Source: Histomonas meleagridis (Eukaryota; Parabasalia; Tritrichomonadida; Dientamoebidae). Taken from it: 64,000 nt of DNA. Shown piece after piece: positions 1 through 64,000 of this stretch (position 1 is the stretch's first letter; each line of letters starts with the position of its first letter). The notes below the pieces were generated by a model. The model had not been told where the DNA came from, ran no database searches, and worked only from the letters and a program-made list of their open reading frames with translations. A program made the translations under genes and the position numbers. Location: positions 248,001 through 312,000 of the forward strand of contig WSYJ01000156.1 in NCBI GenBank assembly GCA_020186115.1, written 5' to 3'.

Positions 1-1
1 A

Positions 2-2320
2 GAAATGTTAGATAGGGCGTCAAAGAAATTAGGTTTAGATCATGCATTACTTGATGGAGGAGATATTAGTTCAAGTCAAAAGCCTTTAGCTGCGCAAGAA
101 GTTGAGAAATTACTTCGAAGAGGTGTATATGATTTAGCTAATGAAGATGAAACAGAAATAGATAACTTTTGTTCAGAAGATATCGATCAAATATTAGAAA
201 GAAGATCAAAATCTTTGATACATAATGAGATTACTGGTGATTCGATATTTAATAAGGCAACTTTTAATGCTGAAAATGATGAATTAGATTTAAACGCAAA
301 AGATTTTTGGTCAAAAGCTTTACCACAATTACGTTTTTCTTCAGAAGAATTATTACCTGAAAGAAGATGTAAACAACAAAAAATGAAATTCTCAGATTAT
401 TCTGATGATGAAATTATCGAAAAGAAACATAAAAGGAAAATTAGTACATATAATCAACCAACTCCACGAGCTATATATCTAAAGTTAATGCATCATGGAT
501 ATAGTGGTAATAACTTTGAGAAAATGTTCATTTTAAAGATAGTACAAAAAGAAAATTTAACTCCTGAACAAGAGGCATTAATATTAAAAATATTAAATGT
601 CGATTCATTAGATTTTACAAGTGAAGAAATAGAAAACGCTGAAAAGAAGTTGTCTTCACCAATGAGTGAATTTAATGAAAAATGTGATACTTTAATTAAT
701 CGAATTATATTCTTTTATAACTTAAAACCTGTTTTAGGTTATATACAAAATGATTTATATGGTTGGCCAATGGGGACTTCTTTGGATCCTATGATCGATT
801 ATGCAATTTTATATGGTATTAACTTAAATGGAATTGGAAAAATTTCAAAAGTTTTACAAAATATTGAACTTGATAGAATGCCTAGAAATCTTTCGGATAA
901 AGCTGTGGCGAAAATTGCATATTCTTTAGTGGAATCTTTTCAAAATGAATTGTTGGATTTCGATACAAAAACATTACCAACAACTTTCATGAGACCGAAA
1001 GAATGGAAAGAAAAACATTTAAATTTGTTTAATAGAATGACAATGACAAACGATGAATTTATGTCACTTTTTAATACATTAACGTATTTGGGGTATCCTA
1101 AAATATGTAAAAGACCAAGTCTTTTTATAGAACAACAATTTAAAATAGTTGAAGATGTTGATCAAGGTGATGAAAATAATGGTCAAACTGATGGAGAAAA
1201 TGTTGAACAACAGAAACCTATTATTGAAAATCAACAACCTAATAATGATGAACAAGAACAAGAAGAAAATCCAGAAGAAGAAGAAACTGATTTCCAAAAG
1301 ATTCAAGAACTTTCTGGTTTGACTTGTATAGAATATAATACATTTAAAGATAATTGTGAATTATTATATTCATTTTATAAGAAAACTTTATCACAAAAAG
1401 AAGAAGATTCAGTGGTTGATCGCTTAGGCTCTTATGGTAACAAAGTTTGGATATCAAGATTTAGAAGAAACAATAGTGATTTAGAACGAATCCGATTTTT
1501 CGTTAACCACACAACACCAGACGAAGTTGAAATACTGAAAAGTATTCGAGTTTGGGATATAGGACCTAAGTGGTGGGGACCAAATTATGACGCTGCATTA
1601 CTTGTAGCTATTAATGATTATGGGATCCTGTTAACATCTGTTTGGTTATTTGATCCTGATCGACCATTTAGACAACGTATTCCAGAAAATTTAATTGATG
1701 ATTTCCAAAAAGCAGTTGAAGCAGAAAATGAAAGACTCCATTCACAAAAGCCCAAGAACCCTGGTGACTTTATGTTTATTTATAATGAAAAAGCTAGGAT
1801 ATCAAGGGCATTAATGTTGATGCAATTTGTTCAAACTAAATTACATAAGCAACTTAAGTTCATGCTAGATAATGATTCAAGTCAAAGTCAAGGTGAGATT
1901 GAAATCTCTGAATTACCTGCTACACCATTATATTTCGGTAATAGTTTTTATATCCAAGACTTTGGTACTTTCATATCTAAATCTTCTCAATATCCTGTTG
2001 GTTATATTTGTAGAAGATTATACTTTTCCATTAAAGATCCTTCTGAGAAGTCTTGGTATGAAGCATCAACAGCCATTAACGATAAGGGTAAATTTACCTT
2101 TATCGTCAAACACCTGTCAGAACCGAAAGTGGAATTTGTGAGCTTTACATCATCGGGCGTATGGGAACAATTAATTCAAGAAGTTCAAGCAGTAAGAGGT
2201 AAATTGGGACTTCCAAAAAGAAAGCATACAACAGTGTCAGGGCCTTCAATGTATGGTTTCTCTAATCCAAAGGTTGTGGAAATATTTAGATATATGAAGG
2301 CAAATTGCGAAGATGATTAA
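2..2320 (+). CDS. CHD-family chromatin remodelling ATPase, C-terminal part (5' truncated by window edge)
   Basis: The frame is already open at the window edge; the codon before the first Met reads Glu, so the N-terminal chromodomains and SNF2 ATPase lie outside the window. The visible start (EMLDRASKKLGLDHALL) and the following LLRRGVYDLANED and FCSEDIDQILERRS stretches match the conserved segment just after the helicase core of CHD6-9/Kismet-type proteins. About residues 390-430 are an acidic Glu/Gln/Asn-rich linker. After it comes a region around WDIGPKWWGPNYDAALLVA that resembles the SANT/SLIDE-like DNA-binding part of CHD proteins. Inferred role: ATP-dependent nucleosome remodelling in the nucleus. 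The stop is TAA. The family call is firm; the subfamily is not. Confidence 0.85.
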   Translation, partial: EMLDRASKKLGLDHALLDGGDISSSQKPLAAQEVEKLLRRGVYDLANEDETEIDNFCSEDIDQILERRSKSLIHNEITGDSIFNKATFNAENDELDLNAKDFWSKALPQLRFSSEELLPERRCKQQKMKFSDYSDDEIIEKKHKRKISTYNQPTPRAIYLKLMHHGYSGNNFEKMFILKIVQKENLTPEQEALILKILNVDSLDFTSEEIENAEKKLSSPMSEFNEKCDTLINRIIFFYNLKPVLGYIQNDLYGWPMGTSLDPMIDYAILYGINLNGIGKISKVLQNIELDRMPRNLSDKAVAKIAYSLVESFQNELLDFDTKTLPTTFMRPKEWKEKHLNLFNRMTMTNDEFMSLFNTLTYLGYPKICKRPSLFIEQQFKIVEDVDQGDENNGQTDGENVEQQKPIIENQQPNNDEQEQEENPEEEETDFQKIQELSGLTCIEYNTFKDNCELLYSFYKKTLSQKEEDSVVDRLGSYGNKVWISRFRRNNSDLERIRFFVNHTTPDEVEILKSIRVWDIGPKWWGPNYDAALLVAINDYGILLTSVWLFDPDRPFRQRIPENLIDDFQKAVEAENERLHSQKPKNPGDFMFIYNEKARISRALMLMQFVQTKLHKQLKFMLDNDSSQSQGEIEISELPATPLYFGNSFYIQDFGTFISKSSQYPVGYICRRLYFSIKDPSEKSWYEASTAINDKGKFTFIVKHLSEPKVEFVSFTSSGVWEQLIQEVQAVRGKLGLPKRKHTTVSGPSMYGFSNPKVVEIFRYMKANCEDD

Positions 2321-2692
2321 TCATATATTTTATTATGAATCAAATATATATAAATTTGTAAAATAAATAATTCAAAACTTTTATTTTATTTTATTTAATA
2401 TGATATTTTAGAAAGGTAAATTGGGACAACCGATAGATAAATTCAAAAATCAGGAAACTGTTATTCCACAGAAAAAAATCATCGTCTTTTGTTAATGTTT
2501 GAAGATATTTTTAAACTGCATTAATTAAAATAAAGAAAATTATACTCTCATCTAAATATATGCAGGATTTAATTTCATTGGATTTTTATTGCAATATTTA
2601 CGAAACATCATTTAATCTTTTAATTATTTTCAAGAATTAATGCATAATGTTTGTTAAGATGTGTTTATATAAAGCATGCAAACAATCGCCAT
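2321..2692. other. Convergent intergenic spacer
   Basis: An A+T-rich stretch between two convergent genes. It must hold the 3' ends of both transcripts. I see no RNA gene or repeat. Confidence 0.6.
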
Positions 2693-5600
2693 TCAAATGA
2701 GCGGCAAGTTCATTTCGCTGGCACCACTTTCGCTTGACAGCATCATATCATCTTTTCTTTTTCTCGAAAATAATCTTTTCAAGCACGCGCATCTTTTCTC
2801 TTTTCTTTCTCTCTTATGTCTTAACATGAGTGCGTCGAAGTCAATATCATTAAAACTATTATTTATTACATTTGTTTTAATGTTATAAGGCACAGAAGGC
2901 CATTCCTTAACAAATGCCGCCTCGAGTAAACCTTTAAGTTTTGCGCAGCTCAAGTTAAATTGCGGGTTTTCCGTTTCCGCCGAAAGATAATTTTTAATTT
3001 CAGTGATTGTAATTTCGATGGTTTCATTTGCGTCTTTATTCTTCTTAAATACTTCAATAGATTCTTGAATAACAGTTTCGAATATCGCAGTAATACGTTT
3101 TGCAACGCTATAAATGTTATCGAACCATTCCTTAACAAATGATCCGACAATACCTAAAACACCTGAACCAGCTATAGCAGTTGCAAGTGTAATAATCATT
3201 TCGACTGCTGTCGATAGTTCACAACTTTCGGCAAGAATTGAACTACTTTCTTGAACGAAACCAAAACCAGTCGAATCATAACATCGATTATCATCAGTTG
3301 TATTCCCTTTACAAGTTGGTGGAACATTTGATAAACATTTTATTTTTAAGTTACCGAATGCTTTATCACCAATTGTTATAGTTTCACTTTTAGCAGATGT
3401 TTTATCGAAATATATTTTAGTAAATCCTTTACATTGTAAAAATGCATTTCTTCCAATATATGAAATGTTTTTAGGGAATTCTAAAACTTGCGTAAAACCT
3501 GTGCAATAAGCAAATGCTGAATTACCAATATATACTAATGATTGTGGTAACACTAATTTATTTTCCAAGCCTTTACATTCGAAAAATGCAAAATTCCCAA
3601 TGGAAACTAATGTGTTTGGTAAGTTTAATGTACCTTTTAATGAAGTACAACTAAAGAATGCATTATTTCCTATTTCTTTAAGGACTTTTGTGGTGATTTC
3701 AAGTTGTCCATTAAATCCATTACATTCAGAAAACGCATAAGCGCCAATATATTCAACATTACTACCGATAATTAATGAGCCTGTAAATGATGAACATAAT
3801 GCAAATGCATATTGATTAATAATAATAACATTATCTGGTATAATTAATGGACCTGCAAAATCACATTTCGTAAATGCATATGCGCCAATTTCTTTAAGTG
3901 AATCAGGTAATGATAATGTACCACATAATGATGTACATCCTAAAAATGCATATGATGAAATAATTTCTAACTTATTACTATTCGAAAAATCTAAAATCCC
4001 ATTTAGCCCAGTACAACCTGCAAATGCATTAGAGCCAATTGATATAAGTTCTGATGGCATAAATAATGAACCTGTCATTTTACTACAACCTGAAAATGAT
4101 TCATTTCCAATGGTTATAAGTCGTTCTGGTAATCGCGATGTTATTTCAAATGTATCCATCTTCCAAAATGCTTCATCTTCGATAATTAATTTATTTCCTT
4201 TTAATTCTGGATCAAGAAATTCTAATGAATTAAATTCAGGACATTTTTCAATAAAATGAGAACTGATTTTTGTTACAGTTGAACTAATTCGAATATATTT
4301 TAATGATGTTGATCCTTTAATAGAATATGAAGGTATAATTGGTGACGTAAATGTAAAACTTTGATCACATGATTCTAAAAATGAATGTGATTCCATTGAT
4401 AAAACATTCGTGCATTCAAACTCTAATAAAGGACATTTATAAAATGCATATGATTGAATATTAATGATATACGAATTTTTATCATTTGTTATAGAATTAA
4501 GTGATGGACAATTATTAAATGAATATCCTTTAAAAGTGATATTTGAATTATAGAAATTGACAATTTTTAATGAATTAAAATCTACAAATGAATCTTCAAA
4601 TGTATAAATTCCATCATTAAAAATAACTTCTACAAGTTGTGGTAAATTTCGTAATGATATATAAATTTCTTTATTAATTCCATAAAAATCAAATGTTGTT
4701 AAATTATTACAATTATATATAAAATTGTTTTCTATTTTTGGCGTTTTAATTATTAATACTTCAAGAGCATTACAATTAGAAATTGCTTCTGTTTTAACAT
4801 TACCATTTTCATTTTGATAAATTGTAATTTCTTCTAATGATGAACATTGATAAAATGAATGAAATTCAATTTCTTCATTCTCATATATAACAATACTTTT
4901 CAAACTTGAACAACCAGAAAATGCTTCACTTTGTATTACTCGCGCATTTATTTTATCGAAATTCATTATAAGGTTTTTACATTGATAAAAACATTTTGTA
5001 CAAAGTGTTACTGAAGAATCTAAATAAAATTCAATATTAGTGATGTTTGTATTTGCAAAACAATATTGGCCAATATAAGTTAAATTATTTGGGAAATTAA
5101 TTTCGTTCTTTAAAGAAGTTCCTTCAAATGCATATTCGCCTATAGAAAGTTGATTTGTTTCTTCATATAATAACGTCGATTGAAAATAAATCGCTGTAAT
5201 TTTTGTTCCTTGGAAACAATTATTGCCTATCAAAGAGATTTTAGGAGGGAAATAAATTTCGCCACGTAAACTTGTTCCAAGAAATGCATCGCTTTCAATT
5301 GTTGTTAAATTTGATAAATCATGGAAATCGATTGAAGTTATTTTGGTATTTTGAAAAGCACTTGCGCCAATTACTTCAAGCGATTCAGGAAATTCTATTT
5401 GACCTGAAAGTTGTGTGCTCTCAAATGCATATTGTTGAATGGTTTTAAGTTTCGAATCATATCCAAAATCAATGAAAGTGAGGGCGGTATTAGAAAAACA
5501 ATGATCACCAATTTCTATTAATGAAGAAGGAAACGAAATTTCTGTAATTTGTAGAAACTTAAATGCTGTTGATCCGATTATTTTTAGCTCCGAATCATAA

Positions 5601-6055
5601 GGAAATGATACAGAAGTAACGCCTGATGAAAGAAAGCAATAGTCGCCGATCGTTTCTAATGAAGAAGGAAAGACAACATCTGTAAGTTTTTTACATGATG
5701 AAAAACAAGAAATCCCAATTGACTTTACACTGCTGCCGAATTCAATAGAGCTGATTTCTTGAAACATAAAATATTCATCACCAATATAAGTTACAGTGTC
5801 TGGAATAGTAAGAGAACCATTTAATGTTCCAGAATGACTTCCATGAAGAACTAGATAGGTAACAGGGTATTCTTTGTTTGAGTGTTGAATTGTTGATGGA
5901 AGTGTTAAATCTTCTGAATCTTTACGAATTTTGGTGAGATTAACATAATCTGGAGAATCATGATAACAATATTCAAAGAGGCCATCTTCTGTAACAAAGT
6001 ACTCAACAGCATACTCTTTTTTTAATAAAAAAATAAGGAAGATAATTGGGAACAT
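2693..6055 (-). CDS. BspA-type leucine-rich repeat surface protein (large, atypical C-terminus)
   Basis: The protein has 1120 residues from the ATG at 6055. The open frame runs nine codons further to a TTG, but the ATG gives a clean signal peptide (MFPIIFLIFLLKKEYA). The body, to about residue 930, is a long run of LRR_5/BspA repeats with the periodic pattern xIGxxAFxxCxxL followed by LPxSLxxIG. The family is used by trichomonads and oral or gut bacteria for surface adhesion. After a Cys-containing spacer comes one hydrophobic helix (about residues 930-955, VEMIITLATAIAGSGVLG). An amphipathic 100-residue segment and a strongly basic, Cys-containing tail (KRERKEKRCACLKRLF) follow. This differs from the other two BspA proteins here, which have a stalk, a poly-Val/Ile helix and a short tail. 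Expected to be a plasma-membrane adhesin-like protein. Ligand unknown. Confidence 0.88.
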   Translation of the reverse strand: MFPIIFLIFLLKKEYAVEYFVTEDGLFEYCYHDSPDYVNLTKIRKDSEDLTLPSTIQHSNKEYPVTYLVLHGSHSGTLNGSLTIPDTVTYIGDEYFMFQEISSIEFGSSVKSIGISCFSSCKKLTDVVFPSSLETIGDYCFLSSGVTSVSFPYDSELKIIGSTAFKFLQITEISFPSSLIEIGDHCFSNTALTFIDFGYDSKLKTIQQYAFESTQLSGQIEFPESLEVIGASAFQNTKITSIDFHDLSNLTTIESDAFLGTSLRGEIYFPPKISLIGNNCFQGTKITAIYFQSTLLYEETNQLSIGEYAFEGTSLKNEINFPNNLTYIGQYCFANTNITNIEFYLDSSVTLCTKCFYQCKNLIMNFDKINARVIQSEAFSGCSSLKSIVIYENEEIEFHSFYQCSSLEEITIYQNENGNVKTEAISNCNALEVLIIKTPKIENNFIYNCNNLTTFDFYGINKEIYISLRNLPQLVEVIFNDGIYTFEDSFVDFNSLKIVNFYNSNITFKGYSFNNCPSLNSITNDKNSYIINIQSYAFYKCPLLEFECTNVLSMESHSFLESCDQSFTFTSPIIPSYSIKGSTSLKYIRISSTVTKISSHFIEKCPEFNSLEFLDPELKGNKLIIEDEAFWKMDTFEITSRLPERLITIGNESFSGCSKMTGSLFMPSELISIGSNAFAGCTGLNGILDFSNSNKLEIISSYAFLGCTSLCGTLSLPDSLKEIGAYAFTKCDFAGPLIIPDNVIIINQYAFALCSSFTGSLIIGSNVEYIGAYAFSECNGFNGQLEITTKVLKEIGNNAFFSCTSLKGTLNLPNTLVSIGNFAFFECKGLENKLVLPQSLVYIGNSAFAYCTGFTQVLEFPKNISYIGRNAFLQCKGFTKIYFDKTSAKSETITIGDKAFGNLKIKCLSNVPPTCKGNTTDDNRCYDSTGFGFVQESSSILAESCELSTAVEMIITLATAIAGSGVLGIVGSFVKEWFDNIYSVAKRITAIFETVIQESIEVFKKNKDANETIEITITEIKNYLSAETENPQFNLSCAKLKGLLEAAFVKEWPSVPYNIKTNVINNSFNDIDFDALMLRHKRERKEKRCACLKRLFSRKRKDDMMLSSESGASEMNLPLI

Positions 6056-6181
6056 CTTAAGAACGATTATTGAGTGCGGCAAAAAGTGTCATTTTGCATG
6101 AGAAACGTTAATTTTACAGTAGCTCAAAATAAAATTAGGGTATCCCAAAAACAGATCATTTTACGTTTAACATTTTTACAA
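6056..6181. promoter_or_regulatory. Divergent promoter region with initiator-like motifs
   Basis: About 125 bp lie between the two divergent start codons. On the + strand there are two TCATTTT motifs, at 6089-6095 and 6153-6159. Both fit the trichomonad initiator consensus TCA(+1)Py(T/A). The first is seven bases before an in-frame ATG at 6098 and the second 27 bases before the preferred ATG at 6182. On the - strand TCAATAA lies about 20 bases upstream of the BspA start. Inferred bidirectional promoter. Confidence 0.45.
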
Positions 6182-7072
6182 ATGGAAAGCCCTAAAGATA
6201 AAAATATTCCTAAAGTAAATGAAAAAAGCCCCGTTCGAGTAATGTCTTTAAATATAGGAGAAAAGGACCCAACAACAAATTCACTTGTATCAATGGAAAT
6301 GCAAGATACTCAAAAGATTGGTTTCCGTAGAAGAAACCAAAAGCGTAAATCAATAGATAAAATTTTTAGTAAAATTGACAAATGTGATGTTTCAGAAGTT
6401 GATAGAAGTATATTACGTGGTCTACCTCGTAGATCTCTTGCAAATGATCTTGATCTTACATCATTTAGAAATGGTAATGAAAGCGATGAAGAAGAAGAAA
6501 AAGATAGCAAATCTGTAAAAATGTTAGATTTAAAAATAGGAGAACAAAATCCCATGACAAATTCTTTAGTAGCTCTTGAAATGCAAGACACACATAAAAT
6601 TGGGTTCAAGAAGCGAAACAAAAGAAGGAAATCGATTGATAAAATTTTTGAAAAATTTGATGATGTTCATATCAATAATGTTGAAAAATCCAAGTTATCA
6701 AATATACCTCGAAGATCTTTAGCTGATAACGATATCAAACAGATACGTAATTTCCACTCTGAAAGTGATGATGAAAATGATGATCCTAATAGCAATGTTA
6801 AAGTTCAAATGCTTGATTTAAACATTGGCGAAACAGATCCAACAGCAAAATCATTGGTTGCTCTTGAAATGAAGGACACAAAGAGAACTGGTTTCAAGAG
6901 AAGTCCACAGAGAAGAAAATCAATTGATCGGATTTTTTCAAAAGTTAAATCAGTTAATGTCGATTGCGAAGTTGATGAGTCCATTCTAAAGAAAGTTCCA
7001 AGGAGATCACTTGCGAATGACTTTGATGTTAGTTCGTTTAGAACACAGAATAAGGAAAGTGATTCAGAATGA
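6182..7072 (+). CDS. Three-repeat basic/acidic protein of unknown function
   Basis: A 296-residue protein built from three tandem repeats of about 90-95 residues. Each repeat carries the ordered blocks L(N/K)IGExxPxxxSLVxxEMxDT, a basic block (FKRxxxRRKSIDxIF), a linker, PRRSLAxD, and an acidic Ser/Asp/Glu tail. RRKS and PRRS are good basophilic kinase sites, and the acidic tails resemble CK2 sites. I recognise no domain. The protein has no signal peptide or membrane helix, so it is probably nuclear or cytosolic. The frame extends upstream through an ATG at 6098 to a GTG at 6074. I chose 6182 because the repeat-bearing, hydrophilic part begins there. The ATG at 6098, seven bases after an initiator motif, is a real alternative and would add 28 residues. 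Confidence 0.75.
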   Translation: MESPKDKNIPKVNEKSPVRVMSLNIGEKDPTTNSLVSMEMQDTQKIGFRRRNQKRKSIDKIFSKIDKCDVSEVDRSILRGLPRRSLANDLDLTSFRNGNESDEEEEKDSKSVKMLDLKIGEQNPMTNSLVALEMQDTHKIGFKKRNKRRKSIDKIFEKFDDVHINNVEKSKLSNIPRRSLADNDIKQIRNFHSESDDENDDPNSNVKVQMLDLNIGETDPTAKSLVALEMKDTKRTGFKRSPQRRKSIDRIFSKVKSVNVDCEVDESILKKVPRRSLANDFDVSSFRTQNKESDSE

Positions 7073-8402
7073 TTTCTTATATGATTAAAACATATATCTT
7101 TCAATAAATATCAATGCTTTTGTTTTAAGAAATTTCTTTACATAGTGTAAAATTTCAATCACTTCCACATGATTCAGTTTTATCTTTTTCTTACAATTTC
7201 ATTATCAACAACATAATAAATAAAATAATTTTACTAAAATCATTTTAATTATATACCAATAACTCATTATCATATATTGAAACTGAATTTCTTTATTTTA
7301 ATTATACAACCAATTACAAGATATTCTTCGAATTCGAAATAAAATAATAAGAATTACAGGAGGAGTATTTCTTAAAATAAAAATGCTTGATACAAAATAA
7401 TAATCATGCATAGAATACTGTTTAAGATACAAAACTTTACATGGAACAATGTTCAAGCCATATTAAAAAATAGAATAACAATTAAAATAAATTGATATAT
7501 TTTTATGATACATAATATTTTAAATTAACTTCCAATGTATTCTTATTTTCATATTTTATTTAGAATTTTATGGAAAATATCCAGAGAAATTTGAATTTTT
7601 TGTTTAAAGCGTCAGTTTTTCTCTTCACTTGGGCTGCATCGGTTGCTTTTTGCTCAATTCTGAAGTTTTTCTACGGGCTTTTTCATTGCCGTTTTTCAGA
7701 AAATTGAGAAATTTTTCAATTGATTGGCGTTATTTTACCTAGAAGCTCCTTCAAGCAAAACACCTTATATCTTGTTCTTTCCACGAATTAAAAATTACAA
7801 CTTTAAATTATTAAAATACCAAAATGATTTAATGTAATTGCCAATTTACAAAAATTATTCTTACTTAACATTTTTCAAAAGCATATATTAGAAAAAAAGA
7901 AAAATCCAAATTTAACTAAGCTAATTAGGATTGGAGAATTTTTTACATTTATATGCATCTAAGTTTCCTTGAAAATTATAAAATCTTTTTTTATTTTTAC
8001 ATAATGATTTCTTCTTTTTTTGATGCATTGATTTCCTTTCGAAGTATGATTATCGTTTCAGCTTTAAATTTGTAATAACAAAATCGTAAACGAGAATAGA
8101 TATTATTTTTTGTATTGTTTTTCATCAGTGATTAGTAGCAGTTTCTTTCGAAAATTTCATAAAATTTTTATATACTATCAGTAGCATTTTCCTGGTTTTA
8201 TTTTCTAGTCTTGAAGCTAAAGTTGTTTTCCCAAAAGTCATTTCTTCAGAAAACAAAAATAATTGAAAGAAATTGACTGCACACAAACCATGGATCACAA
8301 CCAATTCAATTTTCAATGACCCAGAACAATAATATTTACTTCACAATTGTTTGAGTTGATTTTGATCGTATTAGCGTTTAGCCATTTCTGGGCTCTGCAA
8401 AA
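7073..8402. other. Gene-poor AT-rich region
   Basis: About 1.3 kb with no convincing gene. A less AT-rich patch at about 7605-7730 has several oligo-T runs; I could not assign it to a known RNA. A 63-codon frame at 8125-8316 (-) looks random. Confidence 0.5.
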
Positions 8403-9431
8403 ATGGAAGCATATGAAACAAACGGATACAGCATTTTTAAATTTGTGCCATTAGTTGCTTTTGCACTTATATTTTTCGTCGCATTTCAAAAAATCGATAA
8501 TGTATCTCAAAAAATTAGAATTAAAATCTTTAGTACCAAAGGATCAAAGATGCTATTTCTTATCATAACAATGCCAAATAGTATAAGGCCTGTAAATATG
8601 TCACGTTATTTTGTTAATGAATTAAATCAAATGCCTGGATATAAAGCAATATATCTCGAATGGAAAAACGTCAACAAGACAGAGCAAGTCAACAAAGAAG
8701 ATGTTTTAAACCTAAAAGTCCCCGACTTCTATTCAAAAGTTGTTGCCAATGTCCAAACATATGGTGAATATTCACCAAAGAGCATTGACATTTTCCGGAA
8801 AACGTATTTTGGCCTTTCCTATTATTATCATGAGACAAATTATCGATGGCTTCATCGCGGCACTGATGATAATGCAGTTAATTTAGATCTTTTAGAGGCA
8901 TACTATGAATCATTAGAAGCAAAATATGATCCAATTAACCAACCAGTAATCCTTGGCTGTTGTATCAAGAAATCATATTCACCAGGATTTCTTCAAGGTG
9001 GCGTTGGGTATCTTTACTCACGAAGAGCAGTAGAGTTAATGCTTCCGATGTATGAACATGTTATTCATACATGTAAAAGCGCAGAAGACATTTGTCATGA
9101 CGAATTCATATTTAAGTTGGGTATTACAATCGTAAATGCAACGTCATTTAAATTTTTGGGTCATCCATTCACTAAAGATGACTTAGAAAGAATCGATAAA
9201 AATGATTTCCATGACTTAAGTCCATGTCCAAAAACAGAATATCCAGCAAATCTAAACCATTGCGGAAAGTTTCATGGGCCTTTAAATGAAATAGTTTTCT
9301 TACATCATCACGCTGATGGAATCAACAAAATCATAGAGAGAGCCAAACGGATATTTGCAGTTAAGGATGAAACAGTACATTATTATTTCCCTGATTTTCT
9401 CATGCCAAAATTGTGTAAAGCAACAAATTAA
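8403..9431 (+). CDS. Fringe-like (GT31-type) type II membrane glycosyltransferase
   Basis: A 342-residue protein with a short N-terminal cytosolic stretch, then one signal-anchor helix at about residues 13-29 (FKFVPLVAFALIFFVAF): the type II topology of Golgi glycosyltransferases. The luminal part shows YRWLHRGTDDNAVNLDLL, where the Asp-Asp resembles the metal-binding DxD of the GT31/fringe clan. It then has GGVGYLYSRRAVELML and EDICHDEFIFKLGI, which match the fringe/C1GALT1 'G(A/G)GY..S......' and downstream acidic (catalytic Asp/Glu) blocks. Six or more Cys in the C-terminal half suggest luminal disulfides. Inferred role: a beta-linked hexose or GlcNAc transferase acting on surface glycoconjugates. 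Donor and acceptor cannot be told. The ATG follows CTCTGCAAAA. Confidence 0.72.
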   Translation: MEAYETNGYSIFKFVPLVAFALIFFVAFQKIDNVSQKIRIKIFSTKGSKMLFLIITMPNSIRPVNMSRYFVNELNQMPGYKAIYLEWKNVNKTEQVNKEDVLNLKVPDFYSKVVANVQTYGEYSPKSIDIFRKTYFGLSYYYHETNYRWLHRGTDDNAVNLDLLEAYYESLEAKYDPINQPVILGCCIKKSYSPGFLQGGVGYLYSRRAVELMLPMYEHVIHTCKSAEDICHDEFIFKLGITIVNATSFKFLGHPFTKDDLERIDKNDFHDLSPCPKTEYPANLNHCGKFHGPLNEIVFLHHHADGINKIIERAKRIFAVKDETVHYYFPDFLMPKLCKATN

Positions 9432-10217
9432 TGTTTATGCAAAAGTGGCGATTAATTGCTTCATTCTAATAATTATTAATACGTTTTTTAGATATGATTG
9501 TTTGATAATAAAAATTTGAGTGTTTAATATTTTATGTTATAAAAAGCTCATTCTTGATAAAGGAGAAATATACACAAAGATTTAGGGTAAATAATTGCAA
9601 AAAATAAATAATAAAAATATAACTTTTGTGATCGAATTTTTCTTTCAAATTATTTTACATTGATGGTAAAATTCCTTACCTTTTCCAAAATAAAAAGTTT
9701 TTCCTAAAAGCCTCTAATATGATTTGAATTAAATAAACTAAATATACGAATTTTTTTATCTTGGGTAGTTCTCTTCCCACAGATGCACATGTTTTTGGCA
9801 ACAGGGAAAAGTATTGAATTTTTTGTAACTGCTTTATGGTAAGGCTTTAAATAGTTATATCACTTATAATTTTTGAGCAGTTGCAAAAATGTTTTTTGTA
9901 TATAACTGGCTGACCTTCAAAACGGGAAATTTGACTTTTTGTCAATATCTTTTGAATAAGATCCAGTAAATGCATGTGAACAATGAAATGATGGAAGTTG
10001 GAGATCTGTAACTTATGTGAGACATTCTGCAAACTTTGTAAGTGAAAATTCATCACTACTTTTTGTTGGTTTTGATTGGATGTCATTAGCTATTAAAGCT
10101 TAATGATCTATCTTTAACTTATCATTGATAATTGAACAATTATATTCACCAGAAACATATAAATAAAAGGCATAAAATTTACAAAACATAATAAGTTAAT
10201 TGGAATTTTCTATTTAT
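9432..10217. other. Intergenic region
   Basis: An AT-rich convergent spacer. A 79-codon frame at 9847-10086 (-) starts with ATG, but its composition is unlike the neighbouring proteins, so I do not call it. I see no RNA gene. Confidence 0.5.
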
Positions 10218-12326
10218 TTACATTCCATAAGCGAGTCCAATTCCATAGTACACACTCACACACGCGATCAAACATGCGATTGTTACAATTATTCCCCAAA
10301 TTATCATTTCCTTTGATGTCAAATAGTTTTTACCCGTATCATCCTGCAACGAAACAGTGCAAATGTTTGGGAAAGACGACACCGGCAGCACCTGCGATGC
10401 TGTAGTTGTCATACATGCGCACATTGCGTACAGTGCCAAATGACCTGAATTCGCAGCGAAAGTACAAACCAAAGGCAAAGTGATCATTGATGACACAGTA
10501 TGTGTTAATAATATATCTATCACGAGTACGCAAGCGTTCACAATAAGTATCGACACCCATAAACTTGTTCCTCCCAATAAACTTTCGAGTAAATTCTTCG
10601 CGACTTCCATTAGCCCTGAATCTGTAACTATTTTACATAATGCGTTACCTCCCATTAACATAAATATGATGTTCCATGGTAACTCAGTGATTTTCGATGG
10701 ATTTAATATTCCGATTCCATAAAACATTAGAACGGGTATTAATCCAACAACACCATAATCGGAAAATGCTTTGTTACCACCAAATGGTAATGATATCCAT
10801 ATAGCTATTGTTCCTAATGATATAATGCCAACAAACCATTGCATCCAACCAAACTCTGTCTTCGAATTTGGTACTGGTGGAACTTGATCAATATCCATTT
10901 TATATTTTATTTGTAACATTACCCATGCAATGAGACAACAAACAATTGCATATGGTAATGCAGTAGCAAAGAATTCAACAAAGTCAACAGAAACATCTAA
11001 GTCATTTGCTGTCGCTGCTTGTGCTACTGCTTCAACTGTAACTGCGTTTTGTGGTGATGATAATGGCGTCATCATTCCTCCTAAGTTTCCACCAACTGCA
11101 ATTGCAAATAACATCGCTTTGATATATTCAGAATTTCGTGGTATTTGTTTAAGTGTTGGAACAACTAAGGCTACAACTATCATTGTACTTGTAATGTTCG
11201 AAATCCACATAGCAATAAAGGCATTAAGTATTATCAAAACTAATAAAAATAAGCGTTTGTTACATGAAGCTTTTTGTAAGATAATCATCGCAATTCGTTT
11301 ATCTAATTCAGTCTCACGTAAACCTGCCGCTATAGTGAAGCCACCAATTGTAAGAAAAACAGTGGATGACATTGTTGATTGATGAATTACTTTCCCAACA
11401 GTTTCCCAAGAATCAGGTAAAACGCCACAAACTACACCTAAAAATGGTATACTTAACGATGTTAGCCATAAAGGAACTGCACCTGTTGCCCATAATATTG
11501 CGGCAAAAAATACAATCCCTAAACAACGTTGTGCAGACATCTCAAATTTCAGAGTGAATTGAAAAAATTGAAAGGCTAATAATACCGCGAGTGAAATAAC
11601 TAATGGAATCGCTTTGATACTTGCGGGAGCTAATAAAAGTTCATTATGACGAAACGTCATGGCTTCAAATTTAGATAGTACTGTGGATTGTTTCCAAAGA
11701 AGAGCATTTTCAACTTGTGAATGAAGTTGTACAACAATATCAGAACGTGAAGAATGGTCAGTATTGGGAGATACACGTCGTTTCATTGTGACAAATAAAT
11801 CTTCGAGTTGTGAAATTAAAATTGAAATATCAGAAAGTGATCCAAATATTTCATTTTCAATGGATAAATATTCTTCTCGGAATTCTGGTTGGCTTAAAAG
11901 CCGTGCAAACTTCTTCACGATCTTTTCTCCACCAGTTTTGTTGACTTCTAAAAAAGTACGTAATTCATAAACTGTAAGCATTTCACCATAAATTCTCTTA
12001 TGAAATGATTTTTCAGCTTCTTCTGACCTTTCATCACTTTCAAGTTGATCATCTAAATCAGCACGAATTTCATCAATAGATTTCTCAATTTCTTCATATT
12101 GTTGTGAATAAAATGTAGCGATTTGGCTTATGCTTTCTCGAAGAGCTGAAATGAACTTTTCATTGCATGTATTTTTAAGATTTTCAACATCGGTAGGTGA
12201 GATATCAGTTGTTTCTTCAATTAAGGAGATAAATTGTTTAATCATCTTTTTTAAATCTTTATATGGAATGTATCTGTCATACCATTGCTTAACAGCAACA
12301 AAACGAAGCTGTTTCCCAAATTTCAT
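10218..12326 (-). CDS. SPX domain plus DASS/Na-sulfate-type anion transporter (Pho87/90/91-like)
   Basis: A 702-residue protein. Residues 1 to about 170 form an SPX domain: it opens MKFGKQLRFVAVKQWYDRYI, with YKDLKKMIKQ and the later helix FARLLSQPEF. From about residue 235 there are ten or more hydrophobic segments of the citrate/Na-sulfate (DASS, ArsB/NhaD) fold. Landmarks are FAAILWATGAVPLWLTSLSI, LTIGGFTIAAGLRETELDKR, MTPLSSPQNAVTV and SSFPNICTVSL. SPX-DASS fusions in fungi are low-affinity phosphate carriers in which SPX senses inositol pyrophosphates. By analogy this is a membrane phosphate or other divalent-anion transporter under phosphate control. The start is an ATG six bases after an initiator motif. 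Confidence 0.88.
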   Translation of the reverse strand: MKFGKQLRFVAVKQWYDRYIPYKDLKKMIKQFISLIEETTDISPTDVENLKNTCNEKFISALRESISQIATFYSQQYEEIEKSIDEIRADLDDQLESDERSEEAEKSFHKRIYGEMLTVYELRTFLEVNKTGGEKIVKKFARLLSQPEFREEYLSIENEIFGSLSDISILISQLEDLFVTMKRRVSPNTDHSSRSDIVVQLHSQVENALLWKQSTVLSKFEAMTFRHNELLLAPASIKAIPLVISLAVLLAFQFFQFTLKFEMSAQRCLGIVFFAAILWATGAVPLWLTSLSIPFLGVVCGVLPDSWETVGKVIHQSTMSSTVFLTIGGFTIAAGLRETELDKRIAMIILQKASCNKRLFLLVLIILNAFIAMWISNITSTMIVVALVVPTLKQIPRNSEYIKAMLFAIAVGGNLGGMMTPLSSPQNAVTVEAVAQAATANDLDVSVDFVEFFATALPYAIVCCLIAWVMLQIKYKMDIDQVPPVPNSKTEFGWMQWFVGIISLGTIAIWISLPFGGNKAFSDYGVVGLIPVLMFYGIGILNPSKITELPWNIIFMLMGGNALCKIVTDSGLMEVAKNLLESLLGGTSLWVSILIVNACVLVIDILLTHTVSSMITLPLVCTFAANSGHLALYAMCACMTTTASQVLPVSSFPNICTVSLQDDTGKNYLTSKEMIIWGIIVTIACLIACVSVYYGIGLAYGM

Positions 12327-12334
12327 TGAAGTGA
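12327..12334 (-). promoter_or_regulatory. Initiator-like element of the SPX transporter gene
   Basis: Read on the - strand, TCACTTCA directly precedes the ATG. The TCA(+1)CTT core puts the likely first transcribed base at 12332 and gives a six-base leader, as known for trichomonad genes. Confidence 0.55.
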
Positions 12335-13451
12335 GGTCTTCAAAAGAGTCGAAGTAACGTATTCAATACAAAAATGGGTCAATTCCAGGATTACGAAGTT
12401 ATTAATTATAAAATATCATCAGATTATAATCAATATGATATTTCTCATCTAAGCATTCAATAATAATCTTAATATATCAAATAAAGAGAAAAATAAATGC
12501 ATTCTAAAAGCTATTTTACAACGGTTCAACTATCGGCCCATGAAACGATGGTTTTGGTCATTTGCTTCAAAAAGTTGAATTTGACTATTGCAACAGATTA
12601 ATATGCTCACAATATTGAATGAGGAAAATCTATCACGAAAAATAAACGTTTGCTTAAGCAATACCTTGGTAAAGAGGTTTTTTGGCATTTTTGAAAACGA
12701 AATATTGAAAAAGTCATTTTATTCTGATGTGTACTAATATCGATGTTTTTTACAAAGAAGTGAAAGCAACAAATTCCACAATGGTATTTGCATATAACTA
12801 GAAAATATTAATAAACATATAGATGGAACCCTATGCACATATATTTGAGTGAATTCATTCGTCTATTTTTTGGATGTTTTCATTTTTCGATTTCAAATAT
12901 TTGCTCACAAAAAGTCAATTCAAAAACCGCATTATCACAAAGAAACACCTAAAAAAAATAAAAAATGCGTTATAATACCAAACTTTTGCATCATTATAAA
13001 ATTTTAATCGTTGTAGACTTTCTAAATTTTAATGTTGAGTAAATGTATATACTTTTCATAATATATATTAAACTCGTTACGCAAATTTCGTGATATCCGT
13101 ACCCCAATTTTTTGGTATTGGGCTCAATTAAGCGCCTTAATTTTGATTAAAATGAGTTTTATTTTAGTGGTGGGAAATCCTTAAAATTTATTCCAGGATG
13201 GTGTGTATTTTATGTGCAATCCTCTTATTCAATTTTCAATAGTTTATACTCAGAGTATCAATCGTTACATCACGACTTTTTGATATAAATTTAATCGTTC
13301 TTCACTTTTTGTCATTTTACGCGTCTCAAATTTGAGTAAAAATTTAATTCATTATTAATTGTGTCAATATAAAGTACTTAAAAAATGGGAGTTGTAAACT
13401 GCCAATTGTGTTCAATTATCATGACATTTTGAGGTTATTCAGTTCGACTTC
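12335..13451. other. Divergent intergenic region
   Basis: About 1.1 kb of AT-rich sequence upstream of two divergent genes. It holds an ACGGTT motif near 12515. At 13083-13097 a 15-mer recurs in inverted orientation at about 16429-16443, on the other side of the following BspA gene. TTCAGTT near 13439 is a weak initiator candidate. Confidence 0.45.
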
Positions 13452-16133
13452 ATGAGTGGAACATCGATGTTTTTTTTTATTACTTTGTGCATTCAAGCAT
13501 TTCAAGTATATGACGATGTAACCAAAACACTTACAATCACAAACTCAAATGAATTTTCACAAGAATACCGCTCTTCAGCAGAACATGTTATCATAAATGG
13601 TGATATAGATTCAATTCCTTCGAATTCATTTTACACATGGGATATAATCTCCGCCACAATCGGTGATTCAATCATTTCAATTGGGAATAGATCATTCTAT
13701 GTCTGTTTTTCATTAGAAAATGTTTCACTAGGGAAAAATGTAAGAACGATAAACGAAAGTGCATTTTCATTATGTTCTGCGTTGAAAAATATTATATTTC
13801 CAAAATCCCTTACATATATTGGCGAAGAGTCATTTTATTCTACTGGCTTATTAACAATTACTATAAGCGAAGGTATAGAGGTAATACACGAATCAGCGTT
13901 TGAATCATGTGATCTCGCAACGAATCTTACTCTGTCAGAATCAGTCATTCGAATTGAAAAAAATGGATTTTATCAATGTTCATCATTGACACAAATTCAT
14001 TTTGGGAGTAAAATTGAATCAATTGGTGAACAAGCATTTGGCTCTTGTAAATCATTACAAAATCTGACACTACCCGATTCACTTTTAATAATTGGCGATT
14101 ATTGTTTTCAGTATTGCTCCAATCTTGAGCACATTGTCCTTGGAACGAATTTGAAATCGATCGGGAATTTTTCATTTTCATATTTAGAAAAAATCACAAA
14201 TTTCACGATACAGGAATCCATTGAAAACATTGGTATGAATCCATTTTCATCTACGCCATTAGTATATATTAATGTTTCCAAAGAGAATAAATATTTTTCC
14301 AACTTAAATGATGATGGCATTTTATATAATAAGAATATCACATCCATTATTATATATCCAAAAAATTATCCATTAACAACATATGAATTTCCTTCGACTA
14401 TTATTAGTACTTCAGATTATACATTTAGTAAGTGTCAATTAAAAGAAATTAATTTATCTGAAAATCTTCAAACAATTGGAATAAATGCATTTTCGGAATG
14501 TTATAATTTGATAAATATAACTTTAAAGAATTCCATGAAAACTATTTGCGAATATGCATTTCAATCTTGTTCCAATTTGATATCAATTGATTTCGGTAAC
14601 AGTCTTGAAATTATCGGAACATATGCCTTCCATTCATGTGGATTTATAAGTATAACATTTCCAAACGCAATTAAATCAATTGGACAAAATTCATTTTATA
14701 CATGCAATAAATTGGAAATTATTGATTTCGGAAATGGTTTAAACACAATTCCAATGTATTCATTTGGTAATTGCCGAAGTTTAACTAATGTTTCGATACC
14801 TGATACAATAATATCGATTGATGCAAATGCGTTTTATTATTGTTCTAATTTAAATATTATTAATATATCAAAAGATAATTTATATTATTCTAATTATAAT
14901 GATGATGGAATTGTTTATAGTAAAAATTTAACAATTTTATGTATATATCCATATGGTAAAATAGAAAAAACTTTTGATGTTCCTTCTACAGTAATTGCTA
15001 TTGGTGATAATTCATTTTATTATCACCCTTCAATCGAAACAGTTAATTTCACATTAAATGTTACAATAATTTATTCATATGCATTTTATTCATGTAAAAA
15101 ATTGGTTAATATAACTAATTCTGATTCAGTATATTTAATTGGAGATAGAGCATTTTATGGATGTTCAAAGTTAATATCATTTTTAAGTGATAATATTTCC
15201 ATTATAGAAAACGAAGGATTTTATGGTTGTACTTCGATCATAAATATAACATTAACAGATAAATTAACTTATATTGGATCATCATCATTTCGTAGATGTG
15301 AAGAATTATTAGATGTATATTTAAGTGATAATATAATATATATTGGTGATTCAGCATTTGAAAATTGTGAGAAAATATCAAAAATTAAATTACCAAATAA
15401 AATTAATTATATTTTAGAGGAAACATTTAGTTACTGTCAAAATTTAATGTCTGTTGAATTAAATGAAAATTTAATAGATATTGGCGTAAGTGCATTTTTT
15501 TATTGTTCCAACTTAAATAATATAACAATTCCGTCAACAACAATTAATATTGGAAATTATTCATTTCAAAGTTGTGATAATTTGGAAACAATTATTATCG
15601 GTAAAAGTGTACAAACAATTGGAATAAATGCATTCGGAAAATGTTCGTCACTTAAATGCATTTCATTTTATGGAGAAACTGAACCATTAATATATGAAAA
15701 CTCTTTTAATGGAATCGTTGCAGATTCTGTTATGGTAACAACTGCATACAAAAGCATAAAATTTGGAAACTTAAATGTCTCCAAAGATACTATAGGGGAA
15801 TGCCAACAAGTTATAACGCAAACATTTACGCAAACGAATACATTTACGCAATCGAACACATATTCACAATCAAATACTTATTCACAATCAAATACATATT
15901 CGCAATCGAACACTTATTCGAATTCGAATATGTTCACTGCTTCGTTTGATTTAGATAATGCGGAAGACGAATCAAACGATTGGGTGATCCCTGTGGTGAT
16001 TGTCGTTGTTGTTGTAGTGGTAATTGCTGTGGCGGTCACAGTAACAATTGTTTTGGTAAGAAGGAAAAAAGCTGTGAGTACAAATGAGAAATTAGAGAGT
16101 GAACAAAATGAAATTGACGACGATTTACTTTGA
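13452..16133 (+). CDS. BspA-type leucine-rich repeat membrane protein with hexapeptide stalk
   Basis: An 893-residue protein. The start MSGTSMFFFITLCIQAFQ is a signal peptide. About residues 40-780 are BspA/LRR_5 repeats of roughly 23 residues (xIGxxAFxxCxxLxxIxL), with two irregular inserts containing the YYSNYNDDGIVYSKNLT type of sequence. A Thr/Ser/Gln stalk follows, made of hexapeptides TFTQTN, TFTQSN, TYSQSN (three times) and TYSNSN. One transmembrane helix (VIPVVIVVVVVVVIAVAV) is followed by a basic stop-transfer (VRRKK) and a 25-residue acidic tail ending DDDLL. Expected on the plasma membrane with the LRR domain outside, where such proteins are candidate adhesins for host cells, mucin or bacteria. 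Confidence 0.92.
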   Translation: MSGTSMFFFITLCIQAFQVYDDVTKTLTITNSNEFSQEYRSSAEHVIINGDIDSIPSNSFYTWDIISATIGDSIISIGNRSFYVCFSLENVSLGKNVRTINESAFSLCSALKNIIFPKSLTYIGEESFYSTGLLTITISEGIEVIHESAFESCDLATNLTLSESVIRIEKNGFYQCSSLTQIHFGSKIESIGEQAFGSCKSLQNLTLPDSLLIIGDYCFQYCSNLEHIVLGTNLKSIGNFSFSYLEKITNFTIQESIENIGMNPFSSTPLVYINVSKENKYFSNLNDDGILYNKNITSIIIYPKNYPLTTYEFPSTIISTSDYTFSKCQLKEINLSENLQTIGINAFSECYNLINITLKNSMKTICEYAFQSCSNLISIDFGNSLEIIGTYAFHSCGFISITFPNAIKSIGQNSFYTCNKLEIIDFGNGLNTIPMYSFGNCRSLTNVSIPDTIISIDANAFYYCSNLNIINISKDNLYYSNYNDDGIVYSKNLTILCIYPYGKIEKTFDVPSTVIAIGDNSFYYHPSIETVNFTLNVTIIYSYAFYSCKKLVNITNSDSVYLIGDRAFYGCSKLISFLSDNISIIENEGFYGCTSIINITLTDKLTYIGSSSFRRCEELLDVYLSDNIIYIGDSAFENCEKISKIKLPNKINYILEETFSYCQNLMSVELNENLIDIGVSAFFYCSNLNNITIPSTTINIGNYSFQSCDNLETIIIGKSVQTIGINAFGKCSSLKCISFYGETEPLIYENSFNGIVADSVMVTTAYKSIKFGNLNVSKDTIGECQQVITQTFTQTNTFTQSNTYSQSNTYSQSNTYSQSNTYSNSNMFTASFDLDNAEDESNDWVIPVVIVVVVVVVIAVAVTVTIVLVRRKKAVSTNEKLESEQNEIDDDLL
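15822..15929 (+). repeat. 18-nt tandem repeat encoding the stalk
   Basis: Six back-to-back 18-nt units in frame, each coding a Thr-(Phe/Tyr)-x-x-Ser/Thr-Asn hexapeptide. The units differ mainly at third positions and in A/T exchanges, so the array has diverged while the protein pattern was kept. Confidence 0.9.
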
Positions 16134-17189
16134 TATATATATTAAATACAGAATGAATTATTTAAATGAGTCAAAAATGTTTAACGATTTGAGTTTGTTA
16201 ATAAAAATTCGTTCGAAGAAAATTTATTTTCGGATTTTGTTTACTTCATATTGAGAATGACGTAATGAGATTACACTCGGTAAGTAATCATTAGCTTCTC
16301 TTAAGCCCAAATCATTTGTTTTTGCATGTGACTTTTTTAAAATGGAAAATGATTTATTTCGTTTCTAAACGATGATGCAACCAATGAAATTTATATTAAA
16401 TAAGGAATTACCTTAATAACAATTGCAGATATCACGAAATTTTCATTCTTAAAGTTGAAGTTTCAAAAATTGCCGGAAAAGTGATAAATCTGCTGACACG
16501 GGGGTAATAACATGACGTAGGTTTAGACTTAATTTTTCTAACTTTGCAAATATTAGTTAAGACACAAGTTCTAATACAAAATTTCGAATTTTTTTCGAAA
16601 TTATGAAATTATTGTTAAAATATAACTGGCCTAAGAATATATTTTCATTTCAGCATATGAAAAAAATCACAGCAACAATATCAATTTGTCTAATTTTGAT
16701 AAAGGAAGATCGAATTGGTGTATTAAGAAGAAAAAGAAGGTATAGCATTTTTATAAAAAAATCGAGAATATTTTGTTCCTGACCTTTAGTGAATTCTATG
16801 TCATATCGATAATATGATGTTAGTCATTAGGGAAAATGAGATTTGATATTTTTTATTATTATAATTGTAAGCTTTATTTAATTTTCAAAGCATGATCTAT
16901 GAAAAAGTGAAAGATTGTCATTTTTTTGCATTATTTTAAAAATTTATGACTTACACATCAATTTACAATATTAAATTTATTAAATTCATACAAATGAATC
17001 TACATAATCTTTGAAATAAAAAATTTTTTACAGAAGGATTTTTAAAAATATCAAATATATAAAAAGTTTTTGAAGTAAAGAAAAATTTGACAAAAGTCAT
17101 TAATACGAAGATTTTCATAAATATTTATTAAAACATTTATGTTTTAAGCAAATTTGCTTCGATTGTTAAATAGAAAATTTAATATAAAA
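16134..17189. other. Intergenic region
   Basis: AT-rich, with no supported gene. It contains the inverted partner (about 16429-16443) of the 15-mer upstream of the preceding gene. Confidence 0.5.
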
Positions 17190-17600
17190 TGGTATTGGAT
17201 GCAATCATAAGTGCTGTTTAAAATAATTTAAAGAATTTTTAAATATTATTTTTGAATATTAAATTATTAAAATAAATTTTAAATAAAACAAATAAATATT
17301 TTTAGCACTAATATCAATTCCTTCTTGTTCGAGAAGTAATTTAACAATTTCTGTATGACCATTTTTAGATGCAATCATAAGTGCTGTTCTAAATAATTTA
17401 AATAATTTCCAAATATTTTTTTGAAATATTAAATTATTAAAATAAATTTTAAATAAAACAAACAAATATCTTTGGCATTAATATCAAATCCTTTTTGTTC
17501 AAGAAGTAATTTAACAATTTCTATATTAGATGCCCAAAAAAGTGCTGACCATAATATTTTAAATAATTTCCAAATACTATTTTAAAATACCAAATTATTT
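17190..17600 (-). pseudogene. Orphan ankyrin cassette array (three modules, no gene head)
   Basis: On the - strand there are two intact ankyrin modules: one at about 17295-17385 (TALMIASKNGHTEIVKLLLE) and one, nine bases shorter, at about 17470-17550 (SALFWASNIEIVKLLLEQ). A third is decayed and truncated at the low-coordinate end. The spacer between the two intact modules is 80 nt and has the same sequence type as in the larger arrays in this window. No DUF3447 head lies upstream, so this is a cut-off remnant of a larger gene. Confidence 0.75.
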
Positions 17601-17938
17601 TAATAAATATCAAAAATTGATTAAAAAAGTGACAAATTCTCTTAGATTTGCAAATCAGTTGACTTCCTTAAAACACACACGCAACAGAAAAAAAATCGTA
17701 TATTTATTATATTCGACTTTATATATGTAACAACCCAAATATAAGGCAATAAGTAGATAATACACAAAATGTTTTATTGTATTTTAATGAGTGATATCAC
17801 TTTAGTCTTTTAGACATAAAGAACCGAAATTTTGTGATAAAACACTTTTTTGTTATATTTTACTTCATAATTTGATAAAAATATTTTCTTTTAATATAAC
17901 AAACGAAAACTTAAAAAACAAAACAAATTATTTTCTAT
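17601..17938. other. Intergenic region
   Basis: AT-rich spacer downstream of the UTP21 gene. No gene or RNA seen. Confidence 0.5.
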
Positions 17939-20404
17939 TTACTGAATTCTGTTAATCATTTGAATAAGGTACAATGAGTAGTTAATGTTATCCTCAAGAT
18001 AACGTATTGCATCTTCTTGAGCCTCTTTTACTTCATTTAACAACTGTTTCAAATTTGGATTTTTCAGGATCATTGCACCGAATTCATTTAAGAACACGCT
18101 TAACAATGCTTGAATCATTTCGAAGTTATTTCTTTGGTTTAAGCCAAATATTAACATTTTCATGAATAAAACTCTTTCATCGCAATCGCCATTTACATGT
18201 AACCCCGAAATTTCCAAATTTATTGCATCATGATTCATATTAATCATTAAGTTAATACTATCATTAAAGTCATCTTTTTCATTATCGATAATTAATTGTT
18301 TCACGAATTCGGATGAAGGCATTACATCTTTATCTAAAGTCATATTTTCTTCTGTTTCTAAATTAGGCAAAGCTAAATTTGTTGAAGCTGATAAGAAAAA
18401 TGGTACAATAATTTTCGTTTTGGAAAACTTTAATGGATCTGTTGGCGGATTTATTACATTTTTCATCTTAATCGTTGGCTGTTCACTATATATTATTAAT
18501 CCTTCTTGTTTTGCTATTTCTATTTCATTTAATGATTCCGAGCTAATGATTTTCTCTGGTCTAAAGTACCATAATTTTGTCGATAAATTATTCTCATGAA
18601 TTGTAGCAATTAAATTCTCTTTAGGATGTGCTGCTATACCTGTTATAGGATATGGAATCTTAACTGATTGTATTAATGATGCCGTCATCATATCAAACAA
18701 ATAAACATTTTCAAATGATGAAATAATTAAATATTTTCCATCATTCGAAAAACATAAACTTGTTCCATTAATTTCAAATATACGTGCAATTAATTTCGAT
18801 ATTACATCAACAATATATACTTTCTCATTAGCTGTAATAGCTAATAAATGTGAATTAGGATGTGGTGCCATCTTTGTGATTGGCGATTCTAAATTAATTG
18901 AGCCTTCAAAAGTTAATTCATCAAAGTTATGGAAATAAATTGTCCCGTCTTCTGCTCCAGAGATTATATGTTGATTAAGAGAATCAGAATATACAAAGAC
19001 AACACGTGAATCATGTTTCGTTTCGATTGATCCTTTATGTCGCGCACTTTGCGTTACAAATACTTCAACTGTTCCAGCATCTGTGCCAACAATTCCAAAG
19101 TTTCCACATGGAGTTAAGTATGTACATGTCGCTTTGATTTCCCCATTAAAATCGGCAAATGTAATCGTTTGATTACTTTCAATTCGTGAACCATTCTTGG
19201 GCATCGCTGTAAGCGCTTTACGAGCAAATCGTGAATTTTCTATATCCCATAAGAAGACTAATGTCCCATCTACGTGTTGTGAAGCAATGGACGCATAACG
19301 TTGTGCATTCGTGGTCGAAATCGATTGGATTGGATTCGATAAATGCTTACGATTTAATGGTGCAGTGGAGATAATAGATGACGTGGTTTCGATTATTGGG
19401 TTTGCTGAGATAATGGTCGATGTACCTGATGCAGTAACGATATTTGTGGAACCATTAACTTCGACAAAGGATACAGCTACTGGAGGTGTTTCATGGCCAA
19501 CACGACTACGATAGATTCGTAAAAGGTCTTCGGTTTCATCATCGGCAATCCATTGTTTGATGGAATTATCTGAACTACCAGTAATCAAAAGATTGGTCTT
19601 CATAAAGCTGACTGATGTTATTGAGTTGTTATGGCAATGTGATTTGGAGGCTATGATTTGTTTAAGATTAAGATCCCATACTAATAATTTCCCATTTTCC
19701 ATGCCAACGGCAATATGTGGTGGACCGTCAATACGAAATGAGAAGTCTGTGATGGGGGCTGGCATTTGAAAGGTAAATAACGTTTCATCTTGACGAACAT
19801 TATGAAAAACTAATCGACCATCATAAAGTGCAAAGGCCATAACATCAGGGTTAGGTGATTGCTGAATGCGTTTGACAATGGAACCAAAGCCAGAAAAATT
19901 ATATATACACATTTGAGATTTGATATTCCATAATGAATACTGTCCGTCACTTGTTGCTACAATTAGCTTGTTAACATAAGTGTATGGGTGCATAACAGTC
20001 GTAATTTCTTTTCCTACATCAATTTTAAATATTTCTTTTAATTCATCTGAATAACATGTAAATGTTGTACCCTGGGAAATTACAACATATGGATCAAGGG
20101 AAATAAGGTTCGTTGGTGGTTGCTGTAATTGTATTTCGTCATATTCATTATCTTTAATATCTGTTGCACGAAGTGTAGAATTAGTTGTTGTAAAAACAAC
20201 ATTAGAATTAGCTGCAATATGTGTGATTTTTTGACTGTGTGGAGTGCTTATTTGAGTTAGTTTAAGCTCTTCTGCTGAATATATATGAAAAACATCATCA
20301 ATGGCAACTGCTAAAAAAGGCCAATTTTTGCTGTAAACAATTTCAAAATGTATATCTCCACATATTCGACCAATGTCTTTAAAGAATTCGAAGCAATCAA
20401 ACAT
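17939..20404 (-). CDS. UTP21: U3 snoRNP component UTP21/WDR36 (WD40 protein)
   Basis: The protein has 821 residues from the ATG at 20404; the frame runs 14 codons further to a TTG that I do not accept. Some 12-14 WD40 blades form a tandem beta-propeller over about residues 20-620 (for example LLVWDLNLKQI and LLITGSSDNSIKQWI). The C-terminal 180 residues match the UTP21-specific domain: PFFLSAST, then an Asn-His-Asp-Ala-Ile-Asn-Leu-Glu-Ile block equivalent to the 'PSAIDxEI' motif, then a helical end. UTP21 is part of the UTP-B complex of the small-subunit processome and works in early 18S rRNA maturation in the nucleolus. Size is close to the usual 900-950. Single-copy housekeeping gene. Confidence 0.85.
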   Translation of the reverse strand: MFDCFEFFKDIGRICGDIHFEIVYSKNWPFLAVAIDDVFHIYSAEELKLTQISTPHSQKITHIAANSNVVFTTTNSTLRATDIKDNEYDEIQLQQPPTNLISLDPYVVISQGTTFTCYSDELKEIFKIDVGKEITTVMHPYTYVNKLIVATSDGQYSLWNIKSQMCIYNFSGFGSIVKRIQQSPNPDVMAFALYDGRLVFHNVRQDETLFTFQMPAPITDFSFRIDGPPHIAVGMENGKLLVWDLNLKQIIASKSHCHNNSITSVSFMKTNLLITGSSDNSIKQWIADDETEDLLRIYRSRVGHETPPVAVSFVEVNGSTNIVTASGTSTIISANPIIETTSSIISTAPLNRKHLSNPIQSISTTNAQRYASIASQHVDGTLVFLWDIENSRFARKALTAMPKNGSRIESNQTITFADFNGEIKATCTYLTPCGNFGIVGTDAGTVEVFVTQSARHKGSIETKHDSRVVFVYSDSLNQHIISGAEDGTIYFHNFDELTFEGSINLESPITKMAPHPNSHLLAITANEKVYIVDVISKLIARIFEINGTSLCFSNDGKYLIISSFENVYLFDMMTASLIQSVKIPYPITGIAAHPKENLIATIHENNLSTKLWYFRPEKIISSESLNEIEIAKQEGLIIYSEQPTIKMKNVINPPTDPLKFSKTKIIVPFFLSASTNLALPNLETEENMTLDKDVMPSSEFVKQLIIDNEKDDFNDSINLMINMNHDAINLEISGLHVNGDCDERVLFMKMLIFGLNQRNNFEMIQALLSVFLNEFGAMILKNPNLKQLLNEVKEAQEDAIRYLEDNINYSLYLIQMINRIQ

Positions 20405-20458
20405 TTTCTTTGACCAGTGGTCAAGTATGTCACTTTTACGTTTCAAAATTTTACAAAG

Positions 20459-20490
20459 ACCGTTTATTTTTGAAACATTATGAAACCGTT
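20459..20490 (-). promoter_or_regulatory. Paired AACGGT motifs upstream of UTP21
   Basis: Two ACCGTT sites (20459-20465 and 20485-20490; AACGGT on the gene's strand) lie 55-86 bases before the ATG. They match the general MYB recognition pattern YAACNG or close to it. The same motif recurs upstream of other housekeeping genes here. Confidence 0.4.
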
Positions 20491-20710
20491 AAAAATGTGT
20501 TAAATTTATCAATACTGATATAATCATTAACAAATTATAATTAGAAAAACAAAAAATATACAAGAGAAATCTAAAGCTTTTACTTAGTGTAATATTTGAT
20601 GTAATAGATCCCAAAATTTAAATGATATATAGAGATGTTAGAATGATCTCATTTATTCTATATTGTTTCATTTAATGTTCATTTGTAAATTTAATTTGAA
20701 AAGTTAAAAT

Positions 20711-23266
20711 TTATATTTCCCCTTTATAGATTTCATTAGAAAATGGATCCCCATCAATCTGTGGATTAATTTCCATTGGAGGATTATTAGTTGTATTTTC
20801 CTCATTTTTATTTTCCTCATTATTTTCACTGATAGTTTGTTGATTTTGTTTATAAAATAAAAGAATAAAAATTGTAATTATTAAGATAACAATTAAACAA
20901 ATAACAACAACAAGGATAATAATAGTATTAATACCTAATGGTTTACCATTATTTTGTTGTTTATTTATATTTAATATAGTAAAAACATCAGAATAAAATA
21001 TAAAATTTGTTGTATATTGCAAAATTGTTTGACTAGAATAAATAATAATCGTATTAATATAAATATATGATAAATTTACAAAGGATAGTGAAATAGTACT
21101 TAAATATGAAATTTGTTGTGTAATTGTTTGTGTAATTGAACATGAATTTATCATAGTTAAAGAATGTGAAAATGTTATATCAGATTGAAAAGAAGATATA
21201 AATGTATTTGACAGTGGAAATGTATTTGACAGTGGAAATATATTTGACAGTGGAAATGTATTTGAAGCTGACAATGAATTAGTAAAGGATTTTGACTGTG
21301 TAAATGAAAGTGTTGGCATTGGAGTGCAGTCTTTAAAAACACTACCTTTCAATACACTCATTTTACCAAATCTGGTATCATTATATGAATTCAAAACCAT
21401 AACAAATTTAGTTAAGATACCAGAAAATGTTTCATTTCCAATTGATGGTTGTATATCACCATAAAAATAAATACATGTAAGATTTTTACATTGATAAAAT
21501 GCAAAATCTCCTATATTCTTAACATTGCTTGGAATGACAATATTTTTTATATTCTTGCATTCATAAAAGGAATAATTTTCAATGATTTGTATAGAATTTG
21601 GGATTTCAAATGTTTCATTTGTGTTTCCATTAGGATAACAAATAAGATTTGTAAAATTTTTATTATAAATAACTCCATCATTGTTATAATTAGAATAAAA
21701 TTTATTTTCTTGTGATATATTAACACATTGAAGTTTTGTACATAAATTAAATACTCCAATTCCAATATGTGTAATCGATTTTGGAAATATAACATTTTCT
21801 AATGAATTACAATATTCAAATGCAAAATCATTTATTGCTATAATATTATTTCCAAATATAACATTTCCTAAATCATGATTTGAACTAAATGCTGATTTTC
21901 CTATTGATACAGTTGAATTTTGAAATGAAACAATAATTAAATAACAATCATAAAATGAGTGAACTCCAATTGTTTTTAATGATTTTGGAAACGTTATTAT
22001 TATTAATGAACATTCAGAAAATGCATAATCTCCGATTGATATTAATGAATTTGAAAATATAACATTTTCTAATTGTATATTTGACTGAAATGCAAAATCT
22101 CCAATTGAAATTAATGAATCTGGAAATGTAATATTACTAAAGAAACATGAAGAAAATGCAAAATCTCCAATCGTAGTAACTGAATTTGAGATAATAATAT
22201 TCTTTATATTCTCGCATTCATAAAAGGAATAATTTTCAATGATTTGAATAGAATTTGGGATTTCAAATGTTTCATTTGTGTTTCCATTAGGATAACAAAT
22301 AAGATTTGTAAAATTTTTATTATAAATAACTCCATCATTGTTATAATTAGAATAAAATTTATTTTCTTGTGATATATTAACACATTGAAGTTTTGTACAT
22401 AAATTAAATACTCCAATTCCAATATGTGTAATCGATTTTGGAAATATAACATTTTCTAATGAATTACAATATTCAAATGCAAAATCATTTATTGTGGTGA
22501 TATTATTTCCAAATGTAATATTATCTAAATCATGATTTGAACTAAATGCAGAAACGCCAATTGATTTTAATGAATTTTGAAATGTAATGTTGATTAAAGA
22601 ACAACTTTTGAATACATTGTTTTCAATTGTCTCTAAATTCTTTCCAAAAGTAATTGTTTTCAATGAAGTGCAGCGATAAAATGCTTTACTTTTAATTATA
22701 GTAACTGAATCCCCAATATCAACAGTAGTTACAGATGTCCAACCGTTAAATGTATTATTTGGAATAACAGTAACATTACCATTAATTATAATATGTTTGA
22801 TGCTTAAATTTTTTTTAGTTGGGAATTCATTTGAGTTAGAAATATTAAGTGTATCTGAAACATTAAATGAATAAATGAAGAAAACAACAAAAAAGAATGG
22901 AGCGAATTTAATATTACAGGATTTTTTAATGTGAATATTGTGAAATAAATAATTTGTTATTAATGATAATTTATGTTTGTTCTTAATAATGGAAAATAAA
23001 AGAAATGAAAATAAATACATTGATATAAAGATTTTGATTAAAAAATTTTCATAATATTCGAAGTAATCGAAAACCGAACACAAAGAAGAAGAATATACTT
23101 TTCGATAATAACAAGATATACATTGGTTTTGTGTAGATAAAAATAGATTGTTCAGAATTTTTAATGAATTATCAATCAAATTACATATATAATGAGGTTG
23201 TAATTGGATCAATTGAACCTTTTGATAAAACTCTTTGAAATTATTAATTAATACTGATTTTTGCAT
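20711..23266 (-). CDS. BspA-type leucine-rich repeat membrane protein with recent internal duplication
   Basis: The protein has 851 residues from the ATG at 23266 (the frame opens two codons earlier at a TTG). The N-terminal 130 residues are odd: no normal signal peptide at the very start, but a hydrophobic run after Met-85 (MYLFSFLLFSII, ATG at 23020) and another just before the LRRs (FAPFFFVVFFIYSF). The functional start may therefore be 23020. BspA/LRR_5 repeats follow, with a 356-bp block present twice, 657 bp apart. A stalk with three FPLSNT-like hexapeptides, a long Ser/Thr/Ile-rich region, and a transmembrane helix (IIILVVVICLIVILIITIFI) come next. The 45-residue tail ends with INPQIDGDPFSNEI. 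Likely a surface adhesin-like protein. Confidence 0.85.
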   Translation of the reverse strand: MQKSVLINNFKEFYQKVQLIQLQPHYICNLIDNSLKILNNLFLSTQNQCISCYYRKVYSSSLCSVFDYFEYYENFLIKIFISMYLFSFLLFSIIKNKHKLSLITNYLFHNIHIKKSCNIKFAPFFFVVFFIYSFNVSDTLNISNSNEFPTKKNLSIKHIIINGNVTVIPNNTFNGWTSVTTVDIGDSVTIIKSKAFYRCTSLKTITFGKNLETIENNVFKSCSLINITFQNSLKSIGVSAFSSNHDLDNITFGNNITTINDFAFEYCNSLENVIFPKSITHIGIGVFNLCTKLQCVNISQENKFYSNYNNDGVIYNKNFTNLICYPNGNTNETFEIPNSIQIIENYSFYECENIKNIIISNSVTTIGDFAFSSCFFSNITFPDSLISIGDFAFQSNIQLENVIFSNSLISIGDYAFSECSLIIITFPKSLKTIGVHSFYDCYLIIVSFQNSTVSIGKSAFSSNHDLGNVIFGNNIIAINDFAFEYCNSLENVIFPKSITHIGIGVFNLCTKLQCVNISQENKFYSNYNNDGVIYNKNFTNLICYPNGNTNETFEIPNSIQIIENYSFYECKNIKNIVIPSNVKNIGDFAFYQCKNLTCIYFYGDIQPSIGNETFSGILTKFVMVLNSYNDTRFGKMSVLKGSVFKDCTPMPTLSFTQSKSFTNSLSASNTFPLSNIFPLSNTFPLSNTFISSFQSDITFSHSLTMINSCSITQTITQQISYLSTISLSFVNLSYIYINTIIIYSSQTILQYTTNFIFYSDVFTILNINKQQNNGKPLGINTIIILVVVICLIVILIITIFILLFYKQNQQTISENNEENKNEENTTNNPPMEINPQIDGDPFSNEIYKGEI
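21201..21272 (-). repeat. 18-nt tandem repeat encoding the stalk
   Basis: Three near-perfect 18-nt units (21201-21254) and a fourth diverged one. They encode Phe-Pro-Leu-Ser-Asn-Thr hexapeptides in the pre-membrane stalk. The design resembles the stalk repeats at 15822 and 54100, but the codons differ. Confidence 0.85.
21540..21895 (-). repeat. Internal duplicated LRR block, copy 1 (copy 2 at 22197-22552)
   Basis: A block of about 356 bp that is almost identical to 22197-22552, offset by exactly 657 bp (219 codons). Over the central 249 bp only one or two differences are visible, far fewer than between other repeats of the gene. Confidence 0.9.
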
Positions 23267-23914
23267 AATCAATAATGAAAGTCAAAAGAAACATATTTTT
23301 TATGATATATCAAAATAAAATATTGATTTTGAAACATTGATATGTCTGGTTTTTATACAATTCAAATTTTTTAACCATTGAATAAACGAAAAAGTCTATG
23401 AATCATTCAATTTACGTTTAGCATGTTTGTAATATCAAGTGCTTTATTGATTGGGTTCACGTGTATTGTAATAATTGTGTTCCACAATGTATGAAATAAC
23501 CTGAATTTATCGAGAATGAATTTTAAAATTATATGTGTTAAAAAATATTAAATAGATAAAATGTAGAATATTCTTAGAATTGATTATTTTAAGTATCTTT
23601 TATAAGATGTGACTATATTTGAATCAAGATATTTCTAAGCGAAAAATTAAAAAACTCGATCAATTGTATGTGATAGAAAATATCCATATAAAGTCATTTA
23701 ATGCAAAATTGTTGTTTATTTGTGTAATACACTTATTCGTGAAAAAATCATTTCATCTTCTTGAAAATGAAGAAACTGATAAGTTAATCTTACGATAAGT
23801 TCTGTTTGTCGAACGCTGATTTACGATTAAATACAATTTAATATTTGATAAGTTTATACTCCCAAAACTCTTTTAACTCAAAAAGTTTTCAGAAAAGGCA
23901 AAGCAAAAAAACAC
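23267..23914. other. Divergent intergenic region
   Basis: AT-rich spacer upstream of the BspA gene and of the small gene at 23915. No clear initiator or RNA gene. Confidence 0.45.
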
Positions 23915-24097
23915 ATGTGCAACGAGTTTGACGAAATTTCAATGAGTTCTTCTGATGAGGAACCACTACCACCACCTATGAGGGAACCTCCAAGTGTAAT
24001 ACACAACAAAGATTTTATTCAATTTCAAGTGATTTCACAAGATCAGGATAATTCCATCAATAGCAATCTTATTTCAGATTCAAGCTCCTCCGATTAA
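23915..24097 (+). CDS. Small acidic Ser-rich protein, unknown
   Basis: A 60-residue ATG-started frame. It has an acidic Ser cluster (SMSSSDEEPLPPP), a proline-rich stretch, a short hydrophobic patch (FIQFQVIS) and a Ser/Asp end (SDSSSSD). The clusters look like CK2 substrates and the protein is probably disordered. Codon use is coding-like (GAT/GAA and CCA/CCT rich) and it sits alone between AT-rich spacers. No family recognised. It could be chance, but composition and the ATG argue for a real gene. Confidence 0.4.
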   Translation: MCNEFDEISMSSSDEEPLPPPMREPPSVIHNKDFIQFQVISQDQDNSINSNLISDSSSSD

Positions 24098-24514
24098 GTG
24101 GTTTTTGTAATAAATTAATCATATAAATAAATCATGTATATAAAAAAAAACATTTTTTCCTTCATTTCCCAAATAACAAAGTAATCATCTACATCTTTGT
24201 TGTAAGGCGACTTAAAATTTTCGTGTTAAATGGAAAATAATTTGAGAATAAGCATAGAAGGAACAAAACTCAATCATTTTGAACACGAAAATGCCGCATT
24301 CAAAATAATTACTTTTTAAGTTAAAGCCTTATCTCAAATACGATACATGTAAATTATATAAAATTGTGAGTTCTAAAATTTTGAGGTTAAAACTCATCAA
24401 TTCGAAAAAAATACATTTATATTTCCACAAGCTTTAGAAAAGATAAACATATTTGTGACATTTTATTATGCATTTACATGCAATTTCTTTCTGATTGGAA
24501 AATCATTTTCGAAT
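24098..24514. other. Intergenic region
   Basis: AT-rich convergent spacer with a run of nine A. No gene seen. Confidence 0.45.
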
Positions 24515-25334
24515 TTAAAATGACAATTGAATGCTTTGAAGAATTAATTGAATCTTTGCTTGTGCATTATCATCAATTATCTTGCCTGAAAGATGTAATA
24601 TGGCAAAATGTAATGCTTCTGCAGCTGCTTCTCGAACTTCAGGTGTTAGATATTCTGGACTTTGTTCGATTGGCATGCTAAGTATTTTTAATGAAGCATC
24701 AAAAATATTGGCATAAATTGGAATGAGTGCGTCATGTTTAAGTTCTTGATCAAAATTAGACAAATTTAGAATATCAGAAAAAATCTTTAAAAATCCAATC
24801 ATGATATTAGTGGAATTCGTTTGAAGAATGTTATTGGAAATTTCTTGGATACCGTCAATCCATTGACCTCCTTCAATTCCAAATATATGAAAAAATTTGA
24901 CTTGAAACATCGCAAATAACGAAATCGTTTTCACTAATTGTGGCGGCAATTAATCTTTTAAGGTTGACTATAAACCCATCGAGAGACCAGAAATTTTTTA
25001 TAATAATATTTCGGCGTTCTGGCGTCTTGGGATTTAATAAATAAGAAATAATTTTTGCTGGATATCGTCTTATGTCGTTTGCATTATTGGCATTTGAAAG
25101 TATAAAACAAAATTTTTCATTTGGATGATTAGTAAGTATTTCATCAATTATTGAGTTTAATTGATCATAACCTTCCCTATCGATAAGGTTAATAAGTTCA
25201 CTGTAATTTTTATTAAAATATTGGATTTCATTAATATCATGATTTAAACCTGATTTGTTTTCTTCATTATTCGTTGTTATAATTTCATTAATTTCTGAAG
25301 TTCCGCTTGTACCTTGTGTAAGGTTGGTGTACAT
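24515..25334 (-). pseudogene. Importin/exportin (karyopherin-beta)-like fragment with a one-base frameshift
   Basis: Two overlapping frames (25334-24873, 153 codons, ATG start; then 24949-24515) are two parts of one alpha-solenoid protein. Frame 1 ends in VSSQIFSYIWN and stops. In the second frame the same DNA reads on as HIFGIEGGQWIDGIQEISNN. The switch falls in a run of six T (coding strand; 24890-24895). One T fewer would join the two into about 270 residues of HEAT-type helices (RRNIIIKNFWSLDGFIV; REAAAEALHFAILHL). This resembles the N-terminal part of importin-beta-like transport receptors but is only about a third of their length. Either a truncated, decaying copy or a sequencing error in the homopolymer within a short gene. 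Confidence 0.55.
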
Positions 25335-25797
25335 TATTTTAGATTGTTAAAAATTATTATTTCTGATTTAGTTAACCCTGTACAGGTGATTAAAATCAAT
25401 TCAATAAGTGAAAATTAACAAAGTATTGATAAACTTTTTTAATACTTTATACTAAGCATAAATCATACAAAATAGCTATCATGTAATTCAATAATTGCTG
25501 CCCCATGAGGATTTAAAAAAAAAAATCACAAATACAATTATCAGGCCTGCATAAGATAACACTTGTTTTAAATGTTATAGACACAATCATATAAAAACAA
25601 TCAAAATTTCATTGCATTTATAATGGTATAAATATTTACTATTAATAGTAAAGTTGTACAACTTTGATCTAAAAAAATAAAATTGTTAATATAATTCACT
25701 AACAGAAGGAAAACAATTAAATTACTGCCTTTTCGTCTGTGTCAAAAAATAAAATAAAACATTCAACAACATTATTTATAACACCTTTAATTATTAT
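25335..25797. other. Intergenic region
   Basis: AT-rich spacer between two - strand genes. No RNA gene or repeat seen. Confidence 0.45.
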
Positions 25798-26607
25798 TTA
25801 ATCTTCTTGTAGATCAAGTTTTGGTGGTTTCCTGTCTGGTCTTTGCAAACCAAGTATCGAAACCAAGTTATCTCTGTCAAGCTTCATGAGCGATTTTGAT
25901 ATCAACTGCCTCCTGACTGATTCAAGGGCTGCATCTGATTCATCTATTTCTGGTTCGGCACTTCGTTCGATATCTTCATCGCTCATTTCGACATTTGGTC
26001 CATACCAATCTTGATCGAAAATTTTGTCAAAATCTTTGATCATGATTTCAATCGCTTTCATTGAGTTACCAGATGCCACTGAATCTGTTCTTGGATATAA
26101 TGATGGCGAAAAAACAATTGAAAGATTTGAAGCATCCATCTTGTTAAACTCCACCTCTGTAGTGATTGCATTAAAGTAATGCATTAAATATGCAAGAGTA
26201 TTGCGTCTGGTAGGACAGCCTTGAGATACAAGATTATGAAGTTCTGTAAAAAGAGTATCATCATTTGTTGAGCATTGTATTACTGTATTGATTTTGTCAT
26301 AAATATCTTCCCCAATTAGGGGATCTAATCCAGATAACTCTCTGATATAACGTTTGAGAGCTCCTGCAATAATATGTGGATCTTCATACCCTTGGAAGTC
26401 TTTAACCCTATTGCGATCAAGAAGCAAACATAGATTTTCAACTGTACTTTTTTGCGCACTGATGCGGAATATCCCTTCAACCTTCCCTGAATCAAGAACT
26501 TTCATTTCTTTAATAAGATCTGTAACAATAAAAGGAACTTTGCCATTATATTCTTTAAGACTTTTGGTAAAAAAATGTGGTCCAGGCGCAGGATCTGCAA
26601 GAGTCAT
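25798..26607 (-). CDS. RhoGAP domain protein
   Basis: A 269-residue protein, nearly all one RhoGAP domain (about residues 10-205). The arginine finger sits in VEGIFRISAQKSTVENL. ALKRYIREL is the family's 'LKxFxRELP' helix. TRRNTLAYLMHYFNAI and MDASNLSIVFSPSLYP are the 'N..L..L..fL..v' and 'NLa.vf.P.L' blocks. The C-terminal 60 residues are acidic, then basic (QRPDRKPPKLD). RhoGAPs switch off Rho/Rac GTPases that steer the actin cytoskeleton, which is important in trichomonads for amoeboid change and phagocytosis. The catalytic Arg is present, so activity is expected. No membrane or lipid-binding domain is fused. ATG start. Confidence 0.9.
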   Translation of the reverse strand: MTLADPAPGPHFFTKSLKEYNGKVPFIVTDLIKEMKVLDSGKVEGIFRISAQKSTVENLCLLLDRNRVKDFQGYEDPHIIAGALKRYIRELSGLDPLIGEDIYDKINTVIQCSTNDDTLFTELHNLVSQGCPTRRNTLAYLMHYFNAITTEVEFNKMDASNLSIVFSPSLYPRTDSVASGNSMKAIEIMIKDFDKIFDQDWYGPNVEMSDEDIERSAEPEIDESDAALESVRRQLISKSLMKLDRDNLVSILGLQRPDRKPPKLDLQED

Positions 26608-27009
26608 GCAGATAAAATAAAAGTGTCAAAATATTGAAATAAATATTTATTTGCCAATTTTATTGTGAGAAAATAAAATGACATAAAAAACCTAGAAAAA
26701 AAAGAGCCTTTTCATATAAGAACTTAATTTTTTATACTACAAAATTATTTCCTGCAGTACTTTTATCTTTAACACATAAGTTTATTCCATAAGGTATTGG
26801 TTTAATTATTTGATTAAAATTCGAATTAATTTTTAAAAATTTTTCTTAGTGTTGTTCAAATTGATTGTTTTTAACATTGTTTAAATTATTTTGATGAAAA
26901 TTACTTTGATATATTCAACAGGAATATATGTTTCTCTTGAAAAGATGTACAAGTATTCTAAGGCACCCCAATGTTGTTTACGGTTTTGACATGGCTGCTC
27001 CTTTAAATA
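26608..27009. promoter_or_regulatory. Divergent promoter region of RhoGAP and RPL19
   Basis: About 400 bp, AT-rich. It has an ACGGTTT motif at 26980-26986, 24-30 bases before the RPL19 ATG. No clear TCAYTT initiator precedes RPL19. Confidence 0.35.
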
Positions 27010-27546
27010 ATGTCCAGCCTTAAGCTCCAAAAGAGATTAGCTGCTTCAGTTCTTAACTGTGGCGTTGGCCGTGTCTGGATGGATGAAACAGAAATATCCA
27101 CAATCGCTATGGCAAATTCTCGTCAACAAATCAGAAAACTTGTTGGTGATGGAATCATTGTTCGTCGCCCAGTTGCCATGCATTCAAGTGCTCGCCATAC
27201 AAAGCGTGTTCTTGCCAAACGTCTTGGTCGTCACAGAGGTTATGGTAAACGCCGTGGTACACGCAATGCACGTCTCAACTCAAAATGGCAATGGATTCGT
27301 CGTATCCGTGTCCTCAGACGTACACTCAGAGACTTCAAACAGAAGAAAGAAATTGATTCTCATTTATACCGTAAGTTATATCTCAAAGCTAAAGGTAATG
27401 AATTCCGTAACAAGCGTGTTTTAATGGAGCACATTCACACACTTAAGGTCGAAAATGAACGTGAAAAGAATCTCCAACAACAAATTGCTGCCCGCCGTGC
27501 TCGTAGCAGAAGAATGAGGGAAAAAAAAGCAAAGGCTGCTCAATAA
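27010..27546 (+). CDS. RPL19: 60S ribosomal protein L19 (eL19)
   Basis: A 178-residue protein that aligns over its length with eukaryotic/archaeal L19e. Landmarks are [66 protein letters not shown] and the long basic C-terminal helix. It binds 25/28S rRNA and forms an intersubunit bridge. Codons are richer in C at third positions (CGT, CTC, TCC, AAC) than in its neighbours, as expected for a highly expressed gene. The stop sits in CAATAAATA, where TAAA may also serve as the poly(A) signal, as in trichomonads. Confidence 0.98.
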
Positions 27547-27758
27547 ATACGATTTAATTATTTTTGGCACACTAAGTTTACAATTTTTTCAAATGAAATC
27601 ATTTAATTTTTAGATAATTTAAAAAAAAAAATAAATCATTTTTTCTGTTCTTTAAAACAAAAATGAATATTTTTTAACTCTTTTAAGTACTACAAAATAC
27701 TTTGCTGAATGTTTGTGACACATAGGAATAACACGTTTAGATATACATAACTTAAGTT

Positions 27759-28088
27759 TTAAGCATTTAAGTTCATGTTCTCTACCCAAAAGCAAAGACG
27801 TCCTAGTTTTTGAGTTTTTTCTTCAAGTTTTAATACAAGATCATTGAGTTCTGCACGAGCTGCTTTAAGTTCTTCATCAACCGGCTCGTGCTCCTCTTCT
27901 TTTGCTGTGTTTAAGCATTCTGTCAGAAGCGAAGAATGTTCCTTATACTCTGCAAGAAATTGATCTTTGGAAAGTTTACGAATTGGTGGATCTGTTGGGT
28001 TGCTTTCATTAATTGATTCTGATATTAAAGTATTGACTAAAAAAATCATTTGATTGAGATGGTTGCGAGCTTCTTGCGCTGTGTTCAT
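27759..28088 (-). CDS. Small coiled-coil protein, unknown
   Basis: A 109-residue, mostly helical protein with an ATG start. The second half (ELKAARAELNDLVLKLEEKT) has good heptad spacing. The first half is an amphipathic helix followed by a short Pro/Asn loop (SNPTDPPIRKL). Size and pattern resemble small subunits of complexes such as Mediator head subunits or kinetochore parts, but no signature is decisive and I give no name. It lies close to the RING gene on the same strand. Confidence 0.65.
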   Translation of the reverse strand: MNTAQEARNHLNQMIFLVNTLISESINESNPTDPPIRKLSKDQFLAEYKEHSSLLTECLNTAKEEEHEPVDEELKAARAELNDLVLKLEEKTQKLGRLCFWVENMNLNA

Positions 28089-28361
28089 TTTTTTATTGTT
28101 TTGACTAGGTTTGGTCGAAGCATGTTAATTTACAAAAAAAATATTTATCCTTCTCCATTTACACCGTATGTTATTATCTTATGTCCTATCAGTCCATGTA
28201 TAAATAAGCTTGCTAGAATTTGATCTAAATTAAAAAAAAAAAAAAATTAGAAAATGAAAAACAATAGCTCGCTTTTATTATACGAAAGTCATGTTATCAA
28301 AGAAAACTCATTCAGGTAGCCACAACGAGATATTTTTTGTTTAAAATTATAGAAGAGTCCT

Positions 28362-29075
28362 TTAGACATAAAAAGATAGTACTAAAAAAATAAGAGACAA
28401 CAAAAGAAGCGCCTTTTGCGGTGTCATGTGGAAAAAGTTACGAACATTATTCATTGTGATATTGACAGTATATTGGAATGGAGTGAATCTGTTAAAAGCA
28501 TAATTTTCCCTAGCTTCTTGGTACTCTGGTCTTGGCGGAGGAGGAGAACTTACATCAGCTTCGCTTCCTTGTCCGTATATCGGAATTAGATGACTTGCAT
28601 CAATTTGGCCATGACAAACAGGACAACTATTGGAACGACGAAGCCATTCTGAAATACATGGATAACAAAATACGTGACCACAATGCGTAACAACTGGTTG
28701 CTGAAGTGTTTCAAGGCATATTGGACATTTCCATTTATCTTCTTCTGCCATTGTGTCTTCTTGCTCATTTTTCTGTTCGTTTTTTGGTGGTTGTATTTCC
28801 TCTTTTTGATTTTCATTTACTTGATCAATTAATTGTTGATTTTCTGTTTCTTCTTCATTGTCATATTCCGGAGGAGGTTTTCGCAAACGAATAACAGTTA
28901 TAGGTTTGTTTTGCTTGTCTTGACTATCTTCTGTTTCATCCATATTTTGTGCATCCGTATTTTTCTTTCTGAGAAATGCTGTTGGATCAAAGGGTGCATA
29001 TGGGTCGTCACTATCATCTGTTTCTTCTGGTTGGTTCTTTGAATTCTGGTCATTTTCATTGTTTGATTCCTCCAT
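28362..29075 (-). CDS. Tail-anchored RING-finger E3 ubiquitin ligase (RNF5/RMA1-like)
   Basis: A 237-residue protein. Residues 1-110 are disordered (Asn/Gln/Glu/Lys-rich). The C3HC4 RING at about residues 115-160 is complete: CPICLE, then THCGHVFCYPCISEWL, then CPVC. The Arg/Leu following HVFC.PCI is typical of the RNF5/RNF185/RMA group. A proline-rich linker (SSPPPPRPEY) leads to a C-terminal hydrophobic segment (ALLLLSLIFLVLSFYV) that ends the protein, fitting a tail anchor. RNF5-type ligases act in ER-associated degradation on the cytosolic face of the ER. The family normally has two C-terminal helices; here one is clear. Confidence 0.88.
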   Translation of the reverse strand: MEESNNENDQNSKNQPEETDDSDDPYAPFDPTAFLRKKNTDAQNMDETEDSQDKQNKPITVIRLRKPPPEYDNEEETENQQLIDQVNENQKEEIQPPKNEQKNEQEDTMAEEDKWKCPICLETLQQPVVTHCGHVFCYPCISEWLRRSNSCPVCHGQIDASHLIPIYGQGSEADVSSPPPPRPEYQEARENYAFNRFTPFQYTVNITMNNVRNFFHMTPQKALLLLSLIFLVLSFYV

Positions 29076-29233
29076 CTAAAACTTTTGGCCGAATATGCAC
29101 ACAAATTTTGTTAAAGAAAACGTTATCTTTTGGGTATTTTTTTGCTTAGTTTTCTCAATATGTAAGAACCATATATTTTAAAGATTAATATAATTTTGAA
29201 AAATTATTTTTAAAATATTGTTAAAATGATTTT

Positions 29234-30392
29234 TTATTTAACTTTTCCTCCATGTTTTGTAAATATGTCAATAAGTTCTTGATTATTAAGTTCATATGCA
29301 ATTATAAGAGCATTAAAAAATAGTTCGAATAAATTTCTAATATTATTTTGAAATAGTAAATTATCAAAATAAATTTTAAATGAAGATATCAAATGTCTTT
29401 GATATTGACATCGATTCCTTCTTGTTCAAGAAGTAATTTTACAATTTCAATATGTTCTGTTTGACAAGCATACATAAGTGCAGTTCTAAACAAATCAAAT
29501 AATTTCCATGTGTTATTTTAGAATTCCAAAAATATAAAATAAACAGGAAATCAAATGTATAAATACCCTGAAAGTTGATATCAACTCCTTCTTGTTGAAG
29601 AAGTAATTTAACTATTTCTATGTTACCTGATCCCGAAGCTGAAATAATTGCCATTCCAAATATTTTGATTTAATATAATACAATAATATGAAACATAAAA
29701 TTATATAAATAAATTCTAAACAATTAAATTAAAAACCTTTCCAACATTCTTCAATTCCCTTTTTTTCAAGAAGTAATTTGACTATTTCGATATCACCTCC
29801 TGAAGATGCTGCTGTAAGTGCTGATTTTTATATTGTGTTTAAATTACAAACATAAGTTTTAAATATAAAACCATCAAAGCAAAACATCACATTATATAAA
29901 TAATCATTGGTGTCAAATATTTGAATATCTTTTCTAGCTAAAAGTAATTTAACGATTTCAATATTACCTTTCTTACAAGCCATCATTAATATTGTTGTGA
30001 AAAAAATATTGAAATACTATCAAATTTTTTAAATAAACACAAAACTAAAAATATAATCATCATAAGCGTTAACATTGATTAAATCTTGTTCAAGAAGAAT
30101 TTTAACAACTTCAATTTGATTATTTTCAACTGCATGCATAAGTGAACTGCAAAATATTTTAATTAAATTAAAAATAATAATTTGAAATCCAAAACAAATA
30201 AAATAAATATAAAATATTTTCAATAAATATCTTGTGCATTAACATCTATTCCTTCTTGTTCAAGAAGTAATTTTACAATACGAATAAAGCCATTTTTAGA
30301 TGCAACAATTAATGCAGTTTCAAATAATTTAATTAAATACCAAATATTTATATTAAATCCGAAATTAACAAAATAAAAATCAAACAAAAAAA
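29234..30392 (-). repeat. Ankyrin cassette array behind the 30393-31598 gene (seven modules)
   Basis: On the - strand the gene is followed by seven ankyrin modules of about 90 nt, none with a stop. They start ACTGCATTAATTG (about 30318), AGTTCACTT, ACAACAATA, TCAGCACTT, ATGGCAATT, ACTGCACTT and AATGCTCTT. AT-rich spacers separate them; those I measured are 80, 80, 60, about 78, 82 and 80 nt. The last module does not end in the usual GIDINAKD. It ends with TKHGGKVK and a TAA at 29234, a plausible true C-terminus. Read with the gene head, the array would continue the protein by seven repeats if the spacers were removed. Confidence 0.85.
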
Positions 30393-31598
30393 TTAAACAT
30401 TTTTAACATTAACATCATTTCCTTTCTCAATAAAAAGTTTAACAAGTTCATGATTCATTGAATTAGCTGAATAAGGTAAAATATCTTTCGGAATAGGATC
30501 AAGTTGAAGGAAATATTTAACTAAATATAAGTTACCACTATTTGCTGAAGTTTTTATGATTGAATCAGATATTTTCATAATGGAATTATTAACTTTCTTT
30601 CCTTCATTAATCAAAAATGATAAAATTTCAAAATTATAATAAGTAATACATTTTTTCTCTATTTCTTCTAAATTATTAATTTCTTCTAATTTATTTTCAT
30701 AAACATATTTAAAAATATCATTTTTATGGAATTGAATTGCTGTTTCATATACACCTTCAAATGTTGAATGATTTTGTTCACATAAATGAATAATTTCTTC
30801 ATTTCCACCTGCAATTGAATATTTTGCAGTGTCATTTACATTTGCTCCATTCATAAGTAAATATTTAAAGCATTTAACTGATCCAAAAAATGCTGCATAC
30901 TCAATTAATGTAACATCTTTTTGATTAATAAATGAACATCTTTCATAAAGTGATGGTTCAATTGTTTGATTAAAATCAAAATTTGTTTGTGATGATATTT
31001 CTTGAAGTTTTTCGATTTCATCATTTCGAATTATTTTTGCAATCTCATTTGGATTAACTCCTTCTTCAATTAATTGTTTATGAAGTTTCCAATCATTCTT
31101 TGATAATTCTTCATAATTTTTCTGCAATGTTTTGCAAATGTTATTAAAAATTTTATCTTTATATAAATAATAGTTTAATGGATCTTTATTGAATATTTTT
31201 ACTATTTTTGGATCACAATGAATAAAATATAAAAAATTTATATTTTCTACAACATCAGAAGAAATTATTTTCTCATCAATCATTTTTTGGAGAATATAAT
31301 TTGCTCCACTTTTAGGAAAGAAGTTAATTAATGTATCTACAAAAATTTGGAGAATATCTTCGTCACTGTTAGATAATTTTTTAATTTCACTTAAAAAATG
31401 TATTAAATTGTCTGGTTCATATTTATGAGAACAATAAAAATAAAATGAAATATTGCATATGATGAAGTAAAATGAAAATGGATATTCACAATCAAATAAT
31501 TTCATGATTTCTTCAGCTGATGAGTTAATGTTATCTTCTCGTAAGTCAAAAATTATGTGTTCTAAAGATAATAAGGTATCCATGTATTTTTTATCCAT
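30393..31598 (-). CDS. DUF3447-type ankyrin protein (head part)
   Basis: A 401-residue ATG-started frame. The N-terminal 170 residues are a helical region without an assigned fold. Then comes the segment that is nearly identical in the three genes of this type here (about residues 180-300: NPNEIAKIIRNDEIEKLQ, EPSLYERCSFIN, LIEYAAFFGSVKCFKYLL, CEQNHSTFEGVYETAI), the DUF3447 region common in trichomonads. Degenerate ankyrin repeats end at NDVNVKN. The frame then runs two codons into an 80-nt spacer and stops, while more ankyrin modules follow downstream. Cytosolic scaffold-type protein; partner unknown. Confidence 0.85.
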   Translation of the reverse strand: MDKKYMDTLLSLEHIIFDLREDNINSSAEEIMKLFDCEYPFSFYFIICNISFYFYCSHKYEPDNLIHFLSEIKKLSNSDEDILQIFVDTLINFFPKSGANYILQKMIDEKIISSDVVENINFLYFIHCDPKIVKIFNKDPLNYYLYKDKIFNNICKTLQKNYEELSKNDWKLHKQLIEEGVNPNEIAKIIRNDEIEKLQEISSQTNFDFNQTIEPSLYERCSFINQKDVTLIEYAAFFGSVKCFKYLLMNGANVNDTAKYSIAGGNEEIIHLCEQNHSTFEGVYETAIQFHKNDIFKYVYENKLEEINNLEEIEKKCITYYNFEILSFLINEGKKVNNSIMKISDSIIKTSANSGNLYLVKYFLQLDPIPKDILPYSANSMNHELVKLFIEKGNDVNVKNV

Positions 31599-31900
31599 GA
31601 GCCAAAATGCCCAAACCGTACAACAGTTTCAAACAAAAATTCTATGCTGATATCAAATAACAGCAAAATTTATTCAAAATATGAATGAAAAATGCGGCAA
31701 AAACATTGTGTTATATCATGCATGATAATAACAATTGTGATATTAAAAATTCAAAAATTTGAGCGCCTTTTGAAGACATATTCTTTCTTAATAATGAATT
31801 TGAATTATTTGGCTGGGTACTTGATTCAGCACTTTTGGAGTAAGCTATTGTATCAAATGACATCACCTCTTGATTCAAAATTGAACCAATCCATTCAATT

Positions 31901-31918
31901 TGTCACTTCATTTCTGTC
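31901..31918 (+). promoter_or_regulatory. Initiator-like element of the small beta-sandwich gene
   Basis: TCACTTCATTTC lies immediately upstream of the ATG and contains two overlapping TCAYTT initiator matches. This short, AT-poor leader supports the start at 31919 over the longer frame that opens at 31692 in another phase. Confidence 0.5.
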
Positions 31919-32248
31919 ATGTTGGGCTGGAAAACAGGCGAAACCACACCAGAATGGGATAAGAAGAAGTGGGACATCTCTAGCGCTGTTAAATCCAATG
32001 GAACATATGAAATCACTTTCAAATATACACATGGAAAGCATAGGCTTGACATGAAAGATGTAAAAATCACATGTGATGGAAAGACCCAAGGAAAAGACAA
32101 GCATGAAGGAACAGCCGGATTTCATCACATCAACAATGTCTACAGGATCACTGTTGATAAGTATAAAGAACCAGTAATGTTAAAGGCCAAACTAAGGAGT
32201 GATGGTGGCAATGATTCAAATGGAAACATACTCATTCGCAAGGTTTAA
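31919..32248 (+). CDS. Small single-domain beta-sandwich protein, bacterial-looking
   Basis: A 109-residue protein without signal peptide or membrane helix. The order of motifs is Trp-Asp-Ile-Ser, GTYEITFKYTHGKHRLDM, VKITCDGK, KHEGTAGFHHINNVYRITV and RSDGGNDSNGNILI. It resembles a beta-sandwich domain that I recall as an add-on in bacterial secreted or carbohydrate-active proteins; this is memory, not a search. The gene is clearly richer in G+C (about 40%) than its surroundings. It has a good initiator: TCACTT (A at 31905) 14 bases before the ATG, and a second TCATTTC nearer. Function unknown; sugar binding is a guess. Confidence 0.7.
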   Translation: MLGWKTGETTPEWDKKKWDISSAVKSNGTYEITFKYTHGKHRLDMKDVKITCDGKTQGKDKHEGTAGFHHINNVYRITVDKYKEPVMLKAKLRSDGGNDSNGNILIRKV

Positions 32249-32515
32249 ATAAACAAACCTCTCCACAACTTTTTTCTCCATTTTTCTCAACACATAAACG
32301 GTCACCACAAAAGTCAAAACCGCCAAAACGACTGAAAGTTATTTACAACAGTGAAGTGACGTCGTTCTATTTCTGTCATTTGGTAAAACTTTTTTCCAAC
32401 AACTTAAACAACTTAAAGTTTTGGAACAAATGTTTTCCTTCGCAAAAAACATCAAAAATTTATGCGAAACTGAGAATGAGAAAAAACATAAAAAGTTCAG
32501 CAATTGCTTATTTAC

Positions 32516-35500
32516 TTACTGATTCATTTTGTTGACTTTAGCTTGTAGTTCTTGGAAAATGGATCCAAGTAATGATTCGTTATCAGACTTCAATGTTAAC
32601 TTCTTTTCATTTTCGTTTAACATTGCAATTAAGTTAATACCTTCAGTAGTTTTAGCATAGACATAATACAAATTCTCTTCTTTCTTTTCGATTAATTTAC
32701 CTCTTAAAACGTTAACGAATATTTGTAATAATTCGTTTGTGTTGTTATTCATTTTATCCTTTAAATCGATTTCTTTAACATTTTCCAAATTGTTTATAAC
32801 GTTTTCGAATTCTTCTTCTTTACCTTCGACTAAGAAATATGAAGGGAACACTTTAATTGGGAATTCGATTACTCCAATTGTATCATTAGAAGGAGTAAAT
32901 CTTAAGTTAATTATGTTACCTTTAGTAATATCAATGTTTTCACAATCAATGATTATTTTAGTTGTAACTTTAGACTTCGATTTAAGTGAATTTATAGTTT
33001 GTAAATAATTTTCTTTTTCATTCTTTTGAATAATTTGATATATGTTAAAGTTTTCGATATCATAATTCATATTGTTTTCAATGTATAACTCGATTTCAAG
33101 TGTTTTCGGATTTAATAAATTAGGATAAAACTCTAACGCAGAAAATGTTATTAATGTCTTGCTTTGATCATCATTAAAATGTTCATAAAGTTTAACAAAT
33201 CTTGAGCCCGGTTTAGATTGGATTTGTTCTTCTTTTTGTTGTTCTTCATTACGATTATTTTCATTTTCATTTTGCGTTTGTTTCTTCCTTCGTAATACTC
33301 TTTTAACAACTTTCTTAGTTCCATTGTTCGTTGTTATAACTTTCGATTCGATTGCAGCTTTACGTTTCTCTTGTAATGATTGATCGAATGGAATCTTTTG
33401 TGGATTTGTTACACGTGCTTCTGTTTCTGCAACTGTTGCTGAGAAGTCAACACTTGCTAAAGCATCTGATAATGCAGTAGCTTTTTTATTTTGATTGTTT
33501 TTGTTTGTTGATTTATTAGTCGATAATAAATTCTCATGTGATTTAAGGATAACAACTCTTTCACCTGTTGTTGATTGACGTGGAATTTTCTTCTTTAATT
33601 TCTTAACTTTAGGTTTAGCTGATGCTTTAGTTTTACTTGTCTTACTTGTCGTCTTAGGTAATAATTCATCAATTTCTAAATGTTTCTCATCAATATACTT
33701 TAAGTCATCTTCTTTATCATCGAATAAATCAATTGGTTCATTAAGTTCATCTGGTACTTCTATTGGTTCTGGTTCTTCTTCTTCATCAACATGAACAAAC
33801 TTAGCACGTAATTCTTCATATGATTCATTGTTTTCATCTTCTTTAATTAAATCTATAAGTGATTTAATTAATGATGAAATGTCTTGAACTTCAGCATATT
33901 TACTATTAGAAAATATTTGATCGATGTTTTCTTTCAAACTATTTTCTAATAAATGTTTTTGTTCTTCATTTTTACATTTGAAATATAACTTAAAACATGT
34001 CGAAATTATTGAGGATTGTACTCGTTCATTCATTTGTTGAATGTTATTTGATAAGATTTGTTTAAATGGTGAAATATCTTCCGAGTAATCTCCAATAATA
34101 TGTGATGCTGATAATAATAATCGATTTTCTTTCCTAAATCGACTATATTTAAATAATGAAGCCATTTCTTCAACAAGTCGTTTCCTCGTTGATGGTACTC
34201 TTAATGCTAAATCTAAGAATTGATCAGCAATTAAGTCATAACATGTAATTCCTGAGCCTGCTACAAAGTTCATTAATATTGTAATATACCAATCAAAGTC
34301 AGTAACTAATGCATAATCATTCTTAGAACAAATTTCAATAACACGTGTAATGATTTGATTCTTAAAAATAGTACTACTTGATGACTTAAAGTGATCATAC
34401 ATCTTTGCAACAATACTATCAATTGTCTTAGAATTTGCTAATGAGGATAATAAATCTAAGGCTAACATACGCGTGGGTTCATCAGTACTATCAAGACATT
34501 CAGTAATAAGCTCACGATGTTGTGCAACAAGTTTCGGTTGAATTTCCATGAGCTTTATGAAAAGTGTTAGGCAAAGATATCGTAAATTAACATCAACGTG
34601 TTCGAGAAATGATTGCATACGTTGTGCTGTATATGTAAGTAAAACAGTATTAGTGATCGGTATGGATATAATAGAACGAACACATTCAAATAAAACAGTG
34701 ATTGAAGAAGTGGTCTCTAATATATTCGTAAATGGTGCAATAAGCTTCTTGATAAGACGTGGCTCAACAGAACATAACATGGTAAGGATACTGATGATTC
34801 GAACTAGTGACCAATTATCAGTGGTATTATCTATCATCTTAAAGATCTTGGGAATAAGTGGTATAAAGTTACGTGGATTGTGATAACAAAGTTCATTAAT
34901 AACACTAAGAACTGAAAAGACTACTGACTTGTCATCATCATCAAGTTGGGTTCGAAGTGTAACAAAGCCAGATTTAAGGGCTTCTGGGTATTGAAGACAT
35001 ATGTGGTAGAAAACTGTGATAGCTTTTTGTCGGATGTAAGGTTTAGCAGATGTCATTAATGAAATGACATTTTGGAAGATGCTTTGCGAAAGTGTGGGTG
35101 TAAGGAAAGATGAAAGAGATGATAAAACAGCGGAGGAGTAAAGTGCTGTGTTTGAAGTAAGGTCTTTATAAATTCTATTAGTTGCCATTAAAACTGCATC
35201 GGAATTAGAATCCCACATTTGCGCTGCTGCAATATATGCAGTATGCTTTGCAGAATAGTCGTCAAGTGCCATTACTTCAAGAACTGTAAAATCACCCCAG
35301 GTTGTATCATAGCCTAAAATGTTTAAGAAAATAAGTTGTGGAATTAAAATAAGGTTTTCTTCGTTGCTGTTCTTCTTTGATTCTTCTTTAGAACGTGTGA
35401 CGAGGTCATTAACATACTGAGTTGTTGTACCAGCTTGTTGAGCTCGAAGATATCCTCGGATTGTATCAGCAAGAATAGCCCTTGGGTTCTGAATCGCATG

Positions 35501-35569
35501 CTTTGTTGTGTTCAAGGCATGTGATAGCTTATTTTGGACTTGGGTCATTTGAGCTTTGACCTTGGACAT
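32516..35569 (-). CDS. AP-3 complex large subunit delta (delta-adaptin)
   Basis: A 1017-residue protein. Residues 1 to about 600 are the adaptin trunk. Landmarks are IRGYLRAQQAG, LNILGYDTTWGDFTVLEVMA, LMTSAKPYIRQKAI and CSVEPRLIKKLIAPF; the pattern 'L.MLGYD.sWa.F..iEVM' is specific to AP-3 delta rather than gamma or alpha. About residues 600-770 are a charged hinge (poly-Glu/Asp, then Lys-rich KPKVKKLKKK). A C-terminal ear-like region of about 230 residues follows. With beta3, mu3 and sigma3 it forms the coat that sorts cargo from endosomes to lysosome-related compartments. Length is near the 1100-1200 of other eukaryotes. It diverges from the neighbouring ankyrin gene with only 70 bp between ATGs. 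Confidence 0.88.
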   Translation of the reverse strand: MSKVKAQMTQVQNKLSHALNTTKHAIQNPRAILADTIRGYLRAQQAGTTTQYVNDLVTRSKEESKKNSNEENLILIPQLIFLNILGYDTTWGDFTVLEVMALDDYSAKHTAYIAAAQMWDSNSDAVLMATNRIYKDLTSNTALYSSAVLSSLSSFLTPTLSQSIFQNVISLMTSAKPYIRQKAITVFYHICLQYPEALKSGFVTLRTQLDDDDKSVVFSVLSVINELCYHNPRNFIPLIPKIFKMIDNTTDNWSLVRIISILTMLCSVEPRLIKKLIAPFTNILETTSSITVLFECVRSIISIPITNTVLLTYTAQRMQSFLEHVDVNLRYLCLTLFIKLMEIQPKLVAQHRELITECLDSTDEPTRMLALDLLSSLANSKTIDSIVAKMYDHFKSSSSTIFKNQIITRVIEICSKNDYALVTDFDWYITILMNFVAGSGITCYDLIADQFLDLALRVPSTRKRLVEEMASLFKYSRFRKENRLLLSASHIIGDYSEDISPFKQILSNNIQQMNERVQSSIISTCFKLYFKCKNEEQKHLLENSLKENIDQIFSNSKYAEVQDISSLIKSLIDLIKEDENNESYEELRAKFVHVDEEEEPEPIEVPDELNEPIDLFDDKEDDLKYIDEKHLEIDELLPKTTSKTSKTKASAKPKVKKLKKKIPRQSTTGERVVILKSHENLLSTNKSTNKNNQNKKATALSDALASVDFSATVAETEARVTNPQKIPFDQSLQEKRKAAIESKVITTNNGTKKVVKRVLRRKKQTQNENENNRNEEQQKEEQIQSKPGSRFVKLYEHFNDDQSKTLITFSALEFYPNLLNPKTLEIELYIENNMNYDIENFNIYQIIQKNEKENYLQTINSLKSKSKVTTKIIIDCENIDITKGNIINLRFTPSNDTIGVIEFPIKVFPSYFLVEGKEEEFENVINNLENVKEIDLKDKMNNNTNELLQIFVNVLRGKLIEKKEENLYYVYAKTTEGINLIAMLNENEKKLTLKSDNESLLGSIFQELQAKVNKMNQ

Positions 35570-35597
35570 TTAGACAAAATGTTACAAAACGACCAAT

Positions 35598-35607
35598 AAC
35601 CGTTTTT
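35598..35607. promoter_or_regulatory. AACCGTTTTT motif between divergent genes
   Basis: The motif lies midway in the 70-bp gap, 29-38 bases before the AP-3 delta ATG and 33-42 before the ankyrin-gene ATG. It is the same AAACGGTT-type word found upstream of UTP21, RNase H2A and the PP2A-A-like gene. Confidence 0.4.
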
Positions 35608-35639
35608 GCCGATATGGATTTTTTGAAATAAAATTGACA

Positions 35640-37054
35640 ATGTTTGTTCGAACAAAACAAAACAAAAATCAATGGGAAAAATGTCTAACAATAAAAGATT
35701 TAATATTTAATCTGAATCAAGAAAATATCTCACAATCAAAAAATAAAATTCTTGATATTTTTGATTACAAATATCCAATAACTTTTAATATAATTCTTAG
35801 TCAATTGATATATATATTATTTGATGTGAAAGTAAATGATTTTGACATAGAATTATATATAAACTTGATTAAAGAAATTGAAGCAATCGAGGAAAGTAAT
35901 AATATAAAATCAAAAATATTAGATAAATTTGTTAAAACTAACACAAAAGAAGCTTGTTATCTTCTTGCAAAATTGATTGAATATTCCTTAATTGATCTAA
36001 AAAGTATTCAAGATAATCTAAACTTTCCTTATTTTGTTCATTATCTTCCAGAAAAAAGAATTGAAATGTTAAAGAAATATGGATTTTTTAATTCATTTCA
36101 ATCAGGCACAAATAATTATGAAGAACTCTCAAGGAATAATTTTGAAGTTCACAAACAATTAATTGAAGAAGGAGTTAATCCAAATGAAATTGCAAAAATA
36201 ATTCGAAATGATGAAATCGAAAAACTTCAAGAAATATCATCACAAACAAATTTTGATTTTGATCAAACAATTGAACCATCACTTTATGAAAGATGTTCAT
36301 TTATTAACAAAGAAGACGTTACATTAATTGATTATGCAGCATTTTTGGATCAGTTAAATGCTTTAAATATTTACTTATGAATGGAGCAAAGGTTAATGAC
36401 ACTGCAAAATATTCAAGTGCAGGTGGCAGTGAAGAACTTGTTCATTTGTGTGAACAAAACCATTCAACATTTGAAGGTGTATATGAAACAGCAATTCAAT
36501 TCCATAAAAATGATATTTTTAAATATGTTTATGAAAATAAATTAGAAGAAATTAATAATTTAGAAGAAATAGAGAAAAAATGTATTACTTATTATAATTT
36601 TGAAATTTTTTTATATTTGCAAAAAGAAGGAATGAAAATTACTGATGCTATTATTAATGAAGCAGCAAGAATTGGTAATTTATATCTTGTTGAATATTTT
36701 CTTGAAAATCGTCAAATTCCAAAAGATATAATAATTTCTCCATCTCTATCAAAAAATATTGAACTCGTTGATTTTATTATTAAACAAGATGGAATTGATA
36801 TCAATATTAAAGACATTTTTTTTATAATATATGAAATTTATTTTAATTGTTTGATTTTTCGAAAAATAATTTGGAAATTGTTTGGGTTATTTTTTACACA
36901 ACCTATGATTGTAAGTAAATATGGTTACGTAGATATAGTAAAATTACTTCTTGAAAAAGAAGGAATTGATATTAATGCAAAAAATATTTTTGTGTTTGAC
37001 TTAATATTTATTGAATTAATTTTCTATTTCTTTTTGATGTTTGGAAATTATTAA
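35640..37054 (+). pseudogene. DUF3447-type ankyrin gene head with a one-base frameshift
   Basis: The frame opens with TTG at 35634; the first ATG is 35640. The N-terminal 160 residues differ from the sister genes. The segment IAKIIRNDEIEKLQEISSQT is identical to theirs. At 36342-36346 this copy has five T (GCATTTTTGG) where both intact sisters have six. Translation therefore leaves the family sequence (YAAFLDQLNALNIYL) and stops. The family frame resumes at 36377 (MNGAKVNDTAKYSSAGG) and runs through further ankyrin repeats. The first spacer here is 81 nt, in frame, and is read through (IWKLFGLFFTQPMIVS). The rest of the gene is well kept, so this is a recent loss or a sequencing error in a homopolymer. 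Confidence 0.8.
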
Positions 37055-37988
37055 AATTATTTGAAACAGCATTTATGTTAGCATCTGCAAATGGTAAAGC
37101 AGAAATAGTTAAAATACTACTTGAGCAAAAAGGAATTGATATTAATGCTAAAAATATTTAATTGTTTTATTAAATGCATATTTTAACAATTTTATATTTT
37201 AAAATAATATTTGGAAATTATACAAACAATTTGATACAGCACTTATTAGAGCATCTTTTTATGGTCATACAGAAATAGTTAAATTACTTCTTGGACAAGA
37301 AGGAATTGATGTTAATGCTAAAAATAAAATTTATTTGTTTTGTTTTATATTTCAAAATAATATTTGGAAATTATTTAAAATATTTCAAACAGCACTTATA
37401 TACGCAACTTCAAATGATAACACAGAAATAGTTAAATTAATTCTTGAACATAAAGAAACAGATATTAATATAACAAATATATATTTATGTAATTTTTCTT
37501 TTACTTTAATGATTTGGTAATTATATTTTTTATAACGAAATTATTTCAAATATTTTTTACATCACTTATATTAGCTTCTGAAAAAGGTAATATAGAAATA
37601 GTTAAATTGCTTCCTGAACAAAAAGGAATTGATGTTAATGCTAAAGATATTTTTTTATTTTAAATTGTTTTGTTTTGAATAATTTGATATTTTGAAATAA
37701 AATTTGAAAATTATTTAAATTATTTAAATCAGCACTTATGTTTGCATCTGAAAATGGTTATACAGAAATAGTTAAATTACTTCTTGAACAAGAAGGAATT
37801 GATATTAATGCTAAATCTATTTATTTGTTTTATTTGAAATATATATTGTGAATTTGATTTTTCAAAATAATATCCGAAATTTAAATATATTATTGAAAAC
37901 AGCACTTATGTATGCAACTGAGAAAGGTTACAAAAAAATTATGGAATTATTCGAACAAAATCCACAAACTTTAAAAATAAATCAATAA
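37055..37988 (+). repeat. Ankyrin cassette array behind the 35640 gene (six further modules)
   Basis: Modules of 90 nt begin with ACAGCATTTATG (37066), ACAGCACTTATT, ACAGCACTTATA, ACATCACTTATA, TCAGCACTTATG and ACAGCACTTATG. None has an internal stop. Spacers, from the one just before 37066 onward, are 80, 80, 63, 80, 80 and 80 nt. Several place a stop one or two codons after the module (AATATTTAATTG). The last module ends in its own C-terminus (MELFEQNPQTLKINQ, TAA at 37986-37988) rather than in GIDINAKD. This mirrors the arrays at 29234 and 59006. Confidence 0.88.
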
Positions 37989-38217
37989 TAAGCATATATC
38001 TTTAGAATAAGATATTAAAAATGCAGGCAAGCATTACCTATTAAAACAAACTTTGTATAATTCATTTTTATCGTAAATATTAACTGTATACATAATTCAA
38101 ATAATAAAATATCATCAGAATAACAAAATGCAATTGATTTTTCTTTCATTTTGAAATTATTGAAACTTTTTTACTTCATAAAAAATCAATACAAAATATA
38201 CAAAAATTACTTACAGT

Positions 38218-39933
38218 TTATTTTAAATCTTTATCTTCCATCTCAACAAAAACAGGTTCGTCATCAATATCCCAAAATTTCAAAATCTTTTTCGGGGCAT
38301 TTTGACGACGTTTTACCGAAGGATATGGGTCTTTATACCAAATGTTTTTCCTTTTTTTCTCGTTAAATTTGTTTATTGGCGTTTTGTGTCTCATTTTTGT
38401 TGGAAGCGAAATTACTTTATCGATCTTTAATGGAAACATTTCGGCATTTGTTTGCTTAATTTCAAAAGAAAAATCGGTATTACCGCCAAAGAAATCATTT
38501 AATGTATAGTCAATGTCAGATTCTTTATCTTGCGATAATTTTGTATCTTTTGATTTCTCATTAGGAAGCACAATATTATAATCTACGTGCTCCCCGACTG
38601 GCGGTGGCAAAAAATAGTCAATAGAATAATCGATTCTTTGTGGTTTCTCATCCCGCCATTCAACTGATTTCCGAAGAAGAGTTGGCGTAATGTCAAATGG
38701 AAGAAAAAGTTCTTCGCCTGCATGGATGACAATCTCATCATTGGCGCTTTTGGTTGACTTACGTCCAAAATATGGAAGTATTGTTGGATGAGTTGCAAAT
38801 AGTCCAACTCTCATCTTCCCATTGAGTTTAAAATATCTAACCTCACAGTTAGAAGTAAATCCTCTTTGAATATGTGTATATATAGCATTATTTTCAAACA
38901 TGGTCGAATCTATCATCGTATTAGTATCGGTTATCATATAAGCACTAGAAGAAGGAGTTGAATCATTTCTATCAAGCTCTTCAAATTCTGTAACATTGCC
39001 AAAAATTTCTGTAATAAAATCATTATTTTTAATATCACTTTTGGAAACAACTGTAGGATATCCACATGGTCCTAATTCAATTACCAATTCAGGCAGCTTA
39101 ATTTTTTGTTTCATAACATAAGCATTCTTATGTTGTTCAAGTCCAGTTTCCGCTCTTTCAGAAAATTTCAGATTTTGTTTGTGCATTGAAATTTGAGGGA
39201 GGACGTTAATTGGCAAAGTACGATAGCATTTTGGTATCGGACGATCATAAATATCTGTTGATATGATGTGATTTAGAACAAGAATTACTTGTGATGATGA
39301 TATATTCAACATATATGAAAGAAGGCGAACAAAAAAATATGAAAATGTATATGTGTCTTCAACTGATTCAATGCAATGGAAAGTTTCATACTCAAAGAAA
39401 TTTATAAATGGATGATGAATAAAAAATATCTCTTTGAACTCGGAATAAGCTTTCGCTATTAATTTGGGTGGTTCAATAGGCGCTGTAAATTCTTTGAAAT
39501 AACTAATAAGTGGACCAGATGGAGGATGAATTGCAAAATGTAATGGATTCCGTGGAGTAACTTTAGCTTTCATGTTTGGATAAAAAGAAAATATTGGCTT
39601 GATTTCTTTCTTTTGGCGAAAAGTTGATGTTCTATTGCAAAAACAGCAAACATAATGTTTTGGTATATTACCAATCCCGATAAATGTGTGTCTTTTATGT
39701 TGAAATTTTCCACATTTTTGACATTGGATAAGACATCGTTGATGGTCTCCTTCAACTTCGCATTTACATACGATTTCAATATGTCTGCAACGAGGACATA
39801 CATAATGTTCAGGCATATTAAAATTATTAATATTAACGCATTCTGCATGTTGCCATTTGTGACACACTTCACAGCCAACCATAATTCCATCATCTTCATC
39901 ATCGCTACAAAAGCAATTCACAACTTCTTCCAT
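38218..39933 (-). CDS. PHD-SET chromatin protein (Set3/MLL5-like)
   Basis: A 571-residue protein. Two PHD fingers lie at the N-terminus: about residues 7-52 (CFCSDDEDDGIMVGCEVCHK, WQHAECV, YVCPRC) and 58-98 (CKCEVEGDHQRCLIQCQKCG, CCFCN). A SET-like domain covers about residues 280-425, ending EIVIHAGEELFLPFDI. Where active SET enzymes have the pseudoknot motif NHSCxPN, this protein reads RGFTSNCEV. The catalytic Tyr region is also replaced by PFDI. It therefore probably does not methylate and acts as a reader/scaffold, as proposed for Set3, Set4 and MLL5. Those work in histone-deacetylase complexes and bind H3K4 methyl marks through PHD. A basic C-terminal tail follows (KKRKNIWYKDPYPSVKRRQN). 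Confidence 0.85.
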   Translation of the reverse strand: MEEVVNCFCSDDEDDGIMVGCEVCHKWQHAECVNINNFNMPEHYVCPRCRHIEIVCKCEVEGDHQRCLIQCQKCGKFQHKRHTFIGIGNIPKHYVCCFCNRTSTFRQKKEIKPIFSFYPNMKAKVTPRNPLHFAIHPPSGPLISYFKEFTAPIEPPKLIAKAYSEFKEIFFIHHPFINFFEYETFHCIESVEDTYTFSYFFVRLLSYMLNISSSQVILVLNHIISTDIYDRPIPKCYRTLPINVLPQISMHKQNLKFSERAETGLEQHKNAYVMKQKIKLPELVIELGPCGYPTVVSKSDIKNNDFITEIFGNVTEFEELDRNDSTPSSSAYMITDTNTMIDSTMFENNAIYTHIQRGFTSNCEVRYFKLNGKMRVGLFATHPTILPYFGRKSTKSANDEIVIHAGEELFLPFDITPTLLRKSVEWRDEKPQRIDYSIDYFLPPPVGEHVDYNIVLPNEKSKDTKLSQDKESDIDYTLNDFFGGNTDFSFEIKQTNAEMFPLKIDKVISLPTKMRHKTPINKFNEKKRKNIWYKDPYPSVKRRQNAPKKILKFWDIDDEPVFVEMEDKDLK

Positions 39934-39945
39934 TTTTGGCTGTGA
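39934..39945 (-). promoter_or_regulatory. Initiator-like element of the PHD-SET gene
   Basis: On the - strand TCACAGCC precedes the ATG. TCA(+1)CA fits the trichomonad initiator and gives a ten-base leader starting at 39943. Confidence 0.45.
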
Positions 39946-40025
39946 AGAAAACGTAAAAAATAAAGTGTTGAAACAAAAAAGTGCTGACTTTACACCAGGA
40001 AATAGACATTTTATTTAACACATCA

Positions 40026-43000
40026 TCATATGAATGTGAATGCTTTTGGCGCATCTTCAATGTTTATCACCTTAACATTGAAAAAGACAGGCGGGTCCTG
40101 TAATGACTCATTTACTTTTGCATAACATGAATCATAACATTCTCCTTCATTTGAAGCTTTCACGGCCATTGTATGAAATTGTATTTTAGTATCTCCTCTT
40201 AGTTGGTATACAACTAAACATTCGAAGATTGAGTTTTTAGCCAAATTTGTAATTTTACTTTCTCCATATCCAAATTCTTGTTTTGATGTTAGAAGCGAAT
40301 ACATTGAGTATTTCATGTAGAAATTCATTACATCATTTTCGGTGAATGATAATCTAAATGATCCGATTGGAGTTATGAAATCATATTCATCTTCATTTAC
40401 AACAGATACATTCGTAAAGAAAACAGGGATTCCAAAAGAGTCCTTTGAAGACGAAATAAGAAAATAGTCACCTATAAGATAAGCATGTATATGTTCTTGA
40501 TTCATAAAAGGTATAGTTCTAGGTAACTCAAAACCGTTTCCAAACGTCTTCATCACGTTCAAAAAGTTCTGTGGTGAAAAAATGAATTTCTGATGGCGGT
40601 TAATTTGTGAGATTATACAGTCGATTTTAATTGAAAGGTGCTCGTTTATATTGAGGTTTGAAACTAACGTTTTTTCGTAGGGAGACGTTAATTGCTCAAG
40701 AACAGAATTTTTAGAAGATTTAAATATTGGCGAAATTTTTTGGATTTTTTGATGGAAGTTTGAAATGATTTGATTAAATTTTTGGAAGTCATCGATATCT
40801 TTAATTAAAACAGGATTAAACCTCTTCAAAAATGAAAACACATAAAAATGCCATTGAAGAGGAAAAGCGAAAACGAAATAAGCTTGAAGATGATTAAAAT
40901 GGAATGATAACCCATTTGTCAAAGTATTAATTGAAGCGACTGCATTATTTTGGAAAGTATCAAGATAAGAATCAACATCACCAATTATTAAACAATTTAA
41001 CATTATATGAATCGATGTCATAAAGTTATATTCATGATTATTCATAATCGATTTAAATTTAGTTGATGAAGATTCGATTAAATTTATTATCTTCATGAAG
41101 TTTTGTATAAATAAATTCGATTGATCATTTCGTATTAATTCGGATAAACTTAATTTGATTAACGCACTAATATGTTGTGTTAAAAAACAAAAATCTAAAA
41201 GATCTTTCGCAAATTTTTGTCGCTTCCAAAAATGTAATAACAAATTAATAACCTTTTGATCAGTTGCTAATAAATAAGGTTGTTCATTAGGCTTTTTATC
41301 AGTTAAATTCATTCCTTCATTTAATAACAATGAACATAATTCATAATTATTAAGTTGTGCTGCTAAATGTAATGGTGTTAAACCATTTGATGTAACACTA
41401 TTAATATCAGCTCCTTTTTCTAATAAGAATTTAACAATTTCAATCGAATTTATCGATACTGCACAATGTAATGGTGTGAAATGTGATTTATTCGATGAAT
41501 TTACTGAATAACCATTTTCGATTAATTTGGTTGCAACATTTAAATCTTTATGTTGTACTGCTGTAAGTAATTTATTTTCAACGCCAAGTGAATGTAAGAA
41601 ATCCATACATTCATTAGAATGTGATTCAAACGCATAATCTAATGGTGTTAATCCATCTTTATTAGGTAATGATAATAATGAATAATCATCGATAATAGAT
41701 ATAATTAATTTTAATGTTTGTACTGAACCATTTTTACATAAGATATGTATAGGTGTTTCTCCTTTATTATTAATATAATCAGAAGTAATTCGAACATTAT
41801 TCGCTAAGTCTTGAATACATTTAAATACTAAAGGATCATCGACATAATGAAATAATGAATTACCATAAATATCTTGATAATATAATGACGCATTTCTATT
41901 AACTAAAACAGCTACGAAATTACCTTTTTGTAACATAGCTGCTAATAGTAATGGCGTTCGACCTTCTGCATCCGGTATATCGATTAAATCATTAAATTCA
42001 TTTAAACATTCCGCAATTATTCGACTATTTAATGTGAATAAAATAGCTGCATGTAATATAGTACAACCTCTTAAAATTCCATTAGTCTTCTTAAGAAATA
42101 ATTCAACTGATTTCGAATTTAATGAATCATTATAATTTTGTGAATATAATTGTAATGTTTTATTAAATTCGATTTTTTGTTCTTCTCCTTTATTATAATC
42201 GAAATAAGAAATTTTCGATTCTATTACATGTTTTGTTTCATAAAGTTTTTTAACGTTTATTGTGTATTTCATTTCTTTAGATTTATCATTAAAACGTAAT
42301 AAATTATTACTCATAAATGAATATAATACTGGTGTCATACCAAATGAATCAACACTATTTATATCAGAGTTTGATTTAATAGCTTCAATAGCTATTTGAC
42401 TATCAGCACGAACTGCATATGATAATGGTATTAATCCTTCATTATCTTTACCATCGAAATCGAAATCTTTCTTTAATATATTAATCATTAATGATGATGA
42501 ACTTGCTAAATAATGAAATAATGATGCGCCTAATGAATCCCTAATATTAAAATTAGGATATTCCTTAAATAAAGCTGGAATTAATTCTTCCGCTTTTCGT
42601 TTTATTAAATATACAATGATACTATCGCCATCTGAATTAACATATTCGAAATCTAATGTGACTTTAAATAATCGCTCTAAATATTTTGGTCGATAAAAAT
42701 CAGATGCTAAAAAACATGCTTTCGATGCTGTTTGTGAATTAGAGTATTCTAATAATACTAAAAATGTTTGATATAAATCAAAAATGACACTATAATCAAG
42801 TGGTGTCATTTGATATTTGTCTTCAATGTTCGGTGATGCACCAGCTTGAATTAATGTATGACATAATTGATAATATCCTCGTGAAGCTGCGATATGAAGA
42901 ACTGTACTTTTGTTGATTTCTTCTTTGAAATTAACTTTGTTATAATATGGAGACCGATTTGAAAAAAGATGAAATGAGACTCCTCTTAAACTATTTTCAT

Positions 43001-43628
43001 ATACTGATGAATGGAATGATGGTAATGCTTTATGCTCTAATAGTAATTTGATCATTTCTTCATTAGCCATATGTTTAGCTATATCAAGTGGTGAACAAAA
43101 TTGTAATGTAGTGTTGGAATTTGGAATATTAATTATTGGATCACAACTGATAACAACATTGTTAATTTGTGGGCAATTATGTTCTAACAAAAATCGAGCA
43201 GTGTCAATATGCCCATAATAAACGGCAAAATGAAGATTACTCCAATTTTTTGATGTCAAATCTTTCATCATAACATCTGATTTCATAAGTATTTCAACCA
43301 TGTTAGTATCTCCTTTAATGGAGGCTATGTGGCTTGGTGTAAGAGAATCAATGTTATAAAAATGAAGAGATCGAAATGCTCCGACAAGAAATTTAGCAGA
43401 TGAATAAGAAGAACTTGCTGCAGCATAATGGAGAGCTGAATTCCCAAACAAATCTGATTGAATAAGAGGATTTGTTCCTGAATCTGCCATGCAATCCATT
43501 AATTCTTTATCTCGGTCTTGAAATGCATATAAATGAATTAATGTTGTACCATTATTAAGTTGATCTGAATGCTTTCCAAATGAATAAAATGAAAGAATTG
43601 CATCTTTGTTGCTCATTTCTTTTGACAT
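40026..43628 (-). CDS. Large ankyrin-repeat protein (1200 residues) with unassigned C-terminal domain
   Basis: ATG start; no signal peptide or membrane helix. From about residue 25 to 815 there are some 18-20 classical ankyrin repeats (GNSALHYAAASSS, LTPSHIASIKGDTNMVEILM, FTPLHCAVSINSIEIVKFLL, LTPLHLAAQLNNYELCSLLL), spaced regularly and of the TPLHxAA type. They are unlike the DUF3447 modules elsewhere in the window. The last 380 residues are a helical domain (about 820-1000) followed by a beta-rich part (GDYFLISSSKDSFGIPVFF, FDFITPIGSFRLSF-like). The order helix bundle then beta barrel is reminiscent of a DH-PH pair in RhoGEFs, but I cannot confirm it. Likely a cytosolic scaffold or signalling protein. 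Confidence 0.85.
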   Translation of the reverse strand: MSKEMSNKDAILSFYSFGKHSDQLNNGTTLIHLYAFQDRDKELMDCMADSGTNPLIQSDLFGNSALHYAAASSSYSSAKFLVGAFRSLHFYNIDSLTPSHIASIKGDTNMVEILMKSDVMMKDLTSKNWSNLHFAVYYGHIDTARFLLEHNCPQINNVVISCDPIINIPNSNTTLQFCSPLDIAKHMANEEMIKLLLEHKALPSFHSSVYENSLRGVSFHLFSNRSPYYNKVNFKEEINKSTVLHIAASRGYYQLCHTLIQAGASPNIEDKYQMTPLDYSVIFDLYQTFLVLLEYSNSQTASKACFLASDFYRPKYLERLFKVTLDFEYVNSDGDSIIVYLIKRKAEELIPALFKEYPNFNIRDSLGASLFHYLASSSSLMINILKKDFDFDGKDNEGLIPLSYAVRADSQIAIEAIKSNSDINSVDSFGMTPVLYSFMSNNLLRFNDKSKEMKYTINVKKLYETKHVIESKISYFDYNKGEEQKIEFNKTLQLYSQNYNDSLNSKSVELFLKKTNGILRGCTILHAAILFTLNSRIIAECLNEFNDLIDIPDAEGRTPLLLAAMLQKGNFVAVLVNRNASLYYQDIYGNSLFHYVDDPLVFKCIQDLANNVRITSDYINNKGETPIHILCKNGSVQTLKLIISIIDDYSLLSLPNKDGLTPLDYAFESHSNECMDFLHSLGVENKLLTAVQHKDLNVATKLIENGYSVNSSNKSHFTPLHCAVSINSIEIVKFLLEKGADINSVTSNGLTPLHLAAQLNNYELCSLLLNEGMNLTDKKPNEQPYLLATDQKVINLLLHFWKRQKFAKDLLDFCFLTQHISALIKLSLSELIRNDQSNLFIQNFMKIINLIESSSTKFKSIMNNHEYNFMTSIHIMLNCLIIGDVDSYLDTFQNNAVASINTLTNGLSFHFNHLQAYFVFAFPLQWHFYVFSFLKRFNPVLIKDIDDFQKFNQIISNFHQKIQKISPIFKSSKNSVLEQLTSPYEKTLVSNLNINEHLSIKIDCIISQINRHQKFIFSPQNFLNVMKTFGNGFELPRTIPFMNQEHIHAYLIGDYFLISSSKDSFGIPVFFTNVSVVNEDEYDFITPIGSFRLSFTENDVMNFYMKYSMYSLLTSKQEFGYGESKITNLAKNSIFECLVVYQLRGDTKIQFHTMAVKASNEGECYDSCYAKVNESLQDPPVFFNVKVINIEDAPKAFTFI

Positions 43629-44164
43629 ACAAACGTCTTCAAATTACAATACTTTACTTTACTATTAACACTTTTTACAGTTGAAGGACATATTTATCCA
43701 CAAAAGGTTTCCTCATTCTTATGATTATAACAAAGCAAATGAATTTCATTGCAATTGTTCGTTTTTATATAATTTATTAATAAATTACATCAAATTTTTC
43801 AATGTCATCTTTATAACAACAGTACTTAAAGTTGTTTTTTAAGAATTTATGATGAAGCATAACGAAGATAATGATAATTTGTCATGAAATTTTATCTGTA
43901 CAATATTTTTTTTTATGATTTCGTATAATTCTATAATTATTGTATTATAATATTTTTATATAAATTGTTGTATTCGATAATTACTTAAAATATCATTTAT
44001 TCCATATTTATACAGTTTGTATATATGATCAAAACCGCTAATTCTCAAACAAACATACTCAATTTATATACCGATCAAATCACACAGAAGTATATTGTAT
44101 GAGTAAAGCTCACAATCGAGCGAAGAAAACTTAATATTAAACAATTAGAATTCGAGACTATTTA
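43629..44164. other. Intergenic region
   Basis: About 530 bp, very AT-rich, between two - strand genes. It must hold the promoter of the ankyrin gene and the 3' end of the CAP gene. No other feature seen. Confidence 0.45.
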
Positions 44165-46714
44165 TTAACTAGACGATGACTTCCTATGCTTATTTCTTCT
44201 TAGAATTACAAGTACCACAACTAGAGCTGCAATAACTACAATTACTACTACTACTACTACAACCACAATTACCACAGTATTATCAGCTTTCAAGTCTGCC
44301 GATAGTGTAGTGATTCCATTATTTTCTTCTAATTTAAATTCGTATCTATCATCTTCCTCATTAATTATAGTACTTCCGCATATATCAGCTGTATAAATTT
44401 GTGAATCGCCAGAAATGACATTAAAATGTTCAGGATAATCATCTCCATATTTCCTTAACATTATATTTGCCTTATATGTAAGATCTGAAACGTTTAATGT
44501 GATAATACTTTGTTGATAATTCATATTTCCATAATTAATTACGATATTTGAAGTTAAGTTTAATGAATCTTCAAATACTAAATATGAATTATATAACATT
44601 TCCATTGAGTTAATTATACTATTACTAATTGTTGATGTTGAATCACGTTCGATTAATAAATGATCAATTTCAATCATTGGATTATTATTAGCTAATAATA
44701 AACCATTTCGACTTGTTATTGATCTTGTTGATATTTTAGATTCACCATTCATATTTACGATTGAAACTTGAATAGTATTAATAGAACTGAGAACATTAAT
44801 TTCGATATTTCCTGATTCAACTGTTATTGATTTAGTGAATTGTAATTTATTATATGAATTTGGTGTAACGATATTTAATTCACCTTTACCTTTAACTTCG
44901 ACTGGTAATATATTCGAATCTTCTAATTCTATTTCTGCACCATTTTCATTTAATATAAGTCCAAATGAAAAATCGTCTTTAAATTCTTTCGATGGAATTG
45001 TAATCTTTCGATTTGCTTTTGTAAATTCGAAATTAACTTTTGTATTAGATGTAGTGTTTTCATCAATTGTTAATGTGAATGATGTTGATGTCTTAATATT
45101 AATTTCTTGATAATTTGATGAAATTGTTTCTTCTGTTCGATGACTTGTAGATTTAAATGATATATTATCAGATATTATAAATTCAGAAAGATCTTCACTG
45201 AACCCAATTTGTGAATTTTGTGATATTTTTTCAAATGATAATGCCATGTCATAATTGGAATATTCAACTTCTTCAAGGTTATAAAAGCTGATTTTTTCAA
45301 ATTGATTATAATCTGCTACTGTAGCATCATTAATGAATGATAACGATTTAATATTTAATAAAGTTGTTGAAGTAAAATCAGAATTAACTAAATTAACATT
45401 GACTTTATCAAACGTCAATTTGTTTATAACACTTCTTGTTAATAAATGTGCATCAACATAACAGTTATATCTTGAACTTGTCGAAATATATGTTAAATCA
45501 ATTTGATTTCGAAGATTTTCTAAGCTTAAATAGTTTGTTGACGTCATTGACCGACTTAAATGAACAGTAATTGATTTAATTGTACTTGGAATTTCTTGTG
45601 TATTAAGCTCACTAAATGTTGTTAAGTAAATTTGTGTCTCATTATCTTCTCTGCCTTGTGTTGATTTTACGTAATAAATATCTAAGTGATCGGTAACAGG
45701 TTCTGGTGTTGGTTCTGGCGTTGGTGTTGGTGTTGCAACTGTACCTGTTGCTGTTCTTGTCGATGTACTTGTTGCTGTACTTGTGGCAGTTCTTGTCGAT
45801 GTTTGAGTTATGGTACTGCAATCAACAGCTTGGAAACTATATCGCCATTCAGTGTCGGCACTCATACTTGTAATTACAACTTGAACCTTTTGTCCATTAG
45901 TCGGTTTAGACGCAGGCGTGAAGAAAACAACACCAGAATACATTGCACTATTTTGAGTGTCGGTTGATACATCTGAAAGTGAAATAGCTGTTCCATCATA
46001 TGTTACTGATACTTGTGTATCTGATGGCATTGAGTGTAAAGAGCCTCCAGATGGATTCCATTGTCTACTAAAAGTCCAAACATCTGGAATTAAATTGACA
46101 GGAAATGCTCCAGGTGGTGGATATGCAATAAAAATGGGTGAAGATGTGCCTACCCTATTAAAACCAAATACTCTAGTTGCAGAGTAATGACCATTGACAC
46201 CTTGTGCTAATTCACTTAATGTTGGAAGTAAAAGCCATCGTCGATGTCCACAAGATGAAACACCACGATCATCCATGTAACTTGCAATGGAGTTAGAACC
46301 ACATGCTGTTCCACTGGACCAATAAATATTGGAACTGGAAGCACCTGTTGATCCTGCTTGCGTCCAACAAGTAAGACTTTGGTCTGTTAAATCATGACTG
46401 AAGATGCCATTTGCTTCCATGATTTTGCACGCTTCCATTTCGCTTTGAATTACAGCAGCATCTTGGGATTGAACTAAATCATTGAGACCACAAGCATAAC
46501 GGTAGAAGTTCATTACGTTAAGTGCATCACTTTTGTCCGCATCTGTTTGGTACCCAACACCACATTCATCAGAACTTGCAACATGACATTTATATCCATG
46601 AGTATATACGTGAAGTGTGTTATACTTTGAACAAACTTCTTGAGGTGTTCTATTTTCAAGTTCTGGCCATGTTACTGTGGCAGAAAAACATGCTTGGAGA
46701 AAGATACACAGCAT
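44165..46714 (-). CDS. CAP/SCP-domain surface protein with single transmembrane anchor
   Basis: The protein has 849 residues from the ATG at 46714; the frame opens at a TTG seven codons earlier. A short signal peptide (MLCIFLQACFSA) is followed by a CAP (SCP/PR-1/Ag5) domain over about residues 55-280. Landmarks are LNVMNFYRYACGLNDLVQS, NGIFSHDL and CGHRRWLLLP, with several Cys. A Thr/Ser linker (STRTATSTATSTSTRTATGT) and a Pro-Thr-Glu stretch lead to about 450 residues of beta-rich, repeat-poor ectodomain that I do not recognise. It ends in a poly-Val/Ile membrane helix and the tail RRNKHRKSSSS. CAP proteins of parasites bind lipids or modulate hosts; trichomonads carry a family of them. Here it is tethered to the surface rather than secreted. 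Confidence 0.88.
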   Translation of the reverse strand: MLCIFLQACFSATVTWPELENRTPQEVCSKYNTLHVYTHGYKCHVASSDECGVGYQTDADKSDALNVMNFYRYACGLNDLVQSQDAAVIQSEMEACKIMEANGIFSHDLTDQSLTCWTQAGSTGASSSNIYWSSGTACGSNSIASYMDDRGVSSCGHRRWLLLPTLSELAQGVNGHYSATRVFGFNRVGTSSPIFIAYPPPGAFPVNLIPDVWTFSRQWNPSGGSLHSMPSDTQVSVTYDGTAISLSDVSTDTQNSAMYSGVVFFTPASKPTNGQKVQVVITSMSADTEWRYSFQAVDCSTITQTSTRTATSTATSTSTRTATGTVATPTPTPEPTPEPVTDHLDIYYVKSTQGREDNETQIYLTTFSELNTQEIPSTIKSITVHLSRSMTSTNYLSLENLRNQIDLTYISTSSRYNCYVDAHLLTRSVINKLTFDKVNVNLVNSDFTSTTLLNIKSLSFINDATVADYNQFEKISFYNLEEVEYSNYDMALSFEKISQNSQIGFSEDLSEFIISDNISFKSTSHRTEETISSNYQEINIKTSTSFTLTIDENTTSNTKVNFEFTKANRKITIPSKEFKDDFSFGLILNENGAEIELEDSNILPVEVKGKGELNIVTPNSYNKLQFTKSITVESGNIEINVLSSINTIQVSIVNMNGESKISTRSITSRNGLLLANNNPMIEIDHLLIERDSTSTISNSIINSMEMLYNSYLVFEDSLNLTSNIVINYGNMNYQQSIITLNVSDLTYKANIMLRKYGDDYPEHFNVISGDSQIYTADICGSTIINEEDDRYEFKLEENNGITTLSADLKADNTVVIVVVVVVVVIVVIAALVVVLVILRRNKHRKSSSS

Positions 46715-47435
46715 TTTGCAAAATGTTCTGTTCAATAGCGAACCTCAAAATTTGGGAGTTATTCAAACAATTTATTCCCTGTTTTGAATTGTTTATTAAA
46801 ATTTTTGAATAGCATGTCGACACGGGATTAAACGATGTTTAGCGGTTAACTTTCAAACGATAATTTTACAGTAACTTGTTTGACCGTTTATCGAAAAGCA
46901 AAATGGCGTTCAATATCATGCTTCATTTAAATTAATTTGAATCAAACAACAATTGATATCAAAACTATATCCAGGATAATATACGCCAAGGAACAACAAG
47001 AACTCGTGAAACTCTCAGAAAAAATTTACAACAAATCACCACTGTTTGTTTCAGGTTCATTTTTTGCTCATCCTTGCTTTTTAATAAAAAAGGCCCAAAA
47101 GTATATTTCTGTTGTGGTTGCTGTTTATTTCTGACTCATTGCTCAGATCTTCTAATGAAAGGTCAGAAAAACGAATTTGTATTATAGATTAGTCAAAAAC
47201 ACCATTTGGCGACCGTTAAGGAAATTCATTTAATGAAATAAAAATATCTCATTACATCCTTGAAATTATTAAATAATTAAATAAAATATATATTATAAAT
47301 ATATAATTAAAATGATATATCAAGTCAAATTTATTAGAATTAAGTGTATAATTTAAAAATTAAGTTTTAAAAAAAAAAATTAATGATTTTTTATTGATGT
47401 ATCCAAATGTTTTTGCCTTTGGAGATGTGAAATAC
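46715..47435. other. Upstream region of the CAP gene
   Basis: It holds MYB-like words (GCGGTTAAC near 46840, AAACGATAA near 46856, GACCGTTTA near 46880) about 110-170 bases before the CAP start. A 65-codon TTG-started frame at 46937 is not called. The rest is AT-rich with no gene. Confidence 0.4.
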
Positions 47436-47640
47436 TTATATGATGAAATTACTTCATGAACATGAGAGAATTGATATTAATGATAAAGATGTTCATCAAT
47501 TTAATATTTCATTTTAAGATTCTATTTGGTAATTATTTAAATGATTTCAAACAGTATTTACATATGCTTCACCAAGAAACAATAAAAAATATTATAATAA
47601 ATTCTTGAATATTTTATGCATAGAGTTGAGAAAAACTGGG
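47436..47640 (+). pseudogene. Orphan ankyrin module relic
   Basis: A module end (MMKLLHEHERIDINDKD) is followed by a shortened spacer of the standard type (TTTGGTAATTATTTAAATGAT) and the start of another module (ACAGTATTTACATATGC) that degenerates. No gene head is present. Confidence 0.6.
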
Positions 47641-47652
47641 CCAATGGCCCAG
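47636..47652. repeat. 17-bp palindrome
   Basis: CTGGGCCAATGGCCCAG: two 8-base arms around one base. G+C-rich in a very AT-rich tract, and it abuts the end of the ankyrin relic. Confidence 0.7.
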
Positions 47653-48481
47653 ATGAGGTGACAAACGGTTGAAAAAAATAAAACGGGTCCTAAGCTCTAA
47701 ACGGTCGTTCGACATCGAAAAGAATATAATTATCTTGTCGTTTTCATTATATTAATTATTAAAAAATATATATCAAATATTAATAATAACAGTAGGTGAT
47801 ATTTTTATATATTTAGAAGACAAAAACTTTTATTTAAAGATTTGACACTTGAAAATGAAATAAATATATCTTCACATTAAATTGGGGTACGCACATGATT
47901 TTAGGTGTTTAATATATTACATCAGAAATAATTTTTCATTTTGAAAATAATCAAATTTTCATAAATAAATTGTTGATTTCTTAGTTAAAATTGAAAAATC
48001 AGAAAATTATTTTGAAATTATTAAGATAATGATAATAAATATCAAAATTTCGTTTTATAGTGAATTAGCTTTTTCTATGGCATTGCAAAAAATATGTTTA
48101 TTATTTATTTGATATTTATAAGAATGAAATATGTAGCCAATCAGGGTTGACTTTTTCACTCGAATTATACGTTAAAGGATCACTTCAACTTTACAGTTCA
48201 TTCAATATTGATACAAAACGTAAAAATTTTTGTGTTCATATTCACCTCATATAGTGTTCAGTTTATCAGTTATAAACTCGACATAAAATGAAAATATTTT
48301 TATTAATATATAATATATATGCTATGTATCTATATACATTATAATAATTTAATAATTTATTTATTATAGGTAATATAAATTATGCTTTATAATACTAAAT
48401 ATAAATTGAAATCATTAATTGATTCTCATTTTTATACATTGATGCTTCTCAATAATAAGTAGCTTATTTGGATGGTGTTTA
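47653..48481. other. Gene-poor region
   Basis: AT-rich sequence without a supported gene. It includes the words AAACGGTTG and AAACGGTCG shortly after the palindrome, and AAATTGGGGTACG near 47880, a 13-mer also found (inverted) near 13095. Confidence 0.4.
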
Positions 48482-48960
48482 CTAAATAATCTCAACATCA
48501 TTATCACATATTTCCTGGATTTCATCTTCTGATATTTGTGGAAATCGGTACTTATTTATTGATGTTACGTATCTCGCGACAATATTTCTTCCTACTTTTT
48601 GGGTAATTTTATACCTAGATAAATGCATTGACCATCTGTTTGCACTAATTTTATTTTTTAAGAAAATGTCCACACAAAGAAAATTAATTAATTCATTTCC
48701 CCAGAATCAAATATTTCATAATCAACATTTTCACATTGTATTTCATAATAAGGTCCTTCTTTTGGGAATTTTATCTTAGTTCTTGCTTATATTTTAATTG
48801 CGAATATTCTTACTGTAGAAATCAGCTCATTTTCAAGAATTATTTTACCACATCCAATATTACTCCCATTATAATCTTTTTTCTATTTTGGGTTCAATCC
48901 AATTTTTATTTATTTTTAAAATTAATAATTCATTGAAAGATCTTTCAATTGATACAATTG
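48482..48960 (-). pseudogene. Decayed coding relic, family unknown
   Basis: A 63-codon GTG-started frame at 48482-48673 (NKISANRWSMHLSRYKITQK, ISEDEIQEICDNDVEII) has no usable start. In a second frame upstream (about 48690-48860), coding-like sequence (IGCGKIILENELISTVRIF, then ARTKIKFPKEGPYYEIQCEN) is broken by a stop. The pieces look like one protein damaged by frameshifts. I cannot name it. Confidence 0.35.
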
Positions 48961-48977
48961 TTTGATTTAATATACTA

Positions 48978-49286
48978 TTAGTATATTAATTGTGAAAAAT
49001 TATGTTCAGATAGGATGGAACCTATCCTTGACAAACAAAACTCGTTTTCAATTAATTGAAAAGAATGTATTACCGAACTTAAATAATTACAATCAATGCA
49101 AAAGTCCATTGTAAATATTGACGAATAATTTTCCTTCTTCTTTTCTATATCTGTATTATCGCATTGCACCTTTAACCATCCATAATAAAAAAGCAAAATA
49201 AAATAACCTGTTAATGAACATAAAATTGCATAAAGATTATATAAATCCTTCCGAAGGTAAATTTTGAATATTTCTATAAAAATCAA
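48978..49286 (-). other. Unassigned 102-codon frame
   Basis: ATG-started open frame with a hydrophobic middle (LCSLTGYFILLFYYGWL) and a Cys-containing second half. It sits among relics and may belong to the same decayed locus. Weak support. Confidence 0.2.
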
Positions 49287-49322
49287 ATTTAGGAAAATTG
49301 GTAATATTTTTTTAGTGAAATA

Positions 49323-49585
49323 TATTATGAATGATTGTAAACTTCAAAAGAAAACTTTAACTTGTGTAACAGAGTCAGGAAATTTCGAATTAATGAAATT
49401 TCTTCTTGAACAAAAAGGAATTGATATTAACTATGGAAATTTTTATTTAATTTTAGAATTCCTAAATCATATTTAGGAACTATTTAAATTATTTGAAACA
49501 GCACTTATGATTTCATCTTCAAATGGTCATATAGATATAGTTAAATTACTTCATGGACACAAAGGAATTGATTCAAATATTTAGA
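49323..49585 (+). pseudogene. Orphan ankyrin cassettes (two modules)
   Basis: Module one (KTLTCVTESGNFELMKFLLE, ending GIDINYGN), a 57-nt spacer of the standard type, then module two (TALMISSSNGHIDIVKLLHG), which stops after SNI. No head gene. Same module-spacer grammar as the large arrays. Confidence 0.65.
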
Positions 49586-50071
49586 GATCTATAAATAAAA
49601 AATAAATCAAATTCGAAAAAACATTTTCATTTTTTACTTCTCATTTACGATTAGTTTAATATTATAATATTAAAAAATATTATAGATATTATTTTGCTTC
49701 GATTTTTAATTAGTATATAATGAATAAATAATATCATGTTTCGCATCTTTACGTCAAAAATGAAAAAATATAAAATTTCATATTTTTGATCATTTTGTGA
49801 ATAAAATAAAAATTACATCTTATTTATAGACATATGAGTAAAATATAATTAAATCAAATGAAAAATGTTAGAAATCCCATTTTTTATGAATTCATTTTAA
49901 ACATAAAAAATTGAACAAAACAAATCACATATAAGATATCAGTACATAAAGGAGAGCATATTTATATATATATATTTAAAAAAAAAAAATTGAAAATTTA
50001 AATTTGTCTGCACCTCTATTTATCGTTCCATTTTTCATGTAAATAACAGTATACTCTATAAAGGAAAAAAT
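49586..50071. other. Intergenic region
   Basis: Extremely AT-rich, with an AT dinucleotide run and a poly-A run near 49980. No gene seen. Confidence 0.5.
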
Positions 50072-50809
50072 TTATAAAAAATTATACACAACAAAACATT
50101 TGAAAATTATATTTACTTTGTTTGAATATTTTCGGATTCCGAATTCGACCTCTTTAACTGCTTCTAAAAATATTACAAAAACTAAAAATTTTATTATTTC
50201 TTCAATAAGCGATTCAGTATTTATATTTTCTAGTAATGAAACTTCAAATATTTTGTAATCATAATCTTTCAGGTGTTTTTCACATTTTTCCTTTAAATCA
50301 TCTAATGAAAATAATTTTTCATATGATTTATCACTTTTGTTATTGTATACAATAATAAACTGAGGTTTACCAAGAAAATCTCGAATTTGCTCTAATGCAT
50401 CGAAGGTTTTTAAACAATTAGGTTGATCAGGACTACTAACAATAATTATCTTATCTGAACGATGGACGAAGATATGATAAAGTTCTGAATATTTTTCAAC
50501 TCCTCCGAGATCCCATAAATAAATTTGTTTCTTGTCATCTTCAATATTATAGGTATTCACAAAAGTTGGTTCATAATCACCATGATCAATTCCTTGTAAA
50601 AGTTCACAAAGAGTTGTTTTTCCTGTTGTGCCTATACCAAAAATAGTGATTTTCTTTGGATAAGTGTCATTCTCAATTAAAATATCAGGTTTATCAGGTG
50701 GCGCAAGATCCCCTGTGTGACCTAAATATCGCCCCCACCTACCTCTTGCAACGTAGGGTCCATCATTAAATGAACGTATCCTGTAGACAGCGCTTTCGAG
50801 TGCACCCAT
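50072..50809 (-). CDS. Arf/Ras-like small GTPase with N-terminal extension and myristoylation motif
   Basis: The protein has 245 residues from the ATG at 50809 (the frame opens at a TTG four codons earlier). That start gives MGALES, a match to the MGxxxS/T N-myristoylation motif used by Arf/Arl proteins. A 50-residue extension follows (RGRWGRYLGHTGDLAPPDKP). The G domain has G1 GIGTTGKT, a candidate G2 Thr in EPTFVNTY, G3 WDLGG (Arf-like; Ras has DTAG), G4 NNKSD and a G5-like EVSLLEN. The C-terminal 45 residues are hydrophobic and unusual for the family (FLVFVIFLEAV). Probably a membrane-bound trafficking GTPase. The G3 residue after WDLGG is Val rather than the catalytic Gln of Arf (WDVGGQ), so intrinsic hydrolysis may be low. 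Confidence 0.8.
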   Translation of the reverse strand: MGALESAVYRIRSFNDGPYVARGRWGRYLGHTGDLAPPDKPDILIENDTYPKKITIFGIGTTGKTTLCELLQGIDHGDYEPTFVNTYNIEDDKKQIYLWDLGGVEKYSELYHIFVHRSDKIIIVSSPDQPNCLKTFDALEQIRDFLGKPQFIIVYNNKSDKSYEKLFSLDDLKEKCEKHLKDYDYKIFEVSLLENINTESLIEEIIKFLVFVIFLEAVKEVEFGIRKYSNKVNIIFKCFVVYNFL

Positions 50810-51445
50810 TTGAATAGTCAAATCAATTAACTTGAAGAACTAGAAATGGATTGAATACTTATCGTAGTTATAACGATCAATTTCAATTTCCAGAATGAGA
50901 TTTTTCATTATTTATTTGTCCAGCCAGCTTTGACAATAACGACTGATTGTTTTTTTGCGTTGAAATTGATCGTTTTGAATTGAGAGGGCATTCAAAAAAC
51001 CGCTCCTATATTGGGATAAGCCGCCTTCCATGTGCGAAAATAATAGAGTGGTTCGGCCTTATGCCTTTTCTGCCGAACCACTCGAAATTGCACATAAGGT
51101 TCTCACCATCCTGAAATAAATTCCGAGGATTTCGCACAGGCCCCCCGAGAAAAAAACATTTTATGTCGACTTATAATAGGAAAAACCCGATAAAAATTTT
51201 ATTCTAAAGTTCACATAAATGTAACGTTCATATTTCTGATATCCATTTTATAATTTTCTTTTAAAACTGTTAAAATATAATCTATTATCCCATTAAAATA
51301 GTTATAGTAGGGTTGGCAACCCATTGGATTTGGACCCCAAATGGGGGAAAGCATAAGTGGGGATAACGTATTTTTAACGGTCTCTTCAATGAACAACAAA
51401 AGAGAAAAAGATAAAAAAAATTATTATAATATATTTTGATTAAAA
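50810..51445. other. Spacer with structured G+C-rich island
   Basis: AT-rich ends enclose the hairpin cluster described separately (51024-51138) and a GGGTTGGCAACCC palindrome near 51310 that may be a hAT terminal end. A 62-codon frame at 51211-51399 (-) is not a gene. Confidence 0.5.
51024..51138. repeat. Strong nested inverted repeat (12-bp perfect stem plus outer arms)
   Basis: GAGTGGTTCGGC (51046-51057) and GCCGAACCACTC (51072-51083) are perfectly complementary around a 14-nt loop. Outside them ATGTGC (51030-51035) pairs with GCACAT (51090-51095) and CCTT with AAGG. TGTGCGAAA (51031-51039) can instead pair with TTTCGCACA (51130-51138), an exclusive alternative. No coding frame explains it. 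Confidence 0.85.
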
Positions 51446-52365
51446 TTATGAAAGAAAAATTCCCGCTTCTTCTAACTGTTCTTCCATTCTTGTTCTTAAA
51501 TCAGATTTAATTTTTTTCAATTTAGGAAACCCTCGTTCTGCTGATGCCTTTGTTGCTTGAATAGTTATAAGAAGCGAGCAAATTCTTAAAAAAAATTTCC
51601 AATCATTATCAGATTTCAGAAATTTGATATATCTATGTGTTTCGAAATTTATCTGTGATCGTAATGGTCAATTATTATAATCTTCTGTAAACCAATAGAT
51701 AAACTTTTCACGTACTAAATTAATTTCCATTTTTTCATATTTGAACATTTCAGCAATATTTATTGTTCTTTCTAGCAATGCTTCCATTGTAAATAAGTCT
51801 TCATTTATTTCTTCCCTTACTTCATAATTGAAATAGTAATGCATATCGTCTTCACTATATTCTTCTTCTTCAATAAATTCTTCTTCTTCTTCTTGATTGT
51901 ATTTAATATATTGATTATCAATAATATGATCTTGATCGATGGTTAATTGAACTTCTTCCTCTTCTTCTTCATTTTGTACTCCATTATATCTTCGATCAAT
52001 TATTTTTTGATAATTTTTACTGCATCAAGTAATCTTAAATCATTATTATCAAGTTTTAATTTTGATTAAATGTCAATAGATAATTGTGAAATTTCAACTT
52101 GTTTAGCAAATTCTCTTCCTTGGAATGTAATAAATTAAGTAAGTTTTATAAGTTGATAATAACCTGTAACTTTTAAACGATTAATTACTTTCCGATGAAT
52201 TGAATCATAATCAATTTTCTTGTTCAAATAATCAATAATTTCATGATAATATTTTTCTAAACTTAGAATTAGAGGAAAAACATTTGACGCTGGGAAGTGA
52301 TCACTTCTGAAAAAATCATGGCCATTGGTCCATCTCACCTGGACCGCTGGCGGACAAAATACCAT
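51446..52365 (-). pseudogene. Decayed hAT-family transposase (C-terminal half)
   Basis: Reading the - strand from 52365, pieces of one protein are separated by at least three stops and one or more frameshifts. They are a 76-residue opening piece, an acidic Glu-rich middle, a helical piece (MEALLERTINIAEMFKYEKM) and an end. The end, ITIQATKASAERGFPKLKKI followed by KSDLRTRMEEQLEEAGIFLS, matches the hAT dimerisation domain pattern 'ATxASxERxFSxLKxIKxxLRxxM...L' (the SxER is SAER here). The RNase-H-like catalytic core upstream is mostly missing. Inactive cut-and-paste DNA transposon remnant. TAGGG/CCCTA ends near 51308 and 52390 may mark its borders; I see no target-site duplication. Confidence 0.75.
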
Positions 52366-52888
52366 AAAATGGACATTTCGACCCGCCCTAATAAGATGTA
52401 GATAAAATGTATCAAAAAAACGAGTGTAGGCTATTTCTGAACGGTTAACCGTTTAAAAAAATGTAAAATGATTTGGATCTGATTTGTTTAAACATGATCC
52501 TTTTCTTTTTACATATATTTTAGAACAGATTTATTGCAACATTAAGTCTCTTTTTTTTATTCTTCGTTAATGCAATCATTTTTGAAACAACATGCAAAAC
52601 ATTTCATATGGTTTTTTGATTTATCAATAAAATAAACTAAAATTCGAAACTCGGCAATGAATAAACTTTTTATCAAATTTGTGTGTATTTAGAATAATTC
52701 ATTTAAACAACTATGATGATTTTTGCATTTTTGTAATAAATAAAGATGAACTTTTAATGAGTTGGAGAAATAAATGGGATCTGATCACGCGACAAATTAT
52801 TAATCGGAGCCTCTATGAATGCATATAGAGATGGCTTACGTCTCTAAAGAACAAACAATTGAATTTATTTAAAAAGAATTAAGTAAAT
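52366..52888. other. Intergenic region with a 14-bp palindrome
   Basis: AACGGTTAACCGTT at 52440-52453 is a perfect palindrome made of two MYB-type YAACNG sites. Near 52811-52830 CTCTAT/ATAGAG can form a small hairpin. No gene. Confidence 0.5.
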
Positions 52889-53074
52889 TACAGTCCCGGA
52901 CAGCAAAAAATGTACACAGAAAAAACCGCCATAATTAATAAACGTTCATCAGCCAGTAATTTTGGCCATCGGACATAAAAAGCTGGCCAAAGTATTTTTC
53001 CACTTTTACGGTTTTGTCACGAGACAGAAAAAAATATCCATGCCTATGGACATTTTTTGCTTTCCTGTACTGTA
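52889..53074. mobile_element. Tc1/mariner-type MITE (182 bp plus TA duplication)
   Basis: The left end is TA-CAGTCCCGGACAGCAAAAA and continues ATGTACACAG. The right end, read inward on the other strand, is TA-CAGTACAGGAAAGCAAAAA and continues ATGTCCATAG. The inverted ends match at about 24 of 29 positions, and the element is flanked on both sides by TA, the target-site duplication of the Tc1/mariner superfamily. The interior (about 120 bp) has no transposase; the 90-codon frame that crosses it on the - strand is chance. Non-autonomous element, to be moved by a related transposase elsewhere. Confidence 0.85.
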
Positions 53075-53561
53075 AAAAAAAAAAATTCTTATTAAAAGTC
53101 GGCAATGAGTAAAGTATTGAAAAGTATAAATAACTGCGACAATATATAAAAAACGCAAAAATGCAAAAAAATCTAAAAATTGGTTTAGTAGATTGTTTTA
53201 ATTTCAAATATAAATATTACATTTTGTATATTAGAAATATTGGCACTGTGATGTCAAATGCACTGCTCACACTTCTTTAAATTGCAATTTTTATCAGCAA
53301 TCTTTCCTGAGTTAAGAATTTATTATTTGATTTTTTCTCATTTTGATATATTAAATAACTACACACATTTGAAAAAAGTGAAAATAAAACTTTTAATTTT
53401 AATATAATATTATACATTGGAGATTCAATCTAAATAACAAATGTTAATGAATAGTAAATGATTATAAAATGAGATATTTTATGGTAAGATGGGATTTCTA
53501 TGTGTTATAAATAATTTAATGTACTGATTGTGTTCAGCAAAAATTAAGCATTTTATTTTAA
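53075..53561. other. Intergenic region
   Basis: AT-rich, between the MITE and the 3' end of the fimbrillin-like gene. No feature seen. Confidence 0.45.
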
Positions 53562-54929
53562 TTATATTTTATCAAAATGGTTTTCTTCTTTGAAATCATT
53601 TGCAAAAGGATCTTCATCAATATGTGACATATTTAGACACTGTATAAAGTTGTTATTTGTTTCAGTTTCAGTAGAATTTGTACTTTTTGATTTAAGTTCC
53701 TCCTTGTTATTTTTGTTTCGATTACGAATTAACAAAATTACAAGAAAAGTTATAATTGCAATTACAACTAAAGCACAAACAACAATAATAATAATAAGAT
53801 TTCTTACTTTGCTATTATTTATATCATTTGAATAAGGGAATAAAACATAAAAAGAGTTATATGAAGGGAAACGAATCGAAATGTAATCATAAAATATGAA
53901 TTCGGTGAATGTGGAGAAATAAGAAGAATTGATTAAATAAAATAAAAGAGTATTAGTTACAAAAATAGTGAAAGTAATTGTTTCTATAATAACGTTTGAA
54001 TATGTTAAAATAAATGAATTTAGAGTTAATGAATGTGAATCTGTAAATGCATTTATTTGTAATGAAGTATTCGATATTGAGATTGTGTTTAATTTAATTG
54101 TATCTGATTTAGTATAAGTATTTGATTTAGTATATGTATCTGATTTAGTATATGTGAGTGTACTTGTGGTTTTTAAATTAAATTCATAGCATTGAGAAGA
54201 AGAAATTTGGTCTTCAGGAAATTGCAATGTTTCCTTTCTCACCATACCATCGTTTGTCATAACAGTTACAGTAACACCATTAGAAACTGTTTGAGGAATT
54301 ATTATCATTGGATATGTTAATGTTTTGTTATTATTACTTTCAATATGATAATTGTTTGTAATGTCCCAAACGCTAGAATCTTCTGTTGCAGATGCAACAC
54401 CAGTTTCTGTGTTAAAAACCCCATCTCGAGATAGCCCTGTTAATGATATTGAAATTTGTTGTGAATTGACTCCTGTACCTAATTCTAACGAAATGATTAA
54501 ATAAGACATAGAGTGTATAAAAACTAAATCAAGTTCTGGATTATCAGATGAAGCAGTAGAACCATATGAGTACATAAAGTCAATCCTTCTCTGGTCTGCT
54601 AAAGTAAACTGTATATCTGTGGTAAAAGAAATTATACCTCCTGACGCGGTATATGGAAAGTAAGCATTGAAAGTAACAGTTTCGGTACTTTGAAAAAAAA
54701 TCATAGATTCATATGCAGAGAAGGTACCTCTTGAGTATAAGTAGGGAATATTGACGTAACAAGTAAGGGTTCCTGGAGCAGTGGATATTCCTATCATATC
54801 ATTTTCATACCATAAAGTATCATTAATTAGAATTTGATTCAGACGTGAAACAATTGTTGCAGTTACTTCTCTAGATGCTGTTGCATATGGGCTAATAGTA
54901 TATACTAAGACACTAATCAAATGACCCAT
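53562..54929 (-). CDS. Bacteroidales fimbrillin-like ectodomain fused to a trichomonad stalk and membrane anchor
   Basis: A 455-residue protein. Residues about 20-245 follow the plan of the Bacteroides/Porphyromonas fimbrillin-like family (Mfa_like_1 type). They read: a Trp then NDMIGIST; NIPYLYSRGTFSAYESMIFF; VTFNAYFPYTASGG; ADQRRIDFMYS; LVFIHSMSYLIISLELGTGV; ISLTGLSRDGVFNTETGVAS. A stalk of three TYTKSD/N hexapeptides, a long Ser/Thr/Phe-rich stretch, a membrane helix (LIIIIVVCALVVIAIITFLV) and a 50-residue tail with HIDEDPFANDF follow. The first residues (MGHLISVLVYTISPYATA) are a weak signal sequence with no lipobox. The ectodomain is probably of bacterial origin and displayed on the parasite surface; ligand unknown. 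Confidence 0.75.
   Translation of the reverse strand: MGHLISVLVYTISPYATASREVTATIVSRLNQILINDTLWYENDMIGISTAPGTLTCYVNIPYLYSRGTFSAYESMIFFQSTETVTFNAYFPYTASGGIISFTTDIQFTLADQRRIDFMYSYGSTASSDNPELDLVFIHSMSYLIISLELGTGVNSQQISISLTGLSRDGVFNTETGVASATEDSSVWDITNNYHIESNNNKTLTYPMIIIPQTVSNGVTVTVMTNDGMVRKETLQFPEDQISSSQCYEFNLKTTSTLTYTKSDTYTKSNTYTKSDTIKLNTISISNTSLQINAFTDSHSLTLNSFILTYSNVIIETITFTIFVTNTLLFYLINSSYFSTFTEFIFYDYISIRFPSYNSFYVLFPYSNDINNSKVRNLIIIIVVCALVVIAIITFLVILLIRNRNKNNKEELKSKSTNSTETETNNNFIQCLNMSHIDEDPFANDFKEENHFDKI
54100..54153 (-). repeat. 18-nt tandem repeat encoding the stalk
   Basis: Three 18-nt units coding Thr-Tyr-Thr-Lys-Ser-(Asp/Asn) in the coding direction. They parallel the stalk repeats of the BspA-like genes. 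Confidence 0.85.
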
Positions 54930-55413
54930 TGTTTAATTTTAGTCAGTAATAAGACTGGAATATAAGTTGTGTTTTTATTGGCAATTCAAAATCAATCTGG
55001 TTGTAAAAAAACAGTTAAAGTTTTGAATATAATAACCGTATGTCACAACTGTTTTTCCAATCACTTTTTTGTGTAAACAGCCGTTGTATCGTTTATTGAA
55101 TGGATTCATGCTGACGATATCATGAAATTTCCTATAAAAAACAAATTTGCGAAATTTCTTAGAACCTGGCTGTGTGTTGGAGAGCACAAAAACATCAAAT
55201 GGTAAAAATTGGTGAATTAAATATTAAATCAGTATTGACAAGTAATATTACAAAAAAGGTAAAACAAAGTGTTCTTATACTATTACGTATTGTTGAAATA
55301 ATCTGAATAACTTTTATACTTGATTGATTTTCGAGCTTTTTGACCCCCTGTTAAGCCGAAACCGTTTACACTTGGTACCTATTTTAACGTTCCGTTGTCA
55401 CTTTTCCTTTAAG
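54930..55413. promoter_or_regulatory. Divergent promoter region; RNase H2A upstream elements
   Basis: Near the RNase H2A start, TCACTT (A at 55400) is a perfect trichomonad initiator 14 bases before the ATG. AAACCGTTT (55359-55367) lies 33-41 bases upstream of that A. A 70-codon GTG-started frame at 54975-55187 (-) is not called. Confidence 0.55.
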
Positions 55414-56220
55414 ATGCAATGGAAGGAAGAGGTCAATATGTCATTTCCTGATGAGCTAAAAGGTATTCCCCTTGAAATGGGTATTGACGAAGCAGGGCGT
55501 GGGCCAGCTCTTGGTCCAATGGTTTATGGTTCCGCATTTGCTGAAGTTGGATATAAATGGCCAACTTCTGTGAATGACTCAAAAAAACTAACGCCTCATC
55601 AGAGAGAAGAAAATCTTAAACGTCTAAAAAATCTTCCTGTTGGTTTTGGCGTTCGCGTTTTATCTTCAGTTGAAATATCGGCCAAAATGCTTGCACCAAA
55701 AGAAATTAATCTCAATGAAATGAGTCACGATTCAGCGCGGATGCTAGTTCAAGCTGCTTTAGATGCCGGTCTTCAGATCAAAAAATTGTATGTTGATACT
55801 GTTGGACCTGAAGCTAAATACCAAGAAAAACTCAAACACTTCTTTCCAAACATTGAAATTACTGTTACACCTCGTGCTGATTCAAAATTTAAAGTTGTTA
55901 GTGCCGCTTCGATTAATGCAAAAGTTCTTCGTGATCAACTTGTTAGAGATTACATATTTGAAGAACCTGAAATTAATGCGACAACAGAGTTTGGTTCCGG
56001 ATATCCCGGTGATCCAGTCACCGTCGAGTGGTTGAAGACTAATTTCGATAATGTTTTTGGTTTTCCTTCAATTGTTCGCTTCAGTTGGGGAACAATAAAA
56101 GACATTTTTGCTAAAAATGAATTGGAAGAAGACTATGACTCTAAACCAAAGTTGCCGATTGACTCGACATTTTATGCTCAAAGATGGGTACGTCCAGTTC
56201 TGCTCAAAAAAAATGAATAA
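55414..56220 (+). CDS. RNASEH2A: Ribonuclease H2 subunit A (RNase HII)
   Basis: The protein has 268 residues from the ATG at 55414; the frame is open 30 codons further to a TTG upstream of the initiator, so that part is not translated. The family signature MGIDEAGRGPALGPMVYG gives the first catalytic Asp-Glu. NDSKKLT follows, and VDTVGP carries the next Asp. The block VVSAASINAKVLRDQ carries the last Asp. GSGYPGDPVTVEWL is the conserved substrate-binding end. All four active-site acids appear present. It cuts RNA in RNA-DNA hybrids and single ribonucleotides in DNA, with subunits B and C in eukaryotes. An internal Met at 55438 (MSFPDEL) is a possible alternative start. Confidence 0.93.
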   Translation: MQWKEEVNMSFPDELKGIPLEMGIDEAGRGPALGPMVYGSAFAEVGYKWPTSVNDSKKLTPHQREENLKRLKNLPVGFGVRVLSSVEISAKMLAPKEINLNEMSHDSARMLVQAALDAGLQIKKLYVDTVGPEAKYQEKLKHFFPNIEITVTPRADSKFKVVSAASINAKVLRDQLVRDYIFEEPEINATTEFGSGYPGDPVTVEWLKTNFDNVFGFPSIVRFSWGTIKDIFAKNELEEDYDSKPKLPIDSTFYAQRWVRPVLLKKNE

Positions 56221-56601
56221 ATAAAACTTTCATTGTGAGAATTAATTCCAAAACTTTGATAAATGTTTGCAATTCGTTTTATTTTTTCCTCTTTTTCTTT
56301 TTAAATTTGATAAAATTAGATCTTAGTGTACTAAGGTTTGTTTTTTGTAAAACAGATTTGTTGTTTAATTTTTGGTCAATTTGATATTTTGATTTATTTT
56401 TTTTTTTTTTCATTATGATTTTCTTTTCCTTAACCAATTGCATTTTTTTGAAATATAATAAAGTTTCTTCATTTTAACAATTGTTGTTACTTCTAAAGTA
56501 TATTTTTTTGGCATGATAAAACTCAAAATTCAAATAAAATCGTTTTTCTGTAAACTTATCAAAAAAAATTTTACATTGAAAAGCCATCTCAGTATCGATC
56601 A
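56221..56601. other. Intergenic region
   Basis: AT-rich, with a run of 13 T near 56397-56410 shortly after the RNase H2A stop. TCAGTATCG just before the next ATG is a weak initiator candidate. Confidence 0.4.
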
Positions 56602-57291
56602 ATGCTCTCAATTATGAACAGAATGAACGAGCAGAACTCATTATCTTTTCCATCACCAATTGATAAGGTAGTGGAGCTTCTACCTTATGATGAAAGAATA
56701 CGACTGAAGTCTCTCATCGAATCAATTTCATTTGATGTACAAAAGACAAGAAGAAATAGTGGAATACTTGATTTCATTAAAGACCTCAACAAGGTACATA
56801 ACTTTGTAACACAGCCAAATTGTAATACTGCATTAAGAGGAATGGTATGTGGAATTGAATTTGGAAAAGGATTTATTTTAGTTAATACAAATCGCTTTAA
56901 AAATGTTCTTTCAAGGTCAAAGAGTTGCTTAAATAGTTGTTTTCAGAAACTTGGATATGATGTTATGCGACCTTCAAATGATCTAATATGCCTCTTTACA
57001 AAAGTCCTTCCGAATGTCAGAGCAGAGTTTTTCGCAATAAGGCAATGGTGTGTCCGGTTGTTAGGAGAACAAAGTTTGGTTGGGTTTGTTCCAAATTTAT
57101 CTGATGAAGTTTCCGCAAAATTCGAACCTAGAAGAATCCAAACACAAAAGTTTCTATTAGAAGGTTCTTTAGATCAAACAAACAATGAGCCACAAAATGC
57201 TACAACTAATAATAATTATATCTTCCTAGAAGATATTCGTTCCCTGCTTAACCCAAAGCCAATGGATAACACCAAACCAATTGTTATTTAA
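56602..57291 (+). CDS. Initiator-binding-domain (IBD)-like DNA-binding protein
   Basis: A 229-residue protein. About residues 20-150 resemble the winged-helix IBD of the trichomonad initiator-binding protein IBP39 and its many paralogues. These have a helical start (VVELLPYDERIRLKSLIES) and a central basic helix (NVLSRSKSCLNSCFQKLGYD) with the family's 'RSKSxxNxxFQxLGY' look. A later block is EFFAIRQWCVRLL, near the 'RQWxxR' motif. The C-terminal 70 residues are disordered. IBP39 binds the TCAYTT initiator of trichomonad genes and recruits RNA polymerase II. This protein lacks the longer C-terminal domain of IBP39, so it is a paralogue whose DNA target is unknown. Family assignment rests on my recall of the motif. 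Confidence 0.6.
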   Translation: MLSIMNRMNEQNSLSFPSPIDKVVELLPYDERIRLKSLIESISFDVQKTRRNSGILDFIKDLNKVHNFVTQPNCNTALRGMVCGIEFGKGFILVNTNRFKNVLSRSKSCLNSCFQKLGYDVMRPSNDLICLFTKVLPNVRAEFFAIRQWCVRLLGEQSLVGFVPNLSDEVSAKFEPRRIQTQKFLLEGSLDQTNNEPQNATTNNNYIFLEDIRSLLNPKPMDNTKPIVI

Positions 57292-57555
57292 ATGTATTAT
57301 AACAAATCAATTTATTGGTTCTTTTTTGGAATCACAGTAAATTTTCAAAAAAAAAATAAAGCGAACATGAAACTTTTCCTTTTTTCATATTATTTATAAA
57401 GTGAACTTTGGTAAATGAAATCTATTCATCAGGGCGTTTATTGGCAGTAACCTTCTTAGTAAAGGTTACCAAATTAATAACGAAATAATTATAAATACAT
57501 TATAAATTTTATATCAAAATAAATGTATTCTCCAGAATAAAAAAACAACAAAAAA

Positions 57556-57626
57556 TGCATCGCCCGGGAATCGGACCCGGACCCCCAGCTTGGCAAGCTG
57601 AAATTCTACCATTAGACCAGCGATGC
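57556..57626 (-). tRNA. tRNA-Gly (anticodon GCC)
   Basis: On the - strand the 7-bp acceptor stem GCATCGC/GCGATGC is perfect and followed by discriminator A (57556). The D-arm contains TGGTCTAATGGT (A box). The anticodon stem TCAGC/GCTGG (one G-T pair) encloses the loop TTGCCAA, anticodon GCC. The T-arm CCGGG/CCCGG encloses TCCGATT (B box). It has 71 nt without CCA and no intron. T-rich runs (57541-57555 on the + strand are A-rich) provide the Pol III terminator. It reads GGC and GGT glycine codons. Confidence 0.97.
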
Positions 57627-57703
57627 TAACGCTTTTTTCTATGAATAATATAAATAAAATATTAACATTACAATTTTCAAAGAATTCATCAATTAAAAAT
57701 CAG

Positions 57704-59005
57704 ATGTCATATGCAAAAAAAAAGTATTCAAAAAAAAGAAATAATGTTTCTAACCGCAAATGCCCGTCTTTGGAATTGCTTTCAGAACTTGAACATATTA
57801 TACTTAATTTAACTGAAGAAAATCTCGATTCATCCGTTCAACAAATAATGAAATATTTTGATATAAATATTTCTTATGCATTTAATTTTGTAATTGTTAA
57901 TTTAATTTACTATGCATTTTCATCAAAAAATAATATAATTGATATATATTTAAATTTTTTAAATACTCTAGAAATTAAGGAGGAAATGAAAATTAACAAA
58001 CCCGAAATAAAAGAAATTTTTATCAAATATATTTCTTCAATTCAAGAAAAAGAATCTTATTTTATAATTAACAAAATGATTGAACTAAATTTAATTGATA
58101 AAAATATTACAAGAGACATCAAATCTAAATATTTTGCACATTATAAAATTAAGGAAGAAAATCAAAAAAGAAATAGAAATGATCCATTTGAAAGAACTTT
58201 TTTCAAAAATTATGAAGAATTATCAAAGAATGATTGGGAACTTCATAAACAATTAATTAAAGAAGGGCGTAATCCAAATGAGATTGCAAAAATAATTCGA
58301 AATGATGAAATCGAAAAACTTCAAGAAATATCATCACAAACAAATTTTGATTTTAATCAAACAATTGAGCCATCACTTTATGAAAGATGTGATTTTATAA
58401 ATCATTCTAATGTTACGTTAATTGAGTATGCAGCATTTTTTGGATCAGTTAAATGCTTTAAATATTTACTTATAAATAATGCAAAATTAGAAAACACAGG
58501 TAAATATGCAGTTGCAGGTGGAAATGAAGAAATTATTCATTTATGTGAACAAAATCATTCATCATTTGAAGGTGCATATGAAACAGCAATTAGATTCCAT
58601 AGAAATGATATATTTCGTTATTTATATGATAATGAGGTTGGTGGAAAAATTTTAAAAAGGCCTACTATATTTGATGATTTAGGAAATATTATGATTTCAG
58701 GGAATACAATTTTAGCTGATTTAGGGTGTCTTTGCATTAATAAGGGAAGTTTTCAAATTTTTTCGTTTTTGGTCGGAATAGGTATGAAAATTAACGATTC
58801 TATTATCAATGAATCATTAAAAAATCATAATTTATATCTTATTCAATATTTTCTTCAAAACTCATACAATGTAAATAATATACTTTTTAAAGTTATGGAA
58901 TTTGGAAATATTGAATATGTTGAATATATTCTTAAGCAAAAATACATTTATATCAATGCAAAAAACTTTGAATTGTTTTATTTGATATTTGAATTCGTGA
59001 TTTGA
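57704..59005 (+). CDS. DUF3447-type ankyrin protein (head part)
   Basis: The frame opens at 57623 inside the tRNA gene, so that start is impossible. ATGs at 57641 and 57704 remain; I prefer 57704 (MSYAKKKYSKKRNN), because TCAATTAAAAA just upstream can act as an initiator. This gives 433 residues. The N-terminal 170 residues are helical and diverged from the sister genes. EIAKIIRNDEIEKLQEISSQ, EPSLYERCDFIN and YAAFFGSVKCFKYLL are nearly identical to them. Ankyrin-like repeats run to YINAKN (58966), after which the frame enters an 80-nt spacer and stops at 59005. Ten more modules follow. Confidence 0.83.
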   Translation: MSYAKKKYSKKRNNVSNRKCPSLELLSELEHIILNLTEENLDSSVQQIMKYFDINISYAFNFVIVNLIYYAFSSKNNIIDIYLNFLNTLEIKEEMKINKPEIKEIFIKYISSIQEKESYFIINKMIELNLIDKNITRDIKSKYFAHYKIKEENQKRNRNDPFERTFFKNYEELSKNDWELHKQLIKEGRNPNEIAKIIRNDEIEKLQEISSQTNFDFNQTIEPSLYERCDFINHSNVTLIEYAAFFGSVKCFKYLLINNAKLENTGKYAVAGGNEEIIHLCEQNHSSFEGAYETAIRFHRNDIFRYLYDNEVGGKILKRPTIFDDLGNIMISGNTILADLGCLCINKGSFQIFSFLVGIGMKINDSIINESLKNHNLYLIQYFLQNSYNVNNILFKVMEFGNIEYVEYILKQKYIYINAKNFELFYLIFEFVI

Positions 59006-60571
59006 TATTTCAATATAATATTTGGAATTTATTTAAGATATTTAAAACACCACTTATTATAGCAATTGAAAAATGTTACACAGAAATTGTTAAATTACTT
59101 CTCGGAACAATCGGAATTGATGTAAATGCGAAAGATATACAAATATTTTATTTAAAATTATTTACAATAATTTGAAACTTCAAAAATATATTTGGAATTT
59201 ATTTAAACTATTTAAATCGGCGCTTATTAAAGCAATTGAAAGGTGTAATACAGAAATAGTTAAATTACTTCTTGAAAGAAAAGGTATCGATGTTCATGTA
59301 TTAGATGATTATTTTATTTTATTAAAATTAATTTGGTTAATTTAAAGTTTCAAAATAATATTTGGGATTTGTTTAAACTTTATAGATCACTAGATATTAT
59401 TGCAGCTAAATATGGTAATACAGAAATATTTAAATTACTTCTTGAACGAAAAATAATTTCCAATATAAAAAATGTTATTTTGCTTTAAATGAAATTTATT
59501 TTATTAATTTCATATTTTGATATAACATTTAGAATTTAAACAAATTATTTCAAACAGCACTAATGTTAGCATCTAAAAAAGGAAATATAGGAATAGTTAA
59601 ATTAATTCTTGAACAAAAAGGAATTGATATTAATGCTAGAAATATATAATTGTTTTAATTGATATTTGTTTTGATAGTATAGAAATTCAAAACAATATTT
59701 GGAAATTATTTAAAATATTTTGGACATCACTTCTGTTTGCATCGTCTAATGGTCATACAGAAATAGTTAAATTACTTTTTGAACAAGAAGGAATTGATAT
59801 TAATGCTAAAAATATATAATTGTTTTATTTGATATTTATTTTAATAATATAGAAATTCAAAACAATATTTGGAAATTATTTAAAATATTTCAAACAGCAC
59901 TTATTTTAGCATCTCAAAATGGCCATATTGAAATAGTTAAATTTCTTGAGCATAAAAAATTATGTGATACAGAAGATATTTGTTTTAAGAACTTGAAATA
60001 TCAAAATAATTTTTATAAATTGCCAAAATTATTTTCGAGTGCACTATTTTATGCATCACTAAACGGTCACACAGAAATAGTTAAATTGCTTATTGAACAA
60101 GGAAAAATTGTTAAAAATGATAAAAAAGTAAAATTATTTAATATAATGTTTCTTTCAATAATTTAATATTTCAAAATATTCGACGCATCACTTATTTTTG
60201 CATCAAAAAAAGGATATACTGAAATAGTTAAATTGCTTCTAGGGATAGAAGGAATTAATATTAATACAAAATTTGATATTTCATAATAATATTTGGAAAT
60301 TCTTTAAATTATTTAAAACAGCACTTATGTGGGCATCTCAAAATGGTTATATAGAAATAGTCAAATTACTTCTTGAACAAAAGGGAATTGATATTAATGC
60401 TAAAGATATTTATTTGTTTTATTTTGGATTTATTTTAATATTTTTATATTTCAAAATAGTATTTGGAAATTATTTAAATTATTTGATACAGCACTTAACA
60501 AAGCTATGAATTATTCTCATGGCGAAATAGCAAGATTTATTCTGAAATATTCAAAGGATATTAAAAAATAA
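59006..60571 (+). repeat. Ankyrin cassette array behind the 57704 gene (ten modules)
   Basis: Ten ankyrin modules without internal stops start at about 59047 (ACACCACTTATT), 59217, 59387, 59557, 59727, 59897, and so on. They are 170 nt apart in the first six because each 90-nt module is followed by an 80-nt spacer. Later spacers are 60, 60 and 46 nt, then 80 nt again. Several spacers put a stop directly after the module (AATATATAATTG). The last module departs from the consensus and ends ARFILKYSKDIKK with TAA at 60569-60571, a credible C-terminus. Confidence 0.9.
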
Positions 60572-60738
60572 AATATTTTTTGATCCAACAGTTATGATCG
60601 TCATTTTTAGTCAGTTTTCTTAATTTTCACTTTCAACTTTTCAAAATTAATGACTCACTTATGTGTGTGAAATAATATATGCAACTCATGAGTAAAAGCT
60701 TTATGAGTAAGTTTAAAAATATGATTTAAAAAAAAAAA

Positions 60739-61224
60739 TTAATCATCTTTAACAATTCTATGTCCGATATAATCTTGAATAGGGGTTGTAAAGTGGCTAT
60801 CTCTTCCAAAATTATGCCTTGTTTCCGAATATAATGTTATAGGTTCATCTTCCATATAATCTAATTGTAAATTCTCATGGTAAGTTGGCTCAGGCAAGAA
60901 TTTCCCTTTTCTTGTGAATTCAATTTGGTGGTTTTCTTGTTCCAATTCCTCGTTTTGAAGATCTCGGATAGTAGTCTTAAAAGTTTCTTGCTCTCTGCGC
61001 GCTTGTCTTGGAGGTATCCTTTTATGATATAGATTGTCGTGATGTCCAAATGCTTTTTGGTTTGTTGTCTTATACTTATTTTCATATCCAGGAACTGAAG
61101 TCAGATTCATTCCGTGATTTATTTTTTTAGTATCACTACTATCACCCCATTCACGATCTTCATACCAGTTTCCGACTAAGGTCTTTCCAGCATGTTCATC
61201 TCCTTCTAAATTGTACCTTTTCAT
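60739..61224 (-). CDS. Conserved-looking basic protein, possibly flagellar
   Basis: A 161-residue ATG-started protein, rich in His, Tyr, Lys and Glu, without membrane segments. It has GKTLVGNWYEDREWGD near the N-terminus, repeated short Tyr/His/Pro blocks, a helical middle (RREQETFKTTIRDLQNEELE) and FGRDSHFTTPIQDYIGH at the end. Short proteins of this make-up, with 'NWxEER' and 'F..PI..Y', occur among axonemal microtubule inner proteins. That is only a resemblance. Trichomonads are flagellated, so the role is plausible but unproven. Confidence 0.6.
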   Translation of the reverse strand: MKRYNLEGDEHAGKTLVGNWYEDREWGDSSDTKKINHGMNLTSVPGYENKYKTTNQKAFGHHDNLYHKRIPPRQARREQETFKTTIRDLQNEELEQENHQIEFTRKGKFLPEPTYHENLQLDYMEDEPITLYSETRHNFGRDSHFTTPIQDYIGHRIVKDD

Positions 61225-61689
61225 ACCCTTTTCAGTAACTTATATTATTTAACAAGACTTGCAACTCCAAATAACGTATTTTTAACGTGCAATTTAGGAA
61301 TTAGTTGAAATTTTTCTTGAAGCTTAGTTCTTTAAATGACATTAATTTAATATAAAAAAATTATCTAGAAATTGAAATATAAACAATCAGCTATATCTTA
61401 ATTCACAAGCAATTTAAAAAAATCCCTCTGACAGATTTTTTGATTGTTAGATTACACGTGTAATTTTTATTAATATTTTATTGTAAAATGTTACACTTCC
61501 CTAATTATATTTGCATTTTCAGATGCAATCACAGTGCTATTAGAAATACTTTAGGAAGCATTATTTAAGTATTGTTTTTGAAATATGAAATTATATAAAT
61601 ACGTATTAAATTAAATTTAAAAAAAAATATACATCAAGCATTGATACTAATTCGTTTTTGATAACGACGTCGGTCAATTTTTATCATTT
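61225..61689. other. Intergenic region
   Basis: AT-rich with no supported gene. Near 61700 a few codons of ankyrin-module sequence (AGAACAGCAATTATAAGTGC on the - strand) abut the next relic. Confidence 0.4.
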
Positions 61690-62150
61690 TTAGATGCACT
61701 TATAATTGCTGTTCTAAATTATTTAAAAAGTTCATCATCACGTTGGGTTCAGCATCATAATGTGATTGTATTTGTATTAATTGTTCTTTTTTAGTGTCAT
61801 GTGACTCAATTCGGGTTTTCATGTCTTGCTCAGTCTTTTGGATTGAAGGTCTTCAATATGTTTATCCGCATTTGTTTATCTGTTTGGGTTCTTTGCAAAC
61901 ATGGTTTCATACTTGCTCTTACGTTCATTAGTCCATTGATTGCTATCCATTGAAAGGATTTGTTCTGAAGTGAAACTTTGAAATGTTTCAAAAAGTGATA
62001 CGAGAGATGATCCCTCTCCCCGTTTTTTTAAAAGATCTTCTGATACATTGGGAGATTCCTTAAGACAATAGCAAAGATCGCGTGCGAGATCTTGAAGTTT
62101 TCGAGCTTGTTCTTCAATTTCTTTTTGATTTTGCTTACATTGTGCTTTAT
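61690..62150 (-). pseudogene. Coiled-coil protein relic
   Basis: On the - strand an open stretch of about 90 codons (CKQNQKEIEEQARKLQDLAR, ESPNVSEDLLKKRGEGSSL, FTSEQILSMDSNQWTNERKS) has no ATG. It meets a TAA after AKNPNR, then a frameshift. It continues in another frame as IQKTEQDMKTRIESHDTKKE. Long charged helices suggest a coiled-coil protein. Missing start, stop and frameshift together show it is broken. Parent gene unknown. Confidence 0.55.
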
Positions 62151-62429
62151 TTTATTTTGAATTTCGGTTCAAAAATAAGACCGCAGCATAAACACAAAAA
62201 CACATCTTCAAATTATTGATATTTTTATCTTCGAAATAAATTTAAACAACATACATTTGATATCAATTTTTCAATTACTTTGTTTGTGTAACAGTACGTT
62301 TATTTACTTTTTTTTTGATAATTTTTAAAATTCTTATTTTGGAAATTTTATATTGAATGCATTTTCATCGTTTTTCATTCAAACAGCAACGAAATTTTAA
62401 AGCACAAAATTTAATCCATTGTTCATTAT
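62151..62429. other. Intergenic region
   Basis: Short AT-rich spacer downstream of the HEAT-repeat gene, with no other feature seen. Confidence 0.45.
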
Positions 62430-63503
62430 TTATTGGCATTCTGCTAGAAAAGCGTTCGCGTGTTCTTTCACTGTTTGTGGAGATGATTCGACCAAATTTT
62501 CCAAAATCGGTTTCAACTCATATTGTCTCCTGAATGGGTGGATAGACTCCTTATGCTTCTGGAGTAACTCTATTGCGAGGAGTACAACGTTTTGTACCGG
62601 GTCGCGTAGCATTCGGATCATTGGTTGGAAAACGTAATTTGATTGATACTGTACAGGGAAGAAGCTCACGAGGGCAGAAATACAATACAAATAAGTTTCA
62701 CGTTGAAGGAAGTTCTGTGATTGAGCAAGAGTCTGAAGTTCGACAATCAATTTCGATTTCAGCCATTCAACACCAAAGTGGGAAACAAGTGTAGGAAGAG
62801 CTTTAAGAGCAAACTCACGAACTTTGTAGCATTGGTCGGTGAGAAATTGCATGAGGAAAGGGAAAAGGTTCTGATCAAAAAAGTCTGAATTGCATACAAT
62901 AGCTAGCCCGAACAAAAGCTCAACAGCGTTGTTGCGGACACGCCACTGAGTATCAGTGAGCATCTTGTGAAGGGAGTTGTAAAGTTGTTCGAACACAAAA
63001 TCGAAGCCAAATTGAATGGTAAGTTGTTTGACATTTAAAGAGGCTGCGACTCGGACATCATCATGACGGTCTGAAAGAAGACGTTCAACAAGTTGAACAA
63101 TTCGAGGAACAACTTTATCTTTATCACCAAAATCAGCTTTGGCATGATCTGCAAGAACAGTGGCAAAGACACGACGAACATCTGCAACAGAGTCGTTTTG
63201 AAGAGCTTCGAATGACTTGAAGAAATCTTCATCGTTTTTAAGTTCCTTGCGAATATCTATGGAATGTTTGATGATAGCTATCCTAACTTTTGGATCTGGG
63301 TCAGAAAGGAAAATTTTATAGCATGAAGGGCATAAGACTATTTGGTTAGCTGCTGCTTCACGAACTTCATGATTAAAATCATTAATTACAAGATTGAAAA
63401 TTTCAGCACGGTTGCCTTCGGGAATAGTGGAGATTTTTGAGATGGCACCAAGACGAGTATTGACATCTTCACTTCCTAATTCTTCTTTAATTCTTTCAAC
63501 CAT
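62430..63503 (-). CDS. HEAT-repeat protein, PP2A regulatory A subunit (PR65)-like
   Basis: A 357-residue protein with about nine HEAT repeats (for example DTQWRVRNNAVELLFGLAIV, CYKVREFALKALPTLVSHFG, NFLQRETYLYCISALVSFF, DPVQNVVLLAIELLQKH). The Asp at inner turns and Val-Arg at the start of second helices follow PR65/A, the scaffold of protein phosphatase 2A that holds the catalytic and B subunits. Canonical PR65 has 15 repeats and about 590 residues, so this is a short version; both ends look natural (ATG, TAG-free, stop after FLAECQ). It could also be another HEAT scaffold such as a PP4 regulator. AAACCGTT lies 34-41 bases before the ATG. Confidence 0.7.
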   Translation of the reverse strand: MVERIKEELGSEDVNTRLGAISKISTIPEGNRAEIFNLVINDFNHEVREAAANQIVLCPSCYKIFLSDPDPKVRIAIIKHSIDIRKELKNDEDFFKSFEALQNDSVADVRRVFATVLADHAKADFGDKDKVVPRIVQLVERLLSDRHDDVRVAASLNVKQLTIQFGFDFVFEQLYNSLHKMLTDTQWRVRNNAVELLFGLAIVCNSDFFDQNLFPFLMQFLTDQCYKVREFALKALPTLVSHFGVEWLKSKLIVELQTLAQSQNFLQRETYLYCISALVSFFPVQYQSNYVFQPMIRMLRDPVQNVVLLAIELLQKHKESIHPFRRQYELKPILENLVESSPQTVKEHANAFLAECQ

Positions 63504-64000
63504 TTGGTTTTGTCAATTTTTGAAATAAACCGTTCTTGCAGAGTTTAGATAACTTGGGATTTTTGCGTTATCAATTATAAAATTTCGAACAAATAAACTA
63601 GATTTCGTTACAAAATTCAAGTGTAGGTTTATTTGTTATCAATTAATTAATTTGGTTTCTTTTGAATTCTTTTTCAATGAATAAAAAAAATTCATTTTTT
63701 CCTTGTAAACATGCAATTCTTCTTAGCTTAGTTTTCATGAAGATTTGTTACTATATTTGTTCACTCCATAAGAGTTTATCTTAAAACTTAAAAGTTAATT
63801 ACTAGTATAATAAAACTTTTTGAAAAAATGCCGTTTACTACGCACAAAAAGTTAATGCTTGTTAAAAAGAACGATACATTCAGAATTTTGGTCGATTTTT
63901 ATTTGAAAAAGTTATATCGTGTTTTCCTTTTTTAGTAAATAATGGATTATCTTCTATTTTTTAAATTTTTTTTGCACCTTTGTTTTCCAATGGCCAGTTC
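63504..64000. other. Intergenic region to window end
   Basis: AT-rich sequence upstream of the HEAT-repeat gene, including AAACCGTT at 63537-63544. No further gene is visible before the edge. Confidence 0.45.

What the first reader, a model, noticed from the sequence alone, without database searches (positions are those of the whole stretch)
59006..60571. Ankyrin modules kept open but separated by frame-breaking spacers of almost constant 80 nt
Seen: in the arrays at 17190, 29234, 37055 and 59006 about 25 modules of about 90 nt have no internal stop or frameshift, although they differ by roughly 15-25%. The spacers are exactly 80 nt in at least 15 cases and 81, 82, 63, 60, 57 or 46 nt in others, so they do not preserve frame. 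Several carry TAA within two codons of the module. Module indels are in triplets (one lacks 9 nt). Inference: modules are under coding selection and spacers are not translated in line. Either the spacers are removed from RNA, or ribosomes bypass them, or the modules are silent cassettes that recombine into expressed genes. Not known to me as a described system.
Basis: partly seen in the sequence, partly recalled or inferred. Interest (0 to 1): 0.88.

Follow-up and report, generated by a model that had tools for sequence, protein, structure and literature searches.

The report
Single codons between 17-base inserts
In ankyrin genes of the poultry parasite Histomonas, the loop between repeats is split into single codons by 17-base AT-rich inserts that must be removed or skipped for the protein to be made, yet they carry none of the usual splice signals.

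Summary
The genome matches Histomonas meleagridis (a contig of 3,384,422 bases, the published largest). The 80-nt 'spacer' is four 17-nt AT-rich inserts, each followed by one codon: D-[17]-x-[17]-x-[17]-G-[17]-x-TAL, the ordinary ankyrin loop DxxGxTPLH. In the fetched loci 160 of 208 loops are 12, 29, 46, 63 or 80 nt (12 + 17n): inserts come and go singly, even within one array, while four loop codons stay. Loop codons show 0 stops of 612; for the 424 in loops with inserts about 23 were expected from composition. Gly sits at codon 3 with or without inserts. Between near-identical units the inserts differ at 11% of bases, loop codons 1, 2 and 4 at 51-58%, as expected of diversifying contact residues. 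Inserts lack GT..AG and a branch motif, although ordinary introns occur in this genome. One loop motif occurs 5161 times. Best reading: an undescribed class of ultrashort introns leaving single-codon exons. No RNA or peptide data were examined; removal is inferred, and overall dN/dS is near 1.

The parts
57704..59005 (+). N-terminal frame of the array gene (DUF3447 and ankyrin matches), ending in the first insert
58877..60571 (+). Ankyrin array of the finding: modules separated by loops holding 17-nt inserts, closed by a last repeat with an in-frame stop
59137..59216 (+). Example loop: inserts 59137-59153, 59157-59173, 59177-59193, 59197-59213; single codons 59154-59156 (K), 59174-59176 (E), 59194-59196 (GGA, G), 59214-59216 (K)
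59814..59893 (+). Second example loop of 80 nt, loop codons D-R-G-Q
37326..37388 (+). Example loop of 63 nt with three inserts, loop codons K-Y-G-Q
35634..37988 (+). Second array gene (N-terminal part in two frames, then array)
29234..31598 (-). Third array gene, with strongly diverged modules and inserts
17190..17610 (-). Orphan array without N-terminal gene (approximate ends)
49351..49587 (+). Orphan pair of modules, one with a stop
40026..43628 (-). Uninterrupted 1200-aa ankyrin gene in the same window, for contrast

Best explanation
These are genes for ankyrin-repeat proteins with a 34-residue repeat. In the loop between repeats, up to four AT-rich inserts of 17 nt lie at codon boundaries, so that the four loop codons (D-x-x-G-x-T) stand alone between them. 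Shown from sequence: the inserts cannot be read in frame, and the codons between them keep ankyrin-loop residues and no stops. Inferred: the inserts are removed from the transcript one by one, as ultrashort non-canonical introns (mostly purine start, often AT or GT; mostly TTT end; no AG, no CTAAC), giving a message with single-codon exons and a protein with ordinary ankyrin loops. The variable loop codons and module residues 5, 8, 9 and 11 lie at the usual ankyrin contact surface (recalled), so the arrays probably encode a large family of diversified binding proteins.
For: Codon columns with fixed layout: 0 stops of 612 loop codons; for the 424 in loops with inserts their own base composition predicts about 23. 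Codon 3 is Gly in 31 of 47 distinct insert-free loops, 2 of 3 with one insert, 4 of 10 with two, 30 of 36 with three, 43 of 57 with four. Codon 1 is N, K or D in 42 of 57 four-insert and 30 of 36 three-insert loops; codon 2 is D, Y or N in 28 of 57 and 22 of 36. Family B: 0 stops of 241 triplets lying between two successive inserts, 31.5 expected. Lengths: 160 of 208 family-A loops are exactly 12, 29, 46, 63 or 80 nt; array L043 has 80, 80, 63, 12, 80, 46, 80, 80, and its 12-nt loop reads N-R-G-K. Divergent ankyrin genes carry one or two such inserts, mostly next to the Gly codon (L022, L025, L032, L035, L038, L040, L055). Between near-identical units (51 pairs) inserts differ at 10.8% of bases, Gly codon 3.9%, codons 1, 2, 4 at 51, 52, 58%. 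The three window arrays with an N-terminal gene end in an in-frame stop. A spliceosome is present: PRP8 in a frame of 2333 aa and a U6 candidate.
Against: No RNA, cDNA or peptide was examined. The inserts fail the intron signals tested: 0 of 235 distinct inserts have GT..AG, 1 ends AG, 0 hold CTAAC, and ordinary introns of this genome look different. I know of no precedent for single-codon exons repeated four times per loop. Inserts were recognised only in ankyrin loops; of 133 kinase matches 7 hold stops, and the 3 fetched break like ordinary introns. dN/dS is 1.01-1.33 for whole modules and 0.73-0.87 for structural positions, with stop-bearing modules left out. 48 of 208 loops do not fit 12 + 17n. 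Copies are related, so counts are not independent trials. Some other triplet combs are also nearly stop-free. With 9 flanking bases on each side, 119 of 165 spacers do contain some GT followed by AG. Some arrays are decayed.
Confidence: 0.68

Rival explanations
1. The inserts stay in the message and the ribosome hops over each 17-nt insert, as in mitochondrial bypassing of Magnusiomyces.
For: Needs no splice signals; bypassing in yeast mitochondria copes with 81 inserts and does not always need matched codons (PMC5009743, passages).
Against: The codon before the insert and the last triplet of the insert agree in their first two bases in 4 of 320 cases, against 8.4 by shuffling; the last triplet is TTT in 261 of 320. 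Dozens of hops in one nuclear message, four in a row separated by one codon, would be unprecedented as far as I know.
Confidence: 0.1
2. The arrays are silent: decayed, or donor cassettes that recombine into expressed genes; openness is recent inheritance.
For: Orphan and frame-broken arrays exist (10 of 218 modules with stops); whole-module dN/dS is near 1; thousands of copies.
Against: 0 stops of 424 codons in loops with inserts against about 23 expected and 0 of 241 in family B against 31.5. Gly codons stay while their neighbours turn over. A copied cassette would bring its inserts along.
Confidence: 0.14
3. Each whole spacer is one ordinary spliceosomal intron.
For: Trichomonas introns of 56-196 nt are known (PMC12316389, passages); a 60-nt intron occurs in a kinase gene here; 29 of 154 distinct spacers hold a GT followed by an AG.
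Against: 34 of 154 distinct spacers hold no GT at all and 97 no AG; 0 hold ACTAAC, ACACAG or GTATGT. Loop codons inside the spacer are selected. Isolated single 17-nt inserts exist.
Confidence: 0.03
4. The inserts are removed from DNA in an expressed copy of the genome.
For: Makes the same sequence predictions as removal from RNA.
Against: No such process is known to me in parabasalids and nothing in the fetched sequence points to it.
Confidence: 0.03

Closest known systems
Short 'type B' spliceosomal introns of Trichomonas (23-28 nt) and the 22-25 nt introns seen in this genome
   Same: Ultrashort and T-rich; several inserts in divergent genes begin GT; same organismal group
   Different: 17 nt, no AG end, no CTAAC motif, up to four in a row at successive codon boundaries, recognised only in ankyrin loops
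Tiny introns of Stentor (15-16 nt) and of Bigelowiella (18 nt)
   Same: Length and AT-richness (PMC9505925 section 2.1; PMC12316389 passage)
   Different: Most Stentor introns have GU..AG and a branch A at position 10 or 11; the section read describes no single-codon exons
Nonconventional introns of euglenids
   Same: No canonical borders (PMC6221363, abstract and passages)
   Different: Those form a structure that joins their ends; the published +4..6/-8..-6 pairing is not enriched here (16 of 235, 21.1 shuffled). Here length and borders are nearly constant
Translational bypassing elements (Magnusiomyces mitochondria, phage T4 gene 60)
   Same: Non-coding inserts that break the frame of otherwise intact genes (PMC5009743, passages)
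   [quoted passage not shown] nuclear genes; 17-nt inserts repeated around single codons
Ankyrin-repeat proteins; engineered ankyrins (DARPins) and TAL-effector repeats as analogies (recalled)
   Same: Near-identical repeats of 33-34 residues with variable contact positions
   Different: Here the loop codons are split by inserts in the gene

Membership tests
Canonical parabasalid spliceosomal intron | GT at the 5' end and AG at the 3' end | tested here: not met
   0 of 235 distinct inserts
Canonical parabasalid spliceosomal intron | Branch motif CTAAC fused to the 3' end | tested here: not met
   0 of 235 inserts hold CTAAC, 6 hold TAAC; 0 of 154 whole spacers hold ACTAAC
Intron in the broad sense | Sequence inside a coding region that can be present or absent without changing the encoded residues | tested here: met
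   Loop lengths 12 + 17n with the same kind of loop residues; 48 of 208 loops have other lengths
Intron in the broad sense | Absent from the mature RNA | not testable with these tools
   No RNA data at hand
Euglenid nonconventional intron | Pairing that brings the intron ends together | tested here: not met
   16 of 235 against 21.1 shuffled; only the +4..6/-8..-6 pairing was tested
[quoted passage not shown]
   4 of 320 two-base matches, 8.4 expected; not strictly needed in Magnusiomyces
Ankyrin repeat (PF00023) | Module matches the family profile above its cut-off | tested here: met
   4 of 4 single modules of 30 aa, 27.0-38.4 bits, cut-off 21.1
Ankyrin repeat (PF00023) | Loop DxxGx between repeats | tested here: met
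   Codon 3 is Gly in 43 of 57 four-insert and 30 of 36 three-insert loops, 9 of 14 exact-length window loops, but 4 of 10 two-insert loops
Pseudogene array | Stops and frameshifts accumulate | tested here: inconclusive
   208 of 218 modules open and 0 stops of 424 loop codons, but whole-module dN/dS is near 1 and some arrays are broken

The most novel reading that the evidence does not exclude
Histomonas removes many thousands of 17-nt, non-GT-AG introns from a huge ankyrin family, leaving exons of one codon each. The conserved inserts isolate the hypervariable contact codons, so that recombination between array units can shuffle single codons independently while the backbone is homogenised: exon shuffling at the scale of one amino acid, as a generator of binding diversity.
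Probability: 0.25. Interest if true: 0.97.

Novelty: categorically new. Interest (0 to 1): 0.9.

Why it matters
If the inserts are removed from RNA, this is an intron class without GT-AG or branch motif, 17 nt long, with one-codon exons, in numbers likely to exceed the 573 introns annotated in this species (PMC8529796) by more than ten times. It would test how small introns and exons can be and what machine removes them. If ribosomes skip them instead, it would be by far the largest case of bypassing I know of. Either way a very large family of diversified binding proteins in a poultry parasite is probably cut short in present annotation: the annotated Histomonas protein P0012, named caskin, ends at the first insert.

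Tried and rejected
Ordinary introns: the Trichomonas 3' motif ACTAACACACAG occurs 3 times in the genome (reversed control 2). GTATGT..CTAAC..AG occurs 47 times, fewer than its reversed control (183); by eye about a dozen of the 47 are intron-like, 22-25 nt. The spacers hold neither.

In-frame translation of the spacer: 18 of 36 distinct 63-nt spacers are open in the module frame, but 1 of 17 60-nt spacers is, and 80-nt spacers shift the frame. Rejected.

Is the insert general? 7 of 133 kinase matches hold stops; 3 were fetched. L046 holds a 60-nt intron GTATGT..TCTAACACATAG at 611-670; L047 and L048 break at the same residue, judged from their frames only. A scan for frame pairs joined by a 17-nt step gave 27 pairs, against 26 for step 14 and 21 for step 20, so by itself it is no evidence; it also gave breaks in N-terminal regions (L003, L004, L014, L016, L019) that look like ordinary frameshifts and were not counted.

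Rows dropped: 48 of 208 loops of other lengths were left out of the codon columns, 51 family-B loops were counted apart, and stop-bearing modules were left out of dN/dS. A free parse of 147 distinct loops gave 1 stop of 585 codons but used a stop penalty, so I rely. Loops of L028, L030, L037 and one of L038 were weak or unclear in reading and are not used as main evidence.

Literature: 10 full-text searches listed no report of such inserts; only open-licence PMC papers are held. A Histomonas proteome paper lists one ankyrin protein as quantified (PMC10063853, one passage), which I cannot tie to these genes.

Full report
WHAT THE WINDOW IS. The window lies in an assembly of 43,276,120 bases in 121 contigs. 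Contig C120 is 3,384,422 bases long, the length of the largest contig of the published virulent Histomonas meleagridis assembly (43,414,808 bases, 187 contigs, 573 introns; passages of PMC8529796). Contig number and total differ slightly; I take it to be that genome.

CHECK OF THE OBSERVATION. A position-weight scan found 28 modules of 90 nt in the window, 25 in the four named arrays, none of those 25 with a stop; 13 of 22 gaps are exactly 80 nt. In the window plus 20 loci of 10 kb, chosen from ankyrin hits that span two modules, there are 218 modules, 10 with stops. Gap lengths fall in classes: 80 (64), 63 (40), 60 (17), 81 (11), 57 (7), 77 (5), 83 (5) and nine rarer ones. Four of 4 single modules tested match Pfam Ank.

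THE SPACER IS NOT ONE THING. In 55 distinct 80-nt units of family A, diversity along the spacer peaks in triplets at positions 18-20, 38-40 and 78-80 (0.39-0.71; spacer mean 0.28), while the triplet at 58-60 is mostly GGA and the base before the last triplet is T in all 55. Read in these columns the spacer is insert, codon, insert, codon, insert, GGA, insert, codon: D-x-x-G-x-TAL, the ankyrin loop. The 63-nt class is codon, insert, codon, insert, GGA, insert, codon. Both classes show the same order: N/K, then often D/Y/N, then G (43 of 57; 30 of 36), then a variable residue; stops are 0 of 228 and 0 of 144, while other triplet combs reach 110 of 228. Five other combs also have only 0-2 stops of 228 because of insert composition, so the residues matter more than that stop count alone.

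LENGTHS ARE 12 + 17n. Loops without inserts have 12 nt. A profile search over the window and all loci except L044-L048 gave 259 loops, 208 of them family A (everything but the near-identical family B). Of the 208, 160 are exactly 12 (48), 29 (3), 46 (10), 63 (40) or 80 (59) nt. Many of the other 48 differ by one codon (83, 66, 60, 43, 77) or by one base in an insert (81). In L043 one array has loops of 80, 80, 63, 12, 80, 46, 80 and 80 nt; the 12-nt one reads N-R-G-K. So inserts come and go singly while four loop codons stay.

DIVERGENT GENES. Ankyrin genes far from the window family carry one or two inserts in the same place, mostly beside the Gly codon: L022, L032 and L035, L025 (two loops), L038 (three clear loops) and L040 (two loops), L055. 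Several begin GT instead of AT; a few are 18 or 19 nt. Some of these loops, such as those of L022 and one of L038, hold neither GT nor AG.

SELECTION. With the layout fixed by length class, 0 of 612 loop codons are stops; 424 of them lie in loops with inserts, where the composition of the same columns predicts about 23 (35.0 in all, 12 of them in insert-free loops). In family B, 20-nt units (17-nt insert plus triplet) run up to 45 in a row in the loci examined; 0 of 241 triplets between two successive inserts is a stop, 31.5 expected (copies not collapsed, 10 loci scanned). Between units whose modules differ by at most 10% (51 pairs), inserts differ at 10.8% of positions, the Gly codon at 3.9%, loop codons 1, 2 and 4 at 51, 52 and 58%, exposed module residues 5, 8, 9 and 11 at 31%. 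Against this, Nei-Gojobori dN/dS is 0.73-0.87 for structural positions, 1.34-1.63 for exposed ones and 1.01-1.33 overall. Strong AT bias lowers apparent dS, but the constraint is not strong and some arrays are broken. The copies are related, so none of these are independent trials.

WHAT REMOVES THE INSERTS. Among 235 distinct inserts of exact-length loops, 203 start with A or G, 161 end TTT, 0 have GT..AG, 1 ends AG, 0 hold CTAAC and 6 hold TAAC. A spliceosome is present (PRP8; U6 candidate of 43.7 bits, gathering score 44), and ordinary introns exist: about a dozen of 22-25 nt by eye and a 60-nt one in kinase L046, with L047 and L048 broken at the same residue. Of 133 kinase matches 126 hold no stop, so 17-nt inserts are not spread over all genes. 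The euglenid-type pairing tested is not enriched, and matched codons of classical bypassing are absent. I think removal from RNA by an unknown route is most likely, bypass less so. This step is inference.

NUMBERS. One loop motif (the Gly codon with parts of its flanking inserts) occurs 5161 times with at most 3 mismatches, against 2 for the reversed pattern. With up to four inserts per loop this suggests well over ten thousand inserts, but the matches were not checked one by one.

ANNOTATION AND RELATIVES. A search with the N-terminal frame gave 54 proteins, three of them annotated Histomonas proteins named caskin (P0012, P0014, P0017). P0012 ends in INAQNI; unnamed ENA proteins P0001, P0002, P0007 and P0010 end in INAKDI or similar, that is, where the first insert would begin. 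Of three more distant relatives read, P0020 and P0023 show uninterrupted loops such as IYGMTPLH and QKGNTALH.

NOVELTY. The ten paper searches listed under tried and rejected showed nothing like it. Each known kind considered fails a feature that I tested: parabasalid introns and Stentor-type tiny introns (GT..AG), euglenid introns (end pairing), bypass elements (matched codons). The claim of a new kind depends on the untested RNA step.

Noticed in passing
35634-37054 (+): The N-terminal region of the second array gene lies in two frames (ORFs 35634-36380 and 36377-37054), whereas the other two array genes are open there; probably a frameshift in this copy.
   Followed up: no
17190-17610 (-), 47401-47490 (+), 49351-49587 (+): Orphan ankyrin modules or small arrays without an N-terminal gene; two of these modules hold stops.
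   Followed up: partly
L001, L005, L009: A second array family whose modules are separated by tandem 20-nt units (17-nt insert plus a variable triplet that was never a stop), up to 45 units in a row (L009).
   Followed up: partly
L046 611-670; genome places C107:137946 and C40:8962: Ordinary parabasalid introns in this genome: 60 nt ending TCTAACACATAG, and 22-25 nt of the form GTATGTTT..TTCTAAC..AG.
   Followed up: partly
40026-43628 (-): A 1200-aa ankyrin gene of the same window is open along its whole length, so not every ankyrin gene has the inserts.
   Followed up: no
57556-57626 (-): tRNA-Gly(GCC) gene directly upstream of the array gene.
   Followed up: no
2693-6082 (-), 13452-16133 (+), 20711-23272 (-): Long uninterrupted frames that look like BspA-type leucine-rich-repeat surface proteins (name recalled, not tested).
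   Followed up: no
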